DNA from: Allomyces arbusculus
Lineage: Eukaryota > Blastocladiomycota > Blastocladiomycetes > Blastocladiales > Blastocladiaceae
DNA length: 64,000 bases
Direction of reading: 5' to 3'
Assembly: GCA_027604705.1 (NCBI GenBank)
Contig: JADHYV010000072.1
Coordinates: 32,656 to 96,655, forward strand
Every line of letters starts with the position of its first letter. Positions within the stretch are counted from its first letter, which is position 1. A model generated the notes under the pieces. That model did no database searches, had not been told where the DNA came from, and was given only the letters and a program-made list of their open reading frames with translations. The position numbers were made by a program, and so were the translations under genes. This document shows, piece after piece, positions 1-64,000 of this stretch.

Positions 1-200
1 AGCAACTGAATGCGCGGGCGTGATGGACGTGGAAGAGGGGAGGGACTGGGGTTTGGACATGCTCAAGAACTCTCTGATCGTCTGCAAACGATGCCTTCGT
101 ACCAAGCCGTGTCAGTTTTGCGCACGACAGGCGGACTGAATTGCTCGATAATCACGTCTCGCGCAAGAGGTACGCGGCAGGTTTCTCTCTCCCTTGCACC

Positions 201-1228
201 ATGATCACCGACACACATTGCCACTTGGTCCCGCGATGCTTCCCGCCCACAACATCCGAGGACTTCATGCATACACTAGTGCGCGACGCGCACGCCGCAG
301 GAGTGCAGTTGATCTGCGCCGTGTCGGAGACTGTCGACGACGTGACCAACTTGGTCGCGACCTACGGCCAACAACATGAGCACGACCAAACCGAATCTGC
401 AAACCACTCCAAATCAGCGCGCATCCTCGTATTCGGCGGTCTCCACCCGGTCCAGACCATGTCCATCGCCGAAGCGCACGCGATCACGGCAGCGAGCCTG
501 ACCCGCAATCCGCGGTGGCCACTGTACATACGTCTTGACCATCACAGCCAGGCTCTGAAATACCATCTAAAGTGCCCTTCTCCACTCATTCCGTATTTAG
601 CGTTCGCCCCGTCTCCTGGACCGACTGGACCACCGCCAAACCCGTCCTCACCACCCTCGCGCAAACCGGCCAACTCGCCGGGATCGGCGAAATCGGACTC
701 GACTACACCCCCTACGTCCTCGCAGGCCACCCGGATGGTCCGGACACGGCTAAAGGTGATCAATTACGCGTGCTCGACGCGCACCTGGCCCTCGCCTCCG
801 AGCACAACCTCCCCGTGACCATTCACTCCCGATCCGCCGGCAAGTATGCGCTCGCCGCGATCGACAAATACCCCGACGTCCGTGTGGCTATGCACGCGTT
901 TGATGGCGCACCGGGGAAGTCGGCGGTACCTGCTCTCGCGCGACGGAATCAATTGTGGTTCAGTATTCCGCCATCCGTGTGCCAGGCGAATTCGGCGTTT
1001 CGGAAACTGGTCGCTTTGGTCCCGCTTGAGCGGCTGCTGGTCGAGTCCGACGCGCCGGCGCTCGCGCCCGAGGTGGGGGACGAGTATAATATCCCGGCAA
1101 ATGCGGCGCGGGTGGTGCCGGAAATTGCAGCAATCAAAGGATTGACGGTGGAGGAGGTGGAGAACGTGTTGGACGAGAATGCGCGCCGGTGGCTCGGTGT
1201 ATTGAATGATTCCGATACCAGCAACTAG
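201..1228 (+). CDS. TatD-family metal-dependent hydrolase / putative DNase (2 exons)
   Basis: The predicted protein has about 316 residues. The first exon starts at the ATG at 201 and ends at 523. The intron runs from 524 (GTACAT) to 600 (TTTAG) and splicing joins the frames exactly, giving RWPL-VRPVSW. TatD hallmarks are visible: the N-terminal metal motif DTHCH, then GEIGLDY, VTIHSRS and LVESDAPAL. These correspond to the His/Glu/Asp metal ligands of the amidohydrolase-fold TatD DNases, which act as Mg-dependent 3'-5' exonucleases or endonucleases in DNA repair and apoptosis. The length is normal for the family, and the divergent middle (residues 60-110) resembles the fungal Cut9-interacting Scn1 branch. 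The stop codon overlaps the stop of ALG6 on the other strand. Substrate is inferred from the family only. Confidence 0.85.
1225..1228. other. Palindromic CTAG shared by two convergent stop codons
   Basis: The TatD gene ends with TAG at 1226-1228. The ALG6 gene, read on the other strand, ends with TAG at 1227-1225. The two reading frames therefore overlap tail to tail by the palindrome CTAG, and each mRNA's 3'UTR must be antisense to the other gene's coding region. Confidence 0.8.
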
Positions 1229-3343
1229 GAACGTTTTACCTTGGACTTGGCGGGATCGGACGCGGGCTGCAACGCCAGGACCGTCGTCGCAACCCAGGCG
1301 AAGAGGAAGACGCCGCACGACAGGACTTGGTTGGCGAGGACGTACAGATGCGGGTACCGCGCGGGTGGGGCGATGGTGAATTCAGCGACGTGGATGGCCG
1401 CGGCGGCGATGTAGACAGCCTATTGAGTGAAGACCACAGTGATCAGTTCGTCCTCCTGCACCAGAGCATGAACAGAACAGCGCACCACGACTGCCAACCG
1501 ATACACCATCCGCGCGACTCCTCCCGTGGGCAGCTTGTCCGTGCACGCGCCACAGTTCGTCCACCACACTCCGCCATTCCACAACACGAGCAACACAAAG
1601 TACGGCACCGCCTGCCCGTCGCGCCGAAGCAGAGGCCACATCGAGAACGTTGAGACATTTAGCACGTGCGCCCACACGCACCACCGCGGGTTCTCGGCGA
1701 CGCGGTCGACGACGTGCAAGAGCAGGATCGGCAGGTCCGGGAGAAGAATTGATTTCTCGTGCACTTGGAACGAGAAGAGGAAAAAGGCAAGCGAGACGGC
1801 GGCGAGAGCGGCGAGGAGCGTGGTGCGTGTTGGGTGCCGGAAGAGGCCTAAGAGGGAGGGGAGCGAGGCAAGAATCGTCGTGGCAAGACTGAGATTTGGG
1901 TCGGGTGATCGTCAGTGAATGGCACGGGAATGGGAATGGAAGAAACGAAATGCACCTCATGCGCAGCAACGTAGTCAGCTCGAACCGGTCGCGCAGCTTC
2001 AGGACGGGAGACAGGGCACACCAGAAGTTGGCGACCTTGTCCTCGTAGAGACCGCGCGCGATGGGGAAAATGCGGTACACAAGTTGGCCAAGGTCGGCCC
2101 TATTTGAGATCATGGTCAGAGGCAGAATCGGCGAGAATGGACGGGAGTCTACGCGCGTACCGGAACGGGTAGAGGTGCAGAGTAAACGTGGCCAAAACAA
2201 CCACCCCGAGCTGGACAAATAGGCGAATCCTGAGCGATCGATGGAGACTGGTGAGCCGAAATGGCTTGAACCGTGACGAAAAAGAGGAGACCTGGTACCC
2301 GTGGTTCGATCGCCAACACTGTGCGAGCAGGTAGACAAACACGGGCAGGGCAAAGTAGAGGGCCATTTGCTTGAACATGAGCGCAAGCGAAAAGGCGACG
2401 GCGGCCTTGAGCGGGTGGCCCATGGTCATCCAGGCGACCGACGCGAGCGTCAACCCGAGCATGATGAGGTTGTACCTGTTGAGACGCGATAAGTCGTGAT
2501 GGTCGTACCAAGCAAATTTAGACGACTGTCGTACTGAAAGTGGCCGTGGTCAATCAGGATGAGGCCCGGGAAGCTCAGAATGAGCGCCCAAGCGGTGGTC
2601 TAGGGGGAGAACTCAATCGGTGAGCTGGATGCCGACAAAACCGGGTGGAGGGTACAGGCACGCACATTTGCTGAGCGCGACGGCAACCGCAGCGACCGAA
2701 CAAAGAGGAGCGCGGCGGGGAAGAAGACGAGCAAGTCACAAATGAGCACCGACAGTCGCATGTAGGCGATGAGCGCCGGATCCTCGTTTCCGCGCGACTT
2801 GTCGAGGGCGATCCATGAGGGATCGATGAAATGAGCGCTGAAAATGGTCGTTGGGAGCAAGGAGAGGATCAGAACCGAGTGGCCACGCGAGAGAGCAGGC
2901 CCGAACAGGCCGAGCAACGAGCGTTCACGGGGCACACAACAACAGGCACGTACATGGCGCCAAACACGTAACTGACAAAGGCGGTCAAGGGCGGGTAGTC
3001 GAGCCCCCAGAACTTCTGGTCGTAGTGATACCACTGCGACGGCGGCAGGTGCCAGGTGATTTCGAGCCAGTGGCGCTGTGCTTCCAAGTCGCCAAATAGC
3101 GGCGGCGTCGCCCGACCTGGAGTGAAACGTAAAGGAGAGCGAGGGCGATAAGATGTTGGTGGCCTTTTTTCGTGGTCGCTTGATCAAGCAGTGTCGACGC
3201 AACGTGACAAGGCCCGAACCCGAATAGCCATGACGACCCACGGCAGCGCGAATGAGAAATGCAACAGATGCGACGGCGATCAGCGCTGGTGAAACCGCCA
3301 ACGACGAGGTGCTTGTGCGGTGTGGCCGCGGCGTTGGGGCCAT
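1225..3343 (-). CDS. ALG6: ALG6-type dolichyl-P-Glc:Man9GlcNAc2-PP-dolichol alpha-1,3-glucosyltransferase (8 or more exons)
   Basis: This ER multi-pass GT57 enzyme adds the first glucose to the lipid-linked N-glycan precursor. The start is the ATG at 3343 (MAPTPRPH), followed by a first membrane segment. Exons I could join in frame: 3343-3220, 3116-2954, 2837-2666, 2599-2535, 2475-2161, 2099-1956, one starting at 1888, and the last at 1419-1225. Conserved pieces appear in family order: [24 protein letters not shown], a Trp-Ile-Ala-Leu block with [51 protein letters not shown] and [17 protein letters not shown] and the [10 protein letters not shown] context favour ALG6 over ALG8. The donor of the last intron (before 1419) is not certain. 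A 51-base in-frame GT...AG segment inside exon 5 could be an optional intron. The C-terminus is Lys/Arg-rich (KSKVKRS). Confidence 0.9.
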
Positions 3344-3952
3344 GGTGATGGGCGTGACGGCTGGCTTGCAGGTGCAAATGGAGGTGGTTGGTTGTCGCTG
3401 CGGTTGATGGCCGGGCAAGGGCAGGCAGGGGCTTGCCTCACAATGCGGTTCTCGCTCGATCAGGGTGCCAGCAGTTGCCGATGGTTGTTGCTGGCAGTCG
3501 GTCGGCGGACGGCGGTGCGGCTTTAACGGCCGCTGGGCCGAGCGGTGCAGGGGGGAGTTGATGCGAGACGGCCGCGAGACGGCGCCGTGGCACGGCACCC
3601 TGTGCGTGGATTGGGCGTGACTTGCACGTGCAGGTGCGTTTCGCGTGTTGGTGCTGCTTTCGGGCGACATGCGGGCTTTCGCCCATGCTTACACGGCGCC
3701 TCCACACGCCAGGCCTCGTCGCCCGCTCGTGTCGCCCGCTCTCCCTCCCTCCTATCGCTGTCGCGCCCGTCGCCGTTGCCGCCGCTGCCCCTGCCGCACC
3801 GCGCTCTAGCTTCCCGCAACTGACGGCGCGCACCAGCCTCCACTCGCTCCACTTTGCTCGCCGCTGCCGCTGCCGCTGCCGCTGCTGCCGCTTTCGACTA
3901 CTCCCCGGCCGCTGCAACACTCGACTCGACTCGCCCATCGTCTCTCGCCACC
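3344..3952. promoter_or_regulatory. Divergent intergenic region between ALG6 and the apyrase gene
   Basis: About 610 GC-rich bases separate the two start codons. The last part, towards 3950, is pyrimidine-rich with CGCTGCCGCTGC-like repeats and leads into the ATG at 3953 in CCACCATG context. I see no clear TATA box and no convincing extra gene; long Arg-rich ORFs here are by-products of high GC. Confidence 0.45.
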
Positions 3953-6094
3953 ATGCCTGCGTCGCCCGTTCCGCCGCCCCCCGCCTCGCAGAGCATGCCG
4001 CCCGCCGACAAGGCCGCCCAGGCCGAGTGGGAGCTTCTCGACCAGGACGGCGTGGACGACCAGCGCCCCGACGGCGCCACGCCCCTCAACGACAACACGA
4101 ACACGGCTGAACCAGGCGTCGCCGCGGCCGACGCACCCTCGGGCGACTCTGAAGAAACGCAGTACGCCATTGTCATTGACGCCGGGTCGTCCGGGTCGCG
4201 CGTGCAAGTCTTTTCGCTGCAGCCCTCCAAGCACGGCTTGCCCGAATTCGGCCGTGCCATGCATCCATCCTTTCACGACTGGCAGCTCAAGACCGAGCCG
4301 GGCGTCTCGTCGTTTGCCGACCACCCACACGACGTCGGCTCCTCGCTCGCGCCGTTGCTTAAGTTTGCCATGGGCATTGTGCCGGCGCACCTGCACGCCT
4401 CGACCCCTCTGCGCGTGCTCGCCACGGCCGGCATGCGCCTGCTGCCGTTGCACAAGCAGACGGCCGTCGTTGACGCCGTGTGCAATGTCCTGCGCAACTA
4501 CCCTTTTGCCGCGGCCCCATCGGGCTGCCACGAGACGGTGCGCGTCATTTCGGGCGAGGACGAGGGCCTGTTTGGCTGGCTCGCCCTCAACTACCTGACG
4601 CGGTCCTTCCACGACGCCAAGCGCAAACCACTCGGCTTTCTCGACATGGGTGGTGCCTCGACGCAGATTGCCTTCAGTGTCCCTCCCGCCTCGGCCGATA
4701 CCGTCTCCGCCGACCCCGAGGAAACCCGTACTACGCACCCGGCACCCTACAAGGTCGTGCACGTTCCAACTGCACAGGGCGCCGTGCGCCCATTTGCCGT
4801 GCATGTCACGACCTTCCTCGGCATGGGCACCAACGAGGCGCGCAAGACGCACGTGCGCGAGCTCGCTGCCAAGGCCGCGGACCCGACGTCCTCCGCTGAA
4901 CCGTTGATTGCCGACCCTTGCCTCGCGCCGGGCCTCGAACTCACTGAACACCTCGACGCCGACGACCACGGTGTCGCGCGGTCCGTGACCTTGGCCGGTC
5001 GTGGTTCTTTTGACGCGTGCCGTGCACTGACCGACGCGCAACTGCACCACGAACACTCCTGCGCACCCGGGTCGGGTGCGTGCCTGGTCCGCGCCGACTT
5101 GAACCAGACGTTTGTGGGCGTCTCTGAGTACTGGTACTCGACTTATGACATGCTCGGTCTTGGCGGCGCCTACGTGCCCGAAGTGTTTTCAGCACACACG
5201 CGCGCCTTCTGTGCACAGCCGTGGGACTCGCCCGCACACCGTGCGGCTGCGGCTGCGGGTGTGGCGGAATCGAGGTTACAGGCCCAGTGTTTCAAGGCCG
5301 CGTGGATCGCGTCCGTTTTGCACGTCGGGTTTGGAATCCCCGAAGCCGCGTTGCCGAGTTCATCGACGGAGACGGTCGGCCCGGCACCGTCCGTCTGCCC
5401 AGTGGCCGAGAAGTCCATCTTGGGTCCGGCGCACGTGCAGGTGCCACCGCCCGTGCACGTCAAGGCGCACGAGACACTGTTTCGTTCCCCGGCCGCACCG
5501 ACCACGCCTGCAGTGTCCGTCAATGGGTCGTGCGTGCGCCCGGAGATTCATGTGCTCACGTCTGATCACGTCGGCGACATGCAGGTGACCTGGACACTCG
5601 GTTCGCTTCTCTACGACCGCGTGCGTGCCGAACCCATTGCGCACCAGAGCCCGCCGGTCCTGCCTCCATCGCCGCCGGCCCCCGTGGCCGTGACTCCAGA
5701 CAACGTGCACCTCGATGCGCTGTTTGACGACCCGCGATCGGCCACTGACTCGACGCACTCGATGCCCGTCGCCGTGCTCTTGCTCATCTTCGTCGCGGGC
5801 CTGGTGGCGTACCTGATGCGCCGCCCGCGGTCGCCGACCGAAGCCTACTATTACCACTATGCGGGCCTGAACGGCGAGTCCATGTCGGTCTGGGCGCGTG
5901 TCCGGCACTTGGCATGGCGCGCAAGGATGAAGCTGGTGGGTGCCAAGCGTGCCGCATCGGGGTCGACGCTGTTGGCGAGTAATGCCGATGCGCGCGACTT
6001 GGATGCCGAGAGTTCGGCGTACCGGTTGTTTGATCAGCGCAAGGATGTGGTGCGTGGACCCGGCGGTGCGGGGACGGTGCGTGGGGTGTTGTGA
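3953..6094 (+). CDS. GDA1/CD39-family Golgi apyrase (Ynd1-like NTPDase), intronless
   Basis: The predicted protein has 713 residues, starting at the ATG at 3953 in strong context. All main apyrase conserved regions are present: YAIVIDAGSSGSRV (about residues 71-84), ATAGMRLLP, GEDEGLFGWLALNYL and LGFLDMGGASTQIAF. A single hydrophobic segment at about 603-621 (VAVLLLIFVAGLVAYLM) is followed by a basic tail of roughly 90 residues. This is the topology of yeast Ynd1: a large luminal catalytic domain with a C-terminal anchor and cytosolic tail, unlike Gda1, which has an N-terminal anchor. The family hydrolyses NDPs and NTPs in the Golgi lumen, turning GDP or UDP left by glycosyltransferases into monophosphates for antiport. 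The region between the catalytic core and the anchor is Pro-rich. No intron is needed. Confidence 0.9.
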   Translation: MPASPVPPPPASQSMPPADKAAQAEWELLDQDGVDDQRPDGATPLNDNTNTAEPGVAAADAPSGDSEETQYAIVIDAGSSGSRVQVFSLQPSKHGLPEFGRAMHPSFHDWQLKTEPGVSSFADHPHDVGSSLAPLLKFAMGIVPAHLHASTPLRVLATAGMRLLPLHKQTAVVDAVCNVLRNYPFAAAPSGCHETVRVISGEDEGLFGWLALNYLTRSFHDAKRKPLGFLDMGGASTQIAFSVPPASADTVSADPEETRTTHPAPYKVVHVPTAQGAVRPFAVHVTTFLGMGTNEARKTHVRELAAKAADPTSSAEPLIADPCLAPGLELTEHLDADDHGVARSVTLAGRGSFDACRALTDAQLHHEHSCAPGSGACLVRADLNQTFVGVSEYWYSTYDMLGLGGAYVPEVFSAHTRAFCAQPWDSPAHRAAAAAGVAESRLQAQCFKAAWIASVLHVGFGIPEAALPSSSTETVGPAPSVCPVAEKSILGPAHVQVPPPVHVKAHETLFRSPAAPTTPAVSVNGSCVRPEIHVLTSDHVGDMQVTWTLGSLLYDRVRAEPIAHQSPPVLPPSPPAPVAVTPDNVHLDALFDDPRSATDSTHSMPVAVLLLIFVAGLVAYLMRRPRSPTEAYYYHYAGLNGESMSVWARVRHLAWRARMKLVGAKRAASGSTLLASNADARDLDAESSAYRLFDQRKDVVRGPGGAGTVRGVL

Positions 6095-6750
6095 CGCGTG
6101 CGTGCCCGGGAGAGGAGAGGTACCTAGACAGGGCGAGATGGCGGAGGAGGACGACACGGAATGGGGAAGAGTTGTCGATGGGATAGGGCAAGCCGGTCGG
6201 GCGTCTTCATGGCATACAACTCGTCCAAATCTTTACGCTGTGGTCTCTCCTTGCGGATAGGTGACTGCTGCAGCGCGACTGCAGCGCTGAGGTCAATAGC
6301 CTCCGTCCTTGCCCACTGGAAGCGCGCCTCGTCAGCCATGAAGCAAACAGAGCCGATGCAGCGTCTCCCGTGGTTGCGCGAGACAAACGATGGTATCCGC
6401 GTGCTGCCAGTTGCGTTGCGACCAACATCACGTCTCCCGTCACCGTGGCGCGCCTGGTGCCCAACGACCAGCCGAGAGCGCGAGCGCGCGCACACACGCG
6501 TGCCTGTCCCTTGCCCCGACTTGGCGCAACGCAAGGATACGCAGCTCGACGACGTTGCCGCGTCGGCTCGCCCACAACGACCGACCGACCGACCGCCGTG
6601 CCCGTGCGCGCCTAGATCCCGCACACGCACCGGCACACTGCCCCTGCTGCCCCCGTCCAGCGACCCCGACCACACACTTTCCTCGCCCAGCCTGGCAGCT
6701 TGCACGCCCGAACCACCAGCCCTGACTGGGCACACGCGTGCCCGTCCATC
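6095..6750. other. Intergenic region with only a weak small ORF
   Basis: These 656 bases lie between the apyrase stop and the next gene. Apart from the short minus-strand ORF listed separately, I see nothing that looks like a gene. The part just before 6751 is rich in CACACGC and CCGACC runs and may hold the promoter of the following gene. Confidence 0.35.
6124..6338 (-). CDS. Small hypothetical protein, 71 residues (uncertain)
   Basis: A minus-strand ORF starts at the ATG at 6338 (MADEARFQWARTEAIDLSAA) and ends at 6124. Its first 45 residues have a mixed, protein-like composition with a charged middle (IRKERPQRKDLDELYAMKTP). The last part turns Pro-rich and may be out of frame or intronic. 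I recognise no family. It is convergent with the apyrase gene, leaving about 30 bases between the stops. It could be a real small protein with a missed 3' intron, or chance. Confidence 0.25.
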
Positions 6751-9700
6751 ATGCCATCCGCGCGCACTTCGCGCGGCGGCCGCGCTCGTAGATCATCGCT
6801 CGATCCGCCGCCGTCATCCACCGGCGCGGCCCACTTGGCGCAAAGTACGCGGCGCCCCATTTTGCCGCCACACCCCGACCATCAAGCGCCCGCGCCACCG
6901 GCAAGCCGGCGCGTCTCGATCGCTGCATCGCACCCGATTGCGGCCTCGGTCGACGCGCTCGGGCCCGCGTCTGCGCCAGCCGACCGCAGCAGTGCGCTAT
7001 TACTTGCAGCGGCGGCTGCTCGTAATCAAGGCAGTGATAGAGTCCACCCTATCGCGCAGTCGGTCGACGAAATTGCGCCCATTGCGACGGCGACGGCAAC
7101 GCATGCCGCGAGCGGTCCATCCGACGGCGAGTTGGGCACCAACGACACGTTGACGGAACCGGCAACGCCAGCGGGCGTACCGCAAGCGGCACCGAGTACT
7201 TGTCCACCCTTGGCGATCCCCGCAGGCTGCCTACTTGCGGCGAGCCGAATCTCCGGGCTTCGTCAGGTGGAGCGCGGTGCTGACCACGAATTCACGTTTC
7301 TCATTCTCTAGCCAAGCAACTCGACCCGAAGGCGCTCAAAATGGACACGATCGACAGTCGGAGACCGTCGATGCCGGTGACGGCCGACAACTCGATGATG
7401 CGCAGGTTGACGCTGCCTCCCAATGGTACGCGGATACCCTCACGTTCTTGTCGTAGTCGTGCCAGTGCCTTTGCCTCACCCGTCGCGCTCTTTCCCGTGC
7501 CATTCTCGCCAATCCAGACCGACCCACGCTCGACAAGTCGACCTCGCCGCTCACCAAGGGCACGTCGGCCTTTTCCATGACCATCCACAGCGAAACTGGC
7601 ATTTCCCCGCACGCGACCGTTCCCGGGCGCACCCTGCTCCACCATCCCGGGTCGACCGCCACGCTCACCGGCTCTGATGGCACGCAAGCGCACCGAGAAG
7701 AGCAGGGCGCCGTCGACCATTTCATTGCCTACGTGCAAAAACAGGCTGCGACCCCGTTCTCGCCGAAACGATTCGGCCGGATCTCGCGGCTACATTTCAC
7801 TTTCTTGTCGATGCAGTGCACGCTCTGGATCGTCAACTTCATCCAGGTGATCCTGTTTACCTTCTGGCAGATCCAGATCGTGAGGCGCAACGGATTCTTT
7901 GCCCCGTCGGCGACCACGGCGCAGCTCGTGGCCGACGCAATTTTGTGTTTCTTTGGGCTCGCGTATGTCAAGGAAGTGGTGCGGTTCGGCATGTGGCTGC
8001 ATTTGCTCGTGTCCAAGACAGCGGGGAACGGTGCGAAATGGCGCTACGGTACGTTCTTTTCCTGAATTTGCCGGTCGTGATGGTGGCCGCTTCTGACGTC
8101 GAACGCCGCCAATGGTAGCCTTTGTCGCGCATTCCGGCTGGCTTATGCCGCTGCTGGCCACGTCACAAAAGCACGTCAGATGGATCGTCGAGAGCAAGGC
8201 ACTGACTAAGGTCGTGCACCCGCGAGGTCCGTCTCTCCCCATTCGTCTTGACGCTGGTCCCCAACCTCACCTCATCACGCTCCAACCCTCTTACCAGTCA
8301 TTTTCTGGGACCTCGTCACCGTGGACCTGCCCAACGCATCCAAGAATTTGCTCTACCTGATCACGGGCGACGCGACGGGCCTCACCTTACTCTCGGCCAT
8401 CTGGGTCATGTTCTCCGTCTCCTTCAAGGCCTCGCGGTTTCTCTGGCACTCGATTCTCGCGTTCAATTTCGCGCAGCAAGTGCAACGCGCACACCGCCGC
8501 CGGCAAAACGACCTGCTCGTCTGGTCGCGCGCCGTGCAGCGGTCGGTGGTCATTCTCGGTGACGCGCCGACCCAACTGACCTCGACCGTGCACTCGGTCA
8601 TCGTGGCCGCTGCGGCGACGGCGGGGGCCCAGATTGGCGGCGCCGGCGCGCCCGAGGCGTCGGCACGGCTCATGGCCGAGTTTAAGCCCGCGATCGCGAC
8701 GGTCATGGAAGTCGCAACGATTGCCGGATTCCAAGCGCTCTGGCGGCTCGTGCGGCCGGCAAGACCATGGTCGTCGCGCGAATTGCGCGCGGTCATGAAC
8801 CCAGCGGCCGCGACGGGAGCAACGTTGGGTCGCGGAAGCGGTGGCGGGCTCTCGGCACCGCATGACGGCAGTAAGTCTGGGTCGTTCCTCGCGCGGTGGC
8901 GGCCGGGCGAGCGGCCCAAGTCGGGCACTCTCCAAGGGACTGCAATGGGGTCCGGGGCGTTGGCGGTGCCCGGAACATCGTCGGGTGCGTTGGCGGTGCC
9001 CGTGATGGAGTCAGCGGGGGTATTGGCGACGGCGGTCATGACACACGGCGGCGCGTCGAGCGATGCGGCCGAGGTGGAGGGGGAAGGGGCAGAAAGTGCT
9101 TGTGTCCGTGCGGCCGCGGCGTTAGACGATACGGCGGTCGCGTCGGGCCTCGCGTCATCGTCGCCCCCAACCGCGGCGGCACCGGGAAAGACCCCACCGA
9201 CGGGCAGTGCCTGGTCGGTCGCGGGTCTGTCGTTCACGACCGCGACCGCCGGATCCGCCGGCACGTTGGGCGGGATGGCTGCGAATGATCCGCGCACGCT
9301 CGAGCTCGCGCGGTTGTTGTACGTGCATGGCAAAGCGCTCAAGTACCTCGACCGCACACCCACGACCAAAGTGGTCGTGACGCAGGAAACGTTGGCGGCG
9401 ATGAAGGCTGTCTGGGCGTCGGAAGTGATGCAGGCGCTCGTCAAGGATATGTTGGAGCATCCGGCCGCGTGGCATGATCGGGTCATGGCGACATGGACCA
9501 AGGAAGTGTCGAGTATGCCCGAACCAGGGGTCATGGCGAGTATGGTCCCGCTCAAGTTGCCGCTCGTGCAGTTGTACGTCAACTGTTTTGGTTATTCGGT
9601 GGTGAAATGGGAAACTGACGTGTCGCGCGTCGGCGGATTGTAGCTGTCTTGACCGCATGCAGCGGTTCCTCGACCGCGACCGGCTCAAGCCGAGCGAGTG

Positions 9701-10451
9701 GGCGCATGTGCCGCATTCGTTGAGTGAATTGATCTTGACGGAACTGTTCCCGGTGTCCATGACGCGCGTGATGCCGGGCAAGCACGACGTGCTCGCGTTT
9801 GCGCCGATCGACGAGGTGCCGGCACAACACGCCAAAGTGGCACGTGTCGCACCGCAGTTCGAAATCTGTAATCGTGCATGTGCGGATCCACTGACGCGTA
9901 TGTGCATGTACGTAGCTCGACGTGGCCAATTTTGTCGTGGTCATGCTCGACTTGGCCAACGTGGACGTGGTCGTGCCTGCGAGTAAAGGCGTGACGACTC
10001 AGCTCGCGCAGACGGTGCGGCACTTCAGCAAGCTGCTGTCGAACGAGGTCAAGGCCAAGCGCGTCGTGGTCGTCGGGTACAACTACGAGCGGTTCAAGGT
10101 ACGTTTTTTGCTCTCGCGTCTGCCACCACCTCGCAGTGTCCCCAACTGACCCGACACTCCTATCACCCTGTCTACTAGGCCAAAATCAAGGAACACCCGA
10201 TCGCGCACTTGCGCACCTTTTACAAGGGCCTACCGCAATACGTGCCCGCGGCCAATGGTGGGAGCAAGGACCCGATGGCGCGCATCCTGACCTACTTTGA
10301 AAAATGGATGAATGCGGCACTCGACAAGCATCGGGATTCGGCGGCCTTGTTTACCGATGAGCGCGGGTGGGACAAGTGCGTGCTCGCGCTGATTGCCGAG
10401 ATGGAACGCCGGCATACGCTGGAGTTACTGGATGCGGCCAAGTTGGTGTGA
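6751..10451 (+). CDS. Unrecognised large multi-pass membrane protein (8 exons)
   Basis: I do not recognise this protein. Exons 6751-7195, 7312-7425, 7518-8048, 8119-8226, 8298-9573, 9644-9815, 9916-10098 and 10179-10451 join in frame with canonical borders, giving about 1033 residues. The least certain border is the end of exon 6 (9815, or slightly later). Residues 1-250 are Ser/Pro/Ala-rich and look disordered. Hydrophobic segments follow: one with TLWIVNFIQVILFTFW, one with LVADAILCFFGLAYV, one around HSGWLMPLL, and one with LLSAIWVMFSVSF. Exon 5 then carries a cytosolic stretch with an Ala/Gly/Ser-rich insert. The C-terminal third is compact and charged (VVVMLDLANVDVVV, VVVVGYNYERFK, HLRTFYKGLPQYVP) and looks like a folded domain. 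It may be a lineage-specific membrane protein. It converges with the pyridoxal kinase gene. Confidence 0.65.
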
Positions 10452-10712
10452 GCGACACGCGTGGGTGGGTGGGGCGACGGCAGACTTGGACTGGGACGTG
10501 GGGCCGTAGACTTCGGGGACACAGAGAGCGTGCGAGTCCTGTATTGCAAGCAAGTCGTAAAAATTTGTCTATGCGTTATCGAATTCTCTGGCAAGGCCGT
10601 TTTTGAGTCGGACGGGACAAGCCAGAACAAGTCAGCCAACATGTCTATTCTGGTTGCTACGTATTCAATGTATGGCACCTGCCCGTCGTCCTCTGCTCCG
10701 CTGCAACATCAG

Positions 10713-11720
10713 TTACTCGATCTCGGCAATCGGCGCAACGACAATGTTGGCCGCGCTGAGCTCATCGTCGGAGACGTCGAGCAAGTGCTCAATCTCGCGC
10801 TTGCAATGAATCAGGCGCAACTCGCGCTTGCGCAACACGGCGGCTCGGTCGTCGGTCGCGATAATTGCTTTCTCGGCGTAAATGTGAGTCTGCGCGAGCA
10901 CTTGCTGCATGACCCAAATGCACCTGGCGACCATCTTGGGCAAATCGACGGGTTCCCCAGCGGGCAGGACCAACGCATCGTTCTCGCCATGGCGCACGCC
11001 GCGTGCGGCAAGCGACGCGGAGATCAGCGCAGTCAAGAGATCGCCAGTGCCCGTGAATTGCGCGTGCATGCGCGGGAAGGTCACGGCGTGCGCCGAGTCG
11101 GTGGCGCGCACGTAGGCGACGAGTGCGAGCGTGTCGTTGTTGGCCAAGTCGGGCGTGTCGACGGTGGTGAGGAGGATCAGGCGTGCATTGGGCGCCTTGG
11201 TCGCGAGGGTGCGGGCAATGGCAAGAGCGTCGCGCGCCGAGGCCATGGGCTGCTCGGCATTGGCGAGCAACTCGGCCTCGAACCCGTTGGGGGTCAGGAC
11301 ATCGGCAAGCGGGAACAGGGTCTCTTGGTACCTCTGGATCATTTCGGCGGGCAGGTAGAGCTTGCCATTGTCGCCGAGAACCGGGTCGAGCACGTAGAGA
11401 AGGCTCTTGGTGGTGCGTGCCTTGATGTCCTTGATTCCGGCGGCGATGGCGGGCACGCCCGTCGGGTTGCCGAGGTAGCCCGACAGGATCAGGTCGTACT
11501 CGAGGTCGTGCTGGTTGACGCGCAGCGCGTCAAAGATGTTGGTGAAGTGGTCAGCATCGAGCCGCGTGCCCTTGATGAGCGGGTAGCCCGAGTGGTTGGC
11601 GACCTCGACGGTGTGCAGTGGGTCAACGTTGACGCCGAGCAGCTGCAGCGGGAATGTCGCGGCCTTGTTGCCGACGTGGCCATGCACGACGTGCGACTGG
11701 ACGGCGAGGACGCGCGGCAT
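10713..11720 (-). CDS. Pyridoxal kinase, intronless
   Basis: The protein has 335 residues and starts at the ATG at 11720 (MPRVLAVQSHVVHGHVGNKA). It belongs to the ribokinase-like PdxK/PdxY family, which phosphorylates pyridoxal, pyridoxine and pyridoxamine with ATP in the vitamin B6 salvage pathway. Signature stretches are QSHVVHGHVGNKAATFPLQ, the substrate-side VEVANHSGYP, ILSGYLGNP, DPVLGDNGKLY, LTPNGFEAELL and the anion-hole/catalytic loop FTGTGDLLTAL, where the catalytic Asp sits in GTGD. The C-terminus has a longer helical extension than bacterial enzymes. The gene is transcribed away from the J-domain gene and shares a 653-base upstream region with it. Confidence 0.93.
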   Translation of the reverse strand: MPRVLAVQSHVVHGHVGNKAATFPLQLLGVNVDPLHTVEVANHSGYPLIKGTRLDADHFTNIFDALRVNQHDLEYDLILSGYLGNPTGVPAIAAGIKDIKARTTKSLLYVLDPVLGDNGKLYLPAEMIQRYQETLFPLADVLTPNGFEAELLANAEQPMASARDALAIARTLATKAPNARLILLTTVDTPDLANNDTLALVAYVRATDSAHAVTFPRMHAQFTGTGDLLTALISASLAARGVRHGENDALVLPAGEPVDLPKMVARCIWVMQQVLAQTHIYAEKAIIATDDRAAVLRKRELRLIHCKREIEHLLDVSDDELSAANIVVAPIAEIE

Positions 11721-12373
11721 GGTGGGAGGGCGGTGGTGGTCGTCGGGCGGCGGCGTTGGGAGGGCGGGACCGAGGAGGCGATCGGGGCAGCAAGGTGCAG
11801 GCGGACAAGGGCAGTTGCGGGCAGTGATGGCAAGTCGGTGCGGGCGCGCAGGCAGGCATTGGCGGCAGTCTGCAAACGTCAGCGTGGAGCAACGGCGGTG
11901 GTGCAGGACTGGTGCGGGACAGGCGCGAGACGCCGCGTGCGCCACGCGACTAGCGCATGCTGCACGGCAGCCGCCAGCGCTCCACCAAGGCCTGTCAGGC
12001 CCTGCATCCACGTCGCTCGTGCCGCTCCGCCCTGTCGCGCATCGGCGCACCTCCACCATAACGACATATCCCACGCGCTCCTGCGCTGACGCGCGCAAAA
12101 GACTACTGCCGACGACCTGCAACTTGTCCACCCGACCGCTCGCCGCCGCGCCGCCCGCGCGCCGCCCGCCGTCCGCACGACGGCCGATCATTCCACCATC
12201 GCAACGCAACGATCCGACTGAACGGCACCGACAACAGCTCGGCCCTCCACGCTCGCTCCCTTGTTCGCACAAGCGCCCTATAACCGCCCGCACGCCCCGC
12301 AACCGCCTGCGCGGCCCGCCGCTGCTGCTCCAACTCGCTTGTCGCTCGCCGCTTGCTGCTCACCGTACTCACC
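11721..12373. promoter_or_regulatory. Divergent intergenic region, pyridoxal kinase / J-protein
   Basis: The 653 bases contain no convincing ORF of their own. Long frames here are antisense extensions of neighbouring genes. The region is GC-rich with no obvious TATA box. It must hold the promoters of both genes. Confidence 0.4.
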
Positions 12374-13928
12374 ATGAACGAGACCAACGACGCACCCACG
12401 CTCTACCAAATCCTCGAGGCCGACCGCGACGTCTCGCCCACCGAGCTCAAGCGCGCCTACCGCAAGCTCGCCCTCAAGTACCACCCGGACAAGAATCCGG
12501 GTAACGAGGACCGTGTAGGTGCTTCTCTGCGTGCAGCCATGCACGCCTGAAAAACGTGCCTGACCAGCGACTGACGCGGTTCTCTGCGGTTAGTTTCGCG
12601 ACATCCAGCACGCCTATAATGTGCTCTCGGACGAAAAAAAGCGCTCTGTCTACGACCAGTGCGTTTCTTGTGCCTTGGCAGCCTGCGGCTTGGCACCCGC
12701 CTCTCCACTGCAACGCCTGACCTGACCCACTCGGTCATTCTGTAGGTACGGCGAAATGGGCCTAGAAATGATGGAAAAAATGCCCTGGATTGACGCCGAG
12801 GTCTACCGCCGCGTTGGATCGCTCTCCATGCTGCTCGCGCTCGCCGTGGTCATCATCATCGCGCAGTTTGCCTTTCTCTGCGTGCGCGTCGATGGTAAAG
12901 TTGACTGGAACTGGAACTTGGTCTTTATCCCGGCCTACCTCGTCTTGGCCGTTGTTGGGGCCCTCTCCTTATTCGCCACGCTCACGGCCACGGCCGACGA
13001 GGACGACGAAGACCGCGACGAGGAGGTGGGCGATGACCACAGCCGCGACGGCCATAGCATGAAGCCGCGCAAGGCCCCGCTCCTGTCCAAGCTGCTCGCG
13101 CTCGTGTTCACGGCCGCGCTCATCACGGCCGTGGTCCTGATCCCGCAGGCCATTGAGGGCTACGTGCCCGTCTGGTCAATTGCGATCCCGTATGCCATTC
13201 TCGAACTCTACCCGCTCGTCACGAAAACCGTGCGCCTCGTCATTGGGTGGCCCGACGCTGAGACGCCCAAATTGGCCAAATTGCAGCTCGTGGCCGACAC
13301 TTACCTCGACCAACTCTGGCGCATTCTCCAAATCGGGCTGATTCTGGCGCGCGCGCAAGGATCACTCGACGCGTCGTGGCCTGTCGTGTTCATTCCGACG
13401 TACTTGGGCTCGCTCTCGGGCATCTTCACGTTGGTCGGCATGTACCGCGCCATGAAGTCGCCGACCCCACTCGAAAACAAGCCGACGCTCGGGTCCCTGA
13501 TTGGCGCGACGATTGCGCACCTGTTTGGCTACGTCTTGCTCTACGGCATGGTTGCGCTGATTGTTATCAAGCTCGAGTACGGGACCGTCTCGCTGGCCGT
13601 GGCCATTGTGCCCGTCTGGATTGTGCTGATCCTGCTCGCGTGCCTGTTTGGCTGCTGTATCCCGTGCGCGACGTCAATTGGCGGGATCGACATGGAGGAC
13701 GGGACGCGGCGCGCAAGTGGACCGATTGCCGTGAACCGGCGCATCGAGTTCCGGCCGCCAAGCTCCCTGGCCGGGTCGTCGACGGCGATTGGCGGCGGTG
13801 GTGGGTCGCCCGCGTCGTCCGCTGCGTCGTCGTCATCACCGGCAGCTGCTGCGGCTGCTTCTTCATCGAGCAAGCCTAAGGCAAGAGGCAAGTCGGACAT
13901 GACTGAGGCCTTGCTGCCGATGTCCTAG
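12374..13928 (+). CDS. J-domain protein fused to a TMEM185-like multi-pass membrane domain (3 exons)
   Basis: Exons 12374-12514, 12594-12658 and 12746-13928 join in frame to 462 residues. The first 70 residues are a classical J domain: [20 protein letters not shown], then KYHPDKNPG with the HPD motif that stimulates Hsp70 ATPase, then [20 protein letters not shown] and DQYG. Directly after it comes a membrane region with about seven hydrophobic segments, among them [53 protein letters not shown] and [20 protein letters not shown]. The paired W-x-V-F-I-P-x-Y-L motifs are typical of Tmemb_185A (TMEM185/FAM11) proteins. The tail is Gly/Ser/Ala-rich. It is probably an ER or endomembrane J-protein recruiting cytosolic Hsp70. 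The fusion reading is supported by exact splice phases. Confidence 0.85.
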
Positions 13929-14493
13929 GCGGCGACGACGACTCTTGTTCCTTTTTTGATTTTTTGATTTTGCTGTCTTATTGGAAGTGCCCCCACCTAC
14001 CACCACTGCTTTCCTCGTGTTTCTATTCATCTCGCCAGGGCCCGACCTGACTTTGCACGCGCGCGACCACCTCGCCCGTGCTGTCGCCTGGCGAGGTTGC
14101 TCCTTTCGACCCTATCTATCTGAGACGACGCCCACTTATGTTTATTTTTCCCTCATGCCCTCTCTCGAACGATCTTTTGCCATGGAATGGAAAACCGTTT
14201 GTGTTCCAGCGTGCGGCTCGCTGGGTTTGGTTTTCTGGCCATCATCTTGGGGGATCAGGCGGCAAGCAGAACTAGCGACAGACCGACCGTCTCAGAAGTC
14301 TGCACCAACACTGTTGTCGACGGCTCCGACTGGCCCGCCGCGCTTCGTCAAAAACAATTCGACCACACGTTGCCAGCACCCACGACTTGCTGCAGTCCCT
14401 CCGCGCTGCCATTGACCAGAGCTGCACCGCACCGCACCGCGACCCGACCCGGCCCGCCAAGATCCGCCAGGCCCGAACCGCCCCGCAACCACC
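13929..14493. other. Intergenic region before the condensin gene
   Basis: These 565 bases start with T-rich DNA after the J-protein stop (TTTTTTGATTTTTTGATTTTG near 13951-13971), which may be its 3' processing region. The rest is mixed sequence leading to the condensin start. No gene is seen. Confidence 0.4.
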
Positions 14494-17374
14494 ATGGTCG
14501 GCTACGCCACGCCGCGCAGCCGGCTCTCGCACGACCCGGCCGCGACCGCGGCGGCCACGGCCATTGCGAGCCCCTCGGCCGCCTTGGCCATGTCGCGGCG
14601 CCGGTCGATGCGCGGTCGCGTCTCGCGCGGCCACGAACCGTTGGCCGCCCAGTTGCAGCCGCAGGCGTTGGCGGCCAATATCGGCCGCACGCCCGAGGAG
14701 ATTTCGGCGTCGTACGAGCAGTGGATGAAGTTGGCGGCCGACAACGTGGGTGCTCTGCTCCTCGTCCTGGCGGCGGCGTGAACGTTCCGAGCTGATCATC
14801 CATGGCGCGGCTATGTAGAAAATCAACGTGGCCAACAGCTGGACGCTCGGGCTCATCGACTACTTTGCCGACATGACGATTTTGCGCGAGCACGGCGCCA
14901 TCAACTTCCAAAAGGCCTCATGCACGCTCGACGGGTGTGTCAAGATTTACACGACGCGTGTCGACTCGGTGGCCACCGAAACGGAAAAGCTTGTGAGCGG
15001 CCTCAATGACTCGAGTACGTTGGGTGTTTGGGGTGGGGGGGGGGGGGGGGGATCAAATTCGGTCTTAGGCGGGAAGACTGACGGGGCTTTTGGACGTGAA
15101 CACAGAGCAAACGGCGGTCGCTTCCCGCGCGGCCCGTAACCGCAACGACGACGACGATGACGACGACGGCGACGGCACGCACGAGCCCGAAGGCGAGGTC
15201 GTGGAGCGGCGCAAGCGCACGCGCAAGGTACCTTCCGCTCCTCTTCTCACATTCCCTATTCACCGCTCAGACCTCACGATCCCGTCCTTGATTTTCTCGT
15301 AGGCCAACACTAAGACGCTCGAAAAGGACTTCAGCGCCATTACGACCAAAAAATACGACCTCGAGTTCATGGTCGACCCGCTCTTCCGCAAGACTTGTGC
15401 CGAGTTTGACGAGGGTGGCGCCAAGGCGCTGCTCTTCAACCGGCTTGACGTGTTTGGCGAGGGCCTGATTGCGTTTGACGCGAGCGATATGCGCATCGAC
15501 GAGGTAGCGGGTGCCGCCGGCGCTGCGGCGGGCGAGGAGTCCGGCGAAGACCGCATGGACGTGGACGGCGAAGAGGAGGAGGGGGCGGCAATGGTCGATA
15601 TCTCGTCATGGTCGCGTACGTTACTTTGCCCGTGGCCGCGCACCCGTACGCAAAGAGACTGATCCGAAGCTTCTTCCCATGGTAGACGTGTTCGGATGCA
15701 CCCCGCAGGACCTGCAGGCCAAGACCATTTGCCCATCGCTCGACCAGTTCGTCTTCACCGACGATGTGCGCAACTACGAGTCGCTCATGCAGAACCTGCA
15801 GCTCGACTTGCTCGACGACAAGGAGCTCGAAGAAGACGTGGTCGTCGCACCCACGGGCGCGACCGACGACTACGTTCCCATTCAAATGCCCGCGCTCGAA
15901 TACGACTACGACGACTATGACGACGACGGCGCCGGGATAGGCGGGATCGACTTCCCGTCCGACTCGGATCCGCCCGCCGGCCCTGCAGACAAAGGCGTCG
16001 GTGCCAACGGCAGTGGACCCGCTCCCGCCGACGCCGACGCGGACGCCGACGAGCCACCGCAACACGTCGACCAAGGGCTCGACCAACTCTTACTCCTCCC
16101 CGTGCCACGCGCCTCGTCGGACCCAGTTCTTGCCGCTGCGAACCGGCCCGCGCGCGCGACCCGCACGGCACGTCCGCGTCCGGAACCCGTCTATTTCGAC
16201 TTTGCCACCATGGAGCCCGTCAACGTCGAAACGCTCTTTGCTCCGGGCGGCGCATCGATCAATTTACCGCGCACCACCGAGGACCGTCCCGCACACAAGC
16301 ACCAAATCGTCGTGAAGGACGTGTTCAACCCCGCGCACCTCGCGCGGCTGTTTATCAAGCCACATTTCACGCTGGCGCCGCCGGCGCACGTGCAGCAAGT
16401 ACGGAGCCGGCGGTCCGTCCGCGGGAACGCCGGTGGTGGGGACCCGATTGACGTGTATGGCGCGGGGCCCGCGGGCGAGTTTGCGGCGATGATGGCGGCG
16501 TTGACGGCGCCGCCGGACCGGCCGGTCGAGGCGCCGGTCGAGGAGGAGGATGATGATACGGGGATTGCGGTGAATGAGGCCGCGGATGCGGCAGGGGCCG
16601 CCGAGTTTGGGTTTGAGGCGCCCGTGCCGGATGCGATGGATGATGATGATGATGATGAGGATATGGTTGGGTTTGTTCCGGCCGACGACATGCCAGGTAC
16701 GTATCACTTCCCGCTCGTTTCTCTGGTCGTTGAGCGATGGCCACTGACATGGTTGCGGTTCGCTTGTAGTAGCGATGCCTGACTTGCCCCCCGTCGACTT
16801 TGCGGCGTACCCGCCGCCACCGCCCATGCCGCCGATGGACGACGACGGCGATTTCCCGATGCCCCCGATGCCGCAGGCCCCGGCAGCAGTTCCCGGTCCG
16901 TTCGACATTGTTCCTCCACCAGCATCGACGCAGTCCGCGGCCGCGGCGCTGATGCCATCGACCTCGGCAATCCGGCAACGACTGGTTCTCAACTACGCCA
17001 AGCGCGCCAAGCGCGTCGACGTAAAGCGGCTCAAGGAGACCATGTGGCGCAAGATCCGGTCGCGGCACTCCCTGGCGCGGGCGAACGCGGCGCGCGCGCA
17101 CCCCACGGCCACCGCCGAGGACGAGCCGGCACAACACCAGCAGCAGGACGACGCGCAGACCGACCCGGCACTGCACTTGAAGTCGGTCGTGGCCGCGCTC
17201 GCCGACGACTACTCGGCCGACAAGATCAAGGATATTTCGGTGCCGTTTTGCTTTATCTGCCTGCTGCATCTCGCCAACGAGAAGAATTTGCGGCTCGAGA
17301 GTGCGATGGCCATGGACGATGTGGTCGTGTTACCGGGGGACGAGGTGGGCTCGGGTGCGGCGGCGTCATTGTGA
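14494..17374 (+). CDS. Condensin complex subunit 2 (CAP-H / Barren / Brn1), 6 exons
   Basis: Exons 14494-14745, 14819-15014, 15106-15227, 15303-15615, 15686-16696 and 16773-17374 add up to 831 residues. This is the kleisin that bridges the SMC2-SMC4 heads and recruits the HEAT subunits in mitotic chromosome condensation. The N-terminal kleisin region is strongly conserved: LIDYFADMTILREHGAINFQ, then KASCTLDGCVKIYTTRVDSV. The segment FMVDPLFRKTCAEFDEGGAK follows in exon 4. The C-terminal winged helix shows VDVKRLKETMWRKI and ISVPFCFICLLHLANEKNL. The middle is acidic and low-complexity. Intron 2 contains a 17-base G run. The last acceptor is a tandem TAGTAG, so the last exon may begin at 16770 or 16773. 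Confidence 0.93.
15035..15051. repeat. 17-base G run in condensin intron 2
   Basis: A pure G tract shortly after the donor of intron 2. It could form a G-quadruplex in the pre-mRNA. Its length is prone to sequencing error, but it is intronic, so the reading frame is not affected. Confidence 0.9.
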
Positions 17375-17872
17375 GCGCGGGCGCGCGGGACTGATTCCGA
17401 GGTGGAGCCGTGCGGGCGTGGGTATTTATTTGAAATGGATTTGGTTGTGTCTTGTCTGGCCAGCAGCACCCCCAGGAAGCAGGCGTGACCGCGCGGGGAC
17501 GCAACAGCCGCCGAAATCATGCTGCTCCTCCTCGGCACCCTCCCGCACCTCACCGCGTGTCGTCTTTACATCCTGCAAGCAACGGCACCATGAGCAACTT
17601 AGTCGCAAAACAATGTGGGACGCGTCCGATGCTTGGGTCAAGACCCCGCAACCGGCAACCGGCTGCAAGCATGCGCGCCGCTGCTGCTGGCGTTTGATGG
17701 TCAACGACCAAACACGGCGTCAACCATTGGAGAAATGATCAGCGCAAGTTGGGCCTTGATCGGCGACGGGCCAGCTGGCCAGTCTCCAGGCAGCAGCGAG
17801 CCGCGCGCACAGATAACCTGCGCTCCTGCCGCACCGTTCAGAGCCCATTGCCGTCGCTGACGTCGTCTGCAC
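17375..17872. other. Intergenic region between condensin H and katanin p80
   Basis: About 500 bases with no convincing gene. The T-rich stretch near 17425-17455 could be the condensin 3' end. The katanin start lies at the downstream edge. Confidence 0.4.
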
Positions 17873-20858
17873 ATGCGACTTCTAGACGAATTCGCCGCGC
17901 ACGCGTCGGCCGTGACGTGCCTGCGCGTGGGCCCAAAGAATGGCAACATCTTGGTCACGGGTGGCGAGGACCGCCGAGTGCACCTTTGGGCGATTGGCCA
18001 TGCCGACCCGATCCTGGTGAGTGATCTATCTCGCGTTTGCGTCGACGTGGTTGACCATGGGCGGGTAGGATCGCTCACTCAAGCGTCTCGACCATGTAGG
18101 CCCTCGTCGGGCACACGACGCCCGTCCAGTGCGTCGCGATTGACCAGCCCGAGCAGCTGGTCGTGGCCGGGTCGACATCGGGCACGCTCAAGCTGTGGGA
18201 TCTGCAGCAAGGGAAAGGTGCTCTGCTCTGGCGCCGGATCCGCTGGTTTATGGAACTGGTCTAACCATTGCGCGGATCTCATTTTAGCCATTCGCACGCT
18301 CATGGGCCACCGCGCTGCCGTGACCGCTGTCGAGTTCCACCCCTTTGGCGACTTCTTCGCGTCGGCCTCGGCCGACCACTCGGTCAAGATCTGGGACGTC
18401 AAGCGTAAAGGCTGCATCCTGACGTTCCACCACACCAATGTCGACGTCTTACGGTTCAGTCCCGACGGGAAATGGATCTTGACGAGCGCGTCCACGGGTC
18501 CGCCGGACGTGCGGCTCTGGGACCTGAACGGCGGCCGCCTGGTCCACCAATTCGCGCACGACGCGCCCGTCGTTCAAATCACGTTCCACCCGCGGGAACT
18601 CGTCATGGCGACCGTCACGGCCACGGGCGTCATGAGTTTCTGGGACATGGACACTTTCCAGCGCATTTCGTGCACATCTGATCTCCCACCGGACGCGCCG
18701 CTCGCGCCGGGCACGCTCATGGTGTTTAGCGAGGACGGCGCCGTGGCGCTCGCGCTGGCGCCGGGCCACGTGACGGTCTGGGAATGGGAGCCGGTTCGGC
18801 TTGTGGACGCCGTCGCAGTACCGTACCTGACGGTGATTGACGACGCGGTCCTGGCGCCGTCGGGCACGCACTTGGTTGTGGTCGCGCACGTCGACTCATT
18901 TGTGCAAGTGTTTCAGCTCAACGTTACGCACTTGCGCCCATTCCGGTCGTTGACGGCATCTGCATCGGCTTCGAGTGCAACGGCGGGCTCGCCTGGTCTG
19001 GCCAGTTCGTCGACGGGGTCGGCACTGTCCATGTCGACGGCGCGGTCCAACTCGTTCTCGCAACTACCGCCGCTCCCACCAATTTCACCGCCGGCCGCTG
19101 CCGCCCACGCGGCTTATTTGGGATCGCGGCCGACGTCATCTAGTCAGCAATACCCCGCCGCGACTGTGGGCGGAGTCACCGGCGGTGGTGTGCCGCTGGC
19201 GGCGGTTGGGACCCACGCGGGCCTCCCCGTGACTGCGTCGTTCTCGTCACTCGACCAAACGATCAAGCCGACAGTCGTGTCCACGGGCATGCACGCGAGC
19301 GCCGCGCCGACGCCGTTCAGGCGCGATCGAACGGTGACGGCGGAGCGAGGAGCGGTCGTGGCGCCGCCCGTGGGCGATTCAGTGGGTTCGGAAGTGCCGC
19401 ACGAGCACGCATCCGTCACCGCACCCGCCGCGCCCGCCGATCTGCCGCGGACCGTGGCCTCGAGCCCGGCACCGGCACCTGTCGCGCCCACGACGATCCC
19501 GACGTCGGCGAGCGTGCCGCTCCCGCCACCGACTGGTTCTGGCCCGGGTCTCGCGACGGCCGGCGCGCCGCAGATCAGTGCCGAGCTCATGTCGCTGCTG
19601 TCGGCGGCCATGGCTGGGATGCAGGCACATGCCGTGCTCGCGAGTGGGATGGTCGCGCCCGCTCAACCAGTACCTGTCGTCTCCACGGACGCGACTGGTG
19701 GCACGACGCCGGGTGGATTTGCGTCGCCCAAGCTGAAGCGTGCCGATACACCGTCACCGCCGGGCAAGGGCGCGCTGAGAGTCGAGGTCGCGACGAGTCC
19801 CGTCGGTGCAGGCGGGCCAGCATCAGCCGGGACGCAGGTGACGCCGAGTCTCGCGGGGCCGCCGTCCAAGGAGGGTACGCGTGCCGACGTGTTGTGGTTG
19901 CTTCTGCCGCGTTTGCCCTGCATCACTGACGTCGCGTGATCGCGTTCCCGGCAGATGCCGCGGCCGGCCACACGCCTGCAGAGCCCGCTGCGCCCACCGT
20001 CCTGCCATCGACGGCACCGCCCGCTGCGACCGCACCGAGCACCAACAGCAACCCCTTTATAGCGACCTGCGGAACCGCGCCGCTGCACCTGGACCTGACC
20101 AGCTTCGCGCGCGGGATCACGGCCATCACGTCTGGCGACGCGATCAGTCCCACGGGCACGGGCGTGCTCGCGCCCGAACAGCTCTCGGCCGCACACGGTG
20201 CCGTCGCCGGCATGCTTTCGCAGCGTCTGCGGCACTTGCGCCACGTGCGTGCGCGTTGGACGACGTCGGGCCGCCCCATGCCGGCGCTCGAGTACGCGGC
20301 GCACGTGGCGAGTCCTTCCGTGTATGTGGACGTGCTTAAGGCGCTTCGGATGCAGCCGCGCGTGTATTCGCTGGACGTGTGCGTGAAAGTGTTGCCGTGG
20401 GTGGCCGAACTCATGTTTCAGCCGTACGAGGAGTACGTACTTGGTTTGCCGCATAAATTTTGGAGATTGAACGCTGACGCTGACATGGTCGTCCCCCTTT
20501 CGCCGTCCAGTTACCTGATGGTCGCATGCACGACGGTCAAGCTCGTGCTCACCAATTTCGCACAACTGATTCTTGACACGTTGTCGGCGTTCCCGGCACG
20601 GGGTGCGGGGCTCGACTTGACGCGCGAGGAGCGGTACGTTTGTTCTTGGTGGTCGTGGCAATGCATTGATTCCAGCTGCTGCGTCTCTCCAGCTGACAGA
20701 TGACCACGCGGCCCCCCCGTAGCGCCGACAAGTGCCGCCGGTGCAAGACGGAGCTGCTGCAAATTAAGCAGATCTGCCATGAGCTGGCTTCGGCGCCCGG
20801 GCAGGCTGGTGCGACGATTCGCGACACGCTCGCGGCGTTCCCGGCGGGGCTTGTGTAG
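17873..20858 (+). CDS. Katanin p80 WD40 subunit (KATNB1 type), 6 exons
   Basis: Exons 17873-18016, 18100-18217, 18288-19874, 19955-20432, 20511-20633 and 20723-20858 give 861 residues in frame. The first 290 or so residues are a WD40 propeller, with units such as HASAVTCLRVGPKNGNILVT, LVVAGSTSGTLKLWDLQQGK, GHRAAVTAVEFHPFGDFFAS and FSPDGKWILTSASTGPPDVR. A long Ser/Pro/Ala-rich linker follows. The last 150 residues form the con80 domain that binds the p60 AAA severing subunit: FARGITAITSGD, VLKALRMQPRVYSLDVCVKV, LVLTNFAQLILDTLSAFPA, DLTREER and a Cys-containing end (CRRCKTELLQIKQICHEL). The protein targets katanin to centrosomes or basal bodies, which suits an organism with flagella. The linker is longer than in animal p80. 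Confidence 0.92.
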
Positions 20859-20861
20859 ACC

Positions 20862-20896
<35 letters not shown>

Positions 20897-20912
20897 CAGC
20901 AGCAGCAGCAGT
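20859..20912. repeat. CGG triplet run followed by CAG triplets
   Basis: Immediately after the katanin stop, from about 20863, there are about eleven CGG units, then about five CAG units to about 20911. This lies in the expected 3'UTR and is prone to length change. Confidence 0.85.
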
Positions 20913-22847
20913 GCGTAAATACGTGGGACGAGGACGGCGAGTGGGACTGATGGCCCGATGGTTGTGATGGCTGCAGGGAGGGGCTGCGGTCTGGTGATGG
21001 ATGAGACGCGCACGGGGCGTCGATGCAACAAGGGCGACTGTTCACGTTCTCGAACAGTGAGGCGGGCGCGCGATTACTGCGCATGCGTTCCACGTTCCGA
21101 GCGTTGCGCCGTGGCGGTCCTCGGAATCGACTCGCGGCGAGGCGCGACAAGAGGTGCCGCGAATCGACGGCAGCGAGGGCCCAGGCCCCGACTGGTGACG
21201 TGCGCTTGGGCTGGCCTGTCGGGCTTGCGCTGCGGTGAGTGGGTCAGGGGCACTTCAGTGGCGTGCCGCGCTGCAACTTTGTTGATTATTCGCGGTGGTT
21301 GCCTTCGCCTTCTTCGTGGCCATCGCCTCGCGGCGGGCAGAGAGAACAAGGGCAAACGGCCTGCGCGAGGCACTTGAGGCAAGCCTGCGCCCACCTCCGA
21401 GCGGCCGACGGGGGCGCTCTGCAACAACGACCACAACAAGGCGCCGCCTCCCCAGAGCGCGCACGGGTTGGACTGAAAGCGGATTTGCCCGCGATGGTGG
21501 TGCTGGTCATGACTCCTGGCGCGTGCACACTCGCCTTGGTTTGTGCACACATGCAGAAGAACAATGGAGGCGCGAGCACGGTCGTCCGCACCATGATGCG
21601 GAGCGTCTCGTTTTCGCCGACTCCACCGATGCTTCATTCACGCCCGCGGGACGTGGGAAGGCCGCTGCGAGCTGCGCGCACACGCGCGCGCGAGCGAGCG
21701 CGCGTGGTTCGTACTGACGTATGGATCTGCATGTCCGCGTGCGTGGGGGCGGGGCAGGTCGCACAGGGGGTGACGGGGACGCGCCACGGCCGGGGCCGCG
21801 TGGTGCCACTGCAGTGGTTCGGCCATGGGGCATTTCATGGCGCAGCTGGGCCGCACGCAAGTGGACCACAGAGCCAACGATACCCGCGGCCACGACCGCA
21901 TCCACATCCAAGTTGGAAACGATGAGCGATGGTGATGGCAGTGCGTGGTGATCGCGGTTTGGCATGCCATGCCCAAGACTGATGAAATGCTGGACAAGGG
22001 CAGGGAGCGGCACCCGAGCGGCCGCCGGGACAGCAACGCACACCTCCATCGGCGCCCCCGCCTCGCGGCCGCCGTGATCGTGGCCCGCCTGGGGCACACG
22101 CGCGGTGCACGGGAGGGCCGGGCCGTGGAGCGGGTTGGCGCGGGCGGGCCACCGCTGGCGTGCCGCGGGCGGTGTAGCGGTGCGCGGCCAAGGGGAGCGG
22201 CCAGCAGTGCGGGCAGGCGTGCCCGCGGTGGTCCCGCGCGCGGCCGTGTTTTGGCGCGGGTTGTGGGTGCGGGGATGCGTGCACCGCGCGCACGAGCGTG
22301 CGCATCCTCAGTTCTGCTCCCCGTAGGCCCTCGCCGGGGCGGGCCGGGCACGACGGCGCTTGAACGGGCGGGCTGGCAGCGCGGGCAGGGCGGCCGGCGG
22401 GGGCGGGAGGACGGGATGAAGCCAAGTCGGGTGGCCGGGTGGACGGTGTCTTCGGTGGTCCTTGGTGCCTGTGCGCTCGGCTTGCCCTGCGCGCCTTGGC
22501 CGTGCGCGTATAAAGCGCGCGCCGTCCCCCCGCCGCTCCGGGTCCTGGTGCGCCCCTCGTCTTCGTCGTCGAGCTGCTGTCGTCTCTCGCCGCCGTGGAC
22601 GCTGTCGCCGGCAAACTCGTCGTCGCCGTCGTTCTCGTTCTCGCTCGCGCGGCCCTCGCCTCGACCGCACCGTGCGGCCCGCTCGCCGCCAGACGGGCGC
22701 CCGATCGCGTCTGCCCCCGCCACGCCGCGTGTCATCCGCGGCCACCACCATCGCCTGCGAACCCCAACCGAACACGCCAAGTCGACGAACCGACCAACTT
22801 TTTCCATCGCCACGATCTCCGCCGCCACCACCGGCCCTGCCGCCACC
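20913..22847. promoter_or_regulatory. Long CpG-rich intergenic region upstream of the Pro/Tyr/His-rich gene
   Basis: About 1.9 kb without a believable gene. Several long frames on both strands are Arg/Ala/Pro-rich by-products of very high GC. A TATA-like TATAAAG lies at 22509-22515, about 330 bases before the next ATG, and could be the core promoter of a gene with a long 5'UTR. The rest looks like a CpG-island-type upstream region. Confidence 0.4.
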
Positions 22848-25800
22848 ATGGCCGACGCGCAACCACCACGCCGCTCGCCGCCCACCACCACCACCGCCGT
22901 CCCGCCCATCAACGCCTCCGCCATGTCCGGCCGCCATTACGACCGCGCCGCGCACGACCGCGCCGACCGCGACTGGCCCTACGCGCCGCCGCTGCACGCC
23001 GCGCACCCACACCCACCGCCTCCTCCGCCGCCCACGCGCGACCCCCGCGGCTGCAGCGCGCACGACTACCAACCCCACCATCACCACCCCCACCACGCCA
23101 ATTACGCGCCTGCGCCCGTCGACCCGTACGCTGCGCCCGCGCACGTTCCGCCGCCACGCCACGACCTGCCGTACGCGCGGCCGCCCCCGCCAGGCGCAGC
23201 CTACCCTTACGCTCAAAGCGCACCCGGCATGACGGGACCCCCCCCGCCACACTACCCATACAACACGTACCCATACGCTGCATCCGCGCCCTATCACGGC
23301 CAGGCGCCGCTGCCACCGCCCCCGCGCACGCAGCAGCAGCAGGAGCCGCAGCCGCCGCCAGTGTCCGCGCACGCACACGCGCACGCGCAGCATGCAAGCA
23401 CCAGCGCAAACGCAACCGTGCACGCGCGCGGTGGCAGCGACACGACGAGCCCTGCCACGGCGGCCGCTGGTCCTGCGTTCGCCACTGCGGCAGCCGCTGG
23501 TTCCGCCGCGGACGCGTGGGCGCGCGAATCGCCGGCTGACGCTCGTCGTCGGCCCGTCGATGCGGCAACAGCGGCCGCAGCTCCGCCGCGCGCACCGCAC
23601 CCGGACGAGTTGTACTCGCGGCACCATCATCCGTACTATTCCGCGGCCGACCCAGCGTATAGCGGGTACCCGCCGCCGTACGGCTGGCACGGGCCTCCGC
23701 CGCCGTGGGCTGCGTACCATGACACAGCGGCGCACCACGCGTGGCGGTATCCTCCGGGCGCGCGCCTGCCGCCGCCGCCCATGGGTCGTGTGTCCGGCTG
23801 GCCATCCGCTGGTGAGCCGCCGTACGCTGCCGAATTGCCCTACGCTGCGCAGTACCCGACCGACGCATCGTATCCTGCTCCAAGCGCGCCCTACGTCAAG
23901 TCCGATCCGGATGCGCCGTACCCTGCGCGCGGACCGCCATCTTCGCCGCCGGGGCCGTCGAGGCCGCCCGCGTACGCGTGGACGGCGCCTGCGGCCGCGC
24001 ACGAAGCCGTGCACGATCCGTCGAGGTACACGCCGAGAGATCCCGCACCTCTCCCGCCGCCGCTGCCGCCGGCAGCGTCGTCGTCGCACGCGGCGTCGAC
24101 ACCGATCGGTACCGCGCCGGCGGAAGTGGCACGCGGACACAATGCGAATGATCGAGTGGCCAATGGCATGTCTCCCACAATGCCACGCAGTCGGACCGGG
24201 TCAGCGCGTGAAGGCGCGGTCAAGGCCGCTGCAGCGTCGTCGTCGGCGCCGACGCCATCAACAACGCGGCCACCGTCACGCGCCGTATCGGGCGGTGCGG
24301 CCGAGGAGAATGAGGGAGAGCGCGTACGTTTGGTTCTGTTGGGTGTTTGATTCGGTTCTGATGTGGATGGTCATTGACGCGCTGTTGTTCGACCGCGTGG
24401 GATAGCCACGCCGCGAGTACGTGGTGCTGACGCGCGACCTCTACCGCGCCATGGAAGCATCGCTGCAGGACCCGGCCAACCCGGTCTTCCCGCCGGGCAT
24501 GCTGCGCAAGCGGTGGCGGCGACTTATGAGCTCGTTCGAGTACCATGGCAAGAATCCGGCATGGCGGACCTTGACGTGGAAAGGGTGCTTGCTCTACATT
24601 GCGCCACAGGAGGTACGTTGTGGGCGTCACGTCATTCTCGGACGCGTTGGCGGTCGCAGCAGAAGGGGGACTTACGCTGATCGCGCGCTCCTTGGATCAT
24701 GCCGATATTTCGACTAGGACTGGGACGCCATTGTGCTCGACGAGTACCACGCACCGCCAACCGACCCGGTGGCGCGGCACGGGCTCGACACGCCGGCGCC
24801 ACACCGGTCAGTCACGCAAACGTTCAAGCAGGTACGCACAGTATCGGCGTCTCTTGGCCGTTGTTTGGGCGCAGCGTCGAGGCGAAGCGCGGTGCGCGCG
24901 GGTGGGATGGGTCGGGGCGCACGGTGGGCAGACGTGCGCCGTGTCGCGCGAGTCGAATGGTGTGACGCGACCGGCGGCGGGCAGGGTGCCTGTTTATCGG
25001 CGAGCATCGGCCGATGCCCACCATGCGAAAGTGCTTCGCCGGCACACTTGTGCACCACAAGTGGGCGCCTTGCCCCTTGTTGTCGGTCCCCTTGGTGCGA
25101 CCCTGCCGAAGGACTGGCCAGGGAGGACACTGGTTGGGCAAAAGCCTTTCCTTGTCCACCATATGGTTTGCCCCTGTGCCTGCGACCATGCGCTCGCTGC
25201 CCTTGCGCCCACCCACGACCCCACTCCGGTTGTCGCCCAACGAATTCCAGCCATGCTCACTTTCTCTCCTCCTCTTCCTCCCCCTCTCTTTCTCCACGAT
25301 CTAGCTGCAGCGCCGGTACCAGACGCGCCGGTCGCGCGCGGGCATCCCGCTCGAACGCGTCGAGGAAATTGTCGCGCGGTGCCCATGCAACCAGCACCCG
25401 GCGACGGCCGCCACCGTCGCCGCCGACGTGGCCGCGATCACGATAACGACCGATTCGCCGACGAGCGCGCCCGCGCCACCGCCGCGCGCAGGGGGCAACG
25501 TGTCAACGACCACGAGCTCAGCTGCCGATCGCGATGACACGCAGCTGTCCCCGCACCGACCGGCCGTGCCGCCGACACAGCTGCCAGCGCCGCAGCCGAG
25601 CCCGCGGGATCGCGCTGACCATGACCATGTGGAGCCGGCGGTGCCGATGTCGCCGCTGCGGCACACGCACCATGAGGCACCGTACCGCACGCATCCCTCG
25701 TGGCCAGTGCAGCGTGGCCCGGCGGGGAATGGGACACACGATCCGCGCGCGTATCCGCCAAGTGGGTATAGCGGGTACCCGGACGCGCCGTCGCAGTCGG

Positions 25801-25895
25801 CACGGCGCTATTCCGGACAGCCGGCGCACGAGTACAGCGCGGCTGAGGCGGCAGCGGGGCGTGCGCACGCGCACGGTGCTGGGTGGGACGAGTAG
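22848..25895 (+). CDS. Pro/Tyr/His-rich protein with an integrase-type HHCC-like segment (4 exons)
   Basis: Exons 22848-24323, 24406-24612, 24718-24831 and 25305-25895 join in frame to 795 residues, starting at an ATG in perfect CGCCACCATGG context. The first 490 residues are disordered, with Pro, Tyr, His and Ala runs (YPPPYGWHGPPPPWAAYHD). The folded core spans exons 2-4: YVVLTRDLYRAMEASLQDP, FPPGMLRKRWRRLMSSFEYH, WDAIVLDEYHAPP, HRSVTQTFKQLQRRYQTRR and GIPLERVEEIVARCPCNQH. The last three resemble the HHCC (H2C2) zinc-binding module of Gypsy-type integrases and of domesticated integrase-derived proteins. Here the Cys pair is CPC rather than C-x2-C. The C-terminus is again low-complexity. A DNA- or chromatin-associated role is only inference. 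Intron 3 is unusually long (473 bases). Confidence 0.6.
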
Positions 25896-26054
25896 CGTGG
25901 TCGTGGACGGGTCAGGTCGGCGCGGCGACAGCCTGGTTGGGTCGAGCCGTGCGGTGGAGTCTGCCGGGGCTAGGTCGGGAGGACCGCTGGTGTCGGCGGC
26001 CAGGGCTCCACCAGCACTCGAGCGACAGTCGGACATGGCCAGTCCAGTTTGGCC

Positions 26055-26205
26055 ACGTCGGTTCGCAGCGCCAGACTCCTCACCAACACGTCAGATCACG
26101 GCTGGCGCCCTCGTCCGTCCACGTCGATTCGCCCCGGACGCCTTGACTCGTCCCGACCACGTCGGTTCGCCGCCTTGACCCTTCAGACCCGACCCACGTC
26201 GGCCC
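26055..26205. repeat. Short repeated motif CCACGTCGGTTCG, four imperfect copies
   Basis: Copies begin near 26057, 26119, 26159 and 26192, each reading CCACGTCG followed by GTTCG, ATTCG, GTTCG or GCCCG. The spacing is irregular (33-62 bases). They lie 3' of the Pro/Tyr/His-rich gene. They could be protein-binding sites or a degenerate satellite. Confidence 0.5.
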
Positions 26206-26956
26206 GCGTCTTTTTACGCGTATCTTTTCCTTCTCCATTTCCTTCGTGTTACCCGTCGGCTCGGCGCGGGCGTGTTCCCTCTTCCTCCCCTCCTGAACGT
26301 GCCTTCGCCCCTCCTGTCATGTCATGATCGCGCGTGCAGAGCGCGAGCAAGAGAACGTCCCTGTCAATGTCATGCCAGTTTTGACCCACCGTGCCCGTGT
26401 CCTACCCGTCAGGCCCGACTTTCTGTGCATACTCCTCACAGCCCGGTCCCTGCCTTGCTGCCGCAACGGCGTTTCGGCTCAGGGCATCGCCCGGTTTGTG
26501 CAACGAGGGGAGAAGGGGACAGGACCATGCACCCGTAACTGAATACTTTCGGTAGAAACGACATTTTCTCAACTGTCCGCACCGAGCATTTCGCTTTGGA
26601 CTGCGGCCGGCCACAGACAGGCCGCATCACGGCCAGATACTTTCATCCCTTTTCCCGCCCTTCGCCTCAGCAACCTTGCCGCCAGGCTGCCACAGTTCGC
26701 TGACCGAGCATCACCGAGCACCTGAGTCAGCCGCGTTTGCACAGCTTGGGAACGAAGAGAGCTGGCAGTGGAGTGGAGGAGCCAAGAGCAGAGTAAGCAT
26801 GCATGCAAGCACGCGAACCTCGTCAACGACGGTCGTGCTTCTGTCAGCAGTCGTCGCCAAGCCGGGGCCGTCGTGCGACGTTGGACCATGGAGATGTCTC
26901 GGCCCCAGGTGACAACGACGCTACGGCACGGGTCCTCCCCGACGCACTGCTCTCCG

Positions 26957-26968
26957 AAAATAAATACC
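26957..26968 (+). promoter_or_regulatory. TATA-like element of MAPEG copy 1
   Basis: AAAATAAATACC, 107 bases before the start codon. The same block occurs before copy 2 (28927-28942, with a CA insertion) and copy 3 (30639-30650). Conservation across three copies, one of which is otherwise diverged, supports a core promoter role. Confidence 0.55.
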
Positions 26969-27063
26969 GCGTCGTATCCGCGTCTCTCGCCCAGCATCCG
27001 CCTTGCACCAATCGCGTCCCGCATCCATTGCACCATCCTCGACCCACCCAGTCCAAGCGCGCC

Positions 27064-27683
27064 ATGACATCGAAAGCCTTCACGATGCTGCGTGTGACGC
27101 CCTTCTACGCGGCGATCCTCGCCCTCTACAACATCAAGTTGATCATTGCCATCATTCGGCAACGCATGAAACACCAAGTGAGTCTCGGCGACGGGACGGC
27201 GCAGTTTTTGATCGAGTATTTCGACTCCAAGGCCGCCGATGCCGAGGCGGCGTTACCGATCGAGCAGGCGCCGTTTGCCAGCAAGTACTGGAGCGTGATG
27301 GTCGCGGTCCGGCAGCACGGTACGTTGCGTTGCCGATCGAGATCGTGTCAACGTTGGCGCGCCCCTGGCTTGCAGCCATTGCGAAATGGGCAACTCGACG
27401 CGTCTCTCACCATCACCCTCTATCCGTGGTAGGCAACTTCATCGAGAACGTGCCCTTCATCCTTATTCTCAGCGCGCTCGCGGAACTCGCCGAGGTCATG
27501 CCCAACGCGGCATTGCATGCGTTTTTGGGCGCGTTCACGGCTGGCCGCCTGTTCCATGCCGAGTTTGGACTCAACCGCCAGTTTGGGCTTGGGATCGGCC
27601 GCAATATCGGCATGATCACCACGTTTGCCGCGTACCTCGGGATTGCTGGGACCATGTTTGTGCGGTGGTTTATTGCACTGTAA
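27064..27683 (+). CDS. MAPEG-family membrane protein, copy 1 (2 exons)
   Basis: Exons 27064-27319 and 27433-27683 give 168 residues. MAPEG proteins are four-helix membrane enzymes, often glutathione-dependent (microsomal GST, LTC4 and PGE synthases). The diagnostic pattern is present: first helix FYAAILALYNIKLIIAIIRQ, then VSLGDGTAQF, then QHGNFIENVPFILILSALAE with the conserved H-x-N-F-x-E-x-V-P core, and LHAFLGAFTAGRLFHAEFG. It resembles the bacterial or fungal MAPEG branch rather than mammalian synthases, so substrate cannot be stated. The intron lies at the same place and phase in all three tandem copies (within the HG-NF junction). It is about 93% identical in exon 1 protein to copy 2. 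Confidence 0.88.
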
Positions 27684-29056
27684 ATTCTTTCATTTTGATA
27701 GACGCGTGCCGCGCTGACCGGTCGCTGGCTTGTTGGATGGGCCGTGGAGTACATTTTGGCTTTGGCCGTTTGCAGCCGCAATGATCCTCTGGGCGCTAAA
27801 GTGCTCCATTCCGCTGCGCGACAGAAACGATAATGGGCCTTGGTGATGAGTTTCGAGTTCAAATAATGAAAGCAAACCACGCGCACACAAATCAATGTCT
27901 CAAGACTCGCATCCCGACGACCAAATCGATGGAATCAAACGTCTAAAAAAGAACGCGTTCACGGTGCCCCGGACTGCAGCAAAATTGAGAGAACAAGGTC
28001 AAGTTGAGACGCCTCGTTTTTCGGGTTGGGGTCACCACACCATACATGCCTCCTTTTGCAAACCACGAGTGGACCGCGCGTCGAAAATGGTCCACTTGGG
28101 TCTAACCAGGCGACGTGGATGAGCTTGGTTGCGATCGATTGGTGAACTGATTCAGCGCAAGACACATCTGATCGTGTACCAGTCGCCAGCACCATGGTCA
28201 AAATGCCCCCATAACGTGGATTAGTCATAATCGCAGCCAACCGCGGGCAGGCCCACCCATCCAACATGTAATCTGGTCGCAATTGTCCTGCAGTCACATG
28301 CTTCTTTGTGCCGCCCGCCGCGAGGACAATAAAGGGGAAGGTATTTACGTGGGGCAGAGGCGGCGAAAGGATCAAGGTGGCCAGAAGCGGCGGGTCAAAA
28401 CTGGTTGCTGATTGACGATCAGGCGTCTTGGTCGGCAGCTCGTACCAGCGAAACCGCGGTTGCAAGCTGGGGACGGAGTACCGGAGGAAGAAATATGGAC
28501 GCAAAACTCGCAAAAAAAGACTCGCAAATGAATATGCCCGGAACGCTGCGCACCACGTCCGACAGGAGGCCGTCCGTGGCGGTCCTCGCGTCGCAAAATA
28601 ACGCCGTGCAGCACGTGGGCGCGGCCGCAACTGGGGCGCGCGTGTTCGCCACACCGGTTGTTCTGCACCTTGATCTACAGGTTCTCCACGTTGTCGTCGG
28701 CCGGCCTGGGCTCGTTCAGGCGGTTCACGTGGGGCTGGGCAGGTGCAGGCGAGTGGAGGACCGTGGGAACCATGCCAGGACGCGGCCCTCGCCAACGACC
28801 TTCTCATGACATCTGTCAGCGGCTGTCTCTCCAAGCCAACGCCGTCGTCGTGTGACGTTTAACCAGGAGCCGCGACTCATGCGACGCGCGACGCTGCGAC
28901 ACAGGGTCCTCCCTGACGCGCGACCGAAAATCAATAAATACCGGGTCGTATTCCACGTCTCTCGCCCAAACATTCGCACTGCGCGCACCAATCGCGTCCC
29001 GTATCCATTGCACCAACCCCTGACCGACGATCCACGCAAGTCAAGCCCACGCCATC
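27684..29056. other. Spacer between MAPEG copies 1 and 2, part of a duplicated unit
   Basis: Much of this 1.37 kb reappears after copy 2 (29676 to about 30500) as clearly alignable but diverged DNA. Shared blocks include CTTGTTGGATGGGCCGTGGA, CTGCGCGACAGAAACGATA and GATCGTGTACCAGTCGCCAG. A minus-strand ORF (27959-28834) lies here. The distal part, from about 28810, is the promoter duplicate of copy 2. The TATA-like block is at 28927-28942. Confidence 0.6.
27959..28834 (-). CDS. Hypothetical minus-strand ORF in the MAPEG spacer (doubtful)
   Basis: A 291-residue frame opposite the spacer. Its middle (PHVNTFPFIVLAAGGTKK, PRLAAIMTNPRYGG, LATGTRSDVSC) has a recognisable counterpart in a shorter frame at 30149-30484 in the second unit (TFILLAADGT, LATGTRSDVPC). 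No family is recognised, and the N-terminal third is Arg/Pro-rich. It could be a degenerated gene or exon carried by the duplicated unit, or a chance frame in duplicated DNA. Confidence 0.2.
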   Translation of the reverse strand: MERQPLTDVMRRSLARAASWHGSHGPPLACTCPAPREPPERAQAGRRQRGEPVDQGAEQPVWRTRAPQLRPRPRAARRYFATRGPPRTASCRTWCAAFRAYSFASLFLRVLRPYFFLRYSVPSLQPRFRWYELPTKTPDRQSATSFDPPLLATLILSPPLPHVNTFPFIVLAAGGTKKHVTAGQLRPDYMLDGWACPRLAAIMTNPRYGGILTMVLATGTRSDVSCAESVHQSIATKLIHVAWLDPSGPFSTRGPLVVCKRRHVWCGDPNPKNEASQLDLVLSILLQSGAP

Positions 29057-29675
29057 ATGGCCTCGGGACCCTTCACGATGCTGCGTGTGACGCCCTTCTA
29101 CGCGGCAATCCTCGCCCTCTACAACATCAAGCTAATCATTGCCATCATTCGGCAACGCATGAAACACCAAGTGAGTCTCGGAGACGGGACGGCGCAGTTT
29201 TTGATCGAGTATTTCGACGCCAAGGAGGCCGACGCCGAGGCCGCATTGCCGATCGAGCAGGCGCCGTTTGCCAGTAAGTACTGGGGCGTGATGGTCGCGG
29301 TCCGGCAACACGGTACGTGACGTTGCAAGCTTCGAGATCTGGCATCATCCGGTGGGCGCCGTCCTGGCGTGCGATCACGCGCGAAAATTGACGACTCAAC
29401 ATCTCGACCTCCGCCTGACCTTAGGCAACTTCATTGAGAATGTGCCGTTCATCCTTCTTCTCGGCGCGCTCACGGAACTCGCCGAGGTCATGCCCAACGC
29501 GGCATTGCACGCGTTCCTAGGCGTGTTCACGGCCGGCCGTCTGTTCCATGCCGAGCTTGGACTGAACGGCCAGTCTGGGCGTGGGATTGGCCGTCTTGTT
29601 GGCATGATCACCACATTAGCCGCGTACCTCGGGATTGCTGGGACCATGTTTGTGCGGTGGTTCATTGCGCTGTAA
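29057..29675 (+). CDS. MAPEG-family membrane protein, copy 2 (2 exons)
   Basis: Exons 29057-29312 and 29425-29675 give 168 residues. Exon 1 protein differs from copy 1 at only about six positions (for example MASGPF for MTSKAF). Exon 2 keeps NFIENVPFILLLGALTELAE and LHAFLGVFTAGRLFHAELGL. All sequence features of a working MAPEG protein are intact, with no frameshift. The intron interior has diverged from copy 1 much more than the exons, showing purifying selection after duplication. Confidence 0.88.
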
Positions 29676-30719
29676 ATTATATCGTTGTGACAGGCGCGCG
29701 ACGCGCTGGCCAGCTGCAGGCTTGTTGGATGGGCCGTGGAGCACGTTTTGGCGTTGGCCATTTTGCAACCGCGATATTTCTTTGGGCGCCAAGTGCTACA
29801 TTACACTGCGCGACAGAAACGATATACGGCCTTGGCGATGGCTTTCCAGTCAACTATGCCAAGCAAACTGCGTGCACATAGAACAAACCTCAAGACTCGC
29901 ACTCCGACCACCAAACTAACGGAATCAACGTCCAAAAAAAAGACACTCCCACGGTGCCCCCCAATGGTAGCAGAAGTGAGTGAGGAAGGTTGAGTGAGCT
30001 GAGACTCGTCGTTTTCCGAGTTGTGGATCACCACACAAATCCATGTCTTCTTTTGCAAACCATGAGCGACCCGCGCGTCGAAAATGATACACTCATATGT
30101 AACCGCGCGACATGGGCGAGTTTGGTTGCAGTTGCTTGGTGGACTGTTTCAACACGGGCAAGGCACGTCAGATCGTGTACCAGTCGCCAGCATAGTGGTC
30201 ACATCGCGGGCCCAGAGCGGGGTTTGATCACAATCGTAGCCAACCGCGGTCAGGCCCGCCAATAAAACATGTAACCTGGTCATGTCCTGCGGTCGCATGC
30301 TTATTGTGCCGTCCGCCGCGAGGAGAATGAAGGTGAAGATTTTTTGTGTGGGGCAGAGACGGTGAAAGTGTGGCGGTTCAAAAACCAGTTCTAAAACAGA
30401 CGTCGCCGGAGCCGGCAACTTGCGGAACCGGCAAAGCCGCGGTTGCATGCTGGGGGCGGAGTATCGGAGGAAACAAGGACGCAAAAGCTACCGAATGAGT
30501 ATGCCCGGAGTGTCCGGCAATCTGTCAGCAGTCAATTAGCAGCCGTGGTTGCAACGTGCCTGGCCCCACTCGCACGCGAGCGCGTGCGTAGCAGCCGCTC
30601 GCTGGTTGTGAGGCTCGCCCTTTTCTCCTCTCTCGCCGAAAATAAATACCACATCCCTCCCCTCAACACAAACCTCTCGCGCGCACCAATCACGACCTGC
30701 ACCTATTGCACCATCCACC
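29676..30719. other. Spacer between MAPEG copies 2 and 3
   Basis: The first 800 or so bases are the second duplicate of the copy 1 downstream region. The last 100 bases carry the copy 3 promoter, with the TATA-like AAAATAAATACC at 30639-30650, 81 bases before the ATG. No convincing independent gene is seen. Confidence 0.5.
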
Positions 30720-31306
30720 ATGACCACGACGCCGTTTTCGCTGCTGCGCGTGACGCCGATTTACGCGTCGATTCTCGGCCTGTACAACGTCAAGCTGATC
30801 ATTGCGATCATTCGGCAACGCATGCGGCACCGTGTGAGCCTTGGCGACGGCACCGCGCAGTTTTTGATGGAGTACTTTGACACCAAGGAAGCCAATGGCG
30901 GTGTGCCCCCCGTGCCGATTGAGCGCGCGCCATTTGCGTCAAAGTACTGGAACGTGACCGTCGCGGTTCGGCAGCACGGTGCGCTGCCTTGCTGTACATG
31001 CTCTGCGTGCGGTAACTCGACGCTGAATTGAGATTCAATTGTTGACGTCCAATAGGTAACTTCATTGAGAACGTGCCGTTTGTGCTCGTGCTTGGCGCGC
31101 TCGCCGAAATCGCCGACGTGATGCCTGCCACGGCCTTGCACGCGCTTCTCGGCGCGTTCACGGCGGGCCGCCTGTTCCACGCCGAGTTTGGACTCAATGG
31201 CCAGTTTGGGCTCGGGGTTGGCCGCCGGATCGGTATGGTCACGACCATGGCCGCGTACACGGGGATCGCGGGGACGATGTTGGTGCGGTGGCTCAAGGCC
31301 TTGTAA
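30720..31306 (+). CDS. MAPEG-family membrane protein, copy 3 (2 exons)
   Basis: Exons 30720-30978 and 31056-31306 give 169 residues. It is the most diverged of the three (MTTTPFSLLRVTPIYASILG; NFIENVPFVLVLGALAEIAD; ALLGAFTAGRLFHAEFGLNG) and has a one-residue insertion near NGGVPPVPIERAP. Codon use is more GC-biased than in copies 1 and 2. This fits copy 3 being the older or ancestral gene and copies 1 and 2 a later duplication pair, although direction cannot be proven from the sequence alone. The intron phase is the same. Confidence 0.88.
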
Positions 31307-31616
31307 AATACGTAGCGGGTGGGCGTCGGGGTTTGGTAATTAGTACAGTTTGCTTCTGGCACGATTGGATCTGATGGTTGTCGATCAACGGGCGGCGCTG
31401 CAATGAGGTGACGACGACAGCGATTTGTGACTGATGGAAGAGACGAGCAAGGTCGTGTGCCGGCAGAAAGACTATACACAGTTTATGACGCGGGCACTGC
31501 CGAGCAAACCACCCACGGGAACGAAACCAAACACAACACCAACGAGCAACGCAACGAAACGAAACGAACAAGACACGCCCACGAAACGACGCGACCAACC
31601 CCCAAGGACGACGGCT
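31307..31616. other. Convergent intergenic region, MAPEG copy 3 / NSA2
   Basis: About 310 bases, relatively A-rich towards NSA2 (repeated ACGAAAC/AACGAAACG units at 31520-31570). On the minus strand this is a pyrimidine-rich 3'UTR of NSA2. No gene is seen. Confidence 0.45.
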
Positions 31617-32399
31617 TTACACGAGCAGGACCGAGTTGATGCACCCGTCGTTTTCCGGGTTGTTCGTCACCTGCGCGTACTTGCCCCACACGACTTTGCC
31701 ACCGGTCGTGACGAGTCCGAGTTCCGAGACGTTGACCTCGATGATCGTGCCCTTGGTGATGACGCCAAGCTGCGTGTAGAGCGGTGACGACGGGTTCTTC
31801 TTGACGCCAATCATAGGCAACGTGAATGTGGCGCCGAGTTCCGGGTGCGTGACATTGGCCTTCTTGAAACGCAACCCCATGGGCCGAATGAACCGCTCGT
31901 ACTTTGGCGGCTTGCGCGTGAACCCGTCGCCGACAAACGTGACCTTGGTGACCATGCGCTTCCACTGCTTGGTTTGCCGCTTGCCCGTCTTGAGCACCTT
32001 GAACATTTCGTCCTCGGCAATGCCGCGCACTTTCGGCAGCGGCACGTTCCACTTGCCGGCCTTTTCCTTGCGTTTTTGCTTGATCATGTTCGAGAGCACC
32101 TTGGCATTGTTCTGCGACGACCGATCGAGCAAGTAGGCGGGCACGGCGCCGGCCTGCGGTTCTTGCGGCGCCGTCGTCTTGGCGTTCTTCTCCTCGTGCG
32201 CCTTAATGGTCTTCTTCATTTCAATCTTCTCCGTGTGCCGCTTCTTGTTGTGCAGCTTGGCCTTGAGCCCGTGCAGCTTTTGCGCGGTCGCCGAGTTCTT
32301 GTGGACCGAACGCGCCTCGCGCTTGCGCATGCGCTCCTCGTGGTTGAACCGGCGGCCATAGCGCTTGATCGCTTCTTCAATATACTCGTTCTGAGGCAT
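31617..32399 (-). CDS. NSA2: NSA2 ribosome biogenesis factor, intronless
   Basis: The protein has 260 residues, starting [20 protein letters not shown] at 32399, nearly the family-standard length (261 in yeast). NSA2 is an S8e-like nucleolar factor of pre-60S particles needed for 27S pre-rRNA processing. Visible family features are the basic N-terminal half ([40 protein letters not shown]), the AYLLDR motif, [20 protein letters not shown] and the C-terminal S8e-like beta domain ([35 protein letters not shown]). Conservation makes the assignment secure. It diverges from the small complex I-like gene across 423 bases. Confidence 0.97.
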
Positions 32400-32822
32400 G
32401 GTGGTAGTTGGAGTTGGGGGTCGACGAGATCACAGACGACGGGCGGCGGCGGCAGTAGCGGCGCGCAATGGATGTCGACGGAACGGGAGCGTCGAGTGCG
32501 GGTAGTGCAGCGCGGTGAGCGCGGTCGTGGTCGCCGTTGTCGTGGCCAGAACGCGGGTCATGATTGACGAGGCGACGGATGATGAGGACGCGCGGCCGCG
32601 GCCAGTGTTGACAACATCACGTGTCGTCAGCTGTCGCGTTGCAGCTCTCTCGCTTCCACTGGCCGCCGTGTTGTCGCGCACATTTGTTGGACTTGCCATC
32701 GTCATTTGCCGCGACCAAAGTTCGCGATCCCCACCCGCTTTGGACCAACACCAACTTGCTGCAACATGGCCGCCAAGGGACGCACCGGTGCGTGTCGCCG
32801 CGCCCGGGCTGCGCCGCGATAA
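32400..32822. promoter_or_regulatory. Bidirectional promoter region, NSA2 / complex I-like gene
   Basis: The 423 bases between two divergent housekeeping genes hold no convincing ORF. A CACGTG-like core (TCACGTGTCG) is at about 32618-32627. No TATA box is evident. Confidence 0.45.
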
Positions 32823-33153
32823 ATGACCGCCGCAACCGCCGAGCCGACCTTGGCGCCAACTGATGAACAACTCAACGCAACCTCTCCAGGTGTCTTGACC
32901 GACAACTCGGTCGAGGCGTGGAATTTGATGCGCGAGAACACGCACCAGCACTGGAAGTTTACCGGCCGCACGCTGCGCATCGGCGCTGTTCTGCTCGTTG
33001 CCGTGCCTTACACGCTCTACCAGGCCGCGTGCTACGGCCAGGTGCGTTGACTCTGGCTGTGTGCGTGTTCATGACTGGGTGGACACTGACGCGCCCTGCC
33101 TGCGCGATCTGTAGAAGCGCTGGGACCAGCGGTACCCGCCCAAGGCCGAGTAG
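32823..33153 (+). CDS. Small single-pass protein, probable complex I NDUFB4/B15-type accessory subunit (2 exons)
   Basis: Exons 32823-33041 and 33115-33153 give 85 residues. After a 25-residue leader comes AWNLMRENTHQHWKFTGRT, a single hydrophobic segment (LRIGAVLLVAVPYTLYQAA) and a short charged end (KRWDQRYPPKAE). A W-x-x-M-R-E motif before one membrane helix and a Trp-containing matrix or intermembrane tail are typical of fungal versions of this respiratory complex I accessory subunit. The family call rests on motif resemblance recalled from known fungal proteins. It could be another small mitochondrial membrane subunit. Being this short, it is easily missed by ORF-length filters. Confidence 0.5.
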
Positions 33154-33285
33154 TTCAGTCCTCGTTTCGTTCGCCCTTATTCGTTTTGATGATCGCGGCC
33201 ATGAACTGCACCCAACCGACCAATACACACCGTACCGCAACAAATCATCCGTGTTTTCCGCCCACCTCTTGTCTCCAACCGGTGG

Positions 33286-35531
33286 TCATACCATCATCAA
33301 CTTGACCACGCGCACCGCGCCCGACTCGAGCCCCTGTGCAATCACGTTCCCGGCCCATGCGACACTCGTCACGACCGGCGCACTTCCTCCTCCACCTCCA
33401 CTTCCACTTCCACTTCCTGCGACCACCGACGCGACACTCCCCGGGCGACTGCCCGACCCGGACCCACTGCCTCCCACGAGCATCCGCACCGCGCCACGAC
33501 CATGCACCATTGCTGGCGGTGCAGCAGGTGCCGGATCCAACGTCTGCACGAGTTTCCCCGCGGGTAACGCAAACACGGCCGACCCCGCGAGCAAATAGGC
33601 GCTTGCTGCTGCCGTATTTGAGCTGCTACTGTCGTCGTCGGCACCCACGGCCGCGGCCGAGACGACAGTACATGCGGCCGGCGCCACGTTGGTCGGGAAC
33701 GGCGCGAGCGTGAGTGCTTGGAGCGGATCAAGCACGCCCGTGGCGCTCACAAACGTCGCTACGTTGCCGCGGTTGGAAATGAGCGAAATGTGCGCGTCGG
33801 TCAGCGAGTAGCACGCGGCGGGGGCAAAGGGGGCGGTCAGGACTTGCACGACGTGCAGCGTTGCGGATTCTAGATCGATGCGGACCCGGTCAGTCTTTGC
33901 TTGTCTGATTTTTTTTCTTCTTGAGAAGTGGCCAGGAACGCACCGAATATCGCCACATGCGTCGCCGTACACACAACCACGAACTTGCCCTGCGCCGATC
34001 GGTGCACCAAGACGGGTTTCGACGCGGTCGGGTTCGGGAACCGGCCGTGCGCGTCAACGTTACCCGTCTTGACATTGACGGCCGCCACGGCTGCGGGGCC
34101 CGCAACCCACAGTGTCGCACCCGCCACACTCGAACAGGCCGCCGCCGCCATGCCCGCAGGTAGCGGCGCCTCGCGCACGACTTTCGTCTCGACGTGGAAG
34201 AGTTGCACGACGCCCGGGAACGCGACCGCGAGCTACAGGCCGATCCGAATTAGGTCAGAGCCCCAAACACACTCACCCCACTGTGCCCACACACGCAGCG
34301 TACCGCCTTATCCGCCCACGCCAACCCGACCACCGGCCCAACCCCTGCGGCCATGGCGGGCACCGACAACGTCGCCAACGGACGCGCCACGTTCCAGTAC
34401 CGCACGGTCGCCTCGTTCCGTCCCACGGCAGCGACCCACTGCCCATCTTTCGTCACAGCCACGGCCGTCCGCGGAGTCGCTGGTGCCGACGCGTCCACGA
34501 CCAGTTCCTCGTCAAGCACGATAAAAGGGTCGTCGTCAATCCCGCCACCACCGGCTGTGGCCGACGAGTTTGCGGCGTTGACGGCGAGCGAGTGCATGGA
34601 CGCGTCGATCGATTTCTACTCCGTTCAAGGACATGAATGGTGAGCATACGCCGACACGCAACGTGTCCATCTGACCACGGTCCGTACCTGCGCGTGCGTG
34701 CGCCAATACTCGACTGTCTCGCGCAACTTGGACACTTCCAACTCCAACGACTTGCGCTTGATCCGCTCCACATTGAAATTGAGCAGGCGCGGCAACGGCA
34801 TTGACGCAAACGCCAAGGCCAGGAAATTGCGCAACGACGTGACGAACAGGTCGTACCACATTTTGGTAAAGTAGACCTCGAACGGCGGCGTCTGGTGCGG
34901 TTTCTTGACGAACGTGATGGATGTCCAGGTCATCCAGTCGGCGGCCGAGTGCGCGAGGTCGATGGATTCGAAAAACTCGACGACTTTGGCAGGCCGGTTT
35001 TGCTGGATCGCTATCCGGTGGAGAAGACGCGTCGGATCAGGACCATAGTCAGCAAGCTCGCTCGCTCGCTCGCTCGCGTGCGCTCCAGCAGTCACGAAGA
35101 CAACGTACCACACACGATAAAGTACCGAAACAGCGACGTCTCCATGCGCCGCACATTGGCCAACTGTGCGGCCGACCCAAGCGACGGGAACGCGTGCGCT
35201 TCGAGGTACGACCAGGTATCCTGCAACGCCGCGTAGTCGAGGTTGCGTGCGCTCGACAGCAATACCTGCGTCAATCGGTCGGCATCGAGTCCCGCGAGCT
35301 TGTCCCCTTTGAGTTCGGCCTCGAACGAGCGCAGTGTCCCGTGGAATCCGCGGAAGAGCAGCTAGGTGCCGGAGAAGCCCGGAATCAGCACAGCGCGTAC
35401 GATGCGTCGAATTCGGCCGGTCGCACGAGGACGTGAGAAGAGCGGGGTGTCATGGCGAGAATTAAGCGCGAGACGGGTCGATGGCGTACATACTCGCGGA
35501 CCAGATCGTCCAGGTAGTCAAGGCTGTCCAT
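33286..35531 (-). CDS. WDR91-like endosomal WD40 protein (6 exons)
   Basis: Exons 35531-35490, 35361-35109, 35010-34688, 34615-34277, 34232-33944 and 33899-33286 join in frame to 619 residues. The N-terminal region matches WDR91: DYLDDLVREY, LLFRGFHGTLRSFEAELKGD, YAALQDTWSYLEAHAFPSLG, ETSLFRYFIV, then PPFEVYFTKMWYDLFVTSLR and FASMPLPRLLNFNVE, followed by a coiled coil (KRKSLELEVSKLRETVEYWR). The C-terminal half is a divergent WD40 region (VTKDGQWVAAVGRNEATVRY; GLAWADKAVRCVCGH) with a Gly/Ser-rich loop near the end. In animals WDR91 works with WDR81 to lower endosomal PI3-kinase activity and assist the Rab5-to-Rab7 switch. Some blades are poorly conserved. Human WDR91 is longer (747 residues). 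Confidence 0.85.
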
Positions 35532-36191
35532 GGTGGTACGCGGCGAACGTGCGCGATCACGTCCCCTGCACCGAGTGGAGAAGGTGCAGCTGAGCGCGTT
35601 TCACTTAATCCGCGCCTTGCTTGGCTGGTGGAGGACGTTAGGGTCGCTGGTCGTGTTTTTTGGTTGGCCAAAGTGGGCACACCTACGCTTTGACTGGACG
35701 TTCCACTTGCTGGACCCGCAACTTGGTCGTGGTTGCTGGTGTAGTCGGTGCGCGCGCGTGCCTTGATGCGTGTCGTCGAGTGGGGGTTCGTTTGCTGGCA
35801 GCGCTTGGTCCAAAATGCTGGTGGTGGTTCGGGTCGACTTGGAGCTGGTTGATGGTCGTTCGGCGGGCGGAAATTTGTTCGACAGGCTGTGCCTGAGGTG
35901 GTTTCCGTGCAGCGGCGGCCAACGCGACCACAGCACCCTGAAGCCAAGGCGAGCCAGCCATTTTTTTCACAGGCCAGATCAGCGAAGAACAGCGAACTGA
36001 GAGCAAATCCATGCATCTGCAAACAGGACACCAAGGCAACGTAACACGGACCAAAAGCATCCCATCTATGTTGTAAATCAAAAATGATACCAAGCAAAGC
36101 GGCCACACGGCCTCCAAAATCCCCCCCCCCCCCCCTCTAACATCGACAGTCGCCAATGAATCCTCTCCAGGCGACAGTGGTGCCGTCCCGC
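35532..36191. other. Intergenic region upstream of WDR91
   Basis: The region runs from the WDR91 start to the 3' end of the Cys-rich membrane protein gene (both on the minus strand). A 15-base C run lies at 36121-36135. No believable gene is present. The minus-strand frames seen here have mixed hydrophobic segments but no start context, splice support or family motif. Confidence 0.4.
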
Positions 36192-37804
36192 TCACGGCTT
36201 CCTCGGCTCACCGCCGCCTCCCTCCTTATCCTTGTCCTTGTCCTTCGGCTCTACCGGCGACTCCCCACGTTCCAGGTGCGCTGCGGCCATGACCTCCTTC
36301 GCCCACCCTTCCCACGCGACCTCCTCCTCCTCCTCCTTGACCGGCGACGGCGGTGAGCGGCGCGGGACCGTCCCCTTGGTCTTCACTTCTGGGGGTGCAA
36401 TCCCTCGCGACCCTCCCTCCGGCATCAACTTGAGCCCCGCCTGATCCTGTCCGGGCGCATATACGACCGTCCCATCCTCATCCTCGTCCTCCTCCCTTTC
36501 CATGGTCGGCGGCTGCACCAAGATCACGGGCGGCGGCGAGTCGCGCGACTTGCGCGCCAAATCGACCAACGCCGCGGGCGGAGGCGCTTTCGGTGGCGGC
36601 GGTGCATGGAAGACGGGTTTCCCCGGGGAGGGCGTCGGCATGCGCATGGCCGCCGGTACGACGGCGAGCCCCGTCGACGTATACAGGGTCCCGTTCTGCG
36701 GCGCCGAGTTGATACTCCCGTTGGGCGAGGCCGGACGCGGAACGTGTTGTGGTGGGTAAGGTGGCGATTGCGCGATCCCCGCGGGGAGGGCAGGGCCGGT
36801 GGGCCGTGGTTTCGGCGAGGTTGGGGAACCGACAGCGGAGCCGACGGCGGTCGTGCTGCCAAGATTGCTGCCGACGACCGACGCGCCGACGTTGCTCCCA
36901 ACTACGGAGGCGCCGCCAGCAATGGTCGTGGGCGAGACGAGGATCGTCGGCGAGCACGCCGACGCGAGCGACGTCGGTCGTGGTGACGCCGCGCTCGACG
37001 CGCCCGCGCCCGCGGTTGGCGGAGGCTGCGGCGGCCGCGTCTCGGACCCTGGTTTCGCCTGTAGTCCGAAATCCACTTTCCCGACGCCCGGCACGTTGAG
37101 CACGGTCACGTCTGGTTGTTTGGTGCGACTCGCGCGGAAGTGCCGCCACAGGACGTAGGCGAGCGCAGCAATTCCAGCGAGCCCGACGATCAGGACGTAG
37201 ATGCGCCAGGACGCGAGCGACCAAGGGGAGGGTGGGGCGTCGTCATGCGCGAGCGGTTTGGTGCCGGCGTTGGACGGCGGGTCCCAAGAGGTGCCAGGCA
37301 GGTCCATGCAGATGAGCGTGTTGGCGCAGTAGGTTTCGGTCGACTAGAGGGCGAGGTCTTGGGTGAGCGAATTTGGAGAGGGGGGAAGGAGTGAGGAAGA
37401 GCGTACAAAGTAGGTGCACGTATCGTTCTTGTTACAGTGCAGCGGCATGCATCCTTGGCGGACCACGTCGCAGTTGCCGGCTGTGATGCACGAACGCGGA
37501 AAAGTCATGGATGGTCATGAGCACAGAAAACGCGTCATGGGCGTACGGGCGAATTCGTCGTCGCCCAAAACACTGTTTGGTGCAACGTACACTCCGGGCA
37601 GTCGGCGTGGGTCTTGCACGGGAAGTTCATCTTGCTGGCGTCAGCTGCGAGCGCCGTGAGGGCCAGGGTGGTCACGGCGGCGGCGAGCACGAGGGCGAGC
37701 GTGCGTCCTCGGCGGCGACGTGCGTGTCGGCCGGATTGGCGGCGCCCGTCTTGGCCGCGTGTTGAGGAAGGCGCTGGTGTCATCGTTGCGTCGGTTGGGC
37801 TCAT
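36192..37804 (-). CDS. Type I membrane protein with a small Cys-rich ectodomain and Pro/Ser-rich cytosolic tail (3 exons)
   Basis: I do not recognise the family. Exons 37804-37591, 37480-37407 and 37343-36192 join in frame to 479 residues. The N-terminus has Arg-rich residues before a signal-anchor-like segment (TLALVLAAAVTTLALTALAA). A short ectodomain follows with about ten cysteines (FPCKTHADCPE, GNCDVVRQGCMPLHCNKNDT, STETYCANTLICMDL). A clear membrane segment (WRIYVLIVGLAGIAALAYVL) lies at about residues 118-140. The remaining 340 residues are Pro/Ser/Ala-rich with repeats (ASVVGSNVGASVVGSNLGS) and a final acidic/basic helix ending KDKDKDKEGGGGEPRKP. The plan suggests a surface receptor or cell-wall sensor, but this is inference from topology only. 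Confidence 0.7.
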
Positions 37805-38408
37805 GAATGGGCGCGGTTGCAGCAGCGGCCGTGTCGTCTATAGCCTAGCGCTGAGTCTATGGCGCGCTGGCGCAGGTCTAGCGGCTGGCCGTGCGTGCTC
37901 GCAGTCGCCTTGTCGGTCCAGAGCGCGGCAACGATGGGCGAGGGCGCGGCGGCAGGTCGAATGCGCCTCGACGGGTGGATTGCAGCAAGTCTTGCAGGCC
38001 GTGAGCAGCTCGTTTGTGGCAGGGCCCGTCGTCGTTGTCGTGAAGGCGGCCGGCCGTGGTCGCCAACAGCGCGTCGTCGTTGCCCGGACCGCCGCCGGCC
38101 TGGCACGGCTCACTTCTCGGCTGAAGGCGAAACTGGGCGCCGCCACAAGAAAGGAAAGGGGAAAGACGCATGACACGGGGCCGCGAGACACTTCGCTGCG
38201 CCATGCACGCGCAAACCACGTGCAGCACGCCCAGTCTGCGAGACGCTCTGCCGCAACCCATTTCGTGATCACCGCGCGAGCACCGCCGTCGTCATCGCCG
38301 TCGTTCTCGCGCTCGCACCGTCCACGAACCGCACACAACCGGCCGCAAAACGTCGCGGTTCCGCGCGCCGACCTTCTCCACCCGGCCACGCTGCCACCGA
38401 ACGCCGCC
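37805..38408. promoter_or_regulatory. Divergent region between the Cys-rich membrane protein and RPP14-like genes
   Basis: These 604 bases include the promoters of both genes. Frames on either strand are low-complexity. No TATA box is evident. Confidence 0.4.
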
Positions 38409-38877
38409 ATGGCTCTCGCCGTCTCCGTCAACGCCGCGACCCTGGGCACCTACCTGAACATCAAGCTGTACCTCTCCTGCGCTACCATCCCGTCCCGCTT
38501 GTATTCCTCCCACCCACCTGACCAAATTCTGCGGCAAACCAGATCACGCCCGCTCGAACTGCTCGAGCTGCGCCAGCTAATCCACGCCGCCGCCACCGAC
38601 TCGCTCGGCGTCCTCGGCGGGGCCGTCACCGTTGACATTCTCAAGTTTCGCGGCGACGCCGCCGTGTTGAGGATACCTCGCGAGTATTTACTGCACTTTC
38701 TATGTTTTGCTGTGTGATGTGCAAATCTGACCTCTCACTCCATATAGCCACGCGCAACAGGTCTGGGCCGCACTCTCCATGGTCACATCCTTCCAGGACA
38801 AACCTATCAAAATCGTCGCCACTGCGCGCGATGCGCTCTTGCTCGGTCTGACCGCCACTGAGCCCATCCAAGTCTGA
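38409..38877 (+). CDS. RPP14-like RNase P/MRP protein subunit (2 or 3 exons)
   Basis: The gene starts at ATG 38409 in GCCGCCATGG context. The last intron is 38684-38747. An additional 75-base GT...AG segment (38468-38542) is in frame and free of stops; removing it gives 109 residues, keeping it 134. The removed version aligns better with RPP14: LRQLIHAAATDSLGVLGGAV, TVDILKFRGDAAVLRIP, VWAALSMVTSFQDKPIKIVA and a Leu-rich end (DALLLGLTATEPIQV). RPP14/POP5-type proteins are small RRM-like subunits of RNase P and RNase MRP, which mature tRNA 5' ends and rRNA. The gene ends only 50 bases from the convergent coiled-coil gene. Confidence 0.65.
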
Positions 38878-38927
38878 AGCAATGCAGCACGGTTTCATTT
38901 GCCCTCTTATCCGTCTTATTTACTTGC

Positions 38928-41900
38928 TCACGCGCTCGGCGATGCGGCCGTCTCCGCTGCGCCCGCGCCGGTCCAGATCTGGCTACCGTTCACTTGCGCG
39001 AGCCGGTGCAACGGACGCGCGTGGTCTTCCTCGTCCTCCTCGTCCTGCTCGTGCCGGCGCCGCGCGTCGTCGTCGCGCGAACACACCGACGCGTCCTCGT
39101 CAAACCCGGTGATCACCACATCCGACCACCCAGACTCGCGGTGCGGCGCACCCGCTTTCGCGACCACCTCGCTCTCGTCCTCTTCCGCGACCACCGGCAC
39201 CGCGCCACCCAAATCCGCAAACAACGGGCGGAACAGACTCGGCGACGTGATCTCCGGCAGGACCATCGACGCGCGCGCCGGCGTGCGGTCCACGATCCCA
39301 TCCTCCACGTCCGCATCCTCCTCCACTCGTGCGGTTTCCGGCACAACCGCAGCCGCGCCCGGGGCGTGCCGCGGCACTTTCACCACGCGATCCGACACCA
39401 AATCCAGCGCCACATTCGACAGATACGTCACATCCGCATCGTCCCACTCGGAAAACACCACACTTGAATCCTCCGAGGTACCCGCGACACTCGCGCGCGC
39501 CGCAGCGGCCGCTGCCGTTGCCGCCGCACGCACCCGCAGACGATCCCGCGTGCCACCTCTCCCACCACTCCCCGGTACGCTCCGCGGCGAGGAGAGCGTC
39601 GAGACGGTCCGTGACTCGGGCGAGTCAGGCACCGCGGCCAAGTCTGTTGGCGGCGCGGTCAGCGCGAGTGGCTCGATCGAGGCGCGCCCGCGCCAGTGCC
39701 GTTCCAGGACCGATTCGTCGCTGATCGAATCGTCGTCGAGATCCGCGTCGTCCGGGACACCCAAAAGCCGGCGGAGCGCGGCGGCGCCGGATTCGACAGT
39801 GCGGGGTGGAGTCGCTAGGGCGGGGCGCAGCAGGCCGAGTGCCGATGGCGTCATGGGTGGTGCGTGACGGGCGGGGGTGGTTGGTGGAATGCGTGCCGAG
39901 GTTGGGGTGGAATTGTCGCCGAGTGCCGCGCCGATCAAGCGCGGAGCCGTGGGCGTGGTCCGTGCGGGAGTCAGCGGTGCCGTCGCACGGACGGGCGCGC
40001 GCGGGGCGCTGCCAAACAACCATCCTGGTCGCGGCGTCGCCGTGGTCGACGTGGACGTCGCGACCGACGCGGGCGTCGCCGGGACCGCGGGCCCGGCGGC
40101 GGTCGAGCGCAAGTCCCGCAACGACGGCCGTGCAAGCCGCATCCGCGTCGCCGCATCATCCACTGAGCCCGGGCCCGGGAGAGTGCGCGGGGTTGGGGTC
40201 GGTAATGCGCTGCTTGACGGACCCGTTGGGGCCCGCGTGCGCGGCGTCGGTGACGGTGCGCGGAGGGATGACGCGGTGCTGGATTCGGATCCGCGGCGGA
40301 CGGTCGTGGCCGGGGTGATTGGTCGGTCAAAGAAGGTCGGCGCGGTTGGGGTGTGCAGAGGGTCCTTGGCGGCAGTCACGGCGGCGAGTTGGGACTGCAG
40401 GGCGAGCTTGTCGCGCTCGAGGTCGCGCACGCGTTGCTGAAGCTGCAGAACTTGCGCGGCAAGGTCGGCTTTCTGTTGAATTCGATCGAATATCAGTCCT
40501 CTGTCCCCAGCGCGACAAAATCTCCAGGAAAATCAAGGAATCCGTACCTGCTGCACGAGCGACGTCTCGCTACTACTCAATGCCGCGGCCTCGTAATGCA
40601 ACAACTTGAGCCGTAACGACCGATTTTCGGCGCGCAACTGGTCCATATCCGCGGTCCCTTCATCCTCGACACCATCCGTGGCCGACGCCATGGATGCCAG
40701 GTACCGCTGCACGGCCTCGGACGCGTTCCGTTGCGGCAAGACCACTGACGGCATCGTGGAAAGCGCCCCGTTCGCAAGCGACGGGACACGTGCAATCCCT
40801 GCGGCTGCCACAGCGGGGTCGATGGGCGTGCGCAATTCGGCGCGCGAGGGCACCCGCGCGACCGCCGCCGCTGCCGTCGCCGCCGCCACCAATTCGGCCC
40901 GGGACGGCGCCCTAGCCAATGGCGCGGCTGTGACGGGGGTCCTGACATCCCCACGCGACGGCGCTCGCGGAATCGGCGCCATTGCCACGGGCGTTCGGAG
41001 ATCCGTGCGCGACGGAGCGCGCGGTAATCCCGCCAATTCGCGCGCCACGCCTGCGCCGTCTCCGAGCGCGCCACGCGACGGCGCCCGCGCGATATCCGCC
41101 CTCGCCATTTCCGCCCTTGATGGCACGCGCGCAAACACGACCGGCGGAGGTGGTGGCGGGGAAGGCGTGTCGCGGTTTTGGTTCCGCGTGAGGGTCAGCG
41201 GGACCGGGTGTGCCATGGGCGCGGGAGGTTCGGGGACGGCACGATGCGGCTCGTAATCATCCCCGTCATCGCCATTGGCCAGGGCCTGTTCCGCGAGCGC
41301 GGCGCCGCGCAGGTCTGGGTTCGACCGGTGGTGTCGCGCGAGTAAGGCGTCAATGTCGCGCCGGATCCGGCGGCGCGCCGAGGAGGTGCCGGAGACGGTT
41401 GGAGTTGAAGGAGCGGCAGCAGGAGGCGGAGGGGCGCGCGAGCGGGACTGGGACCGCGCGCGTGCCGATGTGGAAGCCGATACGCCGTAGTCGTCGTCAA
41501 TATCATTCAGATCGAGCGCTCCGCCCGAGGGGTCGGCGCGCGGTAAGTGCGGGGTCGACGCGACTTTCCGCAGTGATGCGGTAGTTGGTGCGCTAGTGCC
41601 CAGAGCGGCATTTGCACGCGAAGGCGGCACAACCGTCTCGGCGGGGACGGCGCGACGTAGGATGCCGCGCGGCGCGGCCAAGTTTGGGTTTGCGGGCGGG
41701 TGCGGCGGGGTGGGTGGGTCGTCGATGACAGTCGCCGTTGCTGGTGCGGCAGGTGCGGGCCAGGCGCGTGTGCGCGGGGCGGCAGGCATGAACGGATTGG
41801 CAAGCGCGGCAGCGACCGAGGGCGCCGACCCGGCGCGCGGGCGCGATGCGGCGACAAGGTCCATGTTGGGATTGAGCGCGCCGCCGAGGCGCGCGGTCGC

Positions 41901-42140
41901 GGCGAGGAAGTCGAACCGCGGCGAGTGCAGCGGCGGGGGGGAGAAGAGGCGCGAGCGTTGTGGCAGACCAGAGCCAGATGTTGGGGTCGTCGACGTCGCC
42001 GTCGAGGATGGTAGTGGTGCTGGCGTCGTAGGTGCGGTCGACGAGCTGGCGTTTGACGCGGGCCAGCGCACAGCAAACGGCGACTCGGGCCGGTTGGCGA
42101 GCGCGTGCTCGGCCGGGGTCAGTGCCGGGCCGCGGTGCAT
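38928..42140 (-). CDS. Large low-complexity protein with PSR repeats and a central coiled coil (2 exons)
   Basis: I do not recognise the family. Exons 42140-40548 and 40472-38928 join in phase 0 to about 1045 residues, starting MHRGPALTPAEHALANRPES. The N-terminal half is Ala/Pro/Ser-rich. At about residues 345-470 a degenerate repeat occurs at least seven times with core R-(A/V)-P-S-R-(A/G/T)-(E/D) (ARVPSRAEM, ARAPSRGAL, PRAPSRTDL, PRAPSRGDV, ARAPSRAEL, ARVPSRAEL, ARVPSLANG). A coiled coil straddles the intron (MDQLRAENRSLRLKLLHYEA; QVLQLQQRVRDLERDKLALQ). The C-terminal half has Thr/Pro/Ser-rich stretches and acidic patches, ending with an acidic His/Arg segment. It may be a cytoskeletal scaffold with many Ser phosphorylation sites (inference). 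Confidence 0.7.
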
Positions 42141-42741
42141 GGCGAGCAAGGATTGGGTTGGTGGTTCGGTTGGTTCGACGGCGATGGCGCGGCGGCGCAA
42201 TTGCGGTAGAGTTGGCAGGGCAAGGTGCAGCAGCCCGACGGCGAGGGCAGCGGCACGCTTGCCGGCGGCGGAGCGGCTGCGGGCAGTTGGCGGGCGGTGG
42301 CGGGCAGAGTTGGCGCGCCCGTCGTGCTGGCGGTGGCGGCGGCAGGAGCAGCGTTGCGCCCGGTGCGGGCGGCGCGGTCGGACGGCGACGGTGACGGCGG
42401 CCGGCGCGACGGCCCAGCGCGAGGCAGCTTGTCTTGTGCGGTGAGCAAAGGCGTGACTGGCGCGTGATGGCCCACCGCACCGCGTGCTCTGCCAAAGCCG
42501 TGCCGACAGCGCTGGCACGACCACCAGAAGACTCGCACCACCGCACGCACCACCACCACCACCGGCAAAATCGCGACCGCACGAGTCACCGCCACGACGA
42601 CGACGACGACGGCGCCGACGATCGCGGCGACCACGCGCTCGCCCACCGCGACCGGCCTGCTGCACTGCCCGCGCTCCTCCTAAAAGCGCCTCGATCCGCT
42701 GCGTGGCCGCGACGCCGCGCGCGCGTTCAACCTGTCGCTCC
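42141..42741. promoter_or_regulatory. Divergent region between the coiled-coil protein and CCA1 genes
   Basis: About 600 very GC-rich bases with CGACGACGACGACGGCG-type runs near 42596-42618. Frames on both strands continue the neighbours' reading frames without sense. The region must carry two promoters. Confidence 0.4.
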
Positions 42742-44849
42742 ATGGACCGCCACCACCAACCCACCAAGACGGCAGCGCCGGCTGCAAGAACGCCTGCCGA
42801 CTCGGCGCATTCGCCCATGTCCGCCCGTCTCGCCCTGACCACCGCCGAATCGCGCCTCTTCTCGCTGCTCAACGACGTCTGCAAGACCGCGCCCAAACCA
42901 GTCGTCTGCCGCGTCGCTGGCGGCTGGGTGCGCGACAAGCTGCTCGGCCACCAATCCGACGACCTCGACATTGCGCTCGACTCGTACATGGGCTTTGACT
43001 TTGCCTCGCTCGTCGCCCAACACTTGAACGACCCCAAGCGGCAGCAGCAATGGCAGTCGATTCTCGACAGCGAACACACCATGGACCGCGCGCACCCGGA
43101 CCGCACGGCCCAACCATTCGCTGGACTCGCCAAGATCCTCGCCAACCCGGACAAGTCCAAGCACTTGGAAACGGCCACCGCGCGCGTGCTCGGCATGGAC
43201 GTCGACTTTGTTAACTTGCGGTCGGAAACCTACCACGCGCACTCGCGCATTCCGGCAACCATTGCATTCGGCACCCCGAAAGACGACGCTCTCCGGCGCG
43301 ACTGCACGATCAACGCTCTCTTCTACAACATTTCCACGTCGACCGTCGAAGATTTCACGGATCGTGGCCTGACCGACCTCGCACACGGCATCATTCGCAC
43401 CCCGCTCGACCCAAAAGCCACGTTCCACGACGACCCACTGCGCGTGCTCCGCGCCGTTCGGTTCGCTGCACGGCTCGGGTTCACGCTGGCCCCCGACCTG
43501 CAAGCCGCCGCAAACGACCCGGACTTGCACGACGCCCTAGCCAACAAGATCTCGAAAGAACGCATCGGCACGGAACTGCATAAAATGCTCGCCGGTCCCG
43601 GTCCGGCCCATGCGGTTGCGATGCTGCACCATCTCGGTGTCTTGCCGACAATCTCGCTCGCACACGTCACCGATGCCATTCTCGTCCGTGATGCAGTCAC
43701 GCACGCCCCGATCGAGCATCTGCACGTCGATTTGGCCGACGCGCCGCGCGCCGTGACCCTCTTGCACTGGCTTGCGTCGGCAAGTCGCAGCGGGTCGATC
43801 TTGCGGCACGTGCCGCCGCACGATTATACTGTCTTGCGCGCGTACCCACGGCTCACCGCGCTCACGGTCCCGACGGCCGCGTTCCTCGCGACCGTCACTC
43901 TCCCGTTTTACGGGACGCAGTACCGCGTGCCCAATCCGTCGCTCGAAGCCGCCAAGGACGCCATCGCCTCCAAAAAGGCTAAACGCGGTGGTGCTGCCGC
44001 GGCCGCGGCCGCAGCCGCACTGGCGGCGCCGCAATGGCACGCGCTCGCGCACCATGTCGTCCGCAGTAATTTCAAGCAAACGAACCACGATGCCGAGTGG
44101 GTCGCGCACGCGCATGCCGTCCTGGCGGCCGTGCAGAAATTGGTGGCAAAGGAGAAGGTGGATGTGGAGGCGGTGTTGGCGGCGACGGGCGCCGATCCGC
44201 GACGGATGAGTGCGGTGGTGGCCGATGTGGCCGTCGTGGAAAGGGCGGTGGTGCTGGAGAGGTTGGCGCTCGGCCGGCTCGTGCGGTTCCTGGCCGCGCG
44301 AAACGTCGGGGAGACGTGGGCGGCGGTCATGGCCGTGGCCTGCGTGCACGAGTTGGTGGGGAAGGGGGTGCCGCTGGTGAAGCACGACGCCAAGTCGCTC
44401 GCGCTCGTGGTGCAGGGGGACAAGGTGGCCGATGACAAGGCACACGCGGTGCTCAAGCGGTACCATGCGTTGCTCGACCGGGTGTACGCGCTGCAGTTGG
44501 AACGCGCGTGGGCGGTCAAGCCGATTTTGAACGTATGTTCCCGTGGGACTCCCGACTTGTAATTCCCTACGCTCACTCTATCTCGGACCTTGACTAGGGC
44601 AACGACCTCCTGAAACTGCTCAACCTGCCCAAGGGACCGCTCGTCAAGGACGCGCTCGACTGGGTCGGTGACTGGCAACTCGCGTTCCCGCAAGGGAACG
44701 CCGACACGTGCCGCGCCTGGCTCGAACGGAGATACCTCCCGCCGGGCGAGGCGTCGGCGTGTAAGCGCGAACCGAGTTCGGATCCGCCCGCGGCCGTGGG
44801 GAAGCCGCTGAAGAAAGTGCGCAGTGCTGATGCGCCGGCGGCGAGCTAG
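42742..44849 (+). CDS. CCA1: tRNA nucleotidyltransferase (CCA-adding enzyme), 2 exons
   Basis: Exons 42742-44532 and 44598-44849 give 680 residues from the first Met. A second in-frame Met (42817, MSARLALTTAESRLF) would give 655. This class II enzyme adds CCA to tRNA 3' ends without a template. Catalytic motif A shows GGWVRDKLLG and DDLDIAL with the metal-binding Asp pair. Then follow VDFVNLRSETY, RRDCTINALFYN, VEDFTDRGLTDL (the B/C region), FHDDPLRVLRAVRFAARLGF and the ERIGTELHKML nucleotide-recognition end. The extra N-terminal segment before Met26 could be a mitochondrial leader, as in yeast CCA1, where alternative starts serve different compartments. The C-terminal half is long and helical, with an Ala run. 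Confidence 0.95.
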
Positions 44850-45725
44850 TATCTTCCAGGTTGAGGGATGGGCGTGGGGTTGAAATGTAGGTAGTTAATA
44901 ATTCTATTGCGACAGCGCGGTGCAGTCGGTCCTGGGGGGGGGGGGTGTGGGGGCCGCACCGATTGACAAACAGGCCAACAAACAAACCGGCGGTGTAGCA
45001 GGTTGTAGGAGGGACAAAAAGCGCCTTGGAGCNNNNNNNNNNCGCGGCGCGGCTGGGCGCGTCTGCTCCCCCCCTCGCCCCCCACCCGCCCCGCCGCGCC
45101 CGCGGCGCGGCCGCCCGCGCGCCCCCCCCCCCCCCCCCCCCCCCCGTCCTCGCTTGCTCATCACGGCAAGAATCAGCACGCGCTGTTGCCGTTGATGAGA
45201 GATGACAAGAAAGTGCGTTCGAGATGCCCAGTACAAAGACACGCCGTTCGCCCCCTACTCGCCTGGGCGTTGGCAGGCAGCGTGCAGAAAATGGCAGACA
45301 CCAACATGCACATGCATGCGCGTGCGTCGTCGGCGTTGCCACCCAGAACAGATCGGGAATGCGGGTGGATGCACAAGTTCCCAGCGTCCAGGCGGCGAAC
45401 CACGGCGCGCGCTCTCTCTCTCCTCAGGCGCACGACGCGTCGACACACCAACCCGTCCCTCATTGAAAGTTTCTCGCGCACACCACCGACCCTTCTGGAT
45501 CCCGTACTCCCCCAATATCACTTTCTGAGCCCACGCACAGCAGCCACGGTCACGACACTCGACGGCGTTCTCGACGCCAACGACCTTGACCGACCAGTGT
45601 GAATCAGTGCCCGCTGGTGGCGATAACCCAGCACAACCTCGCCAGACGCAACTGCCTACGCTTCCACATCCCCAGAAAACGCGCTCGCGCCGTGTTCATT
45701 CTCCACCACCGCGCGCGACCAGACC
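44850..45725. other. Gene-free region with an assembly gap
   Basis: It contains a 12-base G run (44934-44945), ten N (45033-45042) and a 24-base C run (45122-45145), and then mixed sequence up to the first small membrane-protein gene. The gap is clearly a sequencing or assembly break in extreme GC DNA. I see no gene. Confidence 0.6.
45033..45042. other. Assembly gap, 10 N
   Basis: Ten ambiguous bases lie between a G-rich and a C-rich homopolymer tract. The true missing length is unknown, so distances across this point are unreliable. Confidence 0.95.
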
Positions 45726-46091
45726 ATGCCGCCCTTCCCCATCCCACTCGACGCGTCGCCATCCGTGCCCGACCAACAGCGGCTCACGCAAGCGTCCTAC
45801 GACGGCTCCTCGTCCTGGACCGTGCCCGTCATCGCGACTGTTGGCGGGCTTCTAATCTTATGGGCTTTGGTGCAGCATTGCTCCGAAATGTGCGCCAGCT
45901 GCAACGAGCCAAGGAAAACGAATCCGACGACGCCGAGAGCAAGGTCCGTGTCGGTGGACGGCGACGCGGCGGCGGATGCGTGTGGGTGGTTTTGTGGGTG
46001 TGTTTGTGGTGACGGCGGCGACAGCGGTGGAGATGGCGGTGGTGGAGATGGCGGTGGTGGAGATGGCGGTGGTGGAGATGGCGGTGGGTGA
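45726..46091 (+). CDS. Small single-membrane-span protein with GGGGD-repeat tail, family member A
   Basis: An intronless ORF of 121 residues. The plan is a short Pro-rich N-terminus (MPPFPIPLDASPSVPDQQR), one membrane segment (WTVPVIATVGGLLILWALVQ), a Cys-containing stretch (HCSEMCASCNEP), a basic Ser/Thr patch, a second Cys cluster (ACGWFCGCVCGD) and a tail of GGDGGGGDGGGGDGG type. The ATG lies in ACCATGCCGCCCTTCC, identical to member C. The tail is encoded by a 15-base tandem repeat that continues past the stop. No known family is recognised. The N-terminus is likely outside or luminal and the Gly tail on the other side, but orientation is not certain. Confidence 0.6.
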   Translation: MPPFPIPLDASPSVPDQQRLTQASYDGSSSWTVPVIATVGGLLILWALVQHCSEMCASCNEPRKTNPTTPRARSVSVDGDAAADACGWFCGCVCGDGGDSGGDGGGGDGGGGDGGGGDGGG

Positions 46092-46125
46092 GGCGGTGGT
46101 GGAGATGGCGGTGGGGCGTGATAGG
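46016..46125. repeat. 15-base tandem repeat (GGTGGTGGAGATGGC)n encoding GGGGD
   Basis: About six units in the 3' end of member A, from 46029 on. The last units lie beyond the TGA stop that arises where one unit is shortened (GGCGGTGGGTGAGGC). Related, less regular repeats encode the tails of members B and D. Confidence 0.85.
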
Positions 46126-47381
46126 AACCATTCGTGAATGGATATATCCAACGCAATGCAGAGACTTGTGATCACAACGACATGTTGAGCGCGACGCGGC
46201 TTACAAGCGGCCCAGCATGTAGCGAGTTGCGCCGTTTTGATATAGACTTGATGCTGCCACGGACTCGCATTTGGCACGCACGGCGCGGCGATCCGGTTTC
46301 GGTCGTTTTGCACATCACAACGTTCCCGCACCCACTATGCCAGGCGCGTCGGTAGTCATGTCGACGCCCACGCGCCCCTGCCCGGGCCGAGCAAACGACT
46401 AGGCCGGCCGGCCGGTACAGAATGCGACCAAAATCACCTTGCTTTTCGGCACGTTTCAGTTCAAGGATCTGAGCCGTGTCATGTTCGTCCTCTCCACCCG
46501 GTATTGGACCATAAGGGCGTCCAGATCCTGCGTTGGCCGGTGGCCATAACTGACGGCGGCATGGACAGGCAGCTCATCATCATTCTGCACGCGCCACCTA
46601 ACCGAACTGACGGTCGTGCTGCGTCCCTGCGCCCAATGTATCGTGCAGGCTGCAGCTGGGTGCAGGCCGCACGCGGACCTGCGTCCATGTGCATTCCGCG
46701 GCGCCCGCGTCGCCAGCAGTCTCTCTCTCCGTTATTCTCGAAACATCCATGGGCGTCCCACATGTTCCGCCCGAGACGGCCACCACATGAAAACCGAAAG
46801 CGATGCAGTCTGCAGCTTGTTTCCAGAAATAACATGCACCTGCTTGCGTGCCTGCATCGATCCAGGCAGCTGGGCAAAAACAGACGCAAGCGCTCGCCCA
46901 TCGGCACGTTTCTTATCCACGACGGACGCGCGCCCACGGAACGATCGACTCGGCCTGTGCTGCAGCCAGAACGCACGCGTGCCGTGCATGGCGACAGGGC
47001 CGGCAAGGTCGCCAACCGCTCGCATGCCGCCAACCGACCGAAGGGCGCACAGCTCTTGATAAAGCCGCGCGCGCCCATCCGCGACCGCGATCCTCTCACA
47101 CCTCACGCATCGTCTTCTCAGCCAGCCCGTCAAAGCACCGGCCAGCGTGGCCGGATCCCGTCCCCTTGGACCCCACTCCACGACCCGCTGGTATCACGGC
47201 ATTTCAGCTTGGCCACGATCGTTCACGCTCGTGACACGAGCAAGTTCAAGCAGCCCTCGCATTCAAGGCGAACATTAGTAGTCCATTAACGTCGCTGTGG
47301 ACACGAATCTCGCGCGAATCCAAGTGAATATTTATCAGTGCATCTCCATCAAGCCTTCCAAGTGCCCAGTCGTACGCGACC
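46092..47381. other. Gene-poor spacer between members A and B
   Basis: 1.29 kb of lower-GC, mixed DNA. A plus-strand frame at 46504-47289 has no domain, membrane segment or splice logic that I trust. An AT-rich AATATTTATCAG block at 47325-47336 sits 46-57 bases before member B and may be its TATA region. Confidence 0.45.
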
Positions 47382-47834
47382 ATGCCAATCCCAACCCCGA
47401 CGCCCACAATCGACCTTTCGCGGATTGTGCATGCGTCGTCATTCGATGATCCGTTTGGCCCGCCGTCGTGGTTCGTTCCCGCTGTGATCGCGTTCATCGT
47501 CGTGTCCTTTGTGTGCACATGCCTTGCGGGCCTGCAGCGGAGTTGTGGTAACGGCGAGAACCGTGCGGGCAGAACGACCAATCGCAGAATGTCGTCTTCG
47601 GGGATCGATGGCGCGACCGTGGTTGAGATGGGTGGGGATGCAGGTGGTGGCGGTGGCGGAGGCAATAGTGGCGGCGATTCGGGTGGTGGGTGGTTTAGCG
47701 GATGGGGTGGTGGCGGCGGTGGGGATACGGGTGGTGGGTGGTCAGGCGGAGATACGGGCGGATTTAGCGGTGGCGGCGGGTGCGATACGAGCGGCGGGAC
47801 GGGCACGAGCGGCGGTGGGGGTGGTGGAGATTAG
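47382..47834 (+). CDS. Small single-membrane-span protein with Gly/Asp-rich tail, family member B
   Basis: An intronless ORF of 150 residues. The N-terminus is Pro/Thr-rich (MPIPTPTPTIDLSRIVHASS), followed by a membrane segment (WFVPAVIAFIVVSFVCTCLA), a Cys/basic stretch (GLQRSCGNGENRAGRTTNRR), and a 75-residue tail of Gly with Asp, Ser, Trp and Thr (GGNSGGDSGGGWFSGWGGGG; GGDTGGGWSGGDTGGFSGG). The membrane segment starts W-x-V-P as in member A. It is the longest of the four. The Trp-containing Gly repeats could self-associate (inference). It has a plausible upstream AT-rich box. Confidence 0.6.
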   Translation: MPIPTPTPTIDLSRIVHASSFDDPFGPPSWFVPAVIAFIVVSFVCTCLAGLQRSCGNGENRAGRTTNRRMSSSGIDGATVVEMGGDAGGGGGGGNSGGDSGGGWFSGWGGGGGGDTGGGWSGGDTGGFSGGGGCDTSGGTGTSGGGGGGD

Positions 47835-50759
47835 GAGTTGCGCGGCAAGCTGGTGTCCGAGTTGGATACTGGCGTAGAAGTGTCACCGCGCTCCATTGGT
47901 CATCAGCGCGCAATGGATCAAGGCCGGCACATGAAGTATTAGCACGCATCAGCGAAGTGCGCGGCTGACAGAATTGGTCACCATTGTGGCCGATCTGTCA
48001 TGTAAATATAATTATCTCTTTCCTTCTCGTCCACCTTGCTTTGTGTGTTCAGATGATCGTCTGCAAGTCCGACCGCAATTCTCCCAATCAATACGCCCGT
48101 GCCGCGCACATCTCCTCCACCCGCTAAAAGTGCCGCACCATCACGGCAGTCCTACACTCGCTCACCAAACCTGGTTATCCGGAAGTGTTGCCACACTGCG
48201 ACGCTCCACCTTTCCAAGCCGGGCGGCCGCGGATTACATCCATTTAAACATGTCACCTCCAGCCAAGAAGCTGGTCAAACAGACACGCCTTCTTCACCCA
48301 GTATCGGACACAACGGCCGCTTAGACACGGCCGCTTTGAAGTTGGATTGACCGCACCAGCAATATTGCCAGCACTTGCATCATTCTTGTCGTGTTGCAGT
48401 CGCGCGTGGCAGTGGCAACAGAGTCGCCGCAAGCGGTTCCGACTTCGGACGACGTTGAAATTTTTGGCGAGACGCAGCACAAGGCATTCTTCGTGTCACT
48501 TAGGACCGTAAATGGCCAGAACCGTTTGGACATGGCCGTGCTTTGTTGCACACGTTGAGGGGCATGGCTGACAAGGTGCAATGACCGCCACGGCCATTAC
48601 TTCCGCCGCCATGGAGCCCGTCTCGGTCATGGCACAACGCAGCAATATTGGCTCGTGCAAGTCGAGGGTGGTAAGCGCAGATCGATGCACGTTGTGACAC
48701 ATGGAGCCGTCCAGTGGCAGTAGCACGCCTCAACCCACCTCCCACGACAAATATTGCCAAGAGACCTTTTACTAGTGACGGAGACAGTAATTTGGATGGT
48801 GAGAGCCCAGCACGGGAGGTTTCAGGCTAGCCAGTTGCCCGGGTTGATGTGTCAAGGCTCAACATGGCCCTCACACGACATTCAGCCGAAACGGAGGGCC
48901 CAGCTCTGGTCACTGAGACTCTGAATATGAAGAAACCATGAAACCGTAAATGTGTAACGTGGAAGGACCAACATGAGACGCCAGCATGGCAACTTGTGCA
49001 CCACCTTGACCCTAATCCCAGTCCAGCACACTTCCTGGCGACTGGAAAAGTGGGAAATGATACTGAAATAACTAAGACTTGATGGCTGAACTGGCACGAC
49101 AAGCAGCGGATGGAGGGATTATCGGAAGTTTGGATCTGCAAGTCAACCTGGTGAGAGCGTGCCATTCACGGCATAAATCGCCACGGTGCCATTTTTACCG
49201 TTGTTGCTCGAGGAAATTTGGTACTGGGCGCACCGCAAAGCTTTGTTATAAGCTGTAAAATCTCCCTGCCCTATCGTCTGTTGATGTCAATGAATGTGAC
49301 GACGACCCTTTCTCATGTTGTTCTGCTGCAGGCAAATCAGTCTGACACAGAGGTCGCTGGCGGAATCAGCCAGCAACCAAATACCGGGCGGAAGGGGTGT
49401 CTCACGATTTCAATTGTTAACGGCAAGACGAGAAGGCAGGAGCCTGTGACGTACGCATGCACCCCGTTTTGCGGTCAGATCGGACCTGCTGAAGACAGGT
49501 GCGGACAGGTATGGATCTGAGCCAAGGCGCGTTGCTGAATTGAGTCCTGCAAGATATCATCAAATTTTCACCACCAGGTTTCGCCACCGGTTATGCGCAT
49601 ATTAGGCACGCTGGGTTTCGTCGGGTAGAATTGCATGGCCATAGCGTGGAGGAGACTCTTCGGCCGCGTGCTTGGGACAATTCAGGTGCTGCGAGCTGCA
49701 AGTGCTCACAAATGGATGTCGAACTGCGTCTGGAACCGACCAGCTCCGAGCTGACCTCCATTTTTCGGGGTCTTGCGAGCACCCGAGCGAGTTGAACGCT
49801 CACACTCGAAGGTTCTGATTAGGACTGCTGCTTGCCTGGGCATGCTCACTCCAGCTCTTGGGCGATACCAGCCCGTTTATGCCTTCGCTCGTGGAGACTT
49901 GTGACCATCATCGTTAGTTTGTTATTGCCGTCGTAGAGCGAGAGGAGGAGGAGCGTCTTTGTCGTCGTGTAATCTGACCCCTGGCGGTCCTATTTCGATC
50001 ACGCCGCTTGCTCGCGTAGAACACGCGCAAATGGTCCCCGACCGTGACACGGCTAGCTCTCGTCTTGATCAAACCATGAGCAGTCGAACCGCGTGTCCTT
50101 ACGGCGGGCCCCGCATCGAGCAGCGCAGACACCCACGGGCTGGCCCAAACCTCTGCGCCAATGTTCGCTTCCATGGGCGCGCTGCAACGCATAATTTGGC
50201 GTTGACTATTCCTTTCAAAGCATCCGTCGATAAAATTTAAGTAGCATTTTCCTTGCTGGGCGCACGCGCGAGGAGAACGCGTAAAGACGCCACCCGACTT
50301 GGTGCCGAGATGAACGGAAACGAAAGTCATGTTCGTACTTATGCACGCTCTCGCCAAAGTCGTCGTAACCCCAACTTCTGCCAAACGAGTCCCCACTGTC
50401 CTCACTCCTCTCCCTCCGCGTCCACCTTCACTTGACCTCGCGCAACACGCCTGTCGCGTCATCACCTTTCCCACCCTCGCTGCTCGCATAGACATTCCGC
50501 AGCGCGTTCGCGCACGTCTTGTCGACCTGTTTACCACGCGCCACGGACGTCATTACCACACGCTTCCACGGCGTGCATCTGCGCGTCCACACGCGACAGT
50601 TGACGACGTGCCGCTTGAGCCGCTCTGGATCTCTCATCCAGCACGTTGATCCGACTGCACCCGCACGTGCTGCATCCGCGCGCCCAACCAAACGGTTCAA
50701 GCGCCGTCCGACGCGCCCATTCGCTGCCACCACCACGATAGCGCGCACACACCCGGACC
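47835..50759. other. Gene-poor spacer between members B and C
   Basis: About 2.9 kb of lower-GC DNA in which I find no convincing gene. All frames are short and lack domains. A segment near 48134-48240 matches the upstream DNA of member D and is listed separately. A possible AT-rich box (AAAATTTAAGTAGC) is at 50231-50244, about 520 bases before member C. Confidence 0.45.
48134..48262. pseudogene. Relic of the upstream region (perhaps start) of a GGGGD-family gene
   Basis: GCACCATCACGGCAGTCCT, then CTCGCTCACCAAACC and GCGACGCTCCACCTTTCCAAGC, correspond in order and spacing to GCACCGGCACGGCAGTCCT, CTCGCTCCACAAACC and GCGTCGCTCCATTTTCCCAAGC at 52003-52084, upstream of member D. Downstream, at 48250, is an ATG (MSPPAKKL) but no membrane segment or Gly tail follows, so the coding part is lost or never existed. 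Confidence 0.45.
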
Positions 50760-51026
50760 ATGCCGCCCTTCCCAAGCCCGCAGCTCGACGCGCCGACACC
50801 CACACCCACGCCCGGCGCAGAACCCGAGTCACCGGAGATTAACCGGGCCTCCTTCTTTTTATCGCTTGTACCGGCCATAGCCACGATTGGCGGTGTCGTA
50901 ATTCTGTGGTCGTTCTTTTGGCTGCATGAACTGTACACCAGCATCCGCGGGACGACGACGCGCAAGGAAGATGCGTCAGAGGGAGCAGCAACAGCGCCAA
51001 GCGCGACGCCGGCCGCGAGCAAGTAA
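50760..51026 (+). CDS. Small single-membrane-span protein, family member C (no Gly tail)
   Basis: An intronless ORF of 88 residues: MPPFPSPQLDAPTPTPTPGA, then a membrane segment (VPAIATIGGVVILWSFFWLH) closely similar to that of member A (VPVIATVGGLLILWALVQ). The C-terminus is short and charged (RGTTTRKEDASEGAATAPSA) and lacks the Cys clusters and GGGGD tail. The start context ACCATGCCGCCCTTCCC is the same as in member A. It is a clear paralogue by N-terminus and membrane segment and shows that the tail is not essential to the family or has been lost here. Confidence 0.55.
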   Translation: MPPFPSPQLDAPTPTPTPGAEPESPEINRASFFLSLVPAIATIGGVVILWSFFWLHELYTSIRGTTTRKEDASEGAATAPSATPAASK

Positions 51027-52302
51027 AGCAGATAAGGTGGTGGCGTAGCCGGGGAGTCGTGCACCCATGCCCGAGAGTGGAGGAATGGTGGAAGGTCAGG
51101 TGGTGATGAAGATGCTGGCGGCGCTTGTTCATTAGTAGATGTTCATAGCTGAAACATAGAAACAAAGCCTGTTGTGTTAAGCGACGGCCGCCGTCCTTGA
51201 TCTGGACCTACTTGAGTTAAGACGCATGTTCCTGGCGCATACCAATGTGCGTAAGCTGTGCGCTACCAGATGGTGACCGTTGCTTCGTGCGCATCCCACG
51301 TTCCTCCTGCCATAATTGATATCCATAATCCTGACACTTCACGACAAAGTGCCCAGGCCATCGGCACGACTTCTCCACCCGGTTGTTGGCCGCTGATCAC
51401 GTCTCGGTATTTGCCGCAGCCTTGCACGCACGGCCGTTGTAGGGCGCGCGAGCACTTCACGCCGACCCCCATGCGTGCAGCTGCATTTCACGGGGGCCGT
51501 GTCCCTCCTTCATCATGGGTCAAAATTGTTGCGGTTGTAAGAGCACCGCAGCTCAATAGTTCAAAGCCCACCTGTTCATCTCTCGAAACTTCTAAGGATG
51601 CATGGCCGACAAACGTACGTGTTGCTCCCAACGGCGGCGCCGCGCAAAATCTCCACATGAAAACTGGCGCTTTTTGAATGCAATCTGCTGAAGGTCGCGT
51701 CCGGATCGAAATAACATCCGCCTGGTGCTGCATGTGCTTGCAGCTTTGATGGTAAACAGGCAGCGAGTCGGAAACAGCCACACGTTCGCCACCGTCAGGT
51801 TTCATTCTCGTCCCAAGTGCGTGCCAGTGTCGACGTTGTCGGTTCAGCGTTTCAGCAGGACGAAGCTCCACATGCGTGACAGGGGCCAGCTATGGATGGT
51901 ACTTAATAAAGACACCCACCCACCCATGGTCGCGCTCCTGCCGCACTTGCGCATCAGACGCGCATTTTCACTACCCTTTCACCGTGCTGCACCGGCACCG
52001 TGCTGCACCGGCACGGCAGTCCTTTGCTCGCTCCACAAACCCAGTGATACGACGCCTCGACGCGTCGCTCCATTTTCCCAAGCTGCCGGGCCGACGATTC
52101 GCTAAGCTTCCGAGCAGCATCGCGGAACACAAGGAAGCCACTTCATTCAAGTTTCACCTCGCTCCGCAAGAACGGCGCGCAGTCGGCGACACGTCTCCGT
52201 TCGACTCCCTAAACCCGCTCGTGCAGTAGCATCAAGAGCGACCCGTCACCACTCGCCGGTCACTCGCAATCCACCACCCCGCGTGTTCACGCACGCGAAA
52301 CG
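51027..52302. other. Gene-poor spacer between members C and D
   Basis: 1.28 kb without a convincing gene. A TATA-like CTTAATAAAGAC lies at 51902-51913. A short direct repeat CCGTGCTGCACCGGCA occurs twice at 51980-52012, inside the segment homologous to the relic at 48.1 kb. Confidence 0.45.
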
Positions 52303-52638
52303 ATGTCAACCGTTCCATCCGCAACGCCAACACCAACACTCGACACGTCGCTGCTCGTGGAAACGTCGTGGGGCCCGTCCAGCGCAAGAAAATGGATCGC
52401 CATCATCGGTGTTATTTGGGGGGTCGTTATTTTGGTTGCGTGCTGCCAGGAAGCAGGCGCTTGCGGACCGAAGCGCAATGCAGGAGATGATGACACGAAC
52501 CTGCGTGGAGTGGTGTCTGTTGGTGCTGACGTGGCGCACGCCGTCGTCGATTTGGGCGGTGGTGGAGACGGCGGGGGTGGGGACGGCGGGGGTGGAGATG
52601 GTGGGGGCGGTGATGGCGGTGGTGGCGGCGGCGATTAG
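52303..52638 (+). CDS. Small single-membrane-span protein with GGGGD tail, family member D
   Basis: An intronless ORF of 111 residues: N-terminus MSTVPSATPTPTLDTSLLVE, then SSARKW and a membrane segment (IAIIGVIWGVVILVACCQEA), a Cys/basic patch (CGPKRNAGDDDTN) and a tail of GGGGDGGGGDGGGGDGGGGD type ending at TAG 52636-52638. Organisation is as in member A. The tail repeat is coded by imperfect 15-base units with mixed Gly codons (GGG, GGT, GGC), so it is maintained as protein rather than being only a fresh microsatellite. It lies 440 bases before RAB11. Confidence 0.6.
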   Translation: MSTVPSATPTPTLDTSLLVETSWGPSSARKWIAIIGVIWGVVILVACCQEAGACGPKRNAGDDDTNLRGVVSVGADVAHAVVDLGGGGDGGGGDGGGGDGGGGDGGGGGGD

Positions 52639-53075
52639 GAGGGTGTCGTTGCGGTCTGTCTCATAAGCCAAAGGAGGGCAGGCAAGTACTTAGCTCAATC
52701 AGAGAGTTGATCGGCCACGTTTTACTGGAATGGACAGGCACTGCTATGCACACTCGCGAGTGCATTCGGTCGACCCGATCCGCGTCCGCCATCGTCGTCG
52801 TCAACATGACACGCTGGGCCGGCAACCGGGAAATAAGCAGCAGACGCGTCCCGGGCCAGGCACGTGTCCTTGCGGCATGGTCCCTGCCCACAAAACGGAG
52901 CTCCAAAAAGGCACACGCGCGCAGCTGCCTGCCTGCGCGCACTCCAAGGGCGCCCGCGCACGCACACACCTCCGCGCTCACGTCGGCGCCGCTCTCCATC
53001 CGCATCCCTCCACCGCGCGCCGCGAATTCGGCCCGCTCCTCTTCCAGCACAGCACCACCACTCGCTGCACTCGCC
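52639..53075. promoter_or_regulatory. Upstream region of RAB11
   Basis: 437 bases between member D and the RAB11 start codon. They change from lower-GC DNA to GC-rich DNA at about 52850. No TATA box or extra gene is seen. Confidence 0.4.
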
Positions 53076-53914
53076 ATGTCCAAGGACGACGAATACGATT
53101 TCCTGTTCAAGGGTAAGCAAGCTGCACGCACCGCGCGCGCGCGCCATCGGCCGTGGTGACCGGCCGGCATCCATTTCCTGGCGCTCCTCGGCCCGGTTTC
53201 CCCCACTAACGCGCGTGTGCCCCCTTGCACTGCCACTAGTCGTGCTGATCGGCGATTCGGGCGTCGGCAAGTCGAACCTGCTGTCGCGGTTCACGCGCAA
53301 CGAGTTCAACCTCGAGTCCAAGTCGACGATTGGCGTTGAGTTTGCCACGCGCTCCATCCAGGTCGACGGCAAGACGATCAAGGCGCAGATCTGGGATACG
53401 GTACGTGACGTGCCATACCGGATTCTTTACTGTGTGAGACTTGACTAACCCTTACGATCCGGTTTCGCAGGCGGGACAGGAGCGGTACCGCGCGATCACG
53501 TCGGCCTACTACCGCGGCGCCGTCGGTGCGCTGCTCGTCTACGATATTGCCAAGCACGTCACCTACGAGAACGTGAATCGGTGGCTGAAGGAGCTGCGCG
53601 ACCATGCTGACAACAACATTGTCATCATGCTCGTCGGGAACAAGTCGGATCTGCGCCATTTGCGTGCCGTGCCTACCGACGAGGCCAAGCAGTTTGCCGA
53701 GGACAATGGCCTCAGTTTCATTGAGACGTCGGCGCTCGACGCGAGCAACGTTGAGCTGGCGTTCCAGCGCATTCTCACCGAAATCTACAAGATTGTGTCG
53801 AAGCGCGCGCTCGAGGAGAACGCGGCCAACATTGCCCCGACCAAGGGCGACACAATCAACATTACGCCGACGCCCGGCGGCGACGACGCCAAGGCCGCGG
53901 GCAAGTGCTGCTAA
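53076..53914 (+). CDS. RAB11-family GTPase (Ypt31/32 type), 3 exons
   Basis: Exons 53076-53112, 53240-53400 and 53471-53914 give 213 residues. All Ras-like GTP-binding motifs are seen: P-loop GDSGVGKSN, switch [13 protein letters not shown], the G3 motif WDTAGQE split by intron 2 (WDT|AGQE), GNKSD and ETSALD. The start [20 protein letters not shown] and [20 protein letters not shown] are almost invariant in Rab11. The C-terminus ends AAGKCC, the double-Cys signal for geranylgeranylation. The protein controls exit from the trans-Golgi and recycling endosomes. Intron 1 lies just before the P-loop. It sits next to ArfGAP1, another trafficking gene, on the same strand. Confidence 0.97.
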
Positions 53915-54516
53915 GCGTGTGTCTCGTCGTCGTTTTTCTGATTCTGTTTGATTGCTTGCTCTTAACTTTGTTGTCGCCGTCGTCGTCTTTTTCTTCTTGG
54001 CTCCACACGAACGCTGATCCGGGTCGGGTCTGCCTGCCTCCATTCATTGTGCGCGCGCGTGCGATTCCTTGCCGGCGCGGCGTGGTGGGTGGGTGGAAGC
54101 GCGCGCGGTCCTGGCGGCCGCGCCGTTTGTATCTTTCTCTTCCGGCGCCTGTCTCATCCCCGTCCCGGTTGACTTTGCAGTACAATTCGTTCTTGGTTGA
54201 TCTTGGTCGTCGTCGTTGTGTTCTTGCGCGGTCTGAAGGTCAGGTTCGCCACTATTCGCCACGCTTGCCACGGTCACGAGACGTTCGTTCGTGTCGAGAT
54301 GGTCTCTTCGCTTTTGCTCCAGATACCGACGACGCTGGCAACGTTTCCATATTATTCGCTTCCCCTGCACCCTCTTCTCGCCGAACCGGCTGCAACCGCT
54401 CCAATCAATATCCTGTGGCATTGGACCGAGCAGCACACGAACTGAACCAGCTCGAGCACACTCCGACCACCGCCACCAACCGACCCGTCCTGCCGCGTCA
54501 TCCGGCAGCAACCACC
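53915..54516. promoter_or_regulatory. Intergenic region RAB11 / ArfGAP1
   Basis: The 602 bases begin with T-rich DNA (TCGTTTTTCTGATTCTGTTTG near 53931), a plausible RAB11 3' end, and end with the ACCACCATG of the ArfGAP gene. No gene is seen. Confidence 0.45.
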
Positions 54517-55861
54517 ATGACCGAAGATTTCCGCACGCTCGTGCAGGAACTGCAGCGCGCCGACGACGCCAACCGCAAGTGCTTCGAGTGCGGCGCGCCC
54601 AACCCGCAGGTCAATCCCTTCCTGGTCTCCTGCGTGGCCACCCCCGCACGCCTGAGCTGACGACGTCGATGGCGATGCACATGGTACTAGTGGGCCAGCG
54701 TTACCTATGGCATCCTTTTTTGCCTCGAGTGTTCAGGTATGCACGCCGTGAAGTTGTCTCGCGTCGACGGGGCGCTGACGCCACGCTCCATGTCTAGGCC
54801 AGCATCGCGCTCTCGGCGTGCACTTGAGGTATATTGCGTTGGCGACACTCGCTCACTCGGCACGCACACGCGTACACTGACTGTGCGATTCTCCGTGACC
54901 AGTTTTGTGCGGTCCGTGACCATGGACAAGTGGTCGTCCGACCAGTTCAAGAAGATGCAGGTGCGCGCGTCGACTCTGAACCTCCCCTTTCGCGCCGAGC
55001 CACCTATCCTCACCTTCCTCTGACCCCCCCCCCCCCCCCCCCACCACCAGCTCGGCGGCAACGCGCGCGCGAACGCGTTCCTCTCGGCGCAGCCTGACTG
55101 GCCCGGCCAATCGGCGCCGATCAGCGTCAAGTACAACACCAAGGCTGCGGCGCTCTACCGGCACAAGCTGCAGTGTGACGTGGAGGGCAAGTTCTTCGAT
55201 GAGCGCGACGTGCAGTGGAACGCGGTCGCGCCTGCAAGTACCGCTGGGGCCGCCACAGCGGGTGCGAGCCCGATGCTCGGCAGTCTTCCGACCAAGGCGC
55301 AGAACGAGGATTATTTCGGGCGGATGGGGAGCGCGAATGCGGCGCGGCCAGAGTACGTTCAGTTGTATCCCACTGTACCGCGGTCGCGGACCCACACTTA
55401 CGATCCGCGCTCCACAGTCACCTCCCGCCGTCGCAAGGCGGCCGGTACACCGGTTTCGGCAGCTCGAGCTTCACCCCGTCCTCTCCCGCGGCCCCACGGA
55501 CCGCTTCCCCCGCATTCAACCCGGCCGAACTGATCAACGACCCTGTCTCGGCGCTCACCAAAGGCTGGTCGCTATTCTCTTCCGCGGCGGCCACCGTCAC
55601 CGAAACCGTCGGCACCGTCGTGCACCGCGGGTCCCAGCTCGTGCAGGACCCGTCGTTCCAGGACCAAGTCTCGCGCAACTTGAACAGTGTCGGCGACATC
55701 CTCTCCAAGGTGGGCGAAACGGCGCTTGCCACGGGCACGCGCGCGTACCACCATATGCGCGAGGCGCAAGGCGCCGGCGGGCAGTCGTCCCGTGCACGGG
55801 CCGGGTCGCGTGGGGGGTACGCACAGGTGCCGGACGCGTACGGGCTCGTGCCGGATCCGAA

Positions 55862-55900
<39 letters not shown>

Positions 55901-56141
55901 CCAGGCCGAAGCCTGGGGCGCTCAGCCAGTACAGCAGCAAGCGCAGCAGCCGCCGTTGCCCCCGCGGCAAGCGAGCGGGCTGGACGGGTGGGGCGATGCC
56001 GCTTGGGAACCTGCACCGGCGCCCGTGCAGGAGACGACGACGGTTGTGCCGGCCGGATCGGCGTCGGGAGTCACGCCTGCGGCGGGTGGAGCGAGTATGC
56101 GCAAGGCTGCGAAAAAGGACGATGATTGGGACCAGTGGTGA
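54517..56141 (+). CDS. ArfGAP1-type GTPase-activating protein for Arf1 (6 exons)
   Basis: Exons 54517-54609, 54691-54736, 54798-54828, 54903-54960, 55051-55352 and 55418-56141 join exactly to 417 residues. The zinc-finger GAP domain reads [41 protein letters not shown] with the C-x2-C-x16-C-x2-C spacing and the arginine finger in QHRALGVH. Tiny exons 2 and 3 (46 and 31 bases) encode its core. After a linker comes GGRYTGFGSS and an amphipathic Ser/Thr-rich lipid-packing-sensor-like stretch (LTKGWSLFSSAAATVTETVG). Then come an 11-Gln run and a C-terminus ending DDDWDQW, which resembles coat- or adaptor-binding Trp motifs. It acts on COPI vesicles at the Golgi. Intron 4 has a 19-base C run just before its acceptor. 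Confidence 0.95.
55024..55042. repeat. 19-base C run in ArfGAP1 intron 4
   Basis: The run occupies the place of the polypyrimidine tract and is followed by ACCACCAG at the acceptor (55050). It is the most extreme of several C or G homopolymers in non-coding DNA here. Confidence 0.9.
55866..55900. repeat. CAG triplet run encoding polyglutamine in ArfGAP1
   Basis: Eleven CAG codons followed by a His codon give DQ(11)H in the disordered tail. This pure repeat is likely length-polymorphic. Confidence 0.85.
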
Positions 56142-58251
56142 GGAGGAGGTGTGGGACGGGGAAGGAGCTGTTGCGACGGGGTGGAGGGTGGCGAGATGCG
56201 AGGAGGGGGGATATATTGATTCAAGAGGAGAATGGTAAACGTTGCGGTGCGTGCTTGTGAGCGCGGGGAGCGCTGGGATCTGCTGCGCACCGCAGCGCAT
56301 CGCTGACGGGGCGTATGCTCAGGGGAGGTCAGTTGGCAGCAGATCACCGCACATTTGTTTGAGGGTTCGCTCGGTGGTTCGAGGAGGTGGCGCATATGAC
56401 AGCCGATTTGGTGATCCTGAAGGGACCTCGTCGAGGGGTCATGCCCTCATGGCACTCACAAACGCAATCGTCCGGCAGCGTGTCGGGCGCGCATCTGACT
56501 CGCACCCAGTCGCCAGGATTCAACGAGGCAGAGCACCTGCTCGCAAGGAAATGCCCCGCGCGTGGCTTAACCGCGCCTCTGCAAGCGCGCGTGCGGGTGC
56601 CATCTATAAGCACGTACGATCCATCCAACACTCCTGCGCCGCCCGCACGTCGACAGCGGGCCTGATGTTGGCGCCTTGCCGCGCAGTCGCGCCCAAGAGT
56701 GCCAACACAGCGGCGCGTCGTTGCAATGCGAAATTAGGTGGCGGCTGCGGACCACCTGCCAGATGGTCGCGCCGCAAAGTGACCTCCACCCAGAGTGGAC
56801 GCGTTTCAGCTAAAGGTGCATCTCCTGTGAGCAAGTCACGGTGGGCATGATGGCCACGCGGGCATAGAACACGCTCGCTGCTGCGTACGCTGTGGGACGT
56901 AAAACACGCTGCTGCGTCCTCCCACTCATGGGATGGCGTGGCAGGTGTGTCCAAAGCCCCGACTGCGTTCGCCGATATGTGTGAAATACGACGCTGGCGC
57001 AGTTGTGTGTGTGGCTGACTGGGGGAATGGTGACGACGTCCTGCGCACCGCTTCGCATCGCTGACATGCGGACTGGGCGAGACTATCCGTGGCCAATCGT
57101 GGCAGCGAGGCGCCAATTTCGCTGTGGACGGCCACATGGGCTGCGAGATCTCTCGCCGAGACGTATGTCGGTTTGTGATGACTTGACGTCGACCTGAATG
57201 GAGAGTTGGACGGGCCCGCACGTTCTCCAATTTCTTTCTTCACGTCCAATTCTGAGCAATCGTTGAGAAGGGAGCGCTACAGGGCAACCTCTGAAGAGGC
57301 CGGCGTGCACGAACACAATTGCAAACACAGTGGACGTGGTGGCAGCATTTGCAGAGCACTCTGACGCAAGCATGTTTGGCTCGGAGCGTGGATCAGAATG
57401 CGATCAACGGTTTGGAGCTGCCATGGGCAGGACCGCGTTCAGACGCGTTTTACGCTCATTTACGTGTGGCGCCGTGACGAGAGTGCCAGGGCCGAGTCCG
57501 GCTTGACTTGCGGCACTTCAACCATTCACCAACTTGTACGGACTCGATCAATAACTCGCTGCAATCTCGAATGCCAGGGAGGGCAGCCAAGAATGCCTCG
57601 TCATTTTCCGAGTTCGACGACGTTGCCGGCGCGGCTGGGTCGTCCAGAGGATCACGCGAACTCGTCGCTTCGCATGTCCAAATCTCCGCATCATATGCTT
57701 GCAGTCGTTGGAAATGATCGGGCCGACGCTTCAGTCCTGCAATTCGCCCGTTTGAAACGTGCCGTTTCTGGTTTGGCTCGCCAATCATGAATCTGGGAGG
57801 GTCGCGACTGTACGATGCCAGTGAACGGCAGCGTGCCAGCCAAACGGCGCAGCCGTCTCGCGCAAAGCAGGGTGGGCATGATGGCTGAAGAGTCGCAAGC
57901 TGCGGCTGGACCGGTTCTGCCACGTCTTTGAAAAGCGTCTTTCATGGGGTCGGCGCTCATAAAATGGACGGACGACCGTCGCGATTGAGCGCCCGACACG
58001 CCCGAGTTCGTGCGCTCGTCGACAGCACACACAGGTCAGGTCATTTCAGACTTGGGGGAGGCATGAACGCGCGCGCCTTTCGCTCATATCACCTACACCC
58101 TTGAAGAATCAGCCCTCCCCGCGTTGTCTCTTGTTGTTCATAGGCTGACAGGTGCATTCTTTCTCGGTGTCCGATCATAGATTCGTATCTCGAGGGGACT
58201 TTTCTCCATCGTATCGTGAGCCGCATAGACGATTCTCGGGCCCGTCCCGCG
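56142..58251. other. Gene-poor region between ArfGAP1 and the ABCA gene
   Basis: About 2.1 kb with lower GC. It contains two similar copies of CTGCGCACCGC..CGCATCGCTGAC (near 56282 and 57043), two copies of GGTGGGCATGATGGC (near 56840 and 57869), and one protein-like minus-strand ORF listed separately. Short TATA-like ATATATTGATTC occurs at 56210-56221. The last 200 bases must contain the ABCA promoter. Confidence 0.45.
57456..57923 (-). CDS. Orphan hypothetical ORF, 155 residues (uncertain)
   Basis: A minus-strand frame starting at 57923 (MAEPVQPQLATLQPSCPPCF). From residue 45 on the composition looks like a real soluble protein (HVSNGRIAGLKRRPDHFQRL; SENDEAFLAALPGIRDCSEL; LLIESVQVGEWLKCRK) with balanced charge. 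No motif or family is recognised. It may be a young or decayed gene in a repeat-bearing region, or chance. Confidence 0.25.
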   Translation of the reverse strand: MAEPVQPQLATLQPSCPPCFARDGCAVWLARCRSLASYSRDPPRFMIGEPNQKRHVSNGRIAGLKRRPDHFQRLQAYDAEIWTCEATSSRDPLDDPAAPATSSNSENDEAFLAALPGIRDCSELLIESVQVGEWLKCRKSSRTRPWHSRHGATRK

Positions 58252-61200
58252 ATGGCGGGGTTCCTCGCGCAAGTCGCAGCGTTGCTGCGCAAGAACGCCC
58301 TCATTCTGCAGCGATCGCCGTTCCAACTCGCCCTGGCGGTCCTGTCGCCGCTCGTTTTCTTGCTCGTCGCGGCCCTGGCATCCACGGCGCTCTCGTCGAG
58401 TTTTTCCGCTGCGGGTGCGACTACCGACACGTCGCATCCGGCCGCCGTCTCGCTCACCTTCCCCAAATGCACGAACGCGCTGGGTCGGTGCCGCCCGCGG
58501 CTCTTGTACGCGCCCAACGACGTCTACCATGCGCGGATCATGCATGCGGTCGCCGACGGCATGGGGCTGTCGTCGAGTTCGACCGACGACGTGCGTCCGT
58601 TTGCGACGCTCGACGAGCTCGCACAGTACCTGCTCGAACAGCAGATCAAGTTGACGAGCGACCGCGACTTCAACTTTGGGATTGGGTTCACGACGTTTTT
58701 CGGCGCCGATGCGCCCAGGAGCCTGGATGAGGCGGGTGCGCTGGTCGAGCGCGTCAATGGGACGCACTACTCGATTCTGACGGTCCAAAGCAGCGGGTTC
58801 TTTTCGTCGGGCCGCGACATGTTCTTGCCGGGGGTCGCGACCGCGTCGCCCCCGCTGTTTTTAAAAACGCAGCTGGACCGCGCGATTATCCAGACGGTTC
58901 GCGTGGATTGCCCTTATTTTGACCGCCGACTGCCGAGGTATTGACATTCACTCTCTTTTTTCTCGCTCTAGCGCAGCGAAATGAAGGGCAAGTCGGCACC
59001 GTCGCTGGACATCAAGGTGTCGGGCTGGCCGACGCCTGAGAACGTGGATTTGTGGGACTACTCGGCCGCCCGCTCCGAAGACGGCAGCAAGCAGAATGCC
59101 AACGAAAAGGCGTCGACGCGCATGGGCAACGCGTTCACGGCCGCGTTTCTGTTCTTTGGGTACTGCCCGATGTTCCTCATCGTCATGTCCATGGTCGGCA
59201 GCGAGAGTACGTTTCTCCGCCTTGTGCGTTGATTTGTATTTACCGCAATTCACTGATCTACTTTATACGTTCTTCTCCATTAGAGTACATGGGCCTCCTG
59301 ACTGTCCTCCGGAAGCTGGGCATGTCCGAGGCCGCGTACTGGGTCGCCAGTTTTGTCACCCTCGTTCTGCTCGTCATCCTCTCGGCACTCTTGTCGATGC
59401 TTGCAATTCCGGCATACCCGGCCACGTTCCCGCTCTCCAACGCGTCGGCGGCCATCACCCTTGTCGTCCAGTTTGCCGCGGGCCTCCAGATCGTATCGTT
59501 TGGTCTCGTCCTTGTCGCTGGGCTCACGCAGCAGTACGCCGTCAACGCTCTCGCAGGTCTGCTGCTCATGGCGTCGATCCTGTGCTCGGGACTCCTCGGG
59601 TTTCTCGACTCGGTCTCGGGCGCCGGAATCATGCCCAAGGCGCCCTCGGGTTTTTTCGTCGGGTTCAGCTCGGCCCCGGCGCTCGGGTGGATTCTCGAGT
59701 TTTTGTTCCCGGTGCTCGCGCACGGCAAGCTCGTGTTTGACGTGAGCTCGGCGGTCCCGCTCAAGAACGAGACGCTGACCTGGACGCACGCGCGGCTCAC
59801 AACAGCGCGCACGTACGTCAGCGACAAGGTTGAATTTGCGGCGTCCACGACGATCGACACGGTGCTGCTCATGTGTCTCGTGCCGCTCGTGTACGTGGCC
59901 GTCGCGTGGTACCTGGCGCAGGTCGTGGGTGGAGCGCAGCGGCTGTGGGACCCGTTTGTTCCGTCGATTTTCCAGCGGCGCGTCGAGGAGAGTTTCCGGT
60001 TCCACGCCCAAGCCAAGGACAATGAGGAGCTGGTCGTCGAGAATTTACGTGTCACGTACGATGCAAGGCTGTTGAGATGCCGCAGCCGGAAATTGCACGA
60101 GGCCGTCAAAGGCGTCTCGTTTGCGGTGCGTCGCGGCCAGGTGCTGTCGCTACTGGGCACCAATGGAGCCGGTAAGAGTCTCGTTGTTTTATGGCCCTCG
60201 CGGGTTGTTTCCGTGACTGATCGGCGCATTTTCGGCTCGCTAGGCAAGTCGACCGTCATCAACGCGATCACGGGCCAGCTACGCCCCACGTCGGGCCGCG
60301 TGTCGTGCTTTGGGACCGGCCACATGGGAACGATCCAGAAACGCATCGGCGTCACGGCACAGCACGACTACACGTGGCCGGCGCTGACGGCCGCCGAGCA
60401 CATTGCGCTGTTCGCCTCGTTCCGCGGCATTCCGGCGACCGAAGAGTACATTCTCGACCGGCTCCAACAGGTTGGGCTCGAGGATAGTACCGACCTGCCC
60501 GTACGCGCGTTTTCGGGTGGGATGCGTCGCCGGCTGTGCATTGTCCTGGCGTCGGTCGGGCGGCCGCCGGTGTGCATTCTCGACGAGCCCACGAGCTCGC
60601 TCGACCCGATCAACCGCCGCAAGGTCTGGAAGTTTGTTCAGTCGCTCAAGGAGCACGCGGCCGTGATCTTGACGACGCATTTGCTCGACGAGGCCGATGC
60701 GCTCGGGGACTCGATTTGCATCATGAAAGACGGCGAGGTGAAAGGTGCTTTTCCCCTGACCATGCTCGTTTTTCAGGTGGTCATGATCTTGACTTGTTTC
60801 TCCACCCTGTTTGATAGCTGCCGGCACGTCGCTTGAACTCAAGGCGCGCCACGGGTCCGGGTACGAGGTGCACCTGCTTTTGCACGAGCACGCGAATGTT
60901 GACGACGCCAAGGCCATTATTACCGGTCTCGCGCCGGGCGCAGTTATTTCGCAGCGGTCTAAGGACATGCTGGCCGTCACGGTACCCACCACAACGCAAT
61001 CGGCCGGATCCGCGGTCGTGCCGTTGCTCCAGTACCTGCAGTCGGACGACGCGTCGCGCGTTGCGCTCATTGCCGAGTTCAACGTGCAGAATACGTCGCT
61101 CGAGCAAGTGTTTCTCAATGTCGCCGGATACGGCACCGCGGGCGCCGAAATGACGCTGGGTGACGAGACGACCGCTCAGGCAACTGAGTCCGACGTGGGC

Positions 61201-64000
61201 AAAAAGAAAAAGAAGCAGAAGACGAGAAAGGGTAAGCGCGTCGAGGCGTCGACCGTGCCGCCCACCGAGGACACGTCGTTTGAGCTGCCGTCGGTTCCGA
61301 TCAAGCGCACGTTGCCGTCGCAGCTGATTGCCGTGTTTTTCAAGAACCTGGCCTACCAGGCCAAGCAGACCAAGTCGTCTATTGCCATTATCTTGTTCAC
61401 ACTGGCTATGGCGGGCCTGTGCGTGTTCATCTTGAGCATGTCCAACAACTCGACCAAGGTGTGCCCTGGCGGGTACTTTGAGCCCGTGCACGGCAAGGGT
61501 TGCTCGCTGGGTCCCCTCAAGCAAAAGCTCGTCAACAGCATGGGCAAGTTTGCGCCGAGCCCGGCAAATGACCTCGGCGCGCTCGCGACCGACTTCCAGT
61601 TCGGACCAGCGAGCAGTGCCATGGCGTATAACGGGTCGCGGTACTGGTTGTGGGACCAGTCGCAGGGCGGCAACGCGGATCAGCTGATTACGACGGCGAC
61701 GTCAACCAACTGGACCCAAGTCGCTCGCCAGTGGCACGGCAATGTTCAGTCGGAGCTCATGTCCAGGTACTACTTGCCCGACCTGCTCCACTCGCAGCCC
61801 GTGACCGTGACCAAGGTCGACCGCGACCCGATCGACTTGATTCGCGACACGGCCATTGCCATGTCTAAGTCGCGGTCGCCATTGCCTGACGCGTGTGCCG
61901 AGTATTCGTCGCGCACCAAGGCGTTTGTCGTCACGGACCCCAATTCCTCGGCCGGTGCCGAGTATGTCAAGCGGTTCCCGGACGCGGCGCTCAGCGTCCG
62001 CGCGTGGTCAGACAAAGGCACGGACGTGACCATCAACGTCCCGCTCGCCGCATGGAACGCGCAGTCGTACTTCACGGTCGTCGGAGCTGCGACCGACGAC
62101 GAGCGCGGGATCATGTGCAAGTGGGTCGCTCCAAACGCCGCGAGGCCGCCGTCGGACGCGTACAATACGCTGCGAACTCGTTCCGACAAGGACGATTCGG
62201 ATTTGGATTCAAATTCGTCCTGGGGCCCGCTGACCTCGCATGACGACATGGCTCTGCGCACGATCATTGCCTCGCTCACAACGGCGCAGCTGCGCGCAAC
62301 GCTCAACTCCAAGACAGAGCAAATTACGAGCGTGATTCAAGACGTGCCTGCGGTCGCCGCGCCAGTGGCAAGTGCCACGATCGTGCTGTTCACGCTGCCG
62401 TTCTCCGTGTTCCTCCTCTTTGCCGTGTACCTGTTGATCCCGTTTGACGAAAAGGAAAATGGGCTGCTCTCGTTCTACCGCGTCAACGGGCTCTCGCTCT
62501 GGGCGTGCTGGCTCGGGCACTATCTGTTCAACATCATCATTTCGCTGCCGACGATCATTCTCGTCACGATCGTTGTGGCCCTGTATTTCCCCAACGCCAA
62601 CGTGGGCATGTTTTTGCTCGTCCTGCTTGTTGGCGTACATGGCCTAATAGCGCTCGCGTTCCTGCTCGCGTCGCTCATCGGGTCACTGACGGTCGCGCGA
62701 CTGGCCTCGTTCCTGTTCCCGCCCATTGCGAGTATCCTGTCGGCGGCGCTCGTCATCAACCAGAGCAGCATGTCGTGGGCAATCGTCTTGTTCCCGCCGC
62801 TCCCGTTCTTAGCCGCAATGAACAGTGTGCTCGTGTCGGCGCCCGTGCAAGGTGTGCTCTTGTTTGTGTCGGTGCTCGTGGCCTGCGCATACATTGTGCT
62901 GGCAATTGTGATCATGACCGTGCTCGAGGGCGATCTGGTGGGCAAGCTCGGCAAGCTGATCAAGCGCCGGCAGGCGGCCAAGCCGCAGGAGGGGATTGCG
63001 ATGCGTGACCTGGAACGCGCCCAGTCTGCGGCGAGTTTTGGAGAGGACGAGGACGCCGAAGTGCGGGCCGAGCGCGAGGCGCTCATCAAGGATCCGTCGG
63101 GTCCCGAGTCGACGTACGCGGTCAAGGTCGTGGACCTCTACAAGTCGTTTGGCAAGAAGTACGTTCTCGAAGGTATGCATCTCGGCATCAAACCAGGCGT
63201 CGTGTTTGGACTCACTGGCCACAACGGTTCGGGGAAGGTACGCTCTTGACTCTTTCCTCCACCCGTTATTCAACTATGATATATACTAATCGGACACCCA
63301 TATAGTCGACGCTGCTGAACATTCTCATGGGCGCGTCGCGTGCCACCGCGGGCCAAGCATTTGTCGGTGGTCTCCCAGTTACCTCGCGCGACCTGTGCGG
63401 CGTGCTTGGCGTTTGCCCGCAAGCCGATCTCGTGCTCGGCGACCTGACGGTCGAGGAGAACCTTCTCTTCTTTGCTCGTGTGCGCGGCGCACCCTTGCGT
63501 GGGGCCGACCTGGCCCATCTCGTCCGTCGGTGCGCCGAAGTCATTGGGCTCGGGTCGCCCGAAGTCCTGCGGCGCGCGGCACACCAGTTATCCGGCGGGA
63601 TGCGTCGACGCCTCGCATTCGGCGTGGCTGTCATTGGGTCGCCCGCCGTGATCATCATTGACGAAGGGTCGGCCGGGTTAGATCCAGCGAACCGGCTTGG
63701 GATCTGGAAACTGATTGGCCGGATCCGCGACCGCGGCGATGCGACGATTTTGCTGACGACGCACTACATGTCCGAAGCCGACGCGTTGTGCACGCGGATT
63801 GCAATCATGGCCGGTGGACGGGTGCGGGTGCTCGGGAATCAAGTCGCGCTCAAGCAGGCGTACGGCAAGGGGTACAATGTGCAGCTCCAGGTGCCCGTGG
63901 TGGCCAAGACAGACCCGGCCAATGCTGAGCGCGACGCGATTGCGCGTGTGGTGGCCGCGCTCGGTGCCCATGTTTCTGCGCCGGGTACCACAGCCACAAA
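58252..64000 (+). CDS. Full-size ABC transporter, subfamily A (ABCA), 3' end outside the window
   Basis: Exons 58252-58896, 58972-59206, 59284-60171, 60244-60744, 60818-63237 and 63306 to the window end give 1794 residues so far. Architecture: TMD1 with an early membrane helix (FQLALAVLSPLVFLLVAALA), a large extracytoplasmic loop and a six-helix core (YMGLLTVLRKLGMSEAAYWV). NBD1 has Walker A GTNGAGKST, signature SGGMRRR, Walker B CILDEPTSSLDP and the H-loop TTHLLDEAD. TMD2 follows with its own large loop. NBD2 has Walker A GHNGSGKST, signature LSGGMRRRLAF, Walker B VIIIDEGSAGLDP and TTHYMSEAD. Both sites look catalytically complete. ABCA proteins move lipids across membranes; the cargo here is unknown. 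The start is taken at 58252 because the codon 36 bases upstream is GTG. Confidence 0.93.

Follow-up and report, generated by a model that had tools for sequence, protein, structure and literature searches.

A probable lineage-restricted family of small single-span membrane proteins in Allomyces

Introduction

Small membrane proteins restricted to a single lineage are common in general, and two described systems offer points of comparison for those considered here. The Ca2+-binding repeat of RTX proteins is a tandem nonapeptide, GGxGxDxUx, in which U is a hydrophobic residue. Proteins with a cysteine-rich transmembrane module (CYSTM) are tail-anchored, and yeast members have been implicated in manganese stress, according to PMC10217909.

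Here, we analyse four open reading frames (ORFs), A to D, in a 64-kb stretch of DNA from Allomyces arbusculus (the whole of which is termed the window). They very probably constitute one coding paralogue family of the Allomyces lineage (Blastocladiomycota), with a history of two-gene-unit duplication and a single-span architecture; this assessment covers family, coding status, history and single-span architecture, and excludes mechanism. The literature searched, mainly open-access and including the available parts of PMC11878562 and PMC10217909, contains no description of this family.

Gly/Asp-rich repeats are common to RTX proteins and the tails of this family. Unlike RTX repeats, however, the tails of A and D are built from a DGGGG pentad that has no hydrophobic U position. 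The complete motif GGxGxDx[LIVFYW] is absent from all six proteins compared (A–D and two apparent orthologues, AMAG_18846 and GGF32_006250), and the DGGGG repeat itself contains no GGxGxD; the bare GGxGxD motif occurs three times in B, once each in D and AMAG_18846, and not in A, C or GGF32_006250. GGxGxD-type Ca2+ binding, as raised in the preliminary description, is therefore not supported. The resemblance to CYSTM proteins, which PMC10217909 presents as small, cysteine-rich eukaryotic membrane proteins, is one of mode of working only: those proteins are tail-anchored, whereas in A–D and the two orthologues the helix begins at residue 30–31 and 39–101 residues follow it. A tail-anchored Cys-rich helix was thus not found, C and GGF32_006250 have no cysteine at all, and CYSTM in Pfam was matched neither by A–D (E ≤ 1) nor by the orthologues (E ≤ 0.1).

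No credible match for the family emerged from Pfam, NCBIfam or PDB. The following were judged to be chance matches: YxzE for B (E 0.0083; 17.6 bits, where the cut-off is 40); PsbL, both for GGF32_006250 in Pfam (E 0.056) and for one of six members in NCBIfam (E 0.11); and, in PDB, 10 rows of HLA/MHC class I chains (E 0.071 to 0.23).

Organisation of the locus

The four ORFs lie on the + strand, with the coordinates and lengths originally reported, and are of two types. Gene A (45726–46091, +, 121 amino acids) and gene C (50760–51026, +, 88 amino acids) are of the MPPFP type, with predicted transmembrane (TM) segments at residues 31–49 (45816–45872 and 50850–50906, respectively); A carries a DGGGG tail and C has no tail. 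Gene B (47382–47834, +, 150 amino acids) and gene D (52303–52638, +, 111 amino acids) are of the PTPTPT[IL]D type, again with predicted TM segments at residues 31–49 (47472–47528 and 52393–52449), and end in an irregular Gly-rich tail and a DGGGG tail, respectively. Membrane-proximal cysteines are present in A, B and D, with three in A within 15 residues after the TM segment; C has none. The term intronless, as applied to A–D, is an ORF-level reading of genomic DNA. The near-identical membrane segments and common start context of A and C are as first quoted, and ACCATGCCGCCCTTCC has two occurrences across the 25.9-Mb assembly, each of them inside the A–D cluster (reversed control, 0).

No Pfam match was obtained at E ≤ 0.1 for seven other ORFs tested between 45195 and 53357, consistent with the gene-poor surroundings noted before. 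The cluster is flanked by genes for a CCA-adding enzyme and a Ras-family GTPase. No Rfam family reached its threshold anywhere in the window.

Paralogy and duplication history

After removal of the Gly-rich tails, the cores of A and C align with a score of 92 (shuffle maximum 53), as do those of B and D (shuffle maximum 55), and 0 of 1000 shuffles reach the score in either case. A–B scores 60 (0/1000 shuffles) and A–D 57 (1/1000). On these comparisons the cores of A–D appear homologous, clearly so for A–C and B–D and weakly for A–B and A–D. Direct similarity is non-significant for C–D and B–C (50/1000 and 58/1000 shuffles), so that the unity of the family rests on A bridging both types. In a phylogenetic tree, A, C and GGF32_006250 are set apart from B, D and AMAG_18846 with support 90/90; D pairs with AMAG_18846 against B at a support below 80, a node drawn open, and the branch leading to B is long.

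The DNA between A and B (46486–47372) is homologous to, and collinear with, the C–D intergenic DNA (51367–52255; neither feature has an assigned strand), with a score of 396 against a shuffle maximum of 245 (0/300 shuffles), which indicates that a two-gene unit was duplicated. Identity extends to 536 of 815 aligned columns with no common codon register. A hidden gene was not found within this homology, where the columns per register number 244, 290 and 281 and the best six-frame match covers 13 residues (E 0.005).

An extra copy of the block upstream of D (51985–52269) lies downstream of B at 48113–48418, also without assigned strand (initial match E 1.15e-8; score 235, shuffle maximum 212, 0/150), and is possibly the remnant of a third unit. 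Because of this block, a gene was sought between B and C (47835–50759), and queries with A, B and D gave nothing better than E 1.1. Comparison of the A–B interval with B–C was non-significant (37/150 shuffles), which makes a plain third copy of the A–B/C–D unit less likely. An origin of the D-upstream DNA as a dispersed repeat was set aside, as a genome search with 51960–52300 at E ≤ 1 returned only the self-match; since it also missed the diverged copy at 48113–48418, diverged dispersed copies of the D-upstream DNA may exist.

Orthologues and coding status

A protein profile search among 556 candidates (predicted proteins of limited length range sharing exact five-residue words) returned three matches at E ≤ 1, of which two are Allomyces proteins and the third is C from the window. 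AMAG_18846 of Allomyces macrogynus (ATCC 38327; profile E 7.8e-22) is the apparent orthologue of D, with 89% identity in the alignment, 109 against 111 amino acids, and a GGGGD tail like that of D. GGF32_006250 of Allomyces javanicus (E 1.1e-9) is the apparent orthologue of C; both have 88 amino acids, 21 of 23 residues in the helix region are identical, and the orthologue likewise lacks a tail and cysteine. Both also match their counterparts in helix position, are annotated merely as hypothetical proteins, and are not mentioned by name in the mainly open-access literature searched. Given the tree support below 80, the orthology of D rests on sequence identity. For A and B, the protein database yielded no orthologue.

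Within this predicted-protein search, homologues were thus detectable in one lineage only, that is, in this genome, A. macrogynus and A. javanicus, in agreement with the lineage-specific family originally proposed. No further members were found elsewhere in the genome by searches of limited sensitivity: query A listed C and not B or D, and query B listed D and not A or C, so that diverged members elsewhere could be missed. Five off-cluster matches (L004, L008, L011, L012, L015; E 0.009–0.33) were rejected after realignment, which for L012 spanned query residues 2–30 only. The stretches concerned are rich in Pro, Cys, Arg or Ser and have no comparable hydrophobic helix, and two of the five contain an internal stop.

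As expected of coding sequences by the preliminary description, homologous ORFs are conserved in relatives (AMAG_18846 for D, GGF32_006250 for C) and substitutions favour synonymous sites, for A/C with pS 0.61 and pN 0.28 (Fisher p = 0.001) and more weakly for B/D (p = 0.05). DNA-only alignments place 170 of 232 positions of A/C (mismatches by codon position 16, 14, 19, a weak third-position excess) and 170 of 214 of B/D (19, 13, 24) in codon register; with register this weak, the pS/pN result relies on alignment guided by the proteins. The suggestion that the family is fast-evolving holds for the paralogues, which have diverged, but not for D and AMAG_18846, given their overall identity and the identity of their tails.

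Membrane segment and topology

In each of A–D, the 19-residue stretch of highest hydrophobicity begins at residue 31. Among 143 ATG-initiated ORFs of 80–160 amino acids in the window, six have their best hydrophobic 19-mer (Kyte-Doolittle mean ≥ 2.0) starting at residues 26–36, and these include A–D, all four at residue 31. By Kyte-Doolittle hydrophobicity, each of the six family proteins has exactly one hydrophobic helix, starting at residue 30–31, with a best 19-mer mean of 2.05–2.61; the next-best 19-mer is ≤ 1.13, and no candidate for a second membrane helix was found among the 19-mers of any of the six.

Net charge before and after the helix is –1/0 in A, –2/+2 in B and –2/0 in C, which favours a predicted cytosolic C-terminus for these three, weakly so for A and C. 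The opposite bias of D (+1/–2) and AMAG_18846 (+1/–1) favours a C-terminus outside, and GGF32_006250 has no charge bias around its helix. The structure model of D is poor overall (pLDDT 53.7, pTM 0.22); a helix at residues 25–50 spans the best-scoring blocks, with a mean pLDDT of 81 for residues 31–40 and 74 for 41–50, and blocks from residue 91 on score 46–51. When this low-confidence model was used for a fold search, nothing matched at E ≤ 10.

Glycine-rich tails

A Gly/Asp tail had been ascribed to three of the four genes. This stands for A and D, with their DGGGG tails, and for the lack of a tail in C; the tail of B is present but irregular, being longer than those of A and D and composed of Gly, Ser, Thr, Trp and Asp. 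In six-frame translation of the window, tandem runs of two or more DGGGG units are confined to the tails of A and D.

The tail of A is encoded by a 15-bp tandem repeat (46026–46114, +) with three identical full units. The stop codon (46089–46091) sits within this array, and beyond it the same frame reads GGGGDGGGA until the next stop. The tail of D (52555–52635, +) has four DGGGG units that differ at third codon positions only (third positions vary at 5 of 5, first and second at 0 of 10; p 0.004), and is identical to that of AMAG_18846 at 26 of 26 positions, against 70 of 82 elsewhere. Downstream of C, its frame continued past stop codons (51036–51152, +) might, speculatively, hold the remnant of a lost Gly/Asp tail. 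An intron linking C to the downstream Gly-rich stretch was judged by eye and dropped because the orthologue of C stops at the matching residue.

Possible functions

Very probably, an ancestral gene duplicated to give the MPPFP type (A, C) and the PTPTPT[IL]D type (B, D), and the resulting two-gene unit then duplicated in tandem to give A–B and C–D. Each product comprises about 30 Pro/Thr/Ser-rich residues followed by one predicted helix, to which A, B and D add membrane-proximal cysteines and a putatively disordered tail that is rich in Gly and carries acidic residues. Tentatively, we infer as the most likely mechanism a membrane anchor, with its N-terminus out, its tail cytosolic and its cysteines S-acylated, that holds the tail at a membrane, where it would serve as a flexible acidic spacer or a scaffold of low affinity. 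C would be a tail-less variant or partner lacking the tail module; as it has neither cysteine nor tail, the function cannot centre on either.

It is also conceivable, if doubtful, that only the N-terminus and helix are conserved and that the Gly/Asp tails have no function, having arisen as neutral products of a minisatellite. The identical units of A, the stop codon inside its array and the tail-less state of C and its orthologue fit such an origin, but the confinement of differences among the D units to third codon positions and the complete tail identity with AMAG_18846 argue against it.

Rather unlikely, in our view, is an N-in, C-out signal anchor that places the tail outside the cell, where it would form a flexible surface or adhesive layer and possibly bind Ca2+. 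The charges of D and AMAG_18846 agree with this orientation, the bare GGxGxD motifs of B, D and AMAG_18846 lend something to Ca2+ binding, and the Asp of each pentad could weakly bind cations; yet A, B and C are biased the opposite way, no RTX-like motif is complete, and a tail is missing from both C and its orthologue. An adhesive or matrix role, as originally envisaged, requires the tail to be outside and, with charge biases so divided, is not supported.

A more specific proposal, and an improbable one, is an invention of the Allomyces lineage in which a membrane-anchored, disordered brush of DGGGG pentads acts with a tail-less paralogue, derived from the same duplicated two-gene unit, in organising a membrane specific to these zoosporic fungi; in at least one member, selection would maintain the exact repeat and not its composition alone. 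That the ORFs are chance frames in G+C-rich DNA, or non-coding duplicates, could be suspected from the 34 ORFs of at least 70 amino acids, many overlapping one another, that overlap 44500–54000 and from the seven tested without Pfam match, but is very improbable and already largely refuted by the apparent orthologues of near-equal length and high identity in two other species, and by conservation at the protein level between paralogues.

Conclusions

The A–D family is a genuine and new, yet fairly ordinary, lineage-restricted family. In a branch of the fungi that has received little study, it provides a gene family with good support whose local history is resolved: a two-gene unit was duplicated, and one member has no tail. 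It offers specific candidates for a membrane role confined to fungi of the Allomyces type, and may provide a clean case in which selection acts on amino-acid pattern within a glycine repeat.

Four small membrane-protein genes with a shared layout

The four plus-strand ORFs A (45726–46091; 121 residues), B (47382–47834; 150), C (50760–51026; 88) and D (52303–52638; 111) are present in the window at the positions first claimed for them. Hydropathy gives one hydrophobic segment per protein, and the top-scoring 19-residue membrane window starts at residue 31 in all four. Membrane-type segments starting at residues 26–36 are found in only six of the window's 143 ORFs of 80–160 amino acids, four of the six being A–D. 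The start context reported as common to A and C does indeed occur in two copies in the 25.9-Mb assembly, both within the cluster (reversed control: 0 occurrences). Gly/Asp tails are present in A, B, D and AMAG_18846, a hypothetical protein of A. macrogynus, with tandem DGGGG units confined, within the window, to A and D. Each of these four proteins has three cysteines inside the segment or at most 15 residues past it; C and GGF32_006250, a hypothetical protein of A. javanicus, have none.

Two plus-strand ORFs flank the cluster and could serve as synteny anchors: one (42742–44562) carries the head domain of poly(A) polymerases and CCA-adding enzymes (PF01743, E = 1.1e-23), the other (53627–53914) the final portion of a GTPase of the Ras family (PF00071, E = 2.5e-14). 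Other plus-strand features are a 390-aa ORF matching Tmemb_185A (12756–13928; PF10269, E = 7.9e-14), a 304-aa ORF matching the RNase P/MRP subunit Pop8 at residues 245–294 only (37803–38717; PF20976, E = 6.6e-8) and adjoining ORFs (59289–63249) in which ABC transporter ATPase and ABC2 membrane domains are recognised; a ribosomal protein S8e ORF lies on the minus strand (31617–32399; PF01201, E = 3.4e-42). Upstream of A, undetermined bases within 44904–45161 mark a small assembly gap; a minus-strand ORF there contains four X, and the whole window holds 10 N.

Paralogues and apparent orthologues

Cores, from which the Gly-rich tails had been cut off, were compared pairwise against 1000 shuffles. 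No shuffle reached A–C (score 92; shuffle maximum 53), B–D (92; maximum 55) or A–B (60), and one reached A–D (57); C–D and B–C were not significant on their own (50/1000 and 58/1000). A profile of the four cores, searched against 5.77 billion proteins (556 candidates), gave three matches at E ≤ 1: AMAG_18846 (E = 7.8e-22), C itself and GGF32_006250 (E = 1.1e-9). AMAG_18846 is an apparent orthologue of D, with identities of 24/29 in the N-terminus, 16/20 in the helix, 30/33 after it and 26/26 in the tail. C likewise has an apparent orthologue in GGF32_006250 (identities of 21/28, 21/23, 19/33 and 1/3 in these four residue ranges), which stops at the residue matching the end of C, so the missing tail of C is not a local truncation. 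Separate protein-database searches with A and with B found no matches; their orthologues therefore either do not exist, lack annotation or have diverged too far.

In the tree, {A, C, GGF32_006250} and {B, D, AMAG_18846} fall on opposite sides of a split supported at 90/90, and C groups with GGF32_006250 (95/93). B forms a long branch, and the grouping of D with AMAG_18846 to its exclusion, with tree support <80, is based on their 89% identity. By inference, the host sits within or close to Allomyces. Besides the cluster itself, genome searches with each core returned a few weak matches elsewhere, rejected as members because they are without the helix. The search with A missed B and D, and that with B missed A and C, so diverged paralogues may exist elsewhere.

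Duplication history

Since A resembles C and B resembles D, the gene order A B C D suggests that a two-gene unit was duplicated, in which case the A–B and C–D intergenic DNA is expected to be homologous. When tested, these intervals scored 396 (shuffle mean 158, maximum 245; 0/300), and the collinear homology, from 46486–47372 to 51367–52255, stops just short of the B and D start codons. The alignment (536/815 columns identical, 74 gapped blocks) has no codon register in common, and the homologous DNA therefore looks non-coding. An earlier comparison by 500-base pieces had seen part of this match (z 5.4 among 77 pairs).

Among ten interval pairs compared against shuffles, two were reached by none, A–B/C–D and D-upstream/B-downstream, and two more, both against DNA downstream of D, by 1/300. 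The block upstream of D (51985–52269) has a diverged second copy downstream of B (48113–48418; 0/150), after which no family ORF is seen. This copy may be the trace of a lost third gene unit, against which counts the lack of a match between the A–B and B–C intervals (37/150). A genome search with 51960–52300 returned only itself, missing the known copy.

Substitution pattern and tail repeats

Substitutions favour synonymous sites, more weakly for B and D than for A and C. In protein-guided codons, A and C differ at 22.0 of 35.8 synonymous and 27.0 of 96.2 nonsynonymous sites (pS 0.61, pN 0.28; Fisher on rounded counts, p = 0.001), and codons differ at 13 of the 24 residues identical between them; for B and D, pS is 0.58 and pN 0.43 (p = 0.05). 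The DNA-only control was weaker than the protein-guided alignment: 170/232 aligned positions were in codon register for A/C (16 mismatches at first, 14 at second and 19 at third codon positions) and 170/214 for B/D (19, 13 and 24). In the four DGGGG units of D, third positions vary at 5/5 and first and second at 0/10 (p = 0.004); with unit differences so confined, the repeat looks constrained as a peptide. The three units of A are identical, hence uninformative on codon positions, and look freshly homogenised; this array contains the stop codon.

Topology, relatives and novelty

The Ca2+-binding analogy once proposed for the tails failed a motif test. The Pfam, NCBIfam and PDB libraries gave no credible family match, and the AlphaFold model, confident in the helix only, found no structural match by fold comparison. 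Over the 15 residues on either side of the segment, net charge (before/after) is −1/0 in A, −2/+2 in B, −2/0 in C, +1/−2 in D, +1/−1 in AMAG_18846 and −1/−1 in GGF32_006250; the bias points differently among members and gives no single topology for the whole family. The arrangement favoured from A, B and C is a rather doubtful one, in which the N-terminus would lie outside the cell and the tail would be cytosolic and acylated.

CYSTM proteins bear some resemblance, being small with a cysteine at the helix, but membership is ruled out since A–D lack a CYSTM profile match and their helix is not C-terminal. The nearest true relatives are the two hypothetical Allomyces proteins, and a literature search yielded no description of the family among the matches listed. 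Small membrane proteins restricted to one lineage are already familiar; A–D add a well-supported new case, with a tidy history of duplication and a repeat that may be under selection.
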